Positions 1 to 64,000 of a DNA stretch of 64,000 bases are shown here, piece by piece (the stretch's first letter is position 1; each line of letters starts with the position of its first letter). The stretch comes from Vitellaria paradoxa (lineage: Eukaryota; Streptophyta; Magnoliopsida; Ericales; Sapotaceae), in assembly GCA_019916065.1 (NCBI GenBank), contig CM034233.1, positions 15,665,009 to 15,729,008 on the forward strand, in the 5' to 3' direction. The translations under genes were made by a program, and so were the position numbers. The notes beneath the pieces were generated by a model. That model was not told where the DNA came from. It searched no databases and saw only the letters and a program-made list of their open reading frames with translations.

Positions 1-2030
1 ATGCACTTCCTAGACTTTGAATCCAGTTTCGACCTTTCATCACTGGGTACATGTGCATAAGCTGGACATCCAAAAACTTTAAGAAATGAATAATCAACTG
101 TTCTACCTGTCCAAACTTCTTCTGCAGATTTCCCCTCTAGTCGACTCGAAGGCGACCTGTTAACAATAAAACAAGCTGTATTAACTGCTTCTGCCCAGAA
201 CTGTTTAGGTAATCCTGCATGTAGTCTCATTGATCTAGCCCTTTCCAGCAAAGTCCTGTTCATCCTCTCTGCAACTCCATTTTGCTGTGGTGTCTTTGGA
301 ACTGTGTAATTTCTTACAATTCCTTCTTTCTTGCAGAACTCAATGAACTCAACTGAAGTGTATTCACCCCCATTGTCAGACCTCAAGCACTTTACATTCT
401 TTTCTGTCTGCTTCTCAATGACTGCTTTCCACTCCTTAAACTTTGAGAAAACCTCTGATTTTTCCCTCATGAAATAGATCCAGACCTTGCGAGAGAAATC
501 ATCAATGAAACTAACAAAATACCTTGCTCCACCTTTTGCTGTAATCTTAGCTGGGCCCCAAACATCTGTATGAACATACTCTAACACATCCTTGCTTCTA
601 TGTGAGGAGATGTTAAACCGAACTCTGTTTTGTTTCCCATAAACACAGAATTCACAAAAACCAATCTGACACTGTTTATACCCTTTTAGCAGCTGTCTTT
701 TGTGAAGTTCATTCAGTCCCTGCTCACTGATATGTCCCAATCGCATATGCCAAAGCTTGGAAGCATCTGAATCTTTCTCTGAAGATGACAATGCAGATGC
801 AGAACCAATAACTGTGCTGCCTATGAGTTTATACAGATTATTCTCCATCCGTTTTCCCTTCATTACAACCATTGCACCTATTGAAATCTTCAAAACACCA
901 CTGCCTGGAGTTGCTGAAAAGCCATGCAAAGACTTCTCTAACTGCCCTAGTGATATAAGATTCTTCTTCAATTCTGGGACATGTTTTACCTTTTCCAGTG
1001 TTCTAACAATTCCATCAAACATCTTTATCCTAATTGTTCCAATCCCCACAGCCTTGCAAGCACGGTTATCACCCAATACAACACTTCCCGCATCACAGGA
1101 CTTATAAGTATAAAACCAATCCCTATGTGCTGTGTAATGCGAAGAACAAGCTGAATCCAATGTCCAAGAATCAGTAAAACAAATGTTACCTGCTGTGTTA
1201 ACAGCCAATAAATCTTCCTCTGCAGATGTATCGGACACCACGCTGGCAGAATTCGAAGGCCCTTCCCTTTGCCTATCAGTCACTTGATTCTTAAGCAATG
1301 GACAATCCTTCTTCCAGTGTCCCATTTGTTTGCACTTGTAGCATTCATTTTTCTTAACCCTCGACTTGGACCTGCCTTTGGATTTCGGCCTTGACTGCTC
1401 TCTATTTTTTGTCCTGCCCCTTTCTGAGCTGGTAGCCAAACTCTCAGCTTGAGAGTTTCCTGCATCGAATTTCTGAAGGTTCTGATGGGATCTCAGGGCT
1501 GTGACAACTTCATCATAATCCAGCGTATCCTTACCAAACATCAGAGTGGTGGTCAAGTGATTAAACGAAGGCGGTAAACTGCAGATAAGCATTAATGCCT
1601 TATTCTCGTCATCAAGCTTCTCACCCACGCGCTCCATATCACTGACTTTTTGGTTGAACTGAGTTATGTGATTCCCTAAGTCTCCACCTTCTTCCATTCG
1701 AAACAAAAACAGATCTCGCTTCAAGAACAACTTGTTCGTGACGTTCTTTGACATAAACAGACTCTCCAGTTTTAACCATAAACTCTTTGATGTCTTCTCG
1801 TTGATTATATCATATATGACTGAATCTGCCAGACACATCCGGATTGTACTGAAGGCGATTGACTCCATGTCCTGCCACTCGTCTTCATCCAAGTTTGCTG
1901 GCTTCGTTCCCTTCAACGCCTTGTGAACCTTCATCTGAGTTAACAGATCTGTCACGCGCATCTGCCATAGACTGAAATTCCCCTTACCGTCGAATTTATC
2001 GAACTTCGCGTGTGCCCCCAATCCGCTCAT
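1..2030 (-). CDS. Ty1/copia Gag-Pol polyprotein, N-terminal 676 codons (partial)
   Basis: The start ATG is at 2030-2028, just after the primer binding site. I translated most of the minus strand from 2030 to about 240 and met no stop; the rest to base 1 was only skimmed. Domains in order: copia-type gag (about residues 5-200); a CCHC zinc knuckle CYKCKQMGHWKKDC near residue 230; a retroviral-type aspartic protease with active-site-like DSACS near residue 290; the pre-integrase LWHMRLGH near 427; and an integrase core with catalytic Asp in HTDVWGP (about 488), Asp in SDNGGEY (about 551) and Glu in GVAERMN (about 588). The frame continues past base 1. The protease motif is DSA rather than the commoner DSG, a variant also seen in plant copia elements. 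It would make the capsid, protease and integrase of the element. Confidence 0.93.
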   Translation of the reverse strand, partial: MSGLGAHAKFDKFDGKGNFSLWQMRVTDLLTQMKVHKALKGTKPANLDEDEWQDMESIAFSTIRMCLADSVIYDIINEKTSKSLWLKLESLFMSKNVTNKLFLKRDLFLFRMEEGGDLGNHITQFNQKVSDMERVGEKLDDENKALMLICSLPPSFNHLTTTLMFGKDTLDYDEVVTALRSHQNLQKFDAGNSQAESLATSSERGRTKNREQSRPKSKGRSKSRVKKNECYKCKQMGHWKKDCPLLKNQVTDRQREGPSNSASVVSDTSAEEDLLAVNTAGNICFTDSWTLDSACSSHYTAHRDWFYTYKSCDAGSVVLGDNRACKAVGIGTIRIKMFDGIVRTLEKVKHVPELKKNLISLGQLEKSLHGFSATPGSGVLKISIGAMVVMKGKRMENNLYKLIGSTVIGSASALSSSEKDSDASKLWHMRLGHISEQGLNELHKRQLLKGYKQCQIGFCEFCVYGKQNRVRFNISSHRSKDVLEYVHTDVWGPAKITAKGGARYFVSFIDDFSRKVWIYFMREKSEVFSKFKEWKAVIEKQTEKNVKCLRSDNGGEYTSVEFIEFCKKEGIVRNYTVPKTPQQNGVAERMNRTLLERARSMRLHAGLPKQFWAEAVNTACFIVNRSPSSRLEGKSAEEVWTGRTVDYSFLKVFGCPAYAHVPSDERSKLDSKSRKC

Positions 2031-2033
2031 CTT

Positions 2034-2045
2034 GCTCTGATACCA
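2034..2045 (-). other. Copia primer binding site (initiator tRNA-Met type)
   Basis: On the minus strand this reads TGGTATCAGAGC, the standard plant copia primer site complementary to initiator methionine tRNA. It lies two bases inside the LTR end and just upstream of the gag ATG at 2030. Confidence 0.93.
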
Positions 2046-2047
2046 AT

Positions 2048-2500
2048 TGATGAAGAACTGGAATCGAGCAACACACAAGAATACAATCTAAGGCAGAAAA
2101 TAAAAGACGATCACACAAGAACACGAAATTTTACGTGGTTCGGCAATGTGCCTACGTCCACGGGAGGTTTTCTGTCTGTTCTTTACTATGAAGAGAAAAA
2201 CGGCTGAGTCTACATCATAATAACTAGGGTTTACCTTTTTAAAGCTAGCATCTAGGTAACCCAAAATTACTCACATACCCCTCATTAAAAAACATACAAT
2301 GAACTATACGGAATTACACCTGTACCGTACCGCGGGGGCTCCGCCCCTGCACCCCCGGCTACCTACTAATCCCTGCAACGGACCAGTACGAACTTGACCG
2401 GGAGAGTTGTGTGGTGCTCACGTACCCCACAACTCTCCCCTTTGCTGGAGCTTTGAGTGAACAGTATTAAACATCCTTCGAATATGAGCCATAATTAACA
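2048..2500 (-). repeat. 5' LTR of the copia element
   Basis: This 453-bp LTR reads 5'-TGTTAATTATGG to TTCTTCATCA-3' on the minus strand, so it has the usual TG...CA ends. The right boundary is set by the jump into reductase exon sequence at 2501, the left by the primer binding site. It contains a strong inverted repeat at 2400-2415/2424-2439. The segment at about 2126-2165 resembles other degraded LTR pieces in the window (49440-49830, 58556-58870). The partner LTR is outside the window, so insertion age cannot be read here. Confidence 0.88.
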
Positions 2501-3524
2501 GCCTCCGGAGTGAGAGCCATAGAGGAGGTGGTTGAAGGGTTGGATGTGGGTTTGTTGATCAACAACGTTGGGGTTACATACCCGGCGGCGAGGTTCTTCC
2601 ATGAGGTGGATGAGGTGGTTTGGATGAACGTGGTTGGAGTGAATTTGGAGGGCACCACTAGGGTTACCAGAGCTGTTCTGCTGGGGATGCTTAAGAGAAG
2701 GAGAGGTGCAATTGTTAATATTGGCTCTGGTGCGGCCTGTGTTGTTCCTTCTCATCCTCTCTATGCTGTCTATGCTGCTACCAAAGCGTATCTCTCTCTC
2801 TCTCTCTGTTAGTGCTGTTACACTAGTTTTCTCATTACAGCCAAACCTTCTTGGATAATTCGATTGCATAATTTAGGTTTGAAAATTTAGGCTGTTTTTG
2901 GCAATATTAGGTAGAATGTTAGTGTAAAAGTTGTGAGTTTATCATTTTAAAATAATAAGTTATATATGAAAAAAGATTTTAGTTATAACATCAGCACTCA
3001 TCACATCTTGTTATACTTTCTAAACAAATTTTATAGTTAAACAACATTTTTCATTTGTTGCTAGGGGCCGTGTTTCTATGGAATTATACGTTCACAGTGT
3101 TTTGACCAAGAATTTGCTAAGGAAAAAAAAATAACGAAATTACTTACATATATTCATATTTTATGATTAATTAAATGAAAAATTAGAATTTTTAATGAAT
3201 AGATAACTATTTATTTTCTCATCATTTTTTTTTAATCTGTCTAACACTTCTCTATGATCATTTTTTAATTTGTTTCTTATTTATTTTTTCACTTTTCTTT
3301 CTCATCTACAAATTAATTAACTCAGGACGGTTAGGTGGGGAAAATCAAGTGATGATTTGCTTTTTCAGTTTCTATTTTATTGGTTTGGTGTCAGTCATCC
3401 TTTTGGACCTTCTAATCTTCATATGAGTTGAGGTAGCCTTTCCATTCCACAAAGCCTTGTTGGTTCTGTAAACACAGATACACATTAATTGGTGGCTTAA
3501 TGTCAGGGCCATTATAATATCCTC

Positions 3525-3558
<34 letters not shown>

Positions 3559-3851
3559 TATATATGTGGTAAGAATAAATGGTACTAATTAAACTAGAAA
3601 TGCTTGGACATACTCTACGGTTTAAAAAGGAAAAGCTAGCCTTTTTAGGCAATATTTCAACCCATACAAAGCCTTAAAATAAAAGTAGTAATATATGCAT
3701 TAAAGGATATTAAAGGACATAGATAAAATTCCTTAAAGTATAATAAAGATGTAGTTAGTTGACCCTTTAATTGTATTCCGTTCAAATATTAAGCAATTTA
3801 TCAATTGCTTGAAGTCCCATTTAATAAGGAGCTCTTAAATTAAAATATACG

Positions 3852-3883
<32 letters not shown>

Positions 3884-6382
3884 GTTATTTTAAATCTATA
3901 CTCTCCTTAATTTTAATACTTATCTTAATTTCAAATAATTTTACAACTTATCTTAATTCATAACAATAATATGTATCTAAAATATATTTATTAAAAAAAT
4001 TAATTTAAATGAAATCTATTTCCTTTTATTTTCACCAATAATAAGATATTTTCTCTCATCTCTAATTCTAAAAGTGACTATTATTACTTCCAAATTAATT
4101 ATGTAATAATTGTCTCAAATTATTGTTTAAAGAACTATACTAAAATAATTAATAAGTTAGAAAATTATCTTTAACTAAAACTTTTAAAATATTTCATATT
4201 ATACTAAAGATTTTAATATATTTGAGTTTCATTTCAAACATTAGATAAAATTCAGTTATCCTCAACTACTATATTATTCGAAATATTTTCATCTCTTGCA
4301 CGAACAACTCTTTTGCTAGGAAAATAGTGTGAATATTTTATCATAACTAAGTTAATTAGATTTATTTTAGTAATTAACAGATAAGTTATTTTTACTTTGA
4401 CGTCTCCTTTTATTTGTTTTATATGATTTTTTTATCAAATTTTTATTTTATTTCTATTTTTTCGTAATTTTTAAGTATGTTCTTCCCATTTAGAAAAAAA
4501 ATTTCGAAATAAAAATTTTTAAGCACTTTTCACGTCCTAAATATTAGTATATAAAAAATTTTTAGACTTATTTTTTTTTCCCGTTCTCCAAGCCCTCAAA
4601 TAGTTTCTCAACCCAAGTAACTCTGCTTACAGTTGCTGCTGGCAGTAATAAAAGTTCAAAACTCTTATGGGTGTTTGTTTACGAAACTTTATCAAAAATA
4701 ACAAAAAAAATTATAAAAAATTATCACGCACTTTGTTTAATTAAATTTTATCACGTATCATTTTTATATTAATTTTATTATTATTATTATTATTATTATT
4801 TTACCATCAAAAAACATCTTCTAAGTTGGATGGCCTTGTCCGCATAGCGTCAGGTGCTGGACCTGCAAATTTGCACGAAATCTGGAAAATATATTCACTG
4901 ATTGTTTTCTGGTCTCTTCGCATGTCTGCCACCCCTGAAAATGAATTTAGACACACAAAACTTGCTGTCAAAACGCATTAATTCTCTTTTTTTTTCACGT
5001 AGATATGTTGATCAATTGTCAAGAAGTCTGCATGTGGAATACAAGCACTGCGGGATAGATGTGCAATGCCAGGTTTGGTGAATCCATGAATCCATTTAAT
5101 TTTCAAATCCTTGACTATCCATTGAATTCACAGGCAATAAAGAAAACACAACGTTGTTGGCTAAGCATCTGAAGAAAACCTAAATCTATTAATTTCAATT
5201 ATTATCTGAATAAGTTTCTCCTCTTTCAAAACCACCAAGATATATATCTACTACATATATAACACGAAATTTGGGACAAATATATCATATTTTATATATA
5301 TATATATATATAGTAAAGTATGGTAATGCCACCACATAAAACTTAACTTGTGTTATAATTATAACAAGTACTATTTAATTATAATTATTTTGCGCCACGT
5401 AAAATTTAACTTATCATACCGTTGTGAAACGTGTTATCTAATTGTAGTTATCTTATTTATCTTATAAAGAAATTAGTAGTTTAAATAATTACTACTTATT
5501 CACAATTTTTAATTTTATTCAAACTAGAACCTTCATGGATCATTTGATACTTTTATTTAATCTATATTTTTATTTATTATATGACGTCTTATTTTTTATT
5601 TTTATTTTTATTAGAAACTTATTCTTATTTTTTATATATTTTAATAAATTATTATTTAAAACATAATAAATATTATTATTGTTATTAAACAGGATAATGC
5701 AAAAAAAGGGTTTACCCTGTTAAATAAAGTTTTTAATAATAAATATTATTATTATTAAACAAAATAATATAAAAAAAAATACTCAGCCTATTAAATAAAA
5801 ATTTTAATTTATTAACATAAATTTATAATTATAATTATCTTAATTTATAATTATTTAATTTAAGTGAAATTAGTATCGTACATAATTACAATTTATTCAC
5901 AATTTCATTAAAAATAGAATGTTTGTGAATGTCACTTGATATTTTTATTAAATCGATACTTCTATTTATTTATCATATAATTTCTTATTTTTAATTTTAT
6001 TAATTTAATAAATTATTATTTAAAAAATAATAAATATAATAATAATTATTATTAAATAAAATAATACAAAATATCATTAGACAAAATAAGTGATATCTTA
6101 AATCAAATTGTAATGGGTTATTAAAATTACATTTATATTGTAATATTATTTATTAAAAAATATCAAATAATATTGGAAATTAAAAAATAAAATTAGCAGT
6201 GCCACTCACACTTTTTAATGAGCTTCCTGCAGGGAGCATTCTACGAATATATGATTTTGTAACACTTCTCAAGTTCTATAACTAAACATTCTAATCTTAA
6301 ACTTTGACGTATTAACTTATGCTTTTACGTTTATATAGATTAAATTTTTATTTTAATCATGAATTCCCCATCTGAGAATATA

Positions 6383-6422
<40 letters not shown>

Positions 6423-6758
6423 ACCTAACAATTACAATTAATTAATAACCTTACTTGTGCTATTCATTTAAGTTAATTGATATGGGAACTGATCAGTACT
6501 CCCTAGATTCAGGTACCTTTATATGTTTCAACGAAAATGGCCTCAAAGGTTGCATCAACAGAGAAACCATCATTCTTCACGCCTTCAGCGGATCATTATG
6601 CGCGATCAGCAGTTCGACAGATAGGCTACGAAGCACGGTGCATGCCTTACTGGACACACTCAATCCAGTGGTTCTTTGTCTCCCTGTTGCCGGAAGTTGC
6701 CCTCGATTCGTGGCGCCTTTCCATTGGAACTCATAGGAGGCATAGACAGACAGACTAA
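2501..6758 (+). pseudogene. 3-ketoacyl-CoA reductase-like gene, copy A, disrupted by copia
   Basis: Recognisable exons are exon 1 (3' part, 2501-2787), exon 2 (5003-5072) and exon 3 (6513-6758, TAA stop), all open and in phase. They encode the second half of a short-chain dehydrogenase: the LLINNVG strand, the NIGSGAA stretch, the catalytic YAATK and the C-terminal segment conserved in plant ketoacyl-CoA reductases. The copia element has cut exon 1 after the codon matching residue 117 of copy B, so no complete protein can be made. Compared with copy B it keeps Gly and Pro where B has Arg (in the VVGVN and SHPLY stretches). The more distant copy at 43749 also has Gly and Pro there, so A carries the ancestral states. 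Confidence 0.9.
2790..5002 (+). other. Intron 1 of copy A: AT-rich, no gene
   Basis: Non-coding intron of 2.2 kb between GTATCT at 2788 and the acceptor ACGTAG at 5002. It opens with a TC microsatellite directly after the donor and contains TA runs (about 3527-3565 and 3852-3880) and an ATT run (about 4779-4800). It includes the uninterrupted SINE site and the uninterrupted MULE target TACTAATTA at 3583-3591. I see no other gene. Confidence 0.8.
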
Positions 6759-7164
6759 AGGCCCAGTAAAAATAATTATTTCTGCTGTTTTAAAAAATTA
6801 CATTAAAAATTTATTAGATTTCCTCTAATTTTTTTTCTAGTTTGTTCTATTATTATTAAGTTTTTATTTCATTGTATTTTTATTTTTATTTATTTTCAAA
6901 AAAAAAACTATCTTTATTAATTATAAATTCTAAATTCTGAATCGTGGGAGGGAAGCTTGCCTTGCCATATTATATTAATTCAAGTTTGAACTCAACTTGC
7001 TAAGGAAGCTGCAGGTTGATCTCACCTCGACATGCCCTTTATTTCTTCATTCATAATTAATGGTTAATCAGTGCGAAATTCACTGGACAGCCAATCTTAA
7101 TCAACAACTGTCAATGAATAGTAACGTCAATAGCGTTTCGCCTGCGTAGATGTTTGTAATGATC

Positions 7165-7520
7165 GATGTTTACGGTGCTGTTTGCACGAGCAAAAGTGAT
7201 TAATATTTAAAAAAAGTGAAGAATATCTATTATTTTTTAATATTTAGAAAATTAATCAAATTTTATTAAAATAATCTATTGAAATGATAAAAAATAATTT
7301 GTTTTAATGATTTTGGTCAAAAATAAATACGAAAAGTTGATAAATGTTGAAAAAATTAGGAAAAAGTAGATAATTTTTTTATAATTTTTTGTAACTTTTT
7401 GTAAAATTTAAAATTTTAAAATAAACATACAGAAAATAAAAATAACAAAAATTTGTAAAAATAGGTAAATATTTATAATTTTTTTATAACTTTTGTTTTT
7501 AGCCCAATCAAACGGGCTTA
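7165..7520 (-). repeat. MITE-like AT-rich element (copy A)
   Basis: An AT-rich block of about 350 bp ending AGCCCAATCAAACGGGCT on the plus strand and beginning GGTGCTGTTTGCACGAGCAA. Its reverse complement aligns over its whole length with 43252-43600, and the ends are imperfect inverted repeats (GGNNCNGTTTG...GAGC). It is present at the matching place in copy B (26295-26640), so it predates the duplication. No coding capacity. The superfamily is not clear from the ends. Confidence 0.6.
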
Positions 7521-8175
7521 CATTTCTGATCTGTCTCTTTCATACTAATGGGACCATAATTATTAAAGGTAGATCATAATCATAATCAATTAATTAATTG
7601 ATTAATTGGTTACCAGTAATGTTCTCACACTGATTGGCCGCACTACATACAGCAAAGGAGACCTTTGCTTGACACCTAATTCTCCCTCAAAAACCATAAA
7701 ATAATTCATAGAAAAGTTGCTTTTCCCAAAGTGTGAGCAACCTACTTTGACAATTATTTGAAAATTAATGTTGAAAATTTTGTAGGAATTACTTATTTTA
7801 ATGTAACGGTAAAGTAAAATATAACAATTCTTTAACACTCCGTTAAGAATTATAAATTTGATATGATTTTATTTCATTTAATGAAAATTTTTGAAATTTT
7901 ATGAGTTAAATTTGATTTCTTTTCATAGTTTAAATTTAAAAATTTCCATATCATTTGAATTTGATTCAAAATAATAAGATTTAATAATAATTTATTATTT
8001 TCTTAAGTTATCTAAATAATATCATAATTAACATATTTTTTGTTTACTATTAATATGATTAAATTTAGTATTTTTCACCAATTAAATTAATTCAATTCTT
8101 AAATTCAAAATCTACTCCAAATAAAATTTTAATTTATTAAATCAAATCAATTCTTTATTTTAAAATCAAATCAAT

Positions 8176-8350
8176 TTTAGGCCCCGCTTAGTCAGCCAAA
8201 AACTGCCGAAAGTTACAAAAAAGTTACAAATATTTATCTACTTTTGCCAACTTTTATCATTTTCGTTTTTTGTGCTTCTATTTTTAAAATTTAAATTTTA
8301 CAAACTTTTACAAAAAAGTTACAAAATACTGCAAAAAATTACCCACTTTT
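8176..8350 (+). repeat. Truncated member of the same MITE-like family (copy A)
   Basis: Starts GGCCCCGCTTAGTCAGCCAAAAACTG and matches the first half of the 43252-43600 element, then runs into unrelated sequence at a CCCACAAGG boundary. The equivalent in copy B is at 27302-27465. Non-coding. Confidence 0.5.
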
Positions 8351-9125
8351 TCCCACAAGGAAGGAACCTTGTGTCTCATAGGACATGCCCCAAATTATTG
8401 ATATGATTAAGCAGGTGTATTTTTTGGTTGTGGTTTCTATGGTTCTTATACTCTTAGACCATGGGTTTTTTGATAGAACTATGGGGTAGTGTGGGTTGGG
8501 AGTGATTTTAGGTTTGAATTTTGTTTAATTGTTGAAAAAGAGTGATTCCGAGATATTAAGAAATGAAAGAGGGACGTTTTCTCTCAAATTTAACTCTAAT
8601 ACCACGTTAAAACATCCAATTCAAAACTAATTGGTAATAAATGAGAAAGCTTATTAGGATTTATATAATTTAAAAGGCACTATTTTATTCCCAACAGACA
8701 ATTTTTCTTTGACATTACTCCTTTGACTTCCATTTGTTAGGCATGCTACCACTGTTCATCCTGATCCAGGATCGAGCTTTCCGGGAGATTCAAATTAGTT
8801 TTTGGATTTTATTGTGACACATGCAAGTCTGAAGTGTATAGGGGTAGTTTTTTGTGTAGAAAAATTTTGCATACATGAGTTACATTCCCATGATTCTTCC
8901 TTCTTATAAAGTTACTTTACTTATTGGAATTTCTTTTTTTTTTCCACGAATATTTGTTGCTTTGGCTCTTGCTGCACTAAACCCATAATTTTTTTTTTTT
9001 TTTTGGTTTTTGAAATCTTATGAAATTCTTTTTTTTTTTCCTTTTTCAAGAATATTTGTTGCTTTAACTCTTCCCGCACCAACCCCATTATTTATTTTTT
9101 TTTTCATTTTTGAAATCTTATGAAT

Positions 9126-10384
9126 TCATTTCCCTCTCTCTCTCTCTCTCTCTAGCTTCCTCTTGGAAAAGGGAGATGATCAGAGGGAAACCCCGCTAAC
9201 AAAAGTCATATATGTAATTGAACCAATTTGACCTAGTTCTTTACCTCATAATTCCGTTGTTTAACTAGGACTGCGGTGGGTCAAGACTTTCCATGCCAAC
9301 CTTTGATGGTTGTGGCTGAAATAAAAGATTCGTGAGGGGGGAAAAAGTATGAGGACTTTAATTATTTATATATTTATTTTATATAATTAATTAATAAAAA
9401 ATAAAATCTTTCATAAATATTTTTTATTTGTCTATTTTTCTAAACGTATTAAAGAGAAATAAATATTTTTTTATTTTTTTCTTTTATTTGCCAGCTCTAA
9501 TCTTTGTTAACAATAATAAAATTCAAATGAGAATGAACACACAGACGTTGCTAATTGATAATGAAAGGAAAGGTATCTAGTTTAGAATTTTTTAATGCAC
9601 AAAATGCCGTGGACTAAGTTGGTTAGAGGATGAACTAATTATGTGACTTTGAGGCACATAAAGCACATAAGTGATTATTGTCTTACAATATTCCTGCAGG
9701 GTTAATTAAAGATAATTCTCCTAATTCAAAATATAACCATATAACCAACTCTGTGAAATAATAAAGGGGCTTTTGGAAGGATCATTTTTAGTAAAAAAAT
9801 TACCAATTTTTTATTCTCTAATGTTTGGCAAACTATCAATTTTTTCTACTTATAGTAACTTTCAATTCAAAAATTATCAAAAGTTGTCAAAAATTATATC
9901 AAACAGTCAAAAGTTGTAAAAAAAAGTTACTAAAAATTACTACTTATTTTACTAAACATATCAAAAATTATAACCAGTAACTTTTAACAAAAATTACTAA
10001 AAATTGTGTCTCTAAATACCCTCTAAGTTTTTAAGAAATTTATAGATCTTTTTGAATTGAGCTTTTCCTTAGAAGTTTGTAAAATCAATAATGAAAAATG
10101 TAAAATTAAATGCTAAATTCTGATATAATAATTTCTCGCAAAGCATTGGAGTATTTTAAATATTTATTAATAAAGGCATCTTAAATACATGTGTTGAATT
10201 AAATAAATTATGTGGAAGTCTTTTGAATTTTTTTTTTTTAATTCAAACAATCTTTTGAAGTTAGGACAACATAAAATACCCAACATTTCGTCAACAATGC
10301 AAGTTATACCTAATACATTACTTCAACATAAACGTATATTATCTTTGTCCCCCGGGGGGAAAAGTACTGTATTTGTTAGCAAAG
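9126..10384 (+). other. Spacer between duplication copies, with one MITE-like element
   Basis: Sequence not shared with copy B. It begins with a CT microsatellite at about 9132-9154. At about 9767-10025 lies an AT-rich block whose ends read GGGGCTTTTGGAAGGATC and, on the other strand, GAGGGTATTTAGAGACAC. Both then continue with the same bases (TTTTTAGTAA), as expected for a short inverted-repeat element. No gene seen. Confidence 0.55.
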
Positions 10385-10650
10385 AAATGCTGTAGCTTTA
10401 GAAGGTACTACACCTAACGTTTGCTCTGCTATCAGGGAGATATAAAATGTAATTTTCTTTTGTAATGTTTCCGCAAAAAGAAAAAAAAGAGTTAGGAATA
10501 TTGTTATTAGATAGCATCCTTGGATAACTGCTTATAGTTATCTTAGGACACTCTCTGATTCTTTTGTAAGGGATAAAGTCCCGTATTTTGTACAAGCCTT
10601 TCTTTATTAATACAATTAAAGTTTACCCATCAAAAAAAAAAAAAAAAAAG
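10385..10650 (+). mobile_element. 3' end of an L1-type LINE (truncated), with poly-A tail
   Basis: The last part reads like the 3' end of plant L1 LINEs: TTTCTTTATTAATACAATTA, then TTTACCCATC and a run of about 18 A. The block has no open reading frame of the family, so it would be a 5'-truncated insertion. I could not define target duplications. It lies about 140 bp upstream of the reductase copy B start, so it may have displaced part of the promoter. A processed transcript of another kind is possible. Confidence 0.5.
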
Positions 10651-10720
10651 AGAGGAAATTGCTATATGTATATATAGGACCACGCTTTAAAACTCTGCTT
10701 CACTGCTTGTGGATGGTAAT

Positions 10721-10730
10721 ATTTATATAT
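10721..10730 (+). promoter_or_regulatory. Possible TATA box of reductase copy B
   Basis: TTTATATATA lies about 65 bp upstream of the ATG at 10794, a spacing that would give a short leader. A second TATATATA lies near 10670. Assigned from position and sequence only. Confidence 0.4.
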
Positions 10731-10793
10731 AGTGATCCAGTCTCTGCTCAAAGGCACATGTTATCTCAAAGTTTAGCCTAGGAACTTGGAAGT

Positions 10794-12460
10794 ATGCTCT
10801 CAACATGCATTGATCACCTCAAAGCCCAACCGCTATGGATACTTCTTCTTTCCTCCCTTGGTTTCCTTTCCCTCTTCAAACAAGCCACCTCTCTCCTCAA
10901 ATGGGTCTTCATCTCCCTCCTAAGACTACCAAAGAACCTCAAGAAATATGGTTGCTGGGCACTCATCACAGGATCCACAGATGGCATCGGAAAAGCCTTT
11001 GCCTTCCAACTAGCTCAGAGAGGCCTCAACCTCATTCTGGTTGGTAGAAACTCCCACAAACTCAGATCAGTCAAAAGTGAAATTCAAGCTCAGTATCCAG
11101 ACACCAAGGTCAAGGTTGTCCTCCTCGACTTTTCCGAAAATGTTGCCTCCGGAGTGAGAGCCATAGAGGAGGTGGTTGAAGGGTTGGATGTGGGTTTGTT
11201 GATCAACAACGTTGGGGTTACATACCCGGCGGCGAGGTTCTTCCATGAGGTGGATGAGGTGGTTTGGATGAACGTGGTTAGAGTGAATTTGGAGGGCACC
11301 ACTAGGGTTACCAGAGCTGTTCTTCTGGGGATGCTTAAGAGAAGGAGAGGTGCAATTGTTAATATTGGCTCTGGTGCGGCCTGTGTTGTTCCTTCTCATC
11401 GTCTCTATGCTGTCTATGCTGCTACCAAAGCGTATCTCTCTCTCTCTCTCTCTCTCTCTGTGTTAGTGCTGTTACACTAGTTTTCTCATTACAGCCAAAC
11501 CTTATTGGATAATTCGATTGCATAATTTAGGTTTGAAAATTTAGGCTGTTTTTGGCAATATTAGGTAGAATGTTAGTGTAAAAGTTGTGAGTTTATCATT
11601 TTAGAATAATAAATTATTTATGTAAAAAGATTTTAGTTATAACATCAGCACTCATCACATCTTGTTATACTTTCTAAACAAATTTTATAGTTAAACAACA
11701 TTTTTCATTTGTTGCTAGGGGTAATGTTTCTATCGAATTATACGTTCACAGTGTTTTGACCAAGAATTTGCTAAGGAAAAAAAAAATAACGAAATTACTT
11801 ACATAATTCATATTTTATGATTAATTAAATGAAAAATTAGAATTTTTAATGAATAGATAACTATTTATTTTCTCATCATTTTTTTTAATCTGTCTAACAC
11901 TTCTCTATGATCATTTTTTAATTTGTTTCTTATTTATTTTTTTCACTTTTCTTTCTCATCTACAAATTAATTAACTCAGGACGGTTAGGTGGGGAAAACC
12001 AAGTGATGATTTGCTTTTTCAGTTTCTATTTTATTGGTTTGGTGTCAGTCATCCTTTTGGACCTTCTAATCTTCTGGTACGTGGAAATCCGCAGCCGCTA
12101 CCCCGTACTGGGGTGCGCACAGGGCGAAGCATGCTCCAGCACCCGAGCCAGCAACGGCCCCTGGAGAGTTAACCAGCCTAGGCAAGCCCTGGCTGACCGG
12201 CACGACCGAGAGGAGGCCTTTAGGCTCCTGCCATTATAGCGGTAACCCACCCCCCATGGAGGAGTCGAACCCGAAACCTCGAGAGGTTCAAGCTCTTAAG
12301 ACAAGCCCGACTTCCACTCGGCCACCCCCGAAGGGGCTTTGGACCTTCTAATATTCATATGAGTTGAGGTAGCCTTTCCATTCCACAAAGCCTTGTTGGT
12401 TCTGTAAACACAGATACACATTAATTGGTTGCTTAATGTCAGGGCCATTATAATATCCTC

Positions 12461-12491
<31 letters not shown>

Positions 12492-15400
12492 ATATATATA
12501 TATGGTAAGAATAAATGGTACTAATTAGGGGTTTTTGGAGGCCGGTCATAATTTATAGACTATTAAGGGTTTAAGTCATACCCTTAAAAATTATTTGCAA
12601 ATAAGTCATATGGGCACCGAAAAGACAAAAAAGACCTCGCGCATCTTTTCACTCACAAAACCAGTTTATTTAAAAACCTCCCTGTTTTATCGGAAACGTT
12701 CCGCGACTTTCCAACTTCTTCACAAATCATCTGAAAACTAATCAAAACTTCTTCCAAATCAAGCCTCAATCGATCCCTAACTTTTCGCCGAGCAAATCCA
12801 CACATTACAGTGCTTCGCAATCAACAGGTACTATATTCGATTAAAGGTACTCTTTAGGGTTTTTCTTCAAAACACATATCGAGGGTTTGAATATTTATTG
12901 TGTGGTACTGTTTAGGGTTTTCGATTATCTTTGTAATAACAGGTTTTGTGGTACTGTATTATGTATTTAGTTTCTCCGAAAACGTATAATCGTTGCTATT
13001 TTTACAATAGCCTAATATGAAACATTACCACATACATGTGGTACTGTCATACATGCGATACTGTCTCTCATTCGTTTGATATTTGCAACCATTTTTGTGT
13101 TTAAATGTGATGTTTGCATGATAGAGTCATGCGGTACTGCTTTTGAACGAGCATGCATTCTAAAAAAAAACAGTACCGCAGATATGTGGTACTGTCACAC
13201 ATGCGGTACTGTCTCTCATTCGTTTGATATGTGAGCCATTTTTGTGTTTAAATGTGGTGTTTGCATGATAGAGTCACGTGCTACTGTTTTTGAACGAGCA
13301 TGCATCCTAAAAAAAAACAGTACCGCAGACTATGGTACTGTCACACATGCGGTACTGTCTCTCATTCGTTTGATATGTGAGCCATTTTTGTGTTTACATG
13401 TGATGTTTGCATGATAGAGTCGTGCGGTACTGTTTTTGAGCGAGCATGCATCCTAAAAAAAAACAGTACCGCAGACATGTGGTACTGTCACACATGCGGT
13501 ACTGTCTCTCATTCGTTTGATATGTGAGCCATTTTTGTGTTTACATGTGGTGTTTGCATGATAGAGTCACGTGGTACTGTTTTTGAACGAGCATGCATCC
13601 TAAAAAAAAACAGTACCGCAGACATGTGGTACTGTCACACATGCGGTACTGTCGGTTATTCGTTTGATATGTGAGCTATTTTTGTGTTTACATGTGATGT
13701 TTGCATTATAGAGTCATGCGGTACTGTTTTTGAACGAGCATGCATCCTAAAAAAAAAACAGTACCGCAGACATGTGGTACTGTCACACATGCGGTACTGT
13801 CGGTTATTCGTTTGATATGTGAGCTATTTTTGTGTTTACATGTGATGTTTGCATTATAGAGTCATGCGGTACTGTTTTTGAACGAGCATGCATCCTAAAA
13901 AAAAAAACAGTACCGCAGACATGTGGTACTGTCACACATGCGGTACTGTCGGTCATTTCATTGTATGTGTGATTCTCTTCTTTGTTTAATGGTGCTCTTT
14001 GCATGATATAATCATTCGGTACTGTTTTTGCGAACCAAGCATATTTTGTGAGACAGTACCGCATGTGTGGTACTGTCAAACATGCGGTACTGTCATAAAA
14101 GTGGTAATGTATCTAGATGATATTGCATTTTATCTCTAACAGAAAACAAATGTTACGAAAATACAGGTATTGCTATCACGCTCATACAAAATCAAACATG
14201 GTGAACATCCAGTACCGTTCGAACCTAATCTCAGTCATTAATGAAGTTGAAACCATCAACTTGACAAAAGCACACCATGTATATCTCAAACATTCTCCAT
14301 TTTGGAAGCTCATCCTCACTATTTTAAACTGTGAAATTAACAAAGATTACTCGAGGAAAAGCGATGTTGATGTGGAAACAATCATCAAAGCATTTGACCC
14401 ACAGTCCAAATCTTTCAACCTAGGTGGAATAAAACTTCGCATCAGAGAGACAGAGTTGCGAACAATGTTTGCAATAGAGGATGGTGAACAACTGATAGAC
14501 AGTGTCAAAAAAATCGCAAGGCCAGGCACTGAATTCGTCTCTCGTAGATTCTCTGGATTGCGACGAATTAAGAAACAGAACATATCTGATGCTTTGCGGC
14601 AGGCTGCTGCAGAGCAAACACGCATTGGCAGAGAAGATGTTGCAAGACTTTTGACACTGTTCTGTTTGGCAACGTTGTTTGTCCCTAACAAAGGACATTC
14701 ATTGTCGTGGCACTACACAACATTGGTTGAAAATTTGGATCAAATCCGCCAATACAACTGGAGTGCACATATACTGGAATTCTTGGAGAACAGTTTGTGC
14801 TCAGATTCTAGGAACAAAGGTGTTGCAGGCTGTGTCATGATGTTACCGGTAACCTTTTCATATCATATTCTATATTATATGTTGGTACTGTCTTATGAAC
14901 TTCATTCAACTAATCAGCCCTATAAATGATGCAGTACTGGATCTGTGAGCACACCACTCTGGTCCAACAAGTACAGAAGAGTGCAACACCCAGATGTCTA
15001 GTCTGGGATCTCAAGCCATTGTCCAGTGCATTGAAAAAAATAAATCTCAAAAAGTTGAATAAAAATCAGGTACTATTTATGATAAAATAGATCTTGTTTG
15101 CATGCTAAGAATATTCGGTACTATTTTTCCAATAGATTCATCTTCATCTTTTACAAAAAACAGTACCGCATACATGTGGTACTGTCATCCGTGCATTAGG
15201 TACTGTGTTTCAAAGAGCATGCATTATTAACAAAACAGTACCGCAGACATGTGGTACTGTCAGTTATTCTTTGAATTTGTGACCTATTCTTTTTTCCATG
15301 TATGCGGTACTGTTTTGTTGTGTTTCATGATACTGTTTGAATGCTATATACATTCGGTACTGTTTTTGAACGAGCATGCATCCTTAAAAAACAGTACCGC

Positions 15401-18400
15401 ATACATTTGGTACTGTCATCCATGTGGTACTGTCAGCTATTTTGTATTTGTCACCTCTTTTTGTATTTCATGATACTGTTTGCATCTGATAAATAAAATC
15501 ATTCTAGATTCAACAATGTATTCATGGACATACTAATGAATTATATAATTGATGAACAAAATATCAGGTCATTGTACCTAATCTTGATGATGATGATGAG
15601 GAGGATGACGAGGAGGAGGATGGACAACAACAATTTCATGATGATAATGATGATGATGATGATGATAATTATGATGATGAAAGGACAGAAACAGAAGAAT
15701 ACATCATTGCGTCAGAAAAAACCAGTGATGATGAATTAGTAATTTCTGACATTCTTCAAAAACTGAAGACAAACATAGTGCATTTGAGCAAGACAACTGA
15801 AAGCGAGCGAAAACAAGAGGTGTCTTGTACTCCTGAACTCGATCAATCTGGTACTGTTCCATCTGCCATAGCTGAAAGGCTTCCAGAAACAGTACCAGAA
15901 TCTGATGAACCAGAACAAAAGGCACCAGAACAAGAGGCAAGACAGGCTGCATCAGCAGAAACAGTACCAGTTCAGCAAAGTAATGATCCAGTTGCTTCAG
16001 TTTTATCAATTTTGAACCGTGAACAAATAGAAGAGCTGGAGCAACAAGTCAAGGAAAAAGATGATAAAATTGCTGAATTGGAGAAGCAAATGGCAGAAAA
16101 AGATAATAAAATTGCTGAATTGTAGAAGCAAATGGCAGAAAAAGATGATAAAGTTGCTGAATTGGAGAAGCAAATGGCAGAGAAAGATGAAATTCTGACA
16201 AAGTTGTACATTGACAATGAAAATCTCAACCTGCAAAACACAAACCTGAAGGAAAAACTTGATAATGTGAATGCAGTTGTTGAATTATTAAGGTCTGAAC
16301 TTGTCGAATCTAGCGTCCACCAGGTGACGCAGAAACATGCAGCAACTAGAAGGCCAAAGAAATCGGATACAAATAAAAAACAAACTCCAGCTGCAAACGA
16401 ACCACCTTCAATGTACAAAAGGCTCAAGGACAAAACACGCCAAAAGAAAAGAGATCCTGAGTTCACATACAGTGGTAAAAAGAAGGTTGCCAAAAAACAA
16501 AAGGCAGATACTGCGGCAGTTGTCATGGAAGATATAGAATCTGACATTATAGACATTGATCTTCTACAACTGTCTACACATCAAACCGAGCCCAAGCAAC
16601 CTTCGCTTAAGCAGATTATTTCAACTTTTCAACAAAACACACATCTATCGGCGGTAGAAAAGGAACGGATCTTAAAACTTATTGATAATGAGGGGAAAGC
16701 GTAAGACAGTATTTAACTCTTTCTTTTTTATTACTTGTCAATTATAAAAAAAATTACTTGCTATCATCTGGTACTGTTCTCTATTTTTTACAATAATTGG
16801 TACTGTCATTCCTTTATCTGGTACTGTTAACATAAACATTTCAAACTTAACTCATGTTGTTGTTGTTTTTTTTTTTTTTTTTTGGCTGATCTTGTTGACA
16901 TCTCACTGCTCACTGTATACACACAACACAGTGCAACTGTTTGGGCTGTACCAAATGAACCACTCTGCATGATCACCATTGAAGATATCTACAACCTCAT
17001 AGCAAATGAGAGTATATCAAACATGGTAGGCATATATGATTAACTTCTATTTCTACAGAATTAATAAAGTATGTTGACTATTTCTTAAATTCAACAAATT
17101 AATCTGATATTTACTAATCACAATATTTGCCCAGCTAATTGACTGTCATGCACGCTATCTAGAATCAACACAACATGAATCAGTCAACAGCACTTTCCCC
17201 AAAAGATGCTTATACTTCAGCAGTTTGTGTTGGGTAAGATTTGTGACCTCTTTCTGTGGTTAATTGTGCTTTTTGCATACTATATATATTCGGTACTCTT
17301 TTTCTAGAGCATAAATGTTTGGTACTGTTTTTCAAATAGCATTCATCTTATACATAAAAACAGTACCGCATACATGTGGTACTGTCATCTATATGGTACT
17401 GTCAGCCATGCGATGGATATGAGACTTCTTTTTTATTTTCATATTACTGTTGGCATACTACAATCATTCGGTACTGTTTTTACGAGAGCATGCATCTTGG
17501 GGGAAACAGTACCGCAAGCATGTGGTATTTGACAACATGTATTTTTTCTTGTTGCAGACATTTGTGGTATTTGAGAGACATCATGCAGGTCGAGACACTC
17601 AGATTGATCAAAAGCTGAAACTATCTGATACATACAGACTACTTGTATTCCCTTTGAATACAAGTGGAACGAGAATTCCTGCTGATCCCAACCATTGGAC
17701 CCTTTTGGTATTGGATAGAGACACGTGGACATGGACACATTATAATTCCATGAAACCACGTAGAGCAAATTCCAAAGATTTGTATCTTGAGGATGCAAGG
17801 AAAGTGGTAAGATTCTGTATGTAAATTTTATACATAATTTCATTGGTACTCTTTTCTACTATTTACAACAGTACCGGTTCTGTTTATTAAAACTCATACT
17901 GTCTCCACATTTGTCATATTGTATCAGAAAGAGTATGTGGAATTGAAACTTAAAGACCAATACCTCAATGATCCAATAACAAAAAATATTGAACATACCA
18001 GCATGGAATTCGAATACCCAATTGTTTCTGCAGCAAATTGCCCACAACAAGGATCTACAACGTAAGCCACACCCTTTTTTATTCATGCAAATTGTTGAAC
18101 ACCTCTAACTAAATTCTTACAATCTATAACATCTTGTGTGCAGTGTTGACTGTGGGCCAATGGTGTGCTACGTAATGCAATGCATATCAAATGACGAGCC
18201 ACTTGAACCCATGCTTTCAGAAGAAGCTGTACAAGCTTACAGAGCAAAGATGCTAACACAATTTCTGTCCATTAGTGATGTACAAACATTGTGATTGTAA
18301 TTAAACTGTATTAGTGCACACTCTGTTTCTTTTTTAACAAAATACTTGTATATTCAACATTCTTTTCCTGTAAATTGAATGATACAGTTTATGCTAATAC

Positions 18401-21400
18401 AAATAGTCAATGTCCAGTTAATGGTACTATTTGTGCAACATAAATAGTCATGGTTTTTGCGATTTTTGTATGATAACTCTTGGGATGTTGATTCTTGTTA
18501 TGTTGATAGTGCTGCAAAATAGTGCTGATTGATACTCTATTCGAAACAGTACCGGTATTAATATTAACAGTACCGGTACTGTTTTATACCGGTACTGTTT
18601 GTATGAAGTATCTCAATACCAACATATGCGGTACTGTCTCTCATTCGTTTGATATGTGAGCCATTTTTGTGTTTAAATGTGGTGTTTGCATGATAGAGTC
18701 ACGTGGTACTGCTTTTGAACGAGCATGCATCCTAAAAAAAAAGAGTACCGCAGACTATGGTGCTGTCACACATGCGGTACTGTCTCTCATTCGTTTGATA
18801 TGTGAGCTATTTTTGTGTTTACATGTGATGTTTGCATGATAGAGTCGTGCGGTACTGTTTTTGAACGAGCATGCATCCTAAAAAAAAACAGTACCGCAGA
18901 CATGTGGTACTGTCACACATGCGGTACTGTCGGTCATTTCATTGTATGTGTGATTCTCTTCTTTGTTTAATGGTGCTCTTTGCTTGTGAAAACACTTACA
19001 GCTATTGTCACCAACAAATTTTATGTCCTTTAAATATAAGAATGACAACGGTACTGTCTGCAAATATAAAATTAATACACTATTACAAACAGTACCAGTA
19101 TTAATAAAAACAGTACCGGTACTATTTTATACCGCTGTCATTCTCAATACCAACATTAAAAATGAATATCGCTGAATAAAAAACTATCACAAAATGGATT
19201 GAAACATACTCATTCTCATTATTAATTCAAAAACAGTACCATAACAAACAAACAATAACGGACTTCTTCACAGCATAATTTTGGGAGAAAAAAAAACAAA
19301 AAACAATTCAACTCAACGGCTCTTTGCAAGTCTTCTTAGTATGAGAGCCCATGCGACCACAACGACCACAACGAATTCTTCGTACAAGCTCACTAGTTGA
19401 TCTAATCCTACGCTTCTTCGGCCTTCCAGCTGGTCTCCGTGTTATTGGAGGTAATATTGAACTATTACTGTCTGTAAACTCTTGGATTATGTCTGTTGGT
19501 ATTGGAACAATCACACCTTCATATGCCAATTTGTAATTATCAACATGAAAGTACTCATCAACAAACTCACTCAAAGGTCTGTTAATCCTCCCAATAACAG
19601 CAAATGCATGAGAGCATGGAAAACCAGAAATTTGCCAACCATAACAAGAACATGTACAATTCACCAAATCAACAGTTGTTGAAGGATTAGAAAATACTTC
19701 ATAAATACTATCTGAACACATCTTGATGGTCCATGTTCTACCAGCATCAACAAGTGCATTAAACTTCTCTTCCATTCTTGGACATAGAACACCATTCCAC
19801 TTTGTAGCATCGAGCTTTCTTATGGCAAACCATTCCATTAATTTAACCCTTATCTTGTCAACCAAATGTGCCACTGGCATATTTCTTGCATCAAGAATCC
19901 ATGAGTTAAAAGATTCAATGGCATTTGAAGACATCTCACCATACCTTCTACTACAAGAATACGCATTAGTCCAATTTTGCACAGGCAATCCACTCAAAAA
20001 GTTATCCACAATTGCACCCCCTTCCCTCTTCAAAACATCTAACTTCTCCTTAAATGCTGCAACTGTGGGAGCATAAGCACACTGACAAAACAAGTTCACA
20101 ATGTATTCACGGGATCCATTAGATCTGTTACCACGACTAAATTTATCTCTTAAATTATTCTTCAAATGCTGTAGACAGAAAAAGTGATGACATGTAGGAA
20201 ACTTAATTGGCAAAGATTCCATCAATCCAGGATTTCTATCGGAAATAATTGTAAAATCTTCAGAGGGGTTCAATATCTCATGCAAATGACCTAGGAACCA
20301 AGACCAATTATCGAAATTCTCTGAATCAACAACAGCAAATGCCAATGGGAATAACCCTGCAGATGAACATAAAAACAGTACCGAATTACAAAACAGTACC
20401 GCATATTAAAACAGTTCAAAAAAAACAGTACCATTCTTTGTATGGTGTACTTGTGGTCGTTGAATACCAGATACATTTGGTACTGTGTTATACGATACTA
20501 CATCTTACTAAAAACAGTACCACATAATAAAACAGTACCGCACAAAAACAGTACCGCACAAAAACACTACCATTCTTTGTATTGCTAGATACATTTGGTA
20601 CTGTGTTTATACGATACTACATCTTACTAAAAACAGTACCGCATAATAAAACAGTACCGCAAAAAACAGTACCACATAATAAAACAGTACCGCATGAAAA
20701 CAGTACCACATAATAAAACAGTACCGCACAAAAACAGTACCGCACAAAAACACTACCATTCTTTGTATTGCTAGATACATTTGGTACTGTGTTTATACGA
20801 TACTACATCTTACTAAAAACAGTACCGCATAATAAAACAGTACCGCAAAAAAACAGTACCACATAATAAAACAGTACCGCATAAAAACAGTACCACATAA
20901 TAAAACAGTACCGCACAAAAACAGTACCGCACAAAAACACTACCATTCTTTGTATTGCTAGATACATTTGGTACTGTGTTTATACGATACTACATCTTAC
21001 TAAAAACAGTACCACATAATAAAACAGTACCGCAAAAAACAGTACCACAAAAAAGTATGAACATTAACATACCATTATTCGCATCCTTGCCAGTAGCTGC
21101 CATCAGAATACCCTTGAAACGTGACTTCAAGAAAGTACCATCAATAAAAATGATAGGCCTGCAATATTTGAATCCACGTATACTGGCCCCAAATGATACA
21201 AACAACCGTCTAAACCGGTTTATACCGTCATCCACATCCAACACAATATGACTACCTGGGTTAAGATCCATTGCAGCCTTCACATAACAACTCAAGTTAT
21301 TAAACGAATCAGCATACTCACCATAAATCATGTCTTTAGCTTTCTCTAAAGCACTCCAAGCCTTATCATAGCTAATTTCCATGCCATAGTTGTTTTTAAA

Positions 21401-24400
21401 AAATATAATAACGTCGACCGGCGACATTGAAGGTTTTAATGCTACTTGATCAACAATCAACTTACCTAAAGATTTCCTGCTCATCCTCTTAGACCTATCC
21501 CTAATAATTGTCGGACCACAACTGTGAATATTGTTGAATTTCCTTATGTAAAAATTACGATTAACTTTTGATAACGATGCAACAATTGACCACGGACACC
21601 CTTCAGCGAACTTTTTTGCACAAACAACTTCGACTCTATCCTTGTTATTCCTCTCATACAAAAATTCAAAGCCAACCTCTGTAGCATATCGACAAATTGC
21701 ATCACGAAACTCATCAACACCTCCTACGAATTCCTGTCCCACGCTCAATATTAATGACGACCAATTAGAACACAACAATGGTTTATCCTTACGGCTTGAA
21801 ATTGAACTACGATACACATCAACATCACAGCAATCATCATACGAATCCAGACCAGTACCAACATCACCAATTGGCACACTATTAGAAACAGTACCGGAAC
21901 TGCTGGAAACAGTACCGGTACTGTTTTGGATCGGTACTGTGTTCAAACCGCCGAAAAAAACATCAATCGATATATAACACAAACCAACCATGCGAGCCAA
22001 CATAATCATATTTTGAAAATCAACATCGTTTCTCAGAAAACATGAAGAATGTTCATGGATTGAGTAACTAAATGATACATTTTCCAAATTCAAACTCGAC
22101 CAATTCTCACACACCTTTAACGCAAAATCTGAAAATGACATTTCACAGTTCAAATTGACTACAAAAGTCTCTGTACCAAACTTACATAGCAGCATCAAAT
22201 TCGAAGACATGACTGACCGAAATCGTTCACAGCACAAACTCACCCAAATGCGTAATCCAAATCCGTACGTATTCCTTCGACCGACGTTAATCTCACTGCA
22301 AATCGTGTAATCTGTATCTATTTCTTCATATATAATCCTTTAACAGACTTTTTATCTCACTGTATGCTTGTTCACGCGATCTATAAGGAATGAAACAAAA
22401 AACGGAAAACGTGATTCTCGGTTCCATAATTCTCGGCAATTTCATATCAGTTAATTATAGATAAAAGGGCATTTAAGTCATATTATAAATTATATTTAAA
22501 ACAAACTCGTGGGACCCACTCAAAAGTGTGACTTAAATACAAAACTTTCCACATTAATATGACTTAAAAGCAATACTTTTTTTTTGGTATGACTAATATC
22601 TTTAAAAGATTACAAAGTATGACTTGGATACAATTTTCCGTACTAATTAAACTAGAAATGCTTGGACATACTCTACGGTTTAAAAAGGAAAAGCTAGCCT
22701 TTTTAGGCAATATTTCAACCCATACAAAGCCTTGAAATAAAAGTAGTAATATATGCATTAAAGGATATTAAAGGGCATAGATAAAATTCCTTAAAGTATA
22801 ATAAAGATGTAGTTAGTTGACCCTTTAATTGTATTCCGTTCAAATATTAAGCAATTTAGACAATTGCTTGAAGTCCCATTTAATAAGGAGCTCTTAAATT
22901 AAAATATACGTATATATATATATATATATATTTAGTTACTTTAAATCTATACTCTCCTTAATTTTAATACTTATCTTAATTTCAAATAATTTTACAACTT
23001 ATCTTAATTCATAACAATAATATGTATCTAAAATATATTTATTAAAAAAATTAATTTAAATGAAATCTATTTCCTTTTATTTTCACCAATAATAAGATAT
23101 TTTCTCTCATCTCTAATTCTAAAAGTGACTATTATTACTTCCAAATTAATTATGTAATAATTGTCTCAAATTATTGTTTAAAGAACTATACTAAAATAAT
23201 TAATAAGTTAGAAAATTATCTTTAACTAAAACTTTTAAAATATTTCATATTATACTAAAGATTTTAATATATTTGAGTTTCATTTCAAACATTAGATAAA
23301 ATTCAGTTATCCTCAACTACTATATTATTCGAAATATTTTCATCTCTTGCACGAACAACTCTTTTGCTAGGAAAATAGTGTGAATATTTTATCATAACTA
23401 AGTTAATTAGATTTATTTTAGTAATTAACAGATAAGTTATTTTTACTTTGACGTCTCCTTTTATTTGTTTTATATGATTTTTTTATCAAATTTTTATTTT
23501 ATTTCTATTTTTTCGTAATTTTTAAGTATGTTCTTCCCATTTAGAAAAAAAATTTCGAAATAAAAATTTTTAAGCACTTTTCACGTCCTAAATATTAGTA
23601 TATAAAAAATTTTTAGACTTATTTTTTTTTCCCGTTCTCCAAGCCCTCAAATAGTTTCTCAACCCAAGTAACTCTGCTTACAGTTGCTGCTGGCAGTAAT
23701 AAAAGTTCAAAACTCTTATGGGTGTTTGTTTACGAAACTTTATCAAAAATAACAAAAAAAATTATAAAAAATTATCACGCACTTTGTTTAATTAAATTTT
23801 ATCACGTATCATTTTTATATTAATTTTATTATTATTATTATTTCACCATCAAAAAACATCTTCTAAGTTGGATGGCCTTGTCCGCATAGCGTCAGGTGCT
23901 GGACCTGCAAATTTGCACGAAATCTGGAAAATATATTCACTGATTGTTTTCTGGTCTCTTCGCATGTCTGCCACCCGTGAAAATGAATTTAGACACACAA
24001 AACTTGCTGTCAAAACGCATTAATTCTCTTTTTTTTTTTCACGTAGATATGTTGATCAATTGTCAAGAAGTCTGCATGTGGAATACAAGCACTGCGGGAT
24101 AGATGTGCAATGCCAGGTTTGGTGAATCCATGAATCCATTTAATTTTCAAATCCTTGACTATCCATTGAATTCACAGCCAATAAAGAAAATACAACGTTG
24201 TTCTGAAGAAAGCCTAAATCTATTAATTTCAATTATTATCTGAACAAGTTTCTCCTCTCTCAAAACCACCAAGATGTATACCTACAACGTGTATAACACG
24301 AAATTTGGGACAAATATATCATATTTTATATATATATATAGAGGGTGTGTTTAGAGTTGTATAAAAGTATATAAAATAAAATAAAATTGTAAAGTAAATG

Positions 24401-25877
24401 TCTCGTAATTCGTGTTTGTAGAGATTTGTAAGATTTTATTTTATTTTGTAGAGTTCCAAACGGAGCCATAGTAAAGTATGGTAATGCCTCGATGCAAAAC
24501 TTAACTTGTGTTATGATTATGACACGTACTACTTAATTATAATTATCTTGTGTCACGTAAAACTTAACTTATCATACCGTTGTAACAAATATATGATTGT
24601 GACACGTGTCACTTAATTATAATTTTCTTATTTATCTTATAAAAAAAATTAGTATTTTAAATAATTATTACTTATTCACAATTTTTAATTTTATTCAAAC
24701 TAGAACGTTCATGAATATCATATGATACTTTGATTTAATCTATACTTCTATTTATCATATGATGTCTTATTTTTTATTTTTATTTTTATTTAAAACTTAT
24801 ACTTATTTTTTATTTTTTGTATATTTTAATAAATTATTATTTAACACATAATAAATATTATTATTGTTATTAAACATGATAATGCAAAAAAGTATTTAAC
24901 CTATTAAATAAAGTTTTTAATAATAAATATTATTATTATTAAACAAAATAATGTAAAAACAATACTTAGCCTATTAAATAAAAATTTTAATTTATTAACA
25001 TAAATTTATAATTATAATTATCTTAATTTATAATTGTATAATTTAAATAAAATTAGTATTGTACATAATTACAATTCATTCACAATTTCATTAAAAATAG
25101 AATGTTTGTGAATGTCACTTGATATTTTTATTAAATCGATATTGCTATTTATTTATCATATAATTTCTTATTTTTAATTTTATTAATTTAATAAATTATT
25201 ATTTAAAAAATAATAAATATAATAATAATTATTATTAAATAAAATAATACAAAATATCATTAGACAAAATAAGTGATATCTTAAATCAAATTGAAATGTT
25301 GGTTATTAAAATTGCATATATATTGTAATATTATTTATTAAAAAATATCAAATAATATTAGAAATTAAAAAATAAAATTAGCAGTGCCACTCACACTTTT
25401 TAATGAGCTTCCTGGGAGTATTCTACAAATATATGATTTTGTAACACTTCTTAAGCTCTATAACTAAACATTCTAATCTTAAACTTTGACATATTAACTT
25501 ATGTTTTTACGTTTATACATATATATATGTACGTATAAATAACCTAACAATTACAATTAATTAATAATCTTACTTGTGCTATTCATTTAAGTTAATTGAT
25601 ATGGGAACTGATCAGTACTCCCTAAATTCAGGTACCTTTATATGTTTCAACCAAAATGGCCTCAAAGGTTGCATCAATAGAGAAACCATCATTCTTCACG
25701 CCATCAGCGGATCATTATGCGCGATCAGCAGTTCAACAGATAGGCTACGAAGCACGGTGCATGCCTTACTGGACACACTCAATCCAGTGGTTCTTTGTCT
25801 CCCTGTTGCCGGAAGTTGCCCTCGATTCGTGGCGCCTTTCCATTGGAATTCATAGGAGGCATAGACAGACAGACTAA
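10794..25877 (+). CDS. Very-long-chain 3-ketoacyl-CoA reductase-like protein, copy B (3 exons, 317 aa)
   Basis: Exons 10794-11431, 24047-24116 and 25632-25877 join in phase to 954 nt, 317 residues, close to the usual length of plant KCR proteins. Splice sites are AAAGC/GTATCT, CACGTAG/ATAT, CAG/GTTTGG and TTCAG/GTACC. The product is a short-chain dehydrogenase with a hydrophobic N-terminal segment (about 13-33), the cofactor glycine motif GSTDGIGKA, LINNVG, and the catalytic YAATK (Tyr-x-x-x-Lys). KCR enzymes reduce 3-ketoacyl-CoA in the endoplasmic reticulum elongase complex. Oddities: the C-terminus ends HRRHRQTD rather than in a lysine-rich ER-retrieval tail; Arg replaces conserved Gly and Pro (VVRVN, SHRLY) close to the active site; intron 1 is 12.6 kb and holds a SINE and a whole MULE. 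The frame is open, but function and expression are doubtful. Confidence 0.8.
12075..12337 (-). mobile_element. tRNA-derived SINE in intron 1 of copy B
   Basis: This 263-bp GC-rich insertion is flanked by a near-perfect direct repeat, TTTGGACCTTCTAATCTT on the left and TTTGGACCTTCTAATATT on the right. Copy A has the single uninterrupted site. On the minus strand the first 80 bases look like a tRNA of the Ser/Leu class: TGGCCGAGTGG as box A (12324-12314) and GGTTCGACTCC as box B (12271-12261). The 3' end reads ATTTCCACGTACCA directly against the duplication, with no poly-A or poly-T tail. No protein is encoded. Identification as a SINE rests on the pol III boxes plus target duplication; the family is not recognised. 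Confidence 0.85.
12519..12527 (+). repeat. Left 9-bp target site duplication of the MULE
   Basis: TACTAATTA, repeated exactly at the right end and present once in copy A (3583-3591). Confidence 0.95.
12664..12827 (+). promoter_or_regulatory. Left-end promoter region and untranslated first exon of the Ulp1-like gene
   Basis: A TATA-like TTTATTTAAAAAC (about 12664) is followed by a non-coding stretch ending TCAACAG/GTACTATATT at 12827/12828, a good donor. The matching acceptor is TATCTCTAACAG at 14142, eight bases before the ATG at 14150. This gives a 1.3-kb intron in the 5' untranslated region, filled by the 147-bp tandem array. Inferred from splice signals; the transcription start is not visible. 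Confidence 0.55.
13050..14100 (+). repeat. Tandem array, about 147-bp unit, six to seven copies
   Basis: The GGTACTGT that begins the same unit recurs at 13205, 13351, 13498, 13645, 13793 and 13942, giving periods of 146, 147, 147, 148 and 149. The growth comes mainly from a lengthening A-run before ACAGTACC. Each unit holds about four octamers, including a hairpin ACAGTACC-10 nt-GGTACTGT. The array fills the 5' untranslated intron of the Ulp1-like gene. Not coding. Confidence 0.92.
14150..18294 (+). pseudogene. Ulp1-like (C48) protease gene of the MULE, 8 coding exons, one internal stop
   Basis: Coding exons 14150-14848, 14935-15069, 15568-16700, 16932-17025, 17135-17233, 17558-17806, 17928-18061 and 18144-18294 join in phase with GT/AG borders to 898 codons. 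Exons 1-2 hold a conserved N-terminal region (GCVMMLP, YWICEHTTL). Exon 3 has an acidic Asp/Glu run, a linker with three octamer-encoded TVP or GTVP motifs, and a coiled coil of 14-residue repeats (EKQMAEKDDKIAEL type). Exons 6-8 hold the Ulp1 core: His in NHWTLLVLD, the position usually YDS reading YNS, and Cys in VDCGPMVC. A single TAG at 16123-16125 replaces a Glu codon in one coiled-coil repeat; all else is open. Ulp1 proteases cut SUMO-type modifiers. In this element the gene occupies the mudrB-like position, convergent with the transposase. The Asp to Asn change could weaken activity. Confidence 0.85.
18295..19307. other. Convergent 3' spacer of the MULE
   Basis: About 1 kb between the stop codons of the two convergent genes. 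Holds a perfect 16-bp palindrome ACAGTACCGGTACTGT at 18567-18582, further octamers, and two to three units of the 147-bp repeat (18620-18960). Presumably contains both polyadenylation regions. No gene. Confidence 0.75.
18620..18960 (+). repeat. Second, shorter array of the 147-bp unit
   Basis: The unit from 13050-14100 reappears here in the same orientation (unit starts at about 18631, 18775 and 18925), complete with the hairpin and the TCATTCGTTTGATATGTGAG core. The same repeat thus sits in the 5' intron of one gene and in the 3' spacer 5 kb away. Confidence 0.9.
19308..22210 (-). CDS. MULE transposase (2 exons, 728 aa)
   Basis: Exon 1 runs 22210-21073 and exon 2 20356-19308; they join in phase (AATG/GTATGT ... 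TCTGCAG/GG) to 729 codons including stop. ATG at 22210 is preferred; upstream codons in frame are not ATG. N-terminal all-beta PB1-like region (1-85), a linker with octamer-encoded TVP/GTV (about 88-120), a MuDR-type zinc/DNA-binding region (about 155-230), then the MULE DDE core: Asp in FIDGTFLK (about 356), Asp in IISDRNPG (about 419), CLQH, and Glu in SSNAIESF (about 527). A SWIM zinc finger (CTCSC...PCSH, about 613-629) and a zinc knuckle (CGRCGRMGSHTKKTC, about 710-724) follow. No internal stop or frameshift seen, so the element could be autonomous. It cuts and inserts the element through its ends. Confidence 0.94.
20357..21072 (-). repeat. Transposase intron: dense octamer array with 184-188 bp higher-order unit
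   Basis: This 716-bp intron holds about 27 octamers, mostly AAAACAGTACCGCA or AAAACAGTACCACATAATA in head-to-tail order. A larger unit containing CTACCATTCTTTGTATTGCT recurs at about 20568, 20752 and 20940. Removing it restores the transposase frame. Confidence 0.9.
22211..22640. promoter_or_regulatory. Right end of the MULE: transposase upstream region
   Basis: 430 bp between the transposase ATG and the element end. No exact octamers. The last 200 bp hold several copies of AAGTCATA-type sequence on the minus strand (about 22515, 22560, 22592, 22620), with one more in plus orientation near 22473. The left end has at least two in the opposite sense (about 12572 and 12601). Candidate transposase-binding or cleavage signals; inferred from placement only. 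Confidence 0.5.
22641..22649 (+). repeat. Right 9-bp target site duplication of the MULE
   Basis: TACTAATTA, after which the sequence resumes as in copy A (AACTAGAAATGCTTGG). Confidence 0.95.
24341..24467 (+). repeat. Small MITE-like insertion specific to copy B (127 bp)
   Basis: Absent from copy A, where TATATATA runs straight into GTAAAGTATGG. It begins GAGGGTGTGTTTAGAGTTGTA and ends GAGTTCCAAACGGAGCC, imperfect inverted repeats with internal TTTTATTTTATTTT. Similar ends occur at 49131 and 56007. Lies in intron 2 of the reductase gene. Confidence 0.65.
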
Positions 25878-28255
25878 AGGCCCAGTAAAAATAATTATTT
25901 CTGCTGTTTTAAAAAATTGCATTAAAAATTTATTAGATTTCCTCTAATTTTTTTTTTTTTTAGTTTGTTCTATTATTATTAAGTTTTTATCTCATTGTAT
26001 TTTTATTTTTATTTATTTTCAAAAAAAAATTATCTTTATTAATTATAAATTCTAAATTCTGAATCGTGGGAGGGAAGCTTGCCTTGCCATATTATATTAA
26101 TTCAAGTTTGAACTCTACTTGCTAAGGAAGCTGCAGGTTGATCTCACCTCGACATGCCCTTTATTTCTTCATTCATAATTAATGGTTAATCAGTGCGAAA
26201 TTCACTGGACAGCCAATCTTAATCAACAACTGTCAATGAATAGTAACGTCAATAGCGTTTCGCCTGCGCAGATGTTTGTAATGATCGATGTTTTCGGTGC
26301 TGTTTGCACGAGCAAAAGTTATTAATATTTAGAAAAAGTGAAGAATATCAATTATTTTTTGATATTAGGAAGATTAATCAAAATTTATTAAAATAATCTA
26401 TTAAAACAGTAAAAAGTAATTCGTTCCAACGGTTTTGGTTAAAAATCAATACGAAAAGTTGACAGATGTTGAAAAAATTGGGAAAAAGTAAATAATTTTT
26501 TATAATTTTTTGTAAAAGTTTGTAAAATTTAAAATTTTAAACTAAACGTACGAAAAATAAAAATGACAAAAATTTGTAAAAATAGGTAAATATTTATAAT
26601 TTTTTTATAACTTTTGTTTTGAGCCCAACCAAACGGGCTTACATTTCTGATCTGTCTCTTTCATACTAATGGGACCATAATTATTAAAGGTAGATCATAA
26701 TCATAATCAATTAATTAATTGATTAATTGGTTACCAGTAATGTTCTCACACTGATTGGCCGCACTACATACAGCAAAGGAGACCTTTGCTTGACACCTAA
26801 TTCTCCCTCAAAAAGCATAAAATAATTCATAGAAAAGTTGCTTTTCCCAAAGTGTGAGCAACCTACTTTGACAATTATATGAAAATTAATGTTGAAAATT
26901 TTGTAGGAATTACTTATTTTAATGTAACGGTAAAGTAAAATATAACAATTCTTAAACACTCCGATAAGAATTATAAATTTGATATGATTTTATTTCATTT
27001 GATGAAAATTTTTAAAATTTTATGAGTTGGATTTGATTTCATTTCATAACTTAAATTTAAAAATTTCTATATCATTTGAATCAGATTCAAAACAATAAGA
27101 TTTAATAATAATTTATTATTTTCTTAAGTTATCTAAATACTATCATATTTAACATATTTTTTGTTTACTATTAATATGATTAAATTTAGTATTTTTCATA
27201 AATTAAATTAATTCAATTCTTAAATTCAAAATATACTCCAAATAAAAAATTTAATTTATTAAATCAAATCAATTCTTTATTTTAAAATCAAATCAATTTT
27301 AGGCCCCGCTTGGTCAGCCAAAAACTACCAAAGTTACAAATATTTATCTATTTTTGCCAACTTCTATCATTTTCGTTTTTTGTGCTTCTATTTTCAAAAT
27401 TTAAATTTTACAAACTTTTACAAAAAAAAAGTTACAAAACACTGCAAAAAATTACCCACTTTTTCCCACAAGGAAGGAACCTTGTGTCTCATAGGACATG
27501 CCCCAAATTATTAATATGATTAAGCAGGTGTATTTTTTGTTTGTGGTTTCTATGGTTCTTATACTCTTAAACCATGGGTTTTTTTATAGAACTATGGGGT
27601 AGTGTGGGGTAGTGTGGGTTGGGAGTGATTTTAGGTTTGAATTTTGTTTAATTGTTGAAAAAGAGTGATTCCGAGATATATATTAAGAAATGAAAGAGGG
27701 GCGTTCTCTCAAATTTAACTCTAATGTCATGTTAAAACATCCAATTCAAAACTAATTAGTAATGAATGAGGAAGCTTATTAGGATCTTACATAGTTTAGA
27801 AAGCACTATTTTATTCCCAACAGACAATTTTTCTTTGACATTACTCCTTTGACTTCCATTTGTTAGGCATGCTACCACTGTTCATCCTGATCCAGGATCA
27901 AACTTTCCAGGAGATTCAAATTAGTTTTTGGATTTTATTGTGACACATGCAAGTCTGAAGTGTATTGGGGTAGTTTTTTGTGTAGAAAAATTTTGCATAC
28001 ATGAGTTACATTCCCATGATTCTTCCTTCTTATAAAGTTACTTTACTTATTGGAATTCCTTTTTTTTTTTTCCACGAATATTTGTTGCTTTGGCTCTTGC
28101 TGCACTAAACCCATAATTTTTTTTTTTTTTTTGGTTTTTGAAATCTCATGAAATTCTTTTTTTTTTTTTTCCTTTTTCAAGAATATTTGTTGCTTTAACT
28201 CTTCCTGCACCAACCCCGTTATTTAATTTTTTTTCATTTTTGAAATCTTATGAAT
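25878..28255 (+). other. 3' flank of reductase copy B
   Basis: Non-coding, colinear with 6759-9125. Holds the MITE-like blocks at 26295-26640 and 27302-27465 and poly-T tracts (about 28060-28230). A short internal repeat, GGGTAGTGTGGGGTAGTGTG, at about 27598-27620 is not in copy A. Confidence 0.7.
26295..26640 (-). repeat. MITE-like AT-rich element (copy B)
   Basis: The counterpart of 7165-7520, with more divergence than the flanking DNA (for example 26335-26465). Same ends (GGTGCTGTTTGCACGAGC and GCCCAACCAAACGGGC). Non-coding. Confidence 0.6.
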
Positions 28256-28260
28256 GTATC
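28256..28260 (+). repeat. Left 5-bp target duplication of the Tat element
   Basis: GTATC, repeated at 40740-40744. It begins on the very base after homology with copy A ends. Confidence 0.93.
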
Positions 28261-29163
28261 TGTTGGGCATAATAATACTAAAGCTGTACTCTTGCCGAAC
28301 ACATTTAGTCCGGTGCCACGTGGCGCGGTGCCGAGCAAATTCACATAAGCCACTCAGTCACTTGCCGAGCACGTTCCGTTTGGACACGTGGCCTCTTGCC
28401 GAACAACTGATTATTGGCACGAGGGTTCCACGTGAGTGATATACGTGAACACACGATTCAGAGTTAGTGTTCCAAAGAGTACCCTGAACCTCGACATCAA
28501 TAAACAGTGTATTGCCACGCGGCTATAGCCGAGGATCTTGGAAGCTAGTTTGCTCGGCCTATCTGTTGACGGCTAGTAAATGTCGAACCTGGGACCCACA
28601 GCCTTTAAAGAGGGCTCGTGACCATAAATGCACCTTAGTTAAGATTGAACTGGGTACTTGTCTCTGGGGGTGTAACTAAATCGGTCTATCTCGTCACGAT
28701 TTGGTGGCTGATGTGACAGGAAGACAGTCTGACCCTGAAATTCCGGTTGTAATGCCGTGTTAAGCCGCCAGAAGCATTAAATGAAAGGCATGGTGTATTA
28801 ATGAGGGGTCTGAGGCATTAAATGAAGGGGGAAGAGTATTTAAAGCAAGGATAGAAAAGAGGGACACGGCAGTGTCGTAACGTCAAGTCGCAGGTATGCT
28901 TTAATCATCACTCAGACCACTATATATAGGATGTTCTGCTGAACCACAAGGGTAAGCTGACTAATGCCAACTTAGACTTTGACTCTTTTATTTCCATAAA
29001 AACTTCTTTTGAGCGACTTGCTGACTTAATCATCGGAGGGTTTTCCGGCCTGAGACCTCCTCTCCGGCCGTCACCTTTCTTTCTGTCTTTGTTCGGCAGG
29101 TCGGCGATTGCATTTCCGGTTGGCGTGGTCAGCAGTTCCGGCGGTAATTTCTGCTGCCGAACA
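28261..29163 (+). repeat. 5' LTR of the Tat element
   Basis: 903 bp. A TATA-like TATATATAGG near 28921 would serve as the core promoter. Rich in GCCGA/TCGGC and CACGTGG/CCACGTG words (for example near 28316 and 28428). No difference from the right LTR was found by eye. Confidence 0.95.
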
Positions 29164-29165
29164 TT

Positions 29166-29183
29166 TGGCGCCCACCGTGGGGC
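29166..29183 (+). other. Primer binding site of the Tat element
   Basis: TGGCGCCCACCGTGGGGC, two bases after the LTR, the type found in Tat/Ogre relatives. TGG pairs with the CCA end of a tRNA. I cannot decide which tRNA from memory. Confidence 0.85.
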
Positions 29184-29259
29184 TCGTTGTCTAGCCCATC
29201 ATTGTGTTCACTAGCTTTTTTCTTGTTTCTTTGTTAAGTCTCCAGTATTTGTCCACATA

Positions 29260-31215
29260 ATGACCTCAGGAGGAAACACTACCCCACCACCATCTCCACG
29301 GGCAGGAGACACTTCCACTCCTGCCAAAACTAAAGGAAGTGCGTTGGTTATCCGGACTCCAGGTCTGGAGTCCGCCCGGAAAAGAAAAACGGAGGATCCT
29401 CAGGTATTGAAACGAAGAGAAGAGCTGATGGCTAAGGCCAGTGAAAAGCAGGCAGAACTGGAGGAGATTCTGCTGGAATTGAGTAAGGAAAAGGGAAAAC
29501 CCCCTGCTAGCCATGCTGCTGATTCTGGGCCATCCGACTCAGAATCTGATGAAGGTTACGATGCTCTTTACGAGGACCCCACTGATGAGGATGACGGGGA
29601 CACCCATGAACAGAAGGAGGTGCGTTCTCGCTCGCGACGTGATGTCTCTCCTTTCAGGAAGGACTCGCGCCGTGCCAAACCGGTCGCAAAACGTGACGTG
29701 AGATCCGATGTTGACGCGCCCATCAAAGCGCATCACCAAAGGAATCTCTCGAAAAAGATGCTGGAGGCGTATTCAGAGGAGGCGGAAAGCTCGGACCAAG
29801 AAGAGCTAACCTTAAAGCGTAAGAAAGCGGGAAAGGCAAAGATGGAAGACTGGGGGCAAGCAGAGGAATGGAGTGCTCAGGGCCAAAGCACACGAATGAT
29901 GGCAAGGAAAGCCTTGGGGCGAATCTCTGCCTCCCCATTCATCGATGAGATAATTGATGCGGAGCCTCCGGAGAAATTCCAAACTCCGAGGCTTAATCTC
30001 TACGATGGGAGAACTGACCCCCTGGCCCACTACCGTCATTACATGCAGGCCATGACGTTATGGAGCAGTAACGACCACCTCATGTGCAAAGTATTCCCTT
30101 CTAGTTTGGGGGATACAGCGCTTCAGTGGTTCCATAAACTGCCCCCTGGCAGTATTCAGTGTTGGCAGCAACTGGCGGAGGAGTTCGTTACCCGGTTTCT
30201 GGCTAACACAAAACAGCCTAAAACCGCTGACGCTCTCCTCACAATGAAAAGAAAGTCCGGGGAATCATTGAGAGATTATTCCCGCCGCTACCTGGAGCTC
30301 TACAATGAGGTGGGAGAATGCTCGGAGCAATTGGCGGTCACCTCGTTCAAATTGGGGCTGCGGAAGGAGGATAGGCTGTGGCTCTCCTTGACCAAAAAGC
30401 CTGCAGCCAACATGTCCGATCTTATGTGCCGAATCGAGAAATACGCCAAGGTGGAGGACGAGACACAGCCGGCCGAGCAGAAAGAAAGGAGATCCCAGGG
30501 CCAGACAAGAGAAAAAAGACGGGGAGACGGCCGCCGATTCATTGACGAGGGGAAGTCAGTCTTCGAAGCGGTTAATACGGTGTTCAAAGAGCCAATCTTC
30601 AAGATCCTTCCCCAAATAAAAAATAAGCCATATTTCAGATGGCCCGGAAAGCTGCCGGATTTCCCTGGAAAGGAGAATTCCAAAAACTACTGCGCGTATC
30701 ATCAAGACAAGGGACATCGCACCGGAGCCTGCCGATCGCTACGACATCATTTGGAGGAATTGGTGCGCAGAGGCCACCTTAAAGAGTTCGTCGATGAGGG
30801 CAGAACCAGAGAAGCAGCCCCACAGGATAGAGAGCCAAGGAGGCAACGAGAAGAGACTGCCGAGGAGGAGGCAGCCGAAGAGGCACAACCCCCACCAAGG
30901 GCCAGGGCGCGCAGAGATGTCCCGAGACCTGCGGTCATCCACGTGATTCATATGGAACGACGACCCCAGAGTGTCATCAATCATGCCCCTAACCCACCAA
31001 GCAAAGAAATTTTGGGCGTCGCGGGTCAGCCGAGCAAGCGCCCAAGGACAGCCGCCATGGAGGAAATCACTTTTTATGAAGACGAGCATCCTGGTGTTCA
31101 GCTGCCGCACAATGATGCCCTAGTGGTCACTCTGGGCATGTTTAATTCAGAAGTAAGGAAGAATCCTGGTAGATGCAGGAAGCTCAACAGAGGTTATGTT
31201 CCTGAGCTTATTTAA
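29260..31215 (+). CDS. Gag of the Tat element (651 aa as read)
   Basis: A charged N-terminal third precedes the retrotransposon gag domain (about residues 227-395, with DALQWFHKLP-like and ESLRDYSRRY motifs). Near residue 475 is the Tat-type zinc-binding segment YCAYHQDKGHRTGAC. The last 19-20 codons (from about 31157) appear to be out of frame: the alternative frame there encodes the protease active site LVDAGSS. True gag-protease continuity is therefore lost by a one-base shift in the purine run AAGGAAGAA at 31156-31163. Gag forms the particle. Confidence 0.9.
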   Translation: MTSGGNTTPPPSPRAGDTSTPAKTKGSALVIRTPGLESARKRKTEDPQVLKRREELMAKASEKQAELEEILLELSKEKGKPPASHAADSGPSDSESDEGYDALYEDPTDEDDGDTHEQKEVRSRSRRDVSPFRKDSRRAKPVAKRDVRSDVDAPIKAHHQRNLSKKMLEAYSEEAESSDQEELTLKRKKAGKAKMEDWGQAEEWSAQGQSTRMMARKALGRISASPFIDEIIDAEPPEKFQTPRLNLYDGRTDPLAHYRHYMQAMTLWSSNDHLMCKVFPSSLGDTALQWFHKLPPGSIQCWQQLAEEFVTRFLANTKQPKTADALLTMKRKSGESLRDYSRRYLELYNEVGECSEQLAVTSFKLGLRKEDRLWLSLTKKPAANMSDLMCRIEKYAKVEDETQPAEQKERRSQGQTREKRRGDGRRFIDEGKSVFEAVNTVFKEPIFKILPQIKNKPYFRWPGKLPDFPGKENSKNYCAYHQDKGHRTGACRSLRHHLEELVRRGHLKEFVDEGRTREAAPQDREPRRQREETAEEEAAEEAQPPPRARARRDVPRPAVIHVIHMERRPQSVINHAPNPPSKEILGVAGQPSKRPRTAAMEEITFYEDEHPGVQLPHNDALVVTLGMFNSEVRKNPGRCRKLNRGYVPELI

Positions 31216-33277
31216 GAAGCTCGGACTAACTGAAGAAGATCTGGAACCGGCAGAATGCCCACTCATAGGATTCAATTCTGCCCCTGTTTGGCCTCTGGGC
31301 AGAGTTGTCATTCCTGTCCGAGTGGGTCCGGTGGAGCAAGAGGTTGAGTTCACCGTTGTGGATTCCCCTTCTTCCTACAATGCTATAGTAGGGAGATCGT
31401 GGATTCACGCTCTGAAGGCGATCCCCTCAACCTACCACCAAGTGCTGAAGTTCCCCTACTGCGGGGAAGTGATTTCTATTTTGGGGGATCAGAATACCTC
31501 CCAAAAGTGTTTCTCTGCAGCTTTAAAGTCCAAAACGATCCCCGAACAAGTCCAGCTGGCGGAACTACCCGAGGACACACCAAAGATAGATGATGTCGGT
31601 GGTGATCCGCAGATGAAAGCAACAGAGGGTTTGGAGAAATATCAAATCGGCCCGGTTGAGGATGATAAATTCTTCCTGATCGGCACCAACCTGAACGCCG
31701 AGGAAAAATTAGAGCTGACGGAGATGCTTTTGAAGAATATCGGAACGTTCGCCTGGACTCCACACGAAATGCCAGGCATTTCCCCCGAAGTCATAACTCA
31801 TAAGTTGAATGTGAATCCGGGGGTAAAGCCCGTGGTACAAAAAGCAAGGCGATCAGCTTTGCAACACGCAGAGGCTGTCATTGAGGAGGTCGGCCGACTG
31901 TTAGAGGCGGAGGCCATTCGGGAGGTCTCATACCCGGAGTGGTTAGCTAATACGGTCGTGGTCAAGAAGAAGAATGGGAAGTGGAGAGTTTGCGTAGACT
32001 ACACAGATCTGAACAAGGCCTGCCCTAAGGATCCATTCCCTCTGCCAAAGATCGACCAACTCGTTGATTCTACTGCTGGCTGTTCCAGGATGTCGTTCCT
32101 GGATGCCTATAGGGGATATCACCAAATCCCCATGTTCGGCCCTGATGAGGAAAAAACTTCTTTCATAACCCCGCGAGGCATATACTGTTATAGAGTTATG
32201 CCATTCGGGCTGAAGAACGCTGGAGCCACCTATCAACGGCTGGTTACAAAGATATTCAAAAAAGACCTCGGGCAGACGATGGAGGTCTACATTGATGATA
32301 TGGTGGTAAAAAGCAAGGAGCCGAACACACACCTCCAACATCTCCAACATGTTTTCTCTACCCTTGATCGGTATGGATTAAAATTAAATGCTGCCAAGTG
32401 TGCGTTCGGAGTTGGCTCGGGTAAATTTTTGGGCCACTTGGTGAGCAGAAGGGGAATTGAGGCTGATCCCGAGCAAATACGTGCCATCCAATCTGTTTCG
32501 CCCCCGCGCACAAAAAAGGAGGTACAGAAGCTCACAGGGATGGTGGCGGCACTCAACCGGTTTATTAGCAGATCATCCGACAAGTGCCGGCCATTCTTTA
32601 GGCTGCTCAAAGGGGCCAATAAGATGCAATGGGATGCTGAGGCGGACGCGGCACTGGAAAAACTTAAAGAATACCTGACAACTGTCCCAATATTGTCAAC
32701 ACCGCAGCCGGGGGACATTTTGCAGCTATATCTGGCAGTCTCAGAGCATACAGTCAGTGCCGTCTTGCTGAGAGAGCAACAAGGGAAACAGCATCCTATT
32801 TATTATGTGAGTAAAACGATGCAAGGAGCAGAGACCAGATATCTGCCCCTAGAAAAGTTGATCCTGGCACTAATAATGGCATCCAGGAAGCTAGCCCATT
32901 ATTTCCATGCACACACCATTCAAGTTGTCACCGATCAGCCAATTGGCCATGTTTTAAAGAGGGCTGATGTATCGGGCCGACTAGCAAAGTGGGCAGTTTC
33001 CCTTGGTGCATTTGACATAAAGTTCGTCCCAAGAACCGCGATAAAGGCTCAGGTCCTGGCCGATTTTGTAGCGGAATTTTCGTCACCAGCCTATGGTCAG
33101 ACAAAAGAACTATGGCATGTTGAAATAAAGTCTGCCCCGGCCGAACATAGTGATGCCGAACAAACTTGGCAAATCGAGGTTGATGGGTCTTCGACTAAGA
33201 AAAGGAGGCGGCGTAGGCATAGTTCTGACTACACCAGAAGGCGTCTCAATAGAGTATGCAATAAAACTCGAGTTTGA
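31157..33277 (+). CDS. Tat pol, part 1: protease, reverse transcriptase, RNase H
   Basis: The first ATG in this frame is at 31196, but the frame is open from about 31157 and its start carries the protease active site (LVDAGSS, 31166 onward). So the ATG is not a natural start; this is the rest of a gag-pol polyprotein after a frameshift. Reverse transcriptase starts near WRVCVDYTDLNKACP (about 31983) and has the catalytic YIDDM (about 32289). The first RNase H covers about 32700-33080. At about 33175 the second RNase H begins (IEVDGSS) and the frame is then lost, ending in an Arg-rich tail at 33277. Confidence 0.9.
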   Translation, partial: GRILVDAGSSTEVMFLSLFKKLGLTEEDLEPAECPLIGFNSAPVWPLGRVVIPVRVGPVEQEVEFTVVDSPSSYNAIVGRSWIHALKAIPSTYHQVLKFPYCGEVISILGDQNTSQKCFSAALKSKTIPEQVQLAELPEDTPKIDDVGGDPQMKATEGLEKYQIGPVEDDKFFLIGTNLNAEEKLELTEMLLKNIGTFAWTPHEMPGISPEVITHKLNVNPGVKPVVQKARRSALQHAEAVIEEVGRLLEAEAIREVSYPEWLANTVVVKKKNGKWRVCVDYTDLNKACPKDPFPLPKIDQLVDSTAGCSRMSFLDAYRGYHQIPMFGPDEEKTSFITPRGIYCYRVMPFGLKNAGATYQRLVTKIFKKDLGQTMEVYIDDMVVKSKEPNTHLQHLQHVFSTLDRYGLKLNAAKCAFGVGSGKFLGHLVSRRGIEADPEQIRAIQSVSPPRTKKEVQKLTGMVAALNRFISRSSDKCRPFFRLLKGANKMQWDAEADAALEKLKEYLTTVPILSTPQPGDILQLYLAVSEHTVSAVLLREQQGKQHPIYYVSKTMQGAETRYLPLEKLILALIMASRKLAHYFHAHTIQVVTDQPIGHVLKRADVSGRLAKWAVSLGAFDIKFVPRTAIKAQVLADFVAEFSSPAYGQTKELWHVEIKSAPAEHSDAEQTWQIEVDGSSTKKRRRRRHSSDYTRRRLNRVCNKTRV

Positions 33278-34883
33278 AGTCACTAATAATGAGGCGGAGT
33301 ATGAAGCTCTCCTGGCTGGACTCGACATTGCTCGGCGCCTGATGGCAGATGATATCGTAGTAAGGACTGACTCTCAGTTGGTTGCTAACCAGCTAAAGGG
33401 TGAGTATGTGGCTAGAAGCAGAAAGATGGCAGAGTATCTAGAAGCAGCACAGAAGAGAATCGAAGGCTTCAATAAAGCTAGCGTGGAGCTCATTGGCAGG
33501 GATCATAACGCTCATGCTGATGCACTTGCAACGCTAGCTGCCTCTTCTCGAATAAGGCTAACTGACCAGGTCTTTATGGAAGTCATAAAAAGGCCGAGCA
33601 TAACGAAAGACGTAGAGGTAATGTGCGCTGACCCAGCCCCATCTTGGATGGATCCAATCATCGCTTACTTGCAGGACGGAACACTTCCCGAAGACAAAAC
33701 AGAAGCAAAGAAGCTAAGAATAAAAGCCACCAGGTTTTGGCTCTCTCCCGACCAGAAGTTATACAAAAAGTCATTCACAGGCCCCTATCTCCTTTGTGTT
33801 CATCCCGATAAAGTGCAAGACTTTCTTTACGAGCTTCATGAAGGTGTCTGTGGAGCACATACTGGGGGCAGATCACTGGCGCACCGAGCAATTACTCAAG
33901 GGTATTGGTGGCCGAAGATGGGATATGACGCTCAGGCCTATGTTCGGAAATGCAAGAAATGTCAGAAGTTCGCTCCCATTCCTCATCAACCGGCCCAGGA
34001 ACTCAGCCCGCTTACCAGCCCTTGGCCGTTCGCTCAATGGGGACTTGATATTGTGGGGCCTCTGCCTTCCGCTTCAGGAAATAGAAAGTTCTTAGTGGTC
34101 GGCACCGACTACTTTACTAAGTGGGTGGAAGCAGAACCCCTAGCTCACATCAAAGATGCCGATACCATCCGATTTATTTGGAAGAACATCATTACCAGGT
34201 ATGGCATCCCTAGGACACTTATTTCCGACAATGGGACGCAATTTGACAGTGCCCCGTTTAGGGAATATTGTTCTAGATATGGAATCAAGAATGTTTACTC
34301 TACACCTGCTTACCCCCAAAGCAATGGTCAAGCTGAAGCTACAAACAAAGTCATTCTCAATGGGATTAAGAAAAGACTGGAAGCGGCAAAAGGAAGATGG
34401 GTGGATGAATTGCCATCAGTACTGTGGACCTACCGAACAACCCCTAGAAGATCAACCGGAGAATCTCCCTTCTCTCTGGCTTACGGTGTCGAAGCCGTCA
34501 TACCCTTAGAAGTTGGCCTCCCGAGCATCAGAACTCTATCATTTGACAGAGGGGAGAATGATCAAGCTATGGGAATAAGCCTGGATCTAATCGATGAAAG
34601 AAGGGAACTGGCAGCATTAAGGTTAGCCAACTACCAGCAAGAGACAAGGAAGAAATTCAATAAAGGGGTCAGACGTAGAGAATTCCGTACTGGCGATTGG
34701 GTGCTGAGAAAATTGATGGGAAGCAGGAAAGATCAAACTGAAGGAAAGCTAGGAGCTAATTGGGAAGGACCATTCACCGTCTCTGAGGTGCTCGGCAATG
34801 GTGCCTACAAGTTAATTGACTTGGAGGGAAAGCCAATCAAAAGACCGTGGAATATAGCCCATCTAAAGTTGTACTATCATTAA
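33198..34883 (+). CDS. Tat pol, part 2: second RNase H and integrase
   Basis: The open frame extends back to 33150, but homologous sequence begins at about 33204 (GGGVGIVLTTPEG), directly after the point where part 1 breaks. Fusing the two needs one base fewer in AAGAAAAGG at 33197-33206. It encodes the archaeal-type second RNase H typical of Tat elements (TNNEAEYEALL, DSQLVANQL, DALATLA), then integrase with an HHCC zinc region (HEGVCGAHTGGRSLAHR, CKKCQ) and core residues in LDIVGP, SDNGTQF and NGQAEATNK, and a C-terminal WEGPF/YKL segment. Stop at 34883. Confidence 0.92.
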   Translation, partial: RKGGGVGIVLTTPEGVSIEYAIKLEFEVTNNEAEYEALLAGLDIARRLMADDIVVRTDSQLVANQLKGEYVARSRKMAEYLEAAQKRIEGFNKASVELIGRDHNAHADALATLAASSRIRLTDQVFMEVIKRPSITKDVEVMCADPAPSWMDPIIAYLQDGTLPEDKTEAKKLRIKATRFWLSPDQKLYKKSFTGPYLLCVHPDKVQDFLYELHEGVCGAHTGGRSLAHRAITQGYWWPKMGYDAQAYVRKCKKCQKFAPIPHQPAQELSPLTSPWPFAQWGLDIVGPLPSASGNRKFLVVGTDYFTKWVEAEPLAHIKDADTIRFIWKNIITRYGIPRTLISDNGTQFDSAPFREYCSRYGIKNVYSTPAYPQSNGQAEATNKVILNGIKKRLEAAKGRWVDELPSVLWTYRTTPRRSTGESPFSLAYGVEAVIPLEVGLPSIRTLSFDRGENDQAMGISLDLIDERRELAALRLANYQQETRKKFNKGVRRREFRTGDWVLRKLMGSRKDQTEGKLGANWEGPFTVSEVLGNGAYKLIDLEGKPIKRPWNIAHLKLYYH

Positions 34884-36486
34884 TTTTTTTCTTCACATTT
34901 GTTGACTAAAGACTTTGCATGTATATTGAAAAGCAATTCTCTTTATAAAGCAAAAGCAAACTCAAAAGTTTGAAGATCACTTTCTGCTCAACAAAAAGAT
35001 GCCATATCACTTTGGATGGGGGCATCGAAAAAGCCAGGCTCGGCTTCCCGAGCATTGATACGGAAAGAATGCCCCATCTCCATCGATGTTGACACATTCC
35101 TGGTTTGTTTATTGACCAGGAAATGCTCTTTAGACCGAGATTCAATTCCTCGGTCTTCTGAAAAGAATTATCAAAAGAAACCACGCTCGGCTTGCCCAGC
35201 GTTGGTACAATCCTGGTTTGTTTATTGACCAGGAAATGCTCTTTAGACCGAGATTCAATTCCTCGGTCTTCTGAAAAGAATTATCAAAAGAAACCACGCT
35301 CGGCTTGCCCAGCGTTGGTACAATCCTGGTTTGTTTATTGACCAGGAAATGCTCTTTAGACCGAGATTCAATTCCTCGGTCTTCTGAAAAGAATTATCAA
35401 AAGAAACCACGCTCGGCTTGCCCAGCGTTGGTACAATCCTGGTTTGTTTATTGACCAGGAAATGCTCTTTAGACCGAGATTCAATTCCTCGGTCTTCTGA
35501 AAAGAATTATCAAAAGAAACCACGCTCGGCTTGCCCAGCGTTGGTACAATCTTGGTTTGTTTATTGACCAGGAAATGCTCTTTAGACCGAGATTCAATTC
35601 CTCGGTCTTCTGAAAAGAATTATCAAAAGAAACCACGCTCGGCTTGCCCAGCGTTGGTACAATCTTGGTTTGTTTATTGACCAGGAAAAGCTCTTTAGCC
35701 CGAGATTCAATTCCTCGGTCTTCTGAAAAGAATTATCAAAAGAAACCACGCTCGGCTTGCCCAGCGTTGGTACAATCATGGTTTATTTACTGACCAGGAA
35801 ATGCTCCCTAGATTGAGATTCAATTCCTCAGTCTCCTGAAAAGAATTTTCAAAAGAAATCCTATCAAAAGAAGTCCATGCTCGGTTTGCCGACCGTTGGA
35901 GCAGAGAGAACCCACATCATTTTTGATGGTGGCCCAATCTTGATTTATTCATCGACTAGAAACGATTTTTTCAAAAAAAAAAATCAAGATTCGATTCCTT
36001 GGTCTGTTAATTGGAAGCAAAAGAAGCATGTTCTAAAGAGTTCAACGCCAATATCAACATAATGGTACACGTTTCGCGATGCTCGGCATGAGACTAAAAA
36101 GCGAAGATTTATCAGAAGATAGTTACCCCCGTTATTATGAGAAAGAGGACAGCCGAACTTATCGAGGTATGTGAGATTTATTAAAGTCATGCCTCTTTAA
36201 CAAAAGCTTGAAGTTATTTTATGAAAAGCAAATTACTACATGAGCTTGTTACCTTTGAAGGATTTACTATTTAAAGTATTTTTGCTAGAAAGTGTGGTTG
36301 CTCGGCAAAGTGGTACAAATACAGACACCATACATATTCAATATAAAGCATAAAATATACAAATGGAAGGACAGATTGTTAAAAGGAAACAATTCAAAAG
36401 CTTTCATTACATGCCTTAGAGTATGATTACAATACATTTTACATAACTGTTAATCAAAGAAGATATCCTAAATCTAAGATGAGACA
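34884..36486 (+). other. 3' region of the Tat element between pol and the antisense gene
   Basis: Non-coding on the plus strand. Holds the 113-bp array (35094-35860), a degenerate unit before it (about 35020-35093) and another after it (35861-36010). Such 3' tandem repeats are a known and rapidly changing feature of Tat/Ogre elements. Confidence 0.75.
35094..35860 (+). repeat. 113-bp tandem repeat of the Tat element, six to seven units
   Basis: GTTGGTACAATC starts recur at 35201, 35314, 35427, 35540, 35653 and 35766, exactly 113 apart. Each unit contains TTTATTGACCAGGAAATGCTC, the short inverted pair AGACCGAG...CTCGGTCT, and ACGCTCGGCTTGCCCAGCG. Units are nearly identical in the middle and diverged at both edges. 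Confidence 0.95.
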
Positions 36487-39329
36487 TTAACATTTGTTGT
36501 AAGGGTTTGTAGCTATTTCGTGGGAGAAAACGTCTAGGTACTCCTGGGCTGCGCTCCTTATAATTCTGTCAGCAAACCAGTTAAGGCATTCTTCAATCAA
36601 TTCATCAGCAGTTCTAAAGAAACAAAGACAGAGAAAAATAAAACAAAATTAGACAGAAGTCAAACTGCTTTCATTCACTTGGAGTTAAAAGTTTTATATT
36701 ACATCCAAAAAGAAAATAAAAATTTATACAAGAAGGCTCACTTCTCTCCTCCCTTAGTGGGATCTCTCTCCACTATTAGATCAATCTGTTCAGGCGCCTG
36801 GGAGATGTTCTTCCGGGCACTGTCCACCTCAACCTCTCCCTCCTCAATTGTTTCTTCGGCAGTATGAATTGAGGGAGTTTGAGGTGGACGCTCAAAGCTG
36901 AATTGGGGAATTGGGCGTTCTGGATCAGGATAAGGGACCTCCTTATATATGGGGTTGGTGGGATCAACGTTGTTCTTCTTCATTGCAGCCTCCCAACCCT
37001 CAAGGAAGAAGTCGTTGTGAGCATCCCTCATCTGATCCACGCAATCGTTAATCTGGGCTTCCACCTCAGCTTTGGCTTTGTCCTCGGCTTCTTGGAGGGC
37101 AGCTTCCTTCTCTGCCAGGGCTCGAGTCTTCAGTGCAAGCTCTGCCCGAAGTTTGACAAGCTCCTGCTTTGATCTCTCTTGCTCGGCCCTGGAGGCCTCC
37201 AACTCCTTGATGAGTAACTCTTGCCCAGTCTTTATGGAGGACAACTCAATCTCGGCCGTGGAAAGTTTGCCCTTGACCACTAAAAGCTCCTCGTCTTTAT
37301 GATTTAGGATCTTATCCATTGACTGCACACGAGCTATGCTTCCAGCAACTTGGCCAAGGGCAGTGTTGAGTTGATGCTCAATCTCTTTATTTTCGTCCTG
37401 AAGCTGACTCTTCTCTTTTGCCAGAGCGTCATTGCTGGATTGGAGATTCTTATTCTCCTTCTCCAAAGACCTCACGCTTGATTTCAACTCCCTTATTTCT
37501 GTTTTATCCAGCTCGGCTCTGGTTTCGAATGTTCGGCTCCTGGCAATCAACTCCATTGTGTGGAGAGAAGTCTGCAGAAAGAACAGAAAGTTAGGAAAAA
37601 CTATAATAAGGAAAGGATTCACATAAAGGAATATTATAGTACTTACAGAGATGATGTTCTTCATCAGAGTTTTGTGGATCTCCTCCGTCCTATTCTTCCT
37701 CGTATTAAGAACGTCCCGAGGAGGGAGGACACCCTTGAGATACTCCTCGGCGTGGTTGAAGGCAGTGTCTTGGATAGTGAAGGGACGGCCTTGAGGATGT
37801 TCGAGACTGGGAATGAGGATTTCTGGAATGAACGGAGGGGAGTCTCGAACCGGATTGGCCGGATATTCGATGGCTAGAGGCACGGGCCCAACGGGTTGAG
37901 CAGGTAACGGCTCGGAGGTTCTCGGTGGTGCGTCTTTCGTGGGTGGCACGACCTTGGGAGGTGCTGGCCCCCTCGCGGCGTCCTCCTTCGATAGCTTCGC
38001 CTGCTCGGCCGTTGGAGCCGCGTCCATAGATTGTGTCCTGGCCCTCTTCGGCTCAGGAGGGCCAGATGGCCTCTTTTGAGCTGCCTCCTGCTCCTTCCCC
38101 TTCTCCATTTTGACCTTCGTTATTTGCTCGGCAGTAGAAGGAGCAGGGGCACTCCCCTCACCAATCTTCCTCTTCCCAACGGCCTTTTGCTCGTCCGCCT
38201 TCTTCTTCTGGGCCTCTCCGGCCCTTTGCCCTTTTGCCTTAGCCATGGCAAGCTTCTTGTAATCGATCTTTGGGGCCATCACTTCTCTTTCTTCCCCTTC
38301 TGAATCTGAAAAGTAGTCGAAGGCAGGGGGTATCTCAACTTCTTCTTCCTCTTCCTCCTCGTCCAAAAGAACAAAATGTCGCTTCCTCGGCTGTTCGGAA
38401 GGCTCAGAAACTGCAGCTCGAGGGGATTGAACTTGCTCGGCAACAAGTGGGATGGCGAATGGAGGGGGGCGAGTCCACCCTGGATGCCTTAAGGCGTAAT
38501 AGTTCTCTTTCTCTTCAGCAGAAGCTCGAAACCACCACTGAAGACGCCTAATAGCCTCCGAAGTTGCGAAACCTTGAGGAGGGGCAATGAATGTCTGATG
38601 AGAAGGGGTGAAGTTGAACAAAATCGGAACTGCTCTGGCAAAGGGATAGAGATCTGGACCCCCGAGGAATTTGAACACCTCCTTCAAGTGGTCCTTGTCA
38701 GCACGAATGCCAGTAGCCCAGAACTTCTTTAACTGAACACCTGCACAGATATTAAATCAAACAGTTAGTATGCTTAGAAGTGAGGGTAAAGAAGAATAAG
38801 AACTGGTAGGATTTGAAATCAACCAACCTGGGCCCAAAGAAACCCGAGGGACGATTGGAAAACGATCTTCGTCTGGATCGTGTGTCCAGTGACCTGTGAC
38901 GACGCACAGGTCACTTTCTGACTTAATCGTATCAGGCAGCATGTGGACCAAGGCTTTTTCTGGTCGGGATTTCAGGTACCACCTGTTCTCATCCTTCCTC
39001 ACCTTCTGGATTGAGTAACAGTAAAGAAGATCGTACTCGGATATGTGGAATCCGTATCGCCTGTTTATTTCTATCACCCCATTAACGATTCTATAAAAGT
39101 TATGGGTGAGGTTCCTAGGGCCAAGGTCCAGAATGCTCATCATAGAGCGAAGAAAGGGGTGTAGGGGGAACCTAAGACCACCTTCGGTGATTGCCACTAT
39201 GGGGAATTCCCCTGTTTCACGCTCGCCTTGTTCGGCGAGCCTGATACCTACGTTCTGAGGAATCTGGTATTTCTCCTTGAAAATCCTAACCTTTTCCTCA
39301 GAACTTAGCTCGTTCGCGAGTCTACCCAT
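36487..39329 (-). CDS. Antisense spliced gene of the Tat element (4 exons, about 850 aa)
   Basis: Minus-strand exons 39329-38828, 38740-37647, 37571-36742 and 36613-36487 join in phase to 2553 nt. Introns have GT/AG borders: GGTTGG...TGTGCAG, GTAAGTAC...TTCTGCAG (75 nt, no stop), GTGAGCC...TTCTTTAG. Exon 1 carries the conserved domain called putative gypsy-type transposon or Transposase_28 (GFHISEYDLLYCYSIQK region). Exon 2 is acidic, then Lys/Ala/Pro-rich, and exon 3 is a long coiled coil (about 37560-37080). The last exon adds 42 codons ending NPYNKC. Antisense frames of this kind are known from Tat relatives such as Grande and Retand; their role is not established. No stop or frameshift seen, in contrast to pol. 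A TATA repeat at 39485-39500 could promote it. Confidence 0.82.
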
Positions 39330-39821
39330 AACGGAAAATTTGAAGAAAAAAGAGGATTAACTCACCGGAAATGAAGGACGACGGGAAGGGTGAAAGCCTG
39401 CGAAGACGAAAGCTCAGAGGAAAAGAAGCAAGGGAAATCTGTAGACTCAAATCGCAGAAAAGAGGTAAGAGAAGATTAATCAGGTATATATATATATATG
39501 TATGTATCTCTGAGGGAAACCGAAGCGTTTCCAACGAAAAGGCGATGGGCGGTAAAAGTGGCATTTATTACCGCCCCGATTTTTAAATTTCTGACCATTC
39601 ACGTTTTAACACCTCATATCTGGGAAACCGCGTAAGCGGCGCAGCAGCTGAAAAGCTGAAAGGGCACTGCGCGTGTCGTCACGAGGAGAGAGAAAAGTCC
39701 AATCAGATTTGATACGCGTCAGGAACATACTAAACGACAAACTGCGTAGGAGGGTTGAAAGATCAGGGAGGTAAGGTTATTCTGCTCTGCTACTCTGCTC
39801 GGAAAATATCTTTTCTCGACC

Positions 39822-39836
39822 AGAGTGGGGGCAAAA
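39822..39836 (+). other. Polypurine tract of the Tat element
   Basis: AGAGTGGGGGCAAAA directly abutting the 3' LTR; the usual plus-strand primer. Confidence 0.88.
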
Positions 39837-40739
39837 TGTTGGGCATAATAATACTAAAGCTGTACTCTTGCCGAACACATTTAGTCCGGTGCCACGTGGC
39901 GCGGTGCCGAGCAAATTCACATAAGCCACTCAGTCACTTGCCGAGCACGTTCCGTTTGGACACGTGGCCTCTTGCCGAACAACTGATTATTGGCACGAGG
40001 GTTCCACGTGAGTGATATACGTGAACACACGATTCAGAGTTAGTGTTCCAAAGAGTACCCTGAACCTCGACATCAATAAACAGTGTATTGCCACGCGGCT
40101 ATAGCCGAGGATCTTGGAAGCTAGTTTGCTCGGCCTATCTGTTGACGGCTAGTAAATGTCGAACCTGGGACCCACAGCCTTTAAAGAGGGCTCGTGACCA
40201 TAAATGCACCTTAGTTAAGATTGAACTGGGTACTTGTCTCTGGGGGTGTAACTAAATCGGTCTATCTCGTCACGATTTGGTGGCTGATGTGACAGGAAGA
40301 CAGTCTGACCCTGAAATTCCGGTTGTAATGCCGTGTTAAGCCGCCAGAAGCATTAAATGAAAGGCATGGTGTATTAATGAGGGGTCTGAGGCATTAAATG
40401 AAGGGGGAAGAGTATTTAAAGCAAGGATAGAAAAGAGGGACACGGCAGTGTCGTAACGTCAAGTCGCAGGTATGCTTTAATCATCACTCAGACCACTATA
40501 TATAGGATGTTCTGCTGAACCACAAGGGTAAGCTGACTAATGCCAACTTAGACTTTGACTCTTTTATTTCCATAAAAACTTCTTTTGAGCGACTTGCTGA
40601 CTTAATCATCGGAGGGTTTTCCGGCCTGAGACCTCCTCTCCGGCCGTCACCTTTCTTTCTGTCTTTGTTCGGCAGGTCGGCGATTGCATTTCCGGTTGGC
40701 GTGGTCAGCAGTTCCGGCGGTAATTTCTGCTGCCGAACA
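39837..40739 (+). repeat. 3' LTR of the Tat element
   Basis: Same length and, as far as I can compare by eye, same sequence as 28261-29163. Ends GCCGAACA and is followed by the target duplication GTATC. Confidence 0.95.
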
Positions 40740-40787
40740 GTATCATAATCCATCTGTTATTTTGACTTCTTGGTGCTTCTATGACAG

Positions 40788-40958
40788 ATTCTTGACAATG
40801 GTTGTGCCTACAGTATTGATGGGGATGTGTATTTCTCTGTAGACAAGTTTCCAGGCTATGGACAGTTATCTGGACGAAAATTAGAAGATAACCGGCCAGG
40901 TGAACGGGTTGCTGTGGACTCAAGGAAGAAAAATCCTGCTGATTTTGCACTGTGGAAA
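40788..40958 (+). pseudogene. Orphan exon of cysteinyl-tRNA synthetase
   Basis: An acceptor-like CTTCTATGACAG precedes 57 open codons encoding the strongly conserved segment that includes [20 protein letters not shown] and ADFALWK, a stretch of cysteinyl-tRNA synthetases. The next bases (GCAAGTGT) do not continue the family's sequence and could be a GC-type donor. No other exon of the enzyme is found in the window, so this is most likely a gene fragment. The Tat element sits 43 bp upstream. Confidence 0.85.
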
Positions 40959-41739
40959 GCAAGTGTTTTAATTGATCATGCACATCTATTAGCTGCCCAA
41001 CATCAAATCATCCAAACTTTGCAAAAATTGGCTGCATTTTTTTTTTTTTTTGGCATTTCATCAGAATTTTACCTGATCATATATAAGTTTGTTAGGTCAT
41101 GCAATATAATATGATATGACGTATACGATGCACTAATTTGTCATATTATATGATTAAATTGAACGTACTATTATATTTTAAAACAGTTAAGTTGTAAAAA
41201 TATACTTGAAATCAATATATACTATTGCTTATGCAAATTTAATCAAATAATGAACATAAAACAAATTAAAATATTGATACCATCAATAGTATTGATTCGA
41301 TAAAATTCAAATTTTAATAAATAAAAAGAAAAAAAATTAAAAAGGTTGAAGAATAACAACAATTACCCATTTAATTAAACAATTTTTATAATTATTTTTT
41401 CTATTCTTCCTACCACAGTGGATATACATATATATCAATTACATAAAAAAACTTACGGAATACATATAAGAACTTTTTAAAATTCTAGTAAATACCTAAC
41501 AAATCGTAAAGTCGAAGAAAAAATTATTGTAATAAAAAATTTTCAAGAAATTAAAAAAAAAAAAAAAAGAAGACTTCAGATCTATTTATAAATTTTACAT
41601 AAACTCTAAATTTTAATTTTCTCTAATTTTTCTAACTTTCTCTATCAAAATTTAGATCTGTCTGCCAATTTATTACAGTTGCTGGGCACTGATTGATGAC
41701 TAGCCTATTTATTGGACTTCCCCCAACTAATGAGATCAA
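40959..41739. other. AT-rich spacer
   Basis: Poly-T at about 41037-41051, A-rich runs near 41550. No gene or recognised element. Confidence 0.6.
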
Positions 41740-41741
41740 TA

Positions 41742-42124
41742 GGAGTGAAAATAAATCGAGCTGTTCGCGAGCTATTCAAACTCAATTTGAAAAAAAATTG
41801 GCTCGAGCTCAGTTCATGACTAAAACAAGGTCAAACCAAGCTTGATTTTGTGGTTCGTTTTGAATTCGAGCTCAAGTCTAAAAAAGTTCAACTCAAAAGC
41901 TCGCGAGTAAGCTTGTTAGAATAATATACATATTTTTAATAATATTTTTATTATATTTTTTAAATATATTATATTTTAAACTAAAACGACGTCATTTTGG
42001 TTTAGTCGAAGCCGAACTTCAGCCTATATTAAAGCTCGAATCAAGCTTGAGCTCGATCTCGAGCTCAGTATAAAAAGTTCGAGCAAAGTAACGCTTGGCT
42101 CGATTCAACTCGATTCCACTCCTA
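41742..42124 (+). repeat. MITE-like element with TAGGAGTG/CACTCCTA ends
   Basis: Begins TAGGAGTGAAAATAAATCGAGC and ends GATTCCACTCCTA. Much of the interior is built from GAGCTC/CTCGAG words, and the inner ends are imperfect inverted repeats (TCGAGC...GCTCGA). Terminal bases resemble short hAT-type elements (TAGGGGTGG...), but I see no convincing 8-bp duplication. Non-coding. Confidence 0.5.
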
Positions 42125-42231
42125 GAGGCTGATTAAAGAGCTATTGACTATTGTGTCTTCCTCCAAGCACAGATCAAAGCAGCTAGCACACAAATGTTAC
42201 CAATGCAGACACACTAAGCAATAAAAACAGG

Positions 42232-42400
42232 AGTAGCCTCCGGGCGTAGTCGAATTGATAAGTGGGTGTACTCTGTATATTATTAGCAAGATTTCGAGTC
42301 TCACGACTCAACTGAGAGATATGGTCCAAAGAGCCGGCCATATATCCCTTAGTTTACTTTCCAATCCATCCGATGGGATTCCGGGTCACAAAAAATATAA
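42232..42400 (+). mobile_element. Probable tRNA-derived SINE
   Basis: GCGTAGTCGAATTGATAAGTG fits a pol III box A, and TTTCGAGTCTC about 45 bp later fits box B. The block ends GATTCCGGGTCAC followed by an A-rich tail (AAAAAATATAAAATAAAAT). No clear target duplication. Length is typical of plant SINEs. Confidence 0.55.
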
Positions 42401-43251
42401 AATAAAATAAAAAGAAGAGTAATATATTTATGTACAGTTATTTTCTACAGTTATGTAATTGTATCATGCGTCAAGCGGGAGGGGAAGAAGACTTTTTGTG
42501 ACAATGATAGAAGAATTCAAATGCTCAGCACCTTTGTTAAGAAATTAAAATGAAAATTTATGCATTAACTCTTTTTCTATATACAAAATCATTAACTTTT
42601 ACTATTTTTTAAATATTTATTAATCTTTTTTAACTTTTTTCAAGTTTGTAACAAATTTATCATGACAGGTGTTCATATTTAGGCCAAAATTAACAAAAAT
42701 TTGCATGGCAAACAAGCCCTGAGAGAGGAAATGACTCACTTTCATCGACCCCTCTCTGGATCCCCCTAACTAACTCTGGCATTTTGACACAAAGGCTCTA
42801 CTGAAGAGGCTTAGGTCAACATTAAAGTTCTAAATTAAAATTGAGTTAATAGTAATCCATATATTGCACAGGGACTTACTTAATACAACCATGCAAGAAC
42901 TTTTGGCGATTCAAGTGATTGTATCCGGGCATTGAATTGCAACCAATGCATAGTTTTACTTAATTTACATTTACGTGATGAATATTAGGTGATGGATCTG
43001 ATTCAAAATAATAAGATTTAATGAGAATTCATTACTTTTTTAAGTTACTTAAATAAGTAAACAAATTTATTCTCATATATTACATTTAACATATTTTTTA
43101 TTTATTATTAATATGATAAAATTTGATATTTTTCTTAAATTAAATTAATTTAATTCTTAAATTCAAAATCTATTTCAAATAAAAAAATTTAATTTACCAA
43201 ATCAAATCAAATCAAACTAATTCTTTATTTTAAAATTAAATCAATTTTAGG

Positions 43252-43600
43252 TCCCGTTTGATTGAGCCAAAAACCACCGAAAGTTACAAAAAATTACAAA
43301 TATTTATTTACTTTTGCCAACTTTTGTCATTTTCGTTTTCTGTGCGTTTATTTTCAAAATTTAAATTTTACAAACTTTTACAAAAAAGTTACAAAAAGTT
43401 ACTAAATTTTCTCACTTTTCTCACTTTTTTCAATATTTGTTAATTTTTTGTACTGTTTTTTACCAAAATAATTGTAACAATTTACTTTTCACCATTTCAA
43501 CGGACTATTTTGATAAATTTTGGTTAATCTTCCAAATATCAAAATTGATCAATGTTCCTTACTTTTTTTCAAGTTTTGATCACTTTTGAACGACCATCTA
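43252..43600 (+). repeat. MITE-like element, full-length copy
   Basis: Begins GGTCCCGTTTGATTGAGCCAA and matches the reverse complement of 7165-7520 throughout. Ends near GATCACTTTTGAACGACC. Best reference copy for the family in this window. Confidence 0.6.
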
Positions 43601-43748
43601 ACTTTTAAGGATAATAATTTCAAACAAAGTGCTAAAAAAATAAAATAAAATGACAAAAACCTGCCTACATATATATATATATATATATATACACGTATGC
43701 AACATACATTGGCATGATTGGAGTCAGGTAAATTGATGGTAGAGAAAA

Positions 43749-44394
43749 ATGATGAAAATGGAGTTCCAACTTCTTTTCCTAATCGCCATTGGCACCTTAA
43801 TTAGGGTTCATTTCCCTTTGTAATACGGTAGCTAGAGTATCCAAATGGGTGTGGATGATGTTTCTCAGACCACCAAAGGATCTCAAACGCTATGACTCTT
43901 GGGCTCTAATCACTGGCTCCACTGATGGAATTGGCAGAGCACTAGCAGTAGAGTTGGCATCCAAGGGCCTCAAGCTAGTCTTAGTAGGTCGAGACCCTCT
44001 CAAACTCGAAGCAACTTCTGAGAAGATAAGGGATGAGACCAGAAATGGTTACAAGTTGGAATAATCAAGACTACAGTGATTGATTTTTCCAAACTGAGTG
44101 GGGAGGAGATAGCAAAGAGAGTAGAGGAAGGTATTGAAGGTTTAGATGCCGGTATATTGATCAATAATGCTGGTCTAACGTACCCATACGCAAAGTTTTT
44201 CCATGAAGTCGATTTGGATATGGTGGAGACTGGAGAGTTGTTGGGGTGAATATAGTGGGGACAACTTGGGTGACCAAGGCAGTGATCCCTGGCATGCTGA
44301 AGAAGACAAAAGATTTAATCGTGAACATGGGCTCTGGTTCATCAGTTGCAGTCTCATCGTACCCTCTGTACACCGTTTATGCTGCCACAAAAGC
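43749..44394 (+). pseudogene. Ketoacyl-CoA reductase-like exon 1, paralogue C1, frameshifted
   Basis: Starts at ATGATGAAAATGGAG and ends at the donor AAAGC/GTAAGC, as in copy B exon 1. It keeps the cofactor motif GSTDGIGRA, ILINNAG, NMGSGS and YAATK, but the frame breaks at least three times: near 43820 (stop after HFPL), near 44062 (stop after GYKLE) and near 44225 (stop after GELLG). Diverged from copies A/B (about 60 percent in protein by eye), so an older paralogue. Exons 2 and 3 at 46067 and 46396 could once have belonged to it. Confidence 0.85.
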
Positions 44395-45549
44395 GTAAGC
44401 TTTTATGTATTGAATGTATTCAATATAGTGTTTAAGTGTTGACTCTGTGGATTCTTGAATTTGGTTTGACATTAGTTCAAAATCTATTTAATTAAAGATG
44501 TTTCGGAATAATGTTAAATTTCTTCAAAGTTTAAGGACTACATATTTTATCCATTAGTTATCCTAATTACAAAGATGTTTCGAAGCTGCTTTTGTTTCAA
44601 ACAATAGATGCTAACTTAGTACTTGTCAATTAATATATATATTCGCCCTAGCTCACAAGTCCCTCTGCATCTCCACAACTATTTACAGTTTCTCAAAATT
44701 TCATCCCCTTCAAGCTCAGTTGCTTCAATCAATTAGGATCGACTTTTAATCAATTAAGATTGACTTTGTCAGTTCATCCCCTTTTATTATTACCTTTTTT
44801 TTTTCCCTCTCTCTCTCTCTTTTGTCTTCTGTTTCTCACTGAAAGTCTGAGACTGAACTCCTCCACATGTCATATCATCAATTACAACTATAGACCTAAC
44901 ACTTCCCACTCTCTCCATATATAAGAGGGCAGAGCTACACACTAATGTGTCCTACTCCCTCGTGCTCTCCCCTTTCTCCCTATTCACTTTCTTATCTCCA
45001 CAAATTCAATATAATTTCTTTTCCCATTTCTAAAAGCTAATTACAATTTGAATTCAGGAATCAAAATTGGTTAAAGCCATCTTATCTCTCTTGCCTTTTA
45101 TCTTTTCAATTTCTTCCCTCCGGCTCTCTATATTTTTAGAGTTAGATTAACAATATCCTCCATCTTTTTGCTCCCTCTTTTTTATCTTTGCTATTCTTGT
45201 ATGCATTGGAGTATTTTTGGCTAACAATTGTATTGGCATAAGCTAAGCTAACTAACTGTATGGCTAAATCTAGACTGTTGATAATATCACGTCAGATATA
45301 TAATCGTTACATTGATTAGTTTCTCGTATGACTTATAAAGTTTGGAATACATGTTAAGCATTCAATAGGGAGAGAAATTGCTTAACAATGGCCACTCAAA
45401 CACATAATGGCATTTGATAGGAACAATGAAGATAAACCGGCCAATTTTGTTTCTAGAGAGAAAAATGATGAAGATCTAGGAGGAGAAAGTAGAGAGAGAC
45501 AAAAAGAAACCGAATGTCTACTCCGAAAATTTTTGTGCATCAAGAGTGA
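44395..45549 (+). other. Spacer/intron between reductase fragments C1 and C2
   Basis: Non-coding, with CT-rich stretches (about 44805-44822 and 44955-45130). The open frame at 45407-45613 overlaps the degenerate start of C2 and is not a separate gene. Confidence 0.6.
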
Positions 45550-46611
45550 AGACGGGGTACTTGCAAGTTCTTGTCCTAATAGGGGTTGGTACCCTAGGGT
45601 TCATTTCTTGTAATAGCCTTTTCAAATGGATATGGCTTATGTTTCTTAGGCCATCAAAGAGTCTCAAAGCTATGGCTCATGGGCTCTAATCACTGGCTCC
45701 ACTGAGGGAATTGGTAGAGCACCACCATTAAAGTTGGCATCAAAGGGTCCAAACCTAGTCTTAGTAGAGCGAGACCCACTGAAATTTGAAGCAACTTCCG
45801 AAAAGATAAGAAAGAAAAACGATTTACAAGTTGGCTTGGAGCGGTGGTAAGATTATTTTATTGTGGTCTTGAATTCTGTCTCTCTACTTGCAGATGAAAA
45901 ACTGCGTACATCTTATCCTTAATCATATTATTATATATTACATTTCTACAAGTACTTTTAAGCCTATTATTAGTCCCCGAACTTACTTGTTTAGAACTTT
46001 CTCTGTTGAGGCCTTGGCATGAAAATCCCCCACAGTTAGTAGAATAACAATGTGCCTTTATTACAGGTATGTCTCACAGTTTTCAAGAAGCATCAATTTG
46101 GAATACAAGCAACATGGAATTGATGTACAATGCCAGGTTTGATATATATTAATTCCATCAACAAAGATTTACTACAAGTCGAAGGGGAGGAACAAGAAAA
46201 GAAAAGGGAAAAACCAATGTTGCTAGTGTTTGCCGCATTGGAAGTAATGTGTTTCATTCATTATGCGTCTTAAACTGCCCTGCTTGTTACTCTTTCTTGA
46301 ATTAATTGGTGTTTGGATGATTCTCTATCAACACACTTGTCCAACCTCGGCCGGGCTTGAATTTAACAGTCATCTCGATATTTATGAACCTCCAGATCCC
46401 ATTATTGGTGGCGACAAAGATGGCATCCGTTAAAAGATCTTCCTTCTTTATTCCCTCGCCAAAGACGTATAGCAGAGCAAGCGTGAGAGCAATGGGTTAC
46501 GAGCAAATTTCTGTGCCATATTGGCCGCATTCGTTGCAATTGTGCCTGATGCGAGCAGTCCCAGATGCGTTGTTGGATTGGTGTCTTCTTCGGTATTTCC
46601 TTGGGATGTGA
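45550..46611 (+). pseudogene. Ketoacyl-CoA reductase-like paralogue C2, exon 1 truncated
   Basis: Exon 1 remnant (about 45550-45840) shows the N-terminal hydrophobic stretch and a damaged WALITGSTEGIG cofactor motif after a one-base frameshift near 45665. It stops abruptly about 110 codons before the normal exon end, so the catalytic Tyr/Lys region is gone. Exon 2 (46067-46136) has the family's 70-nt length and sequence (YVSQFSRS). Exon 3 (46396-46611) is open for 71 residues (VATKMASV, GYEQISVPYWPHS) and ends at FLGM, a TGA that removes the usual tail. Nonfunctional as a whole. Confidence 0.85.
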
Positions 46612-48266
46612 AACCGGGGGCTAAAAAAGCAGCAACAGAAGAGCAGTGGCTTGGACTAGTTAATCCTAATTTCCTCTGCTTCAAGAACTGCTTCTAGTGG
46701 CGGAATGACATCCCAATTAAGACTTGTTCCCTTTGCTTAGCTGGCACTTGGTTACCTTTGTGATGAGCCCCTGCAAATATTTCTGAAGATTTTATGCACT
46801 TTAATTGGAAGTAGAATTTATATAATTAGACCTTTTCATGGGAAATAGCATTTCATATAATTTGATTTTTCCTCCGATTCCCCCCCCCCCCTTTTTTTTT
46901 CCATATTTACATTAGTTGGTTGATTGAATCAAAATGTTGTGAAAAAATAGAGAAGGTAAAACAGAAATTCTGAAAATTGGTTTTAAGGTGCGGTGTAATG
47001 TCACTTTTTTTAAGACTTGATTTGCTGCTGTAGGAGGCCTAGGCCTATTCCTTTAATATAGATTCGTCATCAACTCAGTTCTAGCCGACAACAGAGGTTT
47101 ACCTTGAATGGCAAAATTGTGGGCCAGTGTTGAACTTACTGTATTTTTGTGTAATGTAATGGAAATTATAGCATAGCAGTCAAAAACACTGAGCATCTCT
47201 TAAATTGCTTTCTGTTCCGTAAAGATGGAGCCAAAAATCAGTTATACTTTGTTGTTTAGGGCATCTGTTTTCTTCCCTTGTTAGCTAGCCTGGTTTCTTT
47301 GTCTAATTTGACGGCTGGATTGGCACTTTAAGACAACTTTAATTATAAGACCCTCATCTGTCGGGGACCCGCTAGAAATGGAGTCTTGTGCGTTCCTTCA
47401 TCACCAATAATTAATAAACATTTTTCCCAATTTGATTAATATATGTGTGGATATATTAATAAACTAGCAATAACCCATATATAACCCATGTTTATGAAAC
47501 AAAATTAGTATTAAGTTTCTTTTATAGTTGAAACTTTAGACAAAAAATTTAAATTAAAAAAATTGTGATAATTCATAAATTTTAATTTTTTTATCATAAT
47601 TTTGTTGTTCAGAAATTTAAGTCTTACTATCTACTACATATGTTTTGATCTCTTTCTCTTTTCAATTTATTTTTGATATGCACTATAGAAGAAAATATAA
47701 ATTATGATATTTTAATTTAGAAAGTTCAACTTCTTAGAAATTATAAATAAGCAAAATTTAAGTTAACAGTTTTTATTTACATATAATTTATACTCTTGAA
47801 ATATAGTAAAATATAAAATATTCAAGCCATTTTGTAAGATAAATGTTAGTAAGGTCCACTAAAATAAAAATTAAACAGAAAATTAAAAATATAAAAATGA
47901 TCTCAATAATTGAATAAAAAAAATAATTCTTAATCGTTAAATTTTAATTTTTGAATTAACTTAATTAAGCTGGTAATGATCGCTTCTTGATTTATGGATT
48001 GGGGGTCGGTTAACTCCCCAGCTAGTGACATCAAATTAGCAGGGGAAAGAAGGGGTGCAAAATAACTAACCTAGCAGGAACCCCCAAAGGATTGCTGCGG
48101 GTGACATTAACTACCGGTTAATCTGAGGGAGAAATGGCCAATATTAAGAAATTTAAAGCTTAAGTAGAGACATATATGTAAGTTAAGTTCAGGTACTTTG
48201 TTGGAATTCCCTCCCCGCCTGGCTTTTAAGTTGTGTTTGGATTGAAGCTTTGGTGATGGAAAATAA

Positions 48267-48300
<34 letters not shown>

Positions 48301-49130
48301 GATGAAAATTGGGAAGAAAAATGGAGGGAAAAGAAAACATCAAATTTCAAAGGATTTTTTTATTTGAGTTGCTTAGAAAATATATGACAATAATATACAT
48401 TAATTAATAAATTAATTTTTAATTTAATTATATTTATTTTTTAAATCACGTGTATTTCCTATCTATCTATTTTTTTTTTACCATAAATCAAATAATAGGA
48501 ATAATTTTAGACTCCGCTTTTTTTTGTATTTTTCATTTGACAAATTCCTGATCCAATATTGCCTAAAGGTTGGAATTCTTTTGTTTTGATATCATTTTCC
48601 CATGTCATAAAAGTAGAAAAATAATTTTTTTTTTCAATTTTCATTTAAAATGGCATGACAACAACAATAGTAATTTTGTAATTATACGATTTCTTTATGA
48701 GTTAAATGCATTAAGTCTATGATATTTTTACATTATTCTAGTAGTTAATGATTAATTTACATAATCTTTTCAAATTACATACTATTTTATGTATATATAC
48801 ACGCAAAGATCAGAAAATTTATTATTTAAATTCTAGAATAGGAACGAAATTCTTTCACTCTTGAAAATTTTTCAAATATATCTCAGTATTTTTTTTTAAA
48901 TGAGCAAATTCAATTGTATCCTACAAATTTAAAAGAATGATTGATTTTTTTCAAATTTTACAAATAATTCTCGAATTCAACTTAAAATTTTGAACTATTT
49001 TTAAAAAAATTATTAAATAAAACATGAACTTTTAAGTAGACACAATATATTTTATTCTTACCATTGCAATCTAAAAGAGATTTTTTTTATTGAAAAAATA
49101 ATGTATGATACATGTTAAACTTTTCGTAGA
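46612..49130. other. AT-rich intergenic region
   Basis: Contains a C run followed by T run (46876-46900) and an ATA/AAT microsatellite (48265-48301). I see no gene or clear element on either strand. Confidence 0.6.
48265..48301 (+). repeat. AAT trinucleotide microsatellite
   Basis: About 12 tandem AAT/ATA units. A similar run is at 56305-56334. Confidence 0.9.
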
Positions 49131-49280
49131 CACCGTTTGGAGCTCCAAAAAACTCTATAAACTTCTATAAACTTTTTGTCGTATCAACTTTTTTCTTTCA
49201 CTGAACGCATTACGAACTCACAACTTTTCTCACTTTATCTTATTTTTTCTTATTTTTTATCACTCCAAACACACACTTTG
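49131..49280 (+). repeat. Short MITE-like element
   Basis: CACCGTTTGGAGCTCCAAAA at the left and ATCACTCCAAACACACACTTT at the right form imperfect inverted ends about 150 bp apart. Similar in ends to the copy-B-specific insertion at 24341. Non-coding. Confidence 0.45.
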
Positions 49281-49439
49281 TGTGTATTAAGAAAAAAGTA
49301 CAGTATAAATAAAATAAAAATAGCACAGTAACTTATGTTGGTATGAAACTAAAGAAGTAAAGAGTCAAACTTTAAGAATTTTTGTTTCTTCAATTCAATA
49401 CTTGTTGTTGTGTTGCGGAAACTCTAAATTAGTTTTTGG

Positions 49440-49830
49440 TAATACCTTGATGAAATAATGACAAATTTACAGATAAACACAAAAAAAATCACACACAATG
49501 TAAAAATACAAGAGTTACATGGTTCAGCAATTTACCTACGTTCACTGGTAAAGTAAAATTAATTTTCAATCATGAGAAACTTCAACAATAAAGTAGAAAA
49601 CTACAAGATAGATATAATAGAATCTTAAAGAACCCTAGACAAACTTATCAATTGTTCTTACCTTTTTTTCTTAACCCTAAAAAACTCTGTCACTCGTTCT
49701 TATTTTGTCTCTCAACTCAAACCTATTAAAAATCTGCCCAATCTGAATTATACTAAAAAATTTGCGTGAAATATAATTCCTAAACTAACGGTTCTCTACC
49801 GTGAATTAAACCCCACAATCCCCAACTTTT
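49440..49830 (-). repeat. Degraded copia-type LTR remnant
   Basis: The order TGATGAAATAATGACAAA, then ACAAGAGTTACATGGTTCAG, CAATTTACCTACGTTCACTG follows that of the copia LTR at 2048-2200 with many changes. No internal region nearby, so a solo or broken LTR. Confidence 0.45.
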
Positions 49831-50413
49831 TTATGTATTCCAGTGAGCTCATATGAAGTACAACTCTAACAATACTTCAACTAATTTCAATTTAATTATT
49901 TTGTTATTGTAACATATTAATCAAATACTTTTTATTAATAATTATTTACCAAACAATTTTCGAATAATTCATAAACGTTTTAGCGAATTTAGTTATTTTA
50001 TTTTTTCCCTAATTGCCTCGAGTTACAAATTTTTAACGATACTAAATAAAAAAAATCCCAAATATGTTACTATGGACTTTAGTAATTAATTATCAATTTC
50101 ATGAGCGTGAAAAAAAAAAAGAAAAAAGAAAAAGATTTCATTTGTTCGCTAAAAAGTACCTCAAAATTGTGAGCTGGCATCAGAAGCCGCCACCAATGCA
50201 TCCAGTCACAAGCTCAAATGATGCTTAGCAAAATGACAACGAGAAACAAGGGCACATTAAATGAAAAAACAAACAAAAGAATCAAAGCCTCTTTTAGTAG
50301 TTTTAGAGAAAAAAAAATGAAAAGGAAAGAATAAAGAAAAGATAAAGCTCTATAAGGCTAAATTACATTCGTGATAAATAATAATCAACTAAACAAGAAA
50401 ATTAAAAACAAAA

Positions 50414-51154
50414 TCAAGAATCTTGAGTAATCACTAATTTCTTTTTCTGAAAAATCACTTCCGTATCCAACCCGAAACCATCAACCGTCCTGACCCGAAC
50501 CAACTCCGACCGGCGAAACAACGCCTTCAACGGCCTGACACTGTACAAATCGTTAGCCGAGTACTTATCTGACCTCCTAGAGAGAGCCACGTGTAAAACG
50601 CAGACGCCGCCGGGCTTCAACGTCCGTTCGATCTCGCTAACGAACTTGTTCGGGTACAGCGCGTGGTCGAACACGTTGGAGAACTCGAAGTCGAAGGTGT
50701 CATTATCAAACGGCTGGTGATGAAAGTCGCCCCGGATAACCAGGGGCGGGTACGGGACCAAGTCAATGCCAACGGAGTCGGCCACTCCGACCCGCCTCAG
50801 CGCCTCCACCTCCTGCCCCACCCGAGCCCCGATGCAGAGAGCTTTGGAGTCGTTGGAGAGGAATTGTTTCTGCTTCATCTCGGAGAAGAAGGCGGCGAAG
50901 ACTTGGATCTTCCGGTCCCAGTCCCGGGAGGTCCATATCTTTCGGAGCTTAGGGTTCAGCGTTTTGTTGAGTTGCTTCTGTATATAGGTTTCATAGGAGG
51001 CGTATCCGGGTCGGATTCGGAGGTCCCCTTCGACCGAGTCGGCGGTGGTTTGGCGGTGGGGTTGAGAAAAGAATAAGAGGACGAAGGTGGCGGAGAGGAG
51101 GAGAGAGAGAGCGAAACATTTGATAACGAATGGTTTTCTTTGGGTGCTTTTCAT
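50414..51154 (-). CDS. Membrane-anchored SAM-dependent methyltransferase-like protein (246 aa)
   Basis: A single-exon frame. ATG at 51154 is preferred because it places the hydrophobic segment (about residues 9-29) at the N-terminus as a signal anchor; an upstream in-frame start at 51217 would add 21 charged residues. The rest is a class I methyltransferase fold of the Methyltransf_11 type: LCIGARVGQEVEAL in place of the usual glycine motif I, GIDLVP, GDFHHQPFDNDTFDF, and LKPGGVCVLHV. The motif I lacks the classic GxGxG, as in several plant proteins of this group, so catalysis is not assured. Substrate unknown; location probably endoplasmic reticulum or Golgi. No breaks; it and the RCC1 gene are the best candidates for working host genes here. 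Confidence 0.88.
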   Translation of the reverse strand: MKSTQRKPFVIKCFALSLLLSATFVLLFFSQPHRQTTADSVEGDLRIRPGYASYETYIQKQLNKTLNPKLRKIWTSRDWDRKIQVFAAFFSEMKQKQFLSNDSKALCIGARVGQEVEALRRVGVADSVGIDLVPYPPLVIRGDFHHQPFDNDTFDFEFSNVFDHALYPNKFVSEIERTLKPGGVCVLHVALSRRSDKYSANDLYSVRPLKALFRRSELVRVRTVDGFGLDTEVIFQKKKLVITQDS

Positions 51155-51290
51155 GGCTACTAACGCATGAGAAGCAAGCCCTTTCTCTTTCTCTCTCTCT
51201 CTCCCCCCCTCGGACAAGGACTTTGATGCAGCTTGGAGAGAAAACGAGTGAGAGAGAGAGGGGAGGGGGAGAGAGGTTCACAATTCACAC
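51155..51290 (-). other. GA/CT-rich 5' leader of the methyltransferase-like gene
   Basis: TCTCTCTCTCTC at about 51185-51202 and GAGAGAGAGAGG at about 51250 give a purine/pyrimidine-rich leader, common upstream of plant genes. Confidence 0.5.
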
Positions 51291-53060
51291 GGGAAGAAGC
51301 TGGTGGGAGTTGATAATCACAACCCACTAATCAACACCTGGTGCGCAATGCGCATGCAGACGTCAAAGGAGTAGTTATTAATTGAATGGAATGGTATTAT
51401 TTTTTTTGCCTTTTTCTTAACATAAAAACAATTTTACCAGCGTAAGTTTGACGATTACCTCCAAGTAGTTTGGCTGGAGGGTGCTGTAATCTAGTGCTTG
51501 TACCTACAGCTTGTTCCGCACCATTGTCCATCACAGCCGTTTATTAATTTGATCATTGAATCCATAAGAACTCAGATCCAGCTTGATTTTATTACATTTA
51601 CAATGCTCACGCGTGTACGTGCGTATGTCAACTTCTTAGTGCTTGTGCTCCATCTGCCCTCACCGCACATCTGAATAAGTCAAACTCAATATTATTGCAA
51701 CAAGTGATGAGTTTTGAGGGTAATTACTTTTTGGCGGAGGAAAAGGATTTAAAAATGACATTCATGAATATATTTCTTTGCTAAGAAAATTAAAATTAAT
51801 TCATGTGGAAAAAAAAAAAAGAGTTTTCTTCCCAATTACGTCAGTGATAATGATACTGAAAATTATATTATTTAATTTATGTGTGTTTTGAATTAGTTAC
51901 TTAAAAAATTGAAATTAATATTCTTGGCATATATATAATATATATAATATATAATAAAATAAAGGCACACACATATATATATAAACAGCTCAGTTACGAC
52001 CTACTCCTAATTTAAAGAAGCTTAATTTGAGCATTATTACGACAATAGACCGGACTAGTGAGTTGAACGGGTTCAATTTGAATGATAAAATCATATAGGC
52101 TTAAAAGTAAAATTAAAATTAAAAACAAAAGTGTGAGGTACCAATCCGGCCTGCATGAGTTGGTATTGAATAAATAATGTGACAAAATTATATTTATTTT
52201 AATAGTTATATTGAATCATAATAACGTATTTTTTATTTAATATTAATTTTAATGGTGGGGAGCAATACCACCCCCAATGACAAACATCTCTTGGATCCAA
52301 CCATATGATTAATATAAGCGCTCTCTCAAAGATAAGCAAATACTCCACCCAAGATCAAATATAAGTAATTCTCAACGCTTACTATGATGAAAGATTAGTC
52401 GAGCAAGGAATGTCTTACATATGATTAATTCTCCCTTGTACGTGCAATCCTTTTTCATCCAATATATACAACTTTTTAAAGTAGTCATCTTCTACTCTAA
52501 TATTAATGGAAAAGACTTCGGGTTGGTGTTCGATTTTGTAGGTCTTTTTGACAATTGGAATAGTTAATTTAATATTTAATTAATTATGCTTTTTTTTTAA
52601 TAAATTTTATCTATATTTTTATCTCATGAACTTCTCTACGTTTAATGTGGTTAATAAAATGAGATCGATATCTCATTTCTCTATGAAGTCTAAAATAAAG
52701 ATTTCTATAGGTTAGGTTTATGTTTTTAGAGATAATGAGTATTAAACTTGTATATTTAGATATAGATTAATGTATTAAGATGTACAAGTTTAGTAATTAG
52801 TTATTAAAACAGATATTGATCAAAATAACACAGTAAAAACAATATAGAATAATAAGCACACAATAATAATGTTTGTATTTCACTGGAAATCTCATCAGGT
52901 CTTGCTGAGATTTCATTGGGAGTTTCGTTAAATGATGTTGGTTTCTCGCTGGTAAAAGTAGAGAGTTGTATAAAGAAATTTAATGCTTAGCAGAAGCTAA
53001 GCCCATTGAACGACGGAGAATTTTTAAAAATAAATTCTTTTTTCGCTCTAGAATTACTAT
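51291..53060. other. Intergenic region
   Basis: AT-rich, with a TA-rich run at about 51930-51980. A possible LTR-like fragment at about 52800-53050 (ending GCTCTAGAATTACTATAACC) may be the outer element into which the RTE LINE inserted, continuing at 53890-54140. No gene seen. Confidence 0.5.
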
Positions 53061-53888
53061 AACCAAATCAAATCAAACTAAATCAAATCTTTTCCCACTA
53101 GGTGGGATCGGCTATACGTATTTGTCGACGCCAATTAGATCTGTTTAGGGGCATGTCATCCGATAAATCTAGGTAGGTCAGGTCATGTTTAATAGTTTCT
53201 TTCCAACTTCTCTTGGGTCTTCCTCTACCTCTCCTACTCCTGGCAATCTCCATACTTTCACACCTTCGAACAGGTGCCTCTGCTGGACGCCTTCTAACAT
53301 GGCCAAACCATCTTAATCGATTTTCTCTCATTTTATCTTCAATCAGTGCTATTCCTACTTTAGCCCTAATCTCCTCGTTCCTAATCCTATCTTCCTTATA
53401 ATCCCGCACATCCACCTTAACATTCTCATCTCCGCAACTACCATCTTCTGACCATGATTAAGTTTTACTGCCCAATACTCTGATCCATATAACAGCGCTG
53501 GTCTAACCGCTACCTTATAATACTTTTATTTCACATTGAGGGAGATTTTTCGGTCGCACAAAACTTCCAAAGCACTCCTCCATTTGGTCCACCCAGCTTG
53601 AATCCTGTGACTTACATCAGTATCAATCCCTCCAACTTGTTGCACCATAGATCCAAGGTACCTAAATTTATCTTTCTCTACAATCTTTTGTGTGCCTAAA
53701 CTTACTTCTATACTACTTGTTATTGTACTTTGACTAAACTTACATTCCATATATTCCGTCTTGCATCGGCTTAGCCTAAACCCTTTTGTCTGTAACGTAT
53801 CCCGCCACAATTCTAGCTTAACATTCACTCCTTCTCTCGTCTCATTTACTAAAATAATATCATCTGTAAATAGTATACACCACGGCAC
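53061..53888 (-). mobile_element. RTE-type LINE, 5'-truncated and inactivated
   Basis: Minus strand: the reverse transcriptase motif CILFTDDIILVNETREGVN (53888-53830), then FRLSRCKTEYMECKF and the RTE C-terminal region KMRENRLRWFGHVRRRP...GRGRPKRSW. The frame is broken by a TAA at 53523-53525 and again by a shift near 53410. The 3' end reads CCCACCTAGTGGGAAAAG followed by GATTTGATTTAGTTTGATTT, the tail typical of plant RTE elements. Only about 830 bp of the element remain. Confidence 0.88.
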
Positions 53889-54429
53889 CTAAAAAAGAAA
53901 CTACTCTTAGGTTTCTGATGGAGAGAATATTAAATTCCATACATCTTGGTGCTTTAAAGAATTTTCCCAATCACTTAATCAAGAAAATTTTCATATCAAT
54001 GTGGTTTCAATTTCAAATACTTGAAAATTGATCCTTCGCTAGAAAAGTTTCTTGTAGATAGAGACGAGTTCTACCCAAGAGCTTGTAGACTCAAGTGTCA
54101 ATTGTATTTTTGAAGCTTGTAACCGATACTACTAGTTAAAAAAATAATAAAAAAAAATTTAAAATGACTAGTCTTCTTTATAGGACTTGTGGTTATTATT
54201 ATTATTATTATTAGGAAGGGTTTTTTATATATGTAAAAATCATGCACCTTCTTTACTTTCTACACACGGTTAATTATTTATGTTAATTGATACTAAGTTA
54301 AACGTATTTTTTCTATAAATATTCTCAAGATTTGCTTGGTAAATTTAATAAATTGAAAAATATGAGTGATACATTTGGGGCGTATGATTGAAACTCGTTA
54401 TTGGGATGATGTTCTGGTACTGTGGGCTC

Positions 54430-54600
54430 CCGTTTGGCTGCTAACAAGTAAGAATTGTTAGTCACTTTTTTATTTTTGGTGTTTAGTAATATTATTAAAA
54501 GTTATTAAAAATTTTACTAATTTTTTATTAAATAATCAAAAGTTTTTAAAAGTTGTTAAAATCTTTTCTAATTTTTTACCTAAAAACCAAAAATTATTAA
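54430..54600 (+). repeat. AT-rich MITE-like fragment
   Basis: Starts GGCTCCCGTTTGGCTGCTAAC and continues with repeated AAAAGTTATTAAAAATT blocks, like the other short inverted-repeat elements here. Right end unclear. Confidence 0.35.
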
Positions 54601-54610
54601 ACATAAATTA

Positions 54611-54613
<3 letters not shown>

Positions 54614-54642
<29 letters not shown>

Positions 54643-54900
54643 GTGCTACCAATCGCAATCCGTCTCTCGGCATAAATTTTATAATAGATGTTTGCTTGAA
54701 TGGTATTTTCAGGTATTTTTATTATATTTAAACGAGAAAGTCTTTCAATAATTTTAGCAAGCTGGAAAAGAGTTGTTGCACATGAAGACGTCACATATTG
54801 CTTTGTCGACGGGTAATCAAGAAGCTTTAATTTAAATAATGATGGAGAGTAATGGCGGACCCAGGTGGAAGGTTGTGAAGGCAACCACCCCAATTTATTT
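54614..54900 (-). mobile_element. Possible retroposon 3' end with 29-nt poly-A
   Basis: On the minus strand about 250 bp of unique sequence (ending CGGATTGCGATTGGTAGCAC) run into 29 A (54642-54614), suggesting reverse transcription from an RNA. The minus-strand open frame here (98 codons, Lys-rich end from the A-run) is not recognised. TGGCGGACCCAGG near 54854 is a word often seen at plant DNA-transposon ends. Confidence 0.35.
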
Positions 54901-55649
54901 AGAGTTGATAATTAAGCTCACTGTTATTTTTTAATTGTATAAAAAAATTCACTAATTTTACACCTCTATCATTTGTCTGTTATTGTCTTATGTTCGAACG
55001 TATCGCATAAATTCTAAGGAAATCTACTGTTTAAGCTAAAATGATTTTGATTGTTCTAAATATTATTTTTTTTTAATTTTATTACATTGTCATAATTAAT
55101 ATCTTTGAAAAACTAATTCTATTATAAAAATATCAAACAAAAATCACTTAGACCCTTGCGGTTTGAGTTTTTAGTAGGTAAAATTCTTATATTTTTGAAA
55201 AATAAAAATATCTTTAGAAAATTTTGAAATTTGACTTTTTTTTCTTAACTTGTAACATATTATTCATATTTAAATCGAAAAACGATGCATAATTATGCTG
55301 AAAAGACAAATACAACTATACATCGTAATTTTAAAATTAAATATAAATAAGTTACTAAAAATTTTATTTTTTATATTTTAAGACATTTTTTACTTTTCAC
55401 ACAGTCAAATTAGTTCAGCCATTCAAACTAATAAAAAAAATAATAACATGAAATTTCAAATTTTAAAATATGTGAATGCTTATTTTTAAAACGTAAATAG
55501 TTTAACTATCAAAATCTCTAAATTCAATAAATCTAAATAATTTTTGCCCTAAAAAGATCTCATTATTCTCCTGATCAATTGGATATAAATGACATTCACC
55601 TCATTAATTAAAAACTTTGGGTCCCCCAAGAGGAGGAACGCATATACAG

Positions 55650-56010
55650 ACCCCGTTTGGCATCAAGATAAAACATCAAAAATCTCTATAAATCTCTAAT
55701 AATTTTTTTACATTTAATTTTTTTGTCATCACTAATTTTAAAAAATTTTAATATTTTGTTAAAAAAATAAAAAATTTGAAAATAGGTTAACTGAATGTGT
55801 AAATTTTTTATACAATCATATTCTTCGTGTTGAGAACTTTCAAACGAGTACTATTGTCATTATTTTTTGTGAATTTTTTTGAATCCGCAGATTTGGAAAA
55901 CCGTTCCCACAGTTTACGACTTTTCAGGAAAAAAAGAGCACTAAAATTAACTCCAAACTATATTTTATCTCAATTTATCTTGTTTTTTTTTTACTTCAAA
56001 CGGAGCCACA
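55650..56010 (+). repeat. MITE-like element
   Basis: GACCCCGTTTGGCATCAAGA on the left and ACTTCAAACGGAGCCAC on the right make imperfect inverted ends around AT-rich filler. Non-coding. Confidence 0.4.
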
Positions 56011-56303
56011 ATACTCTAATTAGAATTACTTCTTTTTTTTTTTTTTTTTGACAAACTAATTAGAATTACTTGCACGAAGAAAATAGTCTAGAGGGGATTG
56101 CGTGTATCAGTAATGGACCATTATATGAATTGACGGGCCTTTGATTAAGATTCAAGGTTAATATATCCTGTATTAAACCTTTGGTTTCGTCGGCCAATTT
56201 ATTTACATTAATTTTATGAATCGAAAGCACCTACTCTGTAACCCCTCCAAAGTGAATCACATTAAGCATTCCATAACATTCATTATTTCTGTTGCTCCAC
56301 CAA

Positions 56304-56335
<32 letters not shown>

Positions 56336-56360
56336 AACGGTAAAAATTAAGGTCATGCTA

Positions 56361-56471
56361 GATATTATTATATATCTATACTAACATATAAAATAAAATA
56401 TAAGAAGTGTTATAAGATATTATTATATATCTATACTAACATATAAAATAAAATATAAGAAGTGTTATAAG
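56361..56471 (+). repeat. 55-bp tandem duplication
   Basis: GATATTATTATATATCTATA... repeats exactly from 56416 after a 55-bp period, two copies. Confidence 0.9.
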
Positions 56472-56504
56472 TATCGTATGTTTTTTTTTTTCCCGACTAC
56501 GAGG

Positions 56505-56870
56505 TTGTTTGGAGGTTCAAAAACAAGAAAAAAAAATTAAAACTTTTGGTAGTTTTTGTGTGTTTTTTAGTTACATTTTTTGTGTGTTTGGTGGAACAAA
56601 ATATATTTTTTAACATTTTTTTTACAATTTTTAGGTGTTTGGTAAACTTTTTACTGTAATAAATAAAAAAAGTAGTAACTTTTTGTGTGTTTAGTATGTT
56701 TTTTTTACTATAGCAAATCAAAAAAGTGGTAACTTTTTGATTTATTTTTTATTGTAGTAAATCAAAAAAGTGAGAAAATTTGTGATTCTACTAAACGCAC
56801 CAAAAGTTACAAAATATAACTTTTGATACTTTTTTACTAATTTTTGAGCCTTCAAACGGCTCTACTTGCT
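56505..56870 (+). repeat. MITE-like element with good inverted ends
   Basis: GTTGTTTGGAGGTTCAAAAA on the left; the right end read on the other strand gives GCCGTTTGAAGGCTCAAAAA. Interior is repeated AAAAGTGGTAACTTTTTG units. About 365 bp, non-coding. Confidence 0.6.
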
Positions 56871-56974
56871 AATATCACTAATACGAAGCCTATCTTAAAA
56901 CTCATATTGGCCCTAGAATTATAGACTAATGGTTAGCAATTTTTTATTTTTTTTAAACTTATTTTAATCTTATA

Positions 56975-57075
56975 TGTCGACTTTTTCATTAAAATTTAAT
57001 TTTATTTTGAATAATTTTTAGACTTGTCGACTTTTTCATTAAAATTTAATTTTATTTTGAATAATTTTTAGACTT
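56975..57075 (+). repeat. 50-bp tandem duplication
   Basis: TGTCGACTTTTTCATTAAAA... occurs at 56975 and again at 57025, two near-perfect copies. Confidence 0.9.
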
Positions 57076-57379
57076 GGTATTTGCATTCATCAAAAAGATT
57101 TACAAAAAGAAATAAAAAATTTCACATTCGGTTTAAAAATAGTTTCATGTCCAATTTTAGTTTTAGTTTTATTTTTTTTATAACCGAACTTGAATTTTTT
57201 AATTTTTTTGCAAATTTTTAGAATGCAAACAACACGCCTATAAATAATTAAACAAAAAAATTAAATTTTAGTTAAAAAAAAAAAAAGTCATACAAGATAA
57301 AAGTAATTAAGCTAAAAAATTAAAAAAATAAAAAAAAAAGCTAAACCAACCTTATTCCTATCGCTGAGAAGAGTATTTG

Positions 57380-57774
57380 GGCTGCGTTTGTTTGAGGGAT
57401 AAAGATGTGAGATTGGATGAGTAATCCGTGGATCCCACGGATTGGAGGAGTAATGAAGTGTTTGTTTGATATCCGTATGTCCCATGGATTGGATGAATAA
57501 TGAAGGAATTTGTGAGATAAGTTATCCCATGCGAGGTGTGGGATGAGTTATCCCCCATCTCCGGATTGTTTCCCTCCAAAATTTAAAGGTCCAAAATTAT
57601 TTCCTATCACATCACATAATAAATCACATCTTTTATCCCACTTTATATCCCATCAACCAAACACCAAAAAATAATCACACATAAAAAATTAGTCCTATCT
57701 TTTATCCAATCTCATCAATAGATCTCATGGTATTACTTATCCCCAATCATCTAATCCCTTTAACAAACGCAGCC
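57380..57774 (+). repeat. MITE with GGCTGCGTTTGTT inverted ends (about 395 bp)
   Basis: The left end GGCTGCGTTTGTTTGAGGGA and the right end (other strand) GGCTGCGTTTGTTAAAGGGA match in 17 of 20. The interior is rich in GGATGAG/ATCCCAC words in both orientations. TTG lies on both flanks as a possible 3-bp duplication, suggesting a PIF/Harbinger-like element, though TTG is not the usual TWA. Confidence 0.75.
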
Positions 57775-58960
57775 TTGATCCATATCATTAGCTATCCGCG
57801 TACAGAAAAAAAAAAAATACTAAAATACAAGCTATGGTGGCAAGAGCTTTGAGCCAAGCCTTATAATTAATTAACAAACTGAGGTAGATCCCAGCTCCCA
57901 GGAGGGAACATTCAGGGAGTCAAAATCCTTGACCCTTGGCGAAAGCAAAGGGAGAAAGTAATATCATGAATTAGTTGGAAAGTAAAAAATAATAATAAAA
58001 AATAAATAAATAAACTAAAGAGAACAAACACTACCTCTTTCGTTGCATATTATCCATTATTCTATATTACTTGCTATGGATTGTCGTGCGGGACATCCCA
58101 CGCATGTTCCATCCTGATGCGCCGCAATGCCAGGCTGTTGATTAAATAGTGGTGGTGTTTGGTTGATAAAAATATAAAAATTTGATATAAAAATTATATG
58201 TAATAAAATTTAATAAAAAAATATTAAAATTAATAAAAATTAATTAATTTTAATTAATTTCGATAAACCAAATAATCTGACGAAATGTGTCACATACATT
58301 TGCTTTTTTGGGCGGTGGGTTGTTGGCAGCTTCTTGTTTGGATAGGGTTTGGCGCTGCCATTGTGATGGGCTTGGAGAGTTTTTATTTTTAGTTTTTTAT
58401 TTTTTAAATGCTATATCATAAGAAATAAAAATTAAAACAAAAAATAAATTACATTTACTGCTTAGAATAGTTTACTCTAATTTCATTTGAGCCTATCCAC
58501 TTTAAATCTTTTCAGTTTACTGTCTGTACTTCAATTCAACCATTTGTCCATTAAAAATAATGTGGTAAAAATTGTTGTTAGAAATTCACATAATTAACCA
58601 ACAAACAACAGAACAAAAATTGTACACGAGATTTACGTGAAAAATTCAAGACGGAAAAAATTAGGGGCAGAGGAAAAGAAATTTACTATATCAAAAAATT
58701 AGTACAGAAGGTGATGAATACAAGACTGTACAGCGAAGAAAATAGAAATGTACAAAAAAAACCCTAATTTCGTATACAATACCATAAACGGTTCATAACT
58801 AAGTCAATCAATCCCTCTACTACCACCACAGAGCCCCAAAAAATTCTCATTTTAAAGTCATACCGCGAGCTATTCGAGCCGAACTAAAATTGAATTCAGG
58901 TCACACATTCTTACAATTATAATATTTGATATTTTATTTTTGTTATTATTAGAGATTTTG

Positions 58961-58994
<34 letters not shown>

Positions 58995-60697
58995 CCGTGT
59001 TTGGCACGTAGTGAGATGATTATTTTGTTTTTTTCTTCAACCGATTTGGGGCCAGAGTGATTGTTGGACCTGGGAAGTGGACCTAGGGCAACCCTCTTTT
59101 GTTTTTATTTTCTTTCCCTTCTTTTTTTTCTTTGTTTGGCCCCAAAAGGAGGAGGAAAAAAAGGCAGGTATTGTTGGATTGGAAGCTTGAAATGGTGGGT
59201 TGGGACTTTTGCAGTTTGTATTCGTGCTTCAACCAACTCAAATATAAGCTTTTTGGTTTCAAGAATTCGAATGGCTTGACCAAAGGTTAATTTATTATTA
59301 TTTTTTTTTTATTATTTTTTTTTTATTTTTTTATTTTTTGCTCTGGACCCCAAGGGGCGTTCGAATGGAATCATAAAGAATTTTTTTTTTTAAATATTGT
59401 ATTGTTTTGGAACTTTAACCTCCCAATTTCTTTGCCATTGTTACGGCATATTACCTCCTACTGGATTAATATTGGTTTATTAATGTTCTTGAGATAATCA
59501 GCATAGGTTGACGAGATGATTGATGCTATGTATAATTAATTGATGCTATGTATGATTAAACATATCATGTGTGTTCGGGTTAAAGTTGTATTATTTGATT
59601 ATTGTGATTGGTTAATAAAATATTCTTGTTAATATATTGATGTGCTAATGTAAAATTATATTTTTTTATAGCATTTGTTTATTTAAAAAATGATAAAATG
59701 AATATTTAAAAATATTAAATGATTTATATAGAGAGAGATTAGTAATTAATGGTAAGACGTATTTGAGATATTAATTATGACAAAATTGTAGACTAATGCC
59801 TATAATGTTAACTATATTTCAACATTTTACTGATGAAAAAAATCATACTTCAACCTTGTCGATGAAAAAACATTATATTTCAATCTCAAATCGCTGATGA
59901 GCAATGTTATGAAACTGTGCAAAGAGTTCAACAAATTTTACAATGTTACAAAGAGTTTTAAGACATTATAGTTATTCTTGGTTGGACAAATCATTCAAAG
60001 ATAATCGTTCAAACAAAGCAAGAACACGAAAAATTGAACATTTTTTTATCAAAACCTTTTTTTTTCATAGCAAGAGTAAATACTGATTCTTCACACAAGA
60101 ATTTTGAGTCTAAAAATGTTAATTTTAGAGGCTTAATATATCCAACAATTGAAATGTAACATTGAGATCGTACGACTGAAGAAGCTTCCATTGAAAACTT
60201 GGCATATGTAAATTGAAAACTTGGTATATATAAATATCTAGGTACTTTGGTGAACACTATCGGATCAAATTACTCATCAGGTAGGTGGATGGATATAAAT
60301 AGATGGGCAAGGCGTAAACAAAAATTTCTTACTTACTTTTTCGTGTGCAAAGGCAATGAGTTGGTCTAACTTGAACACTATAAAAATTGAACAAATTACT
60401 CGACAAGGATGCGTCAAGTTCATTTTTTTTTTTTAAATATATATATATATATATACTTGTTTAGTTCTTCTACAAGAAAAATATTTCTTAATAACAAAAA
60501 TAAACTTGGTTTGTACTAGAAAATTCATCTTCCATTTACATAATAAACATGAAAAATATGAACAATCAAATTCAAACTATCATGCTTCACAAAAACTTTG
60601 TACAAAATAAACACGTGAATGTGAACAAGAAAATCCAAACTATGATGCTCAAGACTGAATTTTGATGTAAGAGAGGGCGCAAAGAGGAGTTGGTGGG
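57775..60697. other. Intergenic region upstream of the RCC1 gene's 3' end
   Basis: Holds a possible degraded LTR (about 58556-58870, containing ACACGAGATTTACGTGAAAA), a TA microsatellite (58962-58990), T-rich stretches (59290-59340) and another TA run (60437-60455). Short open frames at 59061-59290 look accidental. No gene recognised. Confidence 0.5.
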
Positions 60698-63600
60698 CTA
60701 AGCGAGATCTATATCAACCCGCTTAGGATTAGCCATTTCGGTCTGATTCGCGACAAGACCTACTCCCAGCTGCCCTTTGTCACCCGCACCAAAGGCATAT
60801 AGCTTTCCGGATTCAGTCAGCGCAAGAGTGTGGGCATTCCAGTGCGTAAAATTAGTTGGGCTAATTTGAACCACCCTTTCCTTCACCTGCTTCATTGATG
60901 TTACTAACTCTGGGCTTAGAACTTTTGCCTGCCTATTCCCCTGAAGATACAAAACAAAGAGAATTTAGTTAGGATAATGTGATGTTAGCGCGATTACGCA
61001 TATAGGTGGAAATTATAACCCGAATCTATAAACGGTAAACCTGTTTAATTAAACTCAAATTAAATAAATTTGAACCCAATTAAAATCATTGGTGGACATA
61101 ATTGGGTACGTAAAACAATATTTACTTAATTAACAGATTTAAATAAGCTGATATAGAATCTGTTAAATGCCCAATTATCTGCTTAATTAATAGTAGAAGT
61201 AAGAACTATAAGATAGAAGAAAAAAAAAAGAAAAAGAAAAAAAAAGTTCCTGTTTGGTTAATTAGGCCCACATCTAAAAAGTCTAGTAAAAGAACAATAA
61301 ATAGATTAACTTTTTATATGACCCACATGCATGCATATATATATATATATATATTCTCCTCCCCTACTCCCACATCAAGCATTTATTATTTTAATGAATT
61401 GTAATACTATCCTTGTTGGCCCCCATGCTCACTACATTAGGTGCTCACTTGTGCAAACTAAAAAGCAAACATATACGGGAGATAAATCTAATAGGGGAGA
61501 TTAATCTAACACCTGGTCCCCCACATATATAGTTTCTTAACATTCTTCTAGGTGATGGGAGAAAATATCACCCCTGCTTGAGGAGTCATAATAGCTCTAA
61601 AAAATTTTATACACTTCCGATTTTTAATTCGATAGTTGGTATAAACTCATAGGCATGTATATTAAATTATAAATATATTGAAAAAATGTCTAAAAAATAT
61701 GCTCAAAATTCACCCAAAAAAAATTAAATTTTAAATATGGATTCACTAGTTTCATATAACTCATATTCAACATGCCCAATAATAATTCCTTATTAAATTG
61801 GTATAATCAGGTTCAACCCGTTCAATCACAACCCGTTACGACCCGACTTAAACCCACCCATTTGCCGGCTCTAATTACATGATATTTCAAAGCAAAATTA
61901 CAATGCATATACCTATATAACATTAAGCAGGCACAAAGAAGTGCTCAAAAGGAGAGCTGCAAGGAAACAATGAATGCTGCCACAAAAGTAGCTAAAGCAA
62001 ATTGAAAGCTTCAAAGCAGTATAAAACAAACACGCTATGGAGATTGACTAATTTATAGGATCACCTGCATTTAAGGAATGGATATTGACGAATTTATAGG
62101 ATAATTTATAAGATGAATGCACTGAAATCACACCATGGAGATTGACTAATTTATAGGATAATGTGGACTTTTAGGGAATTTTTCATAACATTTAGAAACA
62201 CTGTAAAACACTCTGGACAAGCCAATAGAGCAAACTTATTATTTCAGGAAAAGATTAAAGAAAACGATACCTGCTCGTTAGCACCACCAGTGTTGTGTCC
62301 GAGACTGGATGATTCTCCACATCCAAATGAGTACACATCACCAGCTTCAGATACCACAAACGTTGTATAATCTCCTGTAGCAACACAAACGACTTTGACT
62401 TCACTCAATGCCTCCACCACCTTAGGAACCGATTCGGAGTCTTCGTTCCCATGACCCAAGCACCCGTATCGCCCCCAACCCCATGTGCATATCCTTCCGT
62501 CTTTCCCCACCACAGCAGCATGCCAAGCACCAGCTGCAACCATTATAGGTTGGAGATTCAAAGCCTGGAACTGTGTAATCAATCTTGGGTATGCCTCATC
62601 AGTTTTTGTACCATGTCCAAGCTTCCCACCCAGGCCACATCCAACAGAGTACACCGACCTGACACATCATCAAAACAACAGCAAATATATAAGCAATTAT
62701 TTAAAGAGATCAATAATTAATTAATTGCTTGGTTCAATGAATTTCAAATTAGTTGCATCATTCTTACAATTCATGCATTACTTCACAATATTGTTTCTAT
62801 GCAATAGTGTTTTCCACACTGAAAAAGACATTGCATTAACTAAATTTTCTCAATTAGTTCACAAAATTAGCAAGAAGCTTACATGCCACTAGGTTGACAG
62901 GCCAAAGCAAGGAGGTAACAGTATCCAGCTGCAATTTGAACCACGGTAATATTCTCTAGTTCGCCCAGCAAAGGATGGGGTTCCAGATCATTTGGCTCTG
63001 TTTTGTGGCCAAGCTTTCTTTCATTACCCCAAGAAAATGTATAAACCCTTCCTTCTCTTGACAATACAGCAGTGAAGTAGTTTCCAATTGCAGCTTGCAC
63101 CACAAATATATTTTTCAAATGCTCGACTATCTGTGGGGTGGTAACTGGTTTACTTCCTTCAACCCCAAAATCGACTTCCCCAAAGGAGTCATTTCCAAAG
63201 GCATAAACCTGCCCAGAATCACTAACCAGCATTGTCCTGCCAGACCCAGCAGCTGCTTGAATAATCCGAATGCCCTGAAGAGATCTGCAAATTAAAGAAG
63301 ATGTTCCATCAATTTCCTTTTAATAGAACCATTCTCATCCTACATTCTTGCTCCCACATTATTGGGTGTAGAATCATAGAAATTTAGCAACCTGATTTGC
63401 CGAGGCTGCCACTCCTCTTCTGTAGTGCCATGTCCAAGCTGTCCCGAGCTGTTAGACCCGAATGAGTAAACGACTCCTTTTGAAGTCACAGCTATACTGT
63501 GGCCTGGCCCTGCTATTGCTTGTGATTTCTCTCTCCGTGAACACGCTTCTCCAGCCAGCAAGAATCTCAGGACAAGCTTCCAGGAGCCCCCGCATCTTTG

Positions 63601-64000
63601 TTTCAAATCTTGACGAAGTTCTGCTGTCATTTGCATGAATATGGCTCTCTTCTGGCACATGTCAAGAGCAGCAAGCTCTGGTAAGGACAACTCATGGTCG
63701 GGGGGGAAATTTGCAGGCCGTCTGAAGAAAGAACACGTTGCCTGCAAAACACCATTACAATTTTGCAGCGGCATCATCAGTTCTAATATCAACAAAGAGT
63801 TCCATTATTAAAATGAGAAGAAAAGAAGCACTTGCCTCTAGTCTCGCAAGATCATGAGGATCCAAATTACATCCGGTAAGGACGTGAAGAACAATAGAGG
63901 GCTTGGCAGATAGTGGGAACTCTCCAGGAGAAGCATCGCCAAAGCAATGTCGTTGTTGTCGTAGAAATGTTGGTACGCCAGAGGTGACAAGAGCAACAAT
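60698..64000 (-). CDS. RCC1-repeat family protein, 3' part (5 visible exons, at least 515 aa)
   Basis: Minus-strand exons: 64000-63836 (5' part off the window), 63741-63392, 63284-62883, 62658-62271 and 60940-60698, which join in phase to 516 codons ending in TAA. The N-terminal visible part has an F-box-like/conserved plant region (DPHDLARLE, ELAALDMCQKRA, GGSWKLVLRFLL). Then come seven-bladed-propeller RCC1 repeats, seen as YSFGSNSSGQLGHG, YAFGNDSFGEVDFG, YTFSWGNERKLGHK, YSVGCGLGGKLGHG, CTWGWGRYGCLGHG, YSFGCGESSSLGHN and YAFGAGDKGQLGVG. The first visible intron has a GC donor (GAG/GCAAGT); the others are GT/AG. The last intron is 1330 nt. RCC1-type propellers bind chromatin, GTPases or, in UVR8, sense UV-B; this member's role is unknown to me. 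No breaks: a likely working gene. Confidence 0.93.
60941..62270 (-). other. Last intron of the RCC1 gene
   Basis: 1330 nt between CAG/GTATCG at 62271/62270 and TATCTTCAG at 60941. Contains a TA run (61335-61354) and a short internal duplication of GATTGACTAATTTATAGGAT (near 62042 and 62140). No inserted gene seen. Confidence 0.75.

Follow-up and report, generated by a model that had tools for sequence, protein, structure and literature searches.

An octamer that saturates a Mutator-like element is a likely landing-site array for the VANC-type anti-silencing protein that the element is predicted to encode

Introduction

The MULEs VANDAL21 and VANDAL6 of Arabidopsis carry noncoding tandem arrays of short motifs, recognised in each case by the VANC protein that the element itself encodes (PMC5735166). 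These proteins bind the short tandem-repeated motifs of the element that encodes them and strip it of methylation (Hosaka 2017). VANC21 binds VANDAL21 in introns, spacers and other noncoding parts, and VANC6 also acts on AT9TSD1, motif-carrying elements unrelated to VANDAL (PMC5735166). KIU VANDALs, according to a review, likewise recognise motifs of their own kind (PMC13317346, PMC2528002).

Here we describe a MULE in a 64-kb stretch of plant DNA (the window, meaning the whole stretch analysed) whose interior is densely occupied by one octamer, ACAGTACC or its complement GGTACTGT. A sequence-only reading of the window had held that no described MULE is of this kind. Since VANC proteins bind tandem short motifs of their own element, and VANDAL21 and VANDAL6 have such arrays (PMC5735166), that claim was mistaken, and the octamers of the window most likely add to the VANC target arrays as a type already known.

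Structure of the element and its genes

The window holds an element with two genes and octamer arrays, and the genome holds a family that shares its termini, target site duplications and octamer. The boundaries are set by duplicated flanks and by an empty site, which the joined flanks match in 473 of 492 columns. The element is a non-TIR MULE, with only weak imperfect inverted similarity about 17-84 bp from its ends (1 of 500 controls was as good). Scanning the window against Rfam and for tRNA genes gave no matches. The features are as follows, in window coordinates and with the strand where one applies.

3583..3591: empty site with the same 9 bp, in the other duplicate of a segmentally duplicated region
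12519..12527: left target site duplication TACTAATTA, 9 bp
12528..22640: MULE, 10,113 bp, starting GGGGTTTTTGG and ending CAATTTTCCG
13020..14094: tandem array of 147-bp units, typically with 4 octamers each, upstream of the ATG of the VANC-like gene
14198..18294, + strand: VANC/KIU-like gene; eight exons predicted from splice signals and frame (14198-14848, 14935-15069, 15568-16700, 16932-17025, 17135-17233, 17558-17806, 17928-18061, 18144-18294)
15160..15485: diverged 147-bp units within intron 2 of the VANC-like gene (the whole intron has 10 octamers)
15850..15968, + strand: three octamers within the coding sequence of the VANC-like linker (GTV, TVP, TVP)
17320..17527: diverged 147-bp units within intron 5 of the VANC-like gene (the whole intron has 6 octamers)
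18546..19240: 14 intergenic octamers, with 147-bp units at 18622-18983
19308..22210, - strand: MuDR transposase, 728 aa, exons 22210-21073 and 20356-19308, with DBD_Tnp_Mut, MULE and SWIM domains
20357..21072, - strand: transposase intron, containing a 187-bp tandem array, 27 octamers in 716 bp
21888..21940, - strand: four octamers within the coding sequence of the transposase linker (TVP, NST, GTV, GTV), the palindrome ACAGTACCGGTACTGT among them
22641..22649: right target site duplication TACTAATTA, 9 bp

Judged by its domains, the transposase is of the MuDR type. Its three Pfam matches are all above cut-off (DBD_Tnp_Mut 1.9e-12, MULE 8.4e-9, SWIM 2.2e-9), and it has 113 homologues.

The second gene predicts a protein with the layout reported for the VANC/KIU genes of VANDAL MULEs, with a plant-mobile-domain-like (PMD-like) domain followed by an acidic linker, a coiled coil and an Ulp1-type domain. 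The N-terminal domain matches Pfam PMD at 32.1 bits (E 9e-8), 2.8 bits short of the cut-off of 34.9, and barely matches DUF1985 (E 0.13); the protein is 23% identical to a PMD-MULE protein of Hibiscus over 97 columns. Homology searches with the N-terminal domain found no match, a PDB search with the N-terminal 262 aa returned one chance-level ArsR-type match only (E 0.54), and AlphaFold2 on exon 1 alone gave a model of no use (pLDDT 33). The Ulp1 (C48) domain scores 37.5 bits against a cut-off of 20.7; in the PDB, this part found six weak sentrin-protease matches (E 0.32-0.55), and the weak SENP matches cover the DCG motif. The gene has an in-frame TAG at 16123 and is interrupted in both the window MULE and a second long copy. 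This interruption counts against reading the octamers as a VANC target array, as do the PMD score below cut-off, the near-absent DUF1985 match and the lack of matches in the homology searches.

Comparison with described elements

The window MULE resembles VANDAL21 (Hiun), which encodes VANC21: both are non-TIR MULEs with a second gene for a fast-evolving protein, and in both one short motif occurs in many copies, often in tandem, in noncoding stretches such as introns and intergenic DNA, with array sizes that differ between copies (PMC5735166). They differ in the motif, which is YAGTATTAY and mostly in one orientation in VANDAL21 but ACAGTACC in both orientations and with palindromes here, and in the seven coding-linker octamers of the window MULE. 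They differ also in the DUF1985 domain of VANC21, where the protein here matches PMD below cut-off, and in the extra VANB gene of VANDAL21, where two genes were found here. Binding and demethylation have been demonstrated for VANC21 (PMC5735166) and are predicted for the protein here. The octamer, as CAGTACCRC, is compatible with YAGTATTAY at 7 of 9 positions, which 94 of 4,000 shuffles equal (uncorrected, for one of three motifs compared); this speaks for a VANC array.

VANDAL6 and its VANC6 follow the same scheme with other motifs, AGTTGTCC and AGTTGTAC (PMC5735166). The similarity of the octamer to these is chance-level or weak, being reached by 1,851 and 282 of 4,000 shuffles, and this counts against a VANC array. 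KAONASHI (KIU) shares with the window MULE the non-TIR structure and an Ulp1 domain opposite in orientation to the transposase (PMC13317346, PMC2528002), a likeness drawn from descriptions of KIU. Gene content and non-TIR structure fit the VANDAL/KIU layout (PMC13317346, PMC2528002, PMC6446971), another point in favour of a VANC array. The predicted role of the VANC-like protein can also be likened to that of MURA of MuDR and TnpA of Spm, element-encoded proteins linked to reduced methylation of their own elements; however, MURA is reported to act on TIRs (PMC10398659) and the ends of the window MULE are free of octamers. A literature search combining the letters of the octamer with Mutator-like found no paper in which two of these terms came together.

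Distribution of the octamer in the element

The MULE holds 98 exact octamers, at 12904-21940, and the window 99, the single copy beyond the MULE lying at 54416. Shuffling the entire window with its dinucleotides preserved gave a mean of 0.81 and a maximum of 3, ruling out chance as the origin of the count. On the + strand of the MULE, 46 copies read ACAGTACC and 52 read GGTACTGT. Our gene models divide the MULE into 5,280 noncoding bp, which hold 91 copies, and 4,833 coding bp, which hold the other 7, all in the linkers of both genes; the octamer is absent from the outer 376 bp on the left and 700 bp on the right. The sequence-only reading had described close to 100 copies in 9 kb, in both orientations, in introns, spacer and linkers of two unrelated genes, with bare element ends, and on these points it was borne out. 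It had also denied a single tandem expansion. This stands, in that unrelated-flank copies, coding copies and conserved octamer columns in the 147-bp family led us to reject one tandem array as the full account, but several tandem expansions explain most copies: judged by their flanks, 78 of the 98 fall into three groups, made up mainly of the 147-bp and 187-bp repeat families.

Six further octamers form two small flank groups, and 14 have flanks that resemble no other copy's, although two of these (14053 and 20425) perhaps appear unlike only because of indels. Outside the arrays, 18 octamers occur in 7,391 bp where 0.13 are expected, and the palindrome ACAGTACCGGTACTGT recurs between the two genes at 18567-18582. 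The leader, the spacer and two introns all contain blocks of the 147-bp family, as would suit a recombination or gene-conversion hotspot copying itself around the MULE. However, flanks should travel with such a hotspot, and the 14 copies (12 without the two affected by indels) share none, so we give this origin very little credence.

The seven coding octamers compare with 0.965 in synonymous shuffles, and none of 3,000 shuffles had as many. The octamer-bearing transposase linker is not conserved among nine homologues; over the 113 homologous transposases, the octamer-coded peptides total 3 for TVP and 19 for GTV, with at most one per homologue among the matches listed. Within the 5' array of the 147-bp family, conservation is 98.2% in octamer columns and 83.4% in the remaining columns, and between loci it is 91.7% and 72.3%. 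The octamer is common to arrays with units of 147, 187, about 225 and about 255-270 bp.

Could the octamer be functionless, a part of tandem repeats expanded by slippage and unequal exchange in the manner of a satellite? The 78 copies in three flank groups, mostly tandem arrays, the varying array size and the unprotected octamer columns of gene-less copies (see below) are in keeping with this, but the unrelated flanks of some copies, the three peptide forms of coding copies, the conservation above neighbouring columns between old arrays and the sharing of one word by such different units are not, and we consider it improbable. A VANC array is instead supported by the unrelated-flank copies, by the excess of octamers outside the arrays, by the coding excess and the conserved octamer columns, and by the location of octamers in introns, spacer and other noncoding parts, where VANC21 binds in VANDAL21.

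Relatives of the element in the genome

The 667-Mb genome has 57,772 copies of the octamer, whereas the reversed word, taken as control, has 18,595. Whether it is equally common elsewhere, as the sequence-only reading had asked, thus has a divided answer: the excess is genome-wide, but within the first 2.34 Mb of contig C1 all five clusters belong to the family of the window MULE, and in the clusters inspected the octamer sits in such relatives. Thirty gene-less loci and the second long copy (9.65 kb) share termini with the window MULE and carry 11-80 octamers each; 28 of the 30 were chosen by octamer pair, the remaining two being L039 and L040. Arrays are kept in all 28 pair-picked loci as well as in L039 and L040, and target site duplications measure 8-10 bp in 25 of the 28 and 9 bp in L039 and L040. 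The arrays of gene-less members stem from different parts of the gene-bearing element. We do not claim that gene-less lineages are independent, because the left ends of L009 and L039 are 91% alike, closer to each other than either is to the window MULE. At other MuDR-type loci, three of three stretches of 5.5 kb had no octamer, and on the flank covered these three transposase loci had no long ORF next to them. The arrays of gene-less relatives and the lack of octamers at these other loci lend further support to a VANC array.

All 32 elements have octamer-free ends, of at least 282 bp on the left and at least 330 bp on the right. The elements hold 11 to 98 octamers, and stretches spanning the transposase intron hold 4 to 63, array sizes differing between copies. 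Clustered subterminal sites are known in CACTA or hAT elements, and the octamer might by comparison be the binding site of the transposase itself, helping the transposition complex to assemble. Retention by gene-less elements, which need moving in trans, would agree with this, and TnpA of Spm and MURA also reduce the methylation of their own elements (PMC10398659). Nevertheless, subterminal transposase sites are disfavoured because the ends are octamer-free throughout, and octamer numbers this variable show no fixed architecture; we judge this explanation unlikely.

In 18 gene-less copies, divergence is 0.0187 in octamer columns and 0.0172 in other array columns; after insertion the octamer decays no more slowly than the sequence around it. 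The two long copies differ only slightly in this respect, at 1.65% versus 1.91%. Both observations count against a VANC array. The octamer could also be a small-RNA or silencing target exploited by the host, but loss would then be expected, not multiplication and new seeding, and an 8-bp word alone is too short for a small-RNA target. We find this the hardest origin to credit, even though divergence in gene-less copies is several times faster at C and G positions than at A and T, as methylated DNA would show, and although in Arabidopsis the targets of VANC overlap with those of RdDM (PMC10398659).

An alignment-free count compared 74 frequent 8-mers by the number of one-mismatch neighbours for each exact copy. 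The octamer came fifth from the bottom (0.37, against a median of 1.20), a ranking set aside because the high multiplicity of the octamer confounds it.

Discussion

In this family one short motif is dense in the family's own noncoding parts and low elsewhere, a property of VANC target arrays. Among the options the sequence-only reading had offered for the octamer, a protein-binding site appears best supported, and the 98 octamers are probably a landing-site array for the MULE's own VANC-type anti-silencing protein. By analogy with VANC21 and VANC6, the predicted PMD-like/coiled-coil/Ulp1-type protein would bind the octamer and cause loss of methylation. Bound to octamers in the MULE and its gene-less relatives, it would strip silencing marks from both; the transposase would therefore be made and family members could move. 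As the sequence suggests, arrays may expand through tandem duplication, may also gain new sites one at a time, and may be kept because more sites recruit more protein, and octamer-free ends would leave the transposase's own sites untouched.

We put forward only tentatively, and with some doubt, a wider proposal: that the octamer is a self-recognition address under selection strong enough for it to have colonised the coding linkers of both genes and is the internal feature kept by gene-less relatives, and that lineages built on arrays from different parts of the parent, the 5' leader or the transposase linker, spread through the genome as parasites of the parent's anti-silencing protein.

The Arabidopsis authors suggested VANC as a possible tool for targeted demethylation (PMC5735166), and if the octamers are a VANC array, a protein that finds DNA through a dense 8-bp word may be another. 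A VANC-type address system would then be at work in a 667-Mb plant genome, through an address word that our search of its letters did not find in the literature, and would be exploited by gene-less elements. Elements with 11 to 98 sites would form a natural series for the site number needed in activation, and would let one ask whether the spread of a non-autonomous element depends on its target array.

The element and its genes

The limits of the non-TIR MULE of 10,113 bp that lies in the window are defined by a segmental duplication with one filled and one empty site. The insertion is flanked by TACTAATTA, and the identical site is vacant at 3583-3591 in the other duplication copy, so that the MULE is likely younger than the duplication. 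Its gene models were drawn from splice signals and reading frame. The features are:

2501-9125 and 11145-28255, older segmental duplication, pieces 91-97% identical
12528-22640, MULE, recognized by flanking duplication and empty site
14198-18294, + strand, VANC-like gene, eight predicted exons with splice signals and frame
within the MULE, - strand, MuDR transposase, 728 aa, two exons, frame open

Comparison of the termini revealed no clear TIRs, only weak imperfect inverted similarity. The named-organism homologues of the transposase are plant proteins. The predicted VANC-like protein comprises a plant-mobile-domain-like region, an acidic linker, a repeat-rich coiled coil and a Ulp1-type domain, and its gene is interrupted by an in-frame TAG at 16123. 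The N-terminal domain scored under threshold for PMD and barely matched DUF1985, and no relative turned up when parts of the protein were used as database queries. The Ulp1-type domain (17558-18294) reads HW...HYNSM...DCG, the Asn of HYNSM presumably occupying the place of the catalytic Asp of Ulp1 proteases.

The segmental duplication also holds a short-chain dehydrogenase frame (10782-11480). A neighbouring LTR retrotransposon (28261-40739) has 903-bp LTRs that are 100% identical, a GTATC duplication, and gag, RT, RNase H and integrase frames. It contains antisense open frames at 36738-39356, one weakly matching Transposase_28, and a 113-bp unit repeated seven times in tandem (35094-35858), around which the words GCCGAGCA and GCCGAACA are common.

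Octamer saturation of the element

The saturation described in the sequence-only reading was confirmed: the octamer GGTACTGT/ACAGTACC has 99 exact copies in the window, 98 of them between 12904 and 21940, compared to a mean of 0.81 and a maximum of 3 in shuffled windows. The outer regions, described as free of the word, indeed hold none, over 376 bp on the left and 700 bp on the right. Low-complexity sequence excepted, no 8-mer exceeded 12 copies in 10-kb bins clear of the element. One-mismatch neighbours number 25 beside the 98 exact copies inside the element, and 30 beside one exact copy in the remaining 53.9 kb.

Leader, introns and spacers carry 91 octamers in 5,280 bp, and the predicted exons seven in 4,833 bp; the transposase intron is densest (27 in 716 bp). 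When flanks were compared, 78 copies fell into three groups, mainly tandem families of 147-bp and 187-bp units, and 14 (two of them doubtful owing to indels) had flanks unrelated to other copies. Non-array sequence alone holds 18 octamers in 7,391 bp (0.13 expected). The array periods of 147 bp (13020-14094, upstream of the VANC-like ATG) and 187 bp (20509-21049, in the transposase intron) are near nucleosome core and repeat lengths, and the commonest spacing of adjacent octamers is 16-18 bp (39 of 97); both patterns may be coincidence.

The seven coding octamers translate as GTV, TVP or NST, and the recurring unit is therefore a DNA word and not one peptide. Synonymous-codon reshuffling (3,000 trials) gave a mean of 0.965 and a maximum of 5. 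Alignment of the first transposase exon with nine homologues showed no conservation of the linker around its four octamers.

Relatives across the genome

The genome (667 Mb, 71 contigs) contains 57,772 octamers, compared to 18,595 occurrences of the reversed word used as control, and 1,215 spaced pairs GGTACTGTN6GGTACTGT, compared to one for the control. From the pairs listed we fetched 28 loci, all on contig C1 and selected by the pair itself. Every one contained an element with the termini of the window element (at most 6 mismatches in 22 bases and 5 in 20 bases), 25 of which are flanked by 8-10-bp duplications. These elements are 1.4-2.3 kb long with 13-30 octamers apiece, and their longest stop-free frames reach 80-177 aa. 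Sequence beyond them holds 31 octamers in 129,754 bp, 29 forming two further clusters (L019 and L023).

In a check independent of the pair, 86 of the first 100 octamers on the + strand of C1 lay in five clusters and 14 were isolated, compared to about 32 expected by chance from the reversed word. The proposed refutation, that the octamer is equally common elsewhere, applies only in part, as the excess is genome-wide but all five clusters, in the first 2.34 Mb of C1, are family members: two pair-selected elements (L009 and L010), the long copy L037/L038, and two further gene-less members. The members outside the pair selection are:

L039, 2,141 bp, target duplication TTTAAACTA, 34 octamers
L040, 1,969 bp, target duplication TAAATATAA, 11 octamers
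L037/L038, second long gene-bearing copy, 9,650 bp, 80 octamers, exons 97-100% identical where matched

Arrays of the L009 type resemble the transposase-linker region (element 9359-9506), and L039 and L014 have arrays similar to the 5' leader (element 484-1567), indicating that arrays derive from different parts of the gene-bearing element. The left ends of L009 and L039 are nonetheless 91% alike; array units of L040 measure about 225 bp. All 32 elements compared have octamer-free ends, at least 282 bp long on the left and 330 bp on the right.

Both long copies read have an interrupted VANC-like gene, and the L037/L038 transposase is likewise damaged. Within two to three bases after base 9721 of that locus stands GGGGTTTTTGGA, the start of another family member, followed by 147-type array sequence; the insertions are adjacent or nested. 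A search with the window transposase gave at least 112 matches (55 of 2,923 candidates scored). Among the matches listed, at least 13 copies besides the window's own are 95% identical or better and lack stops in both exons, which points to probable recent activity of the family. In fetched stretches across the transposase intron, L044 (99% identical, 1.8 kb) has 63 octamers and L045 (0.9 kb) has 26, and five copies whose transposases are more diverged have 4-8 (0.8-2.8 kb; L041-L043, L046, L047).

The 5.5 kb read 3' of three other MuDR-type transposases of this genome, which share 38-39% identity with the Rhododendron query P0003, contained neither octamers nor any 8-mer exceeding shuffled levels. 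Stop-free MuDR-type frames, intronless in the matched part and possibly domesticated, are located in the same genome (G000) at:

C6:15106886-15108706
C12:5085209-5086927
C1:978279-985415

Over 5.5 kb 3' of the C6 and C12 frames there was no octamer, saturating word or long ORF.

Signs of selection

When 13 units of the 147-bp family were aligned, the columns of the octamer were 98.2% identical within the 5' array (83.4% for other columns) and 91.7% between separate arrays (72.3%). Circular shifts did as well in 1 and 2 of 146 cases, and random placements in 5 and 4 of 5,000, respectively. Among 18 full-length gene-less copies, however, octamer columns were unprotected (divergence 0.0187, compared to 0.0172 for the rest of the array), with 92 of 120 shifted masks at or below the octamer mask. 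Divergence in these arrays is several-fold higher at C and G than at A and T, a pattern like that of methylated, silenced DNA. Between the two long copies the difference was small, with changes at 9 of 546 octamer sites, compared to 58 of 3,037 other noncoding sites, and 68 of 75 octamers were retained, compared to 87% of 2,430 control octamers. The pN/pS values between these copies, based on few changes, are 0.48 (VANC-like gene) and 0.69 (transposase). Selection, if real, works on the spreading lineage and not on individual resident copies.

Comparison with VANC systems

VANC proteins are anti-silencing proteins of Arabidopsis VANDAL MULEs. VANC21 recognizes YAGTATTAY, a motif frequently arranged as tandem repeats in the noncoding parts of VANDAL21; changing one base markedly weakens binding, and VANDAL21 copies lose methylation on VANC21 expression (PMC5735166). 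VANC6 targets AGTTGTCC and AGTTGTAC (PMC5735166). RdDM opposes VANC within shared noncoding regions (PMC10398659). Ulp1-bearing VANC genes are reviewed as KIU (PMC13317346), and Ulp1-bearing MULEs are reported from grapevine, melon and rice (PMC2528002).

Set against the portions of these accounts consulted, the window element is alike in gene content, array place and array dynamics, and the octamer agrees with the VANC21 motif at 7 of 9 positions, as do 94 of 4,000 shuffles. Given this fit, partial for the word, we take the octamers as a putative VANC-type target array, which the element's own protein would bind and demethylate. Gene-less relatives may share the same target array and would depend on that protein. 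A literature search did not find the octamer letters. Octamers in coding linkers and array retention by gene-less members are absent from the portions of the VANC accounts consulted, and may already be known. The initial view that no described MULE has this property gives way to VANDAL21, whose noncoding motif repeats are bound by VANC21 (PMC5735166): self-targeted motif arrays are a known kind, of which the window element is probably a further member.
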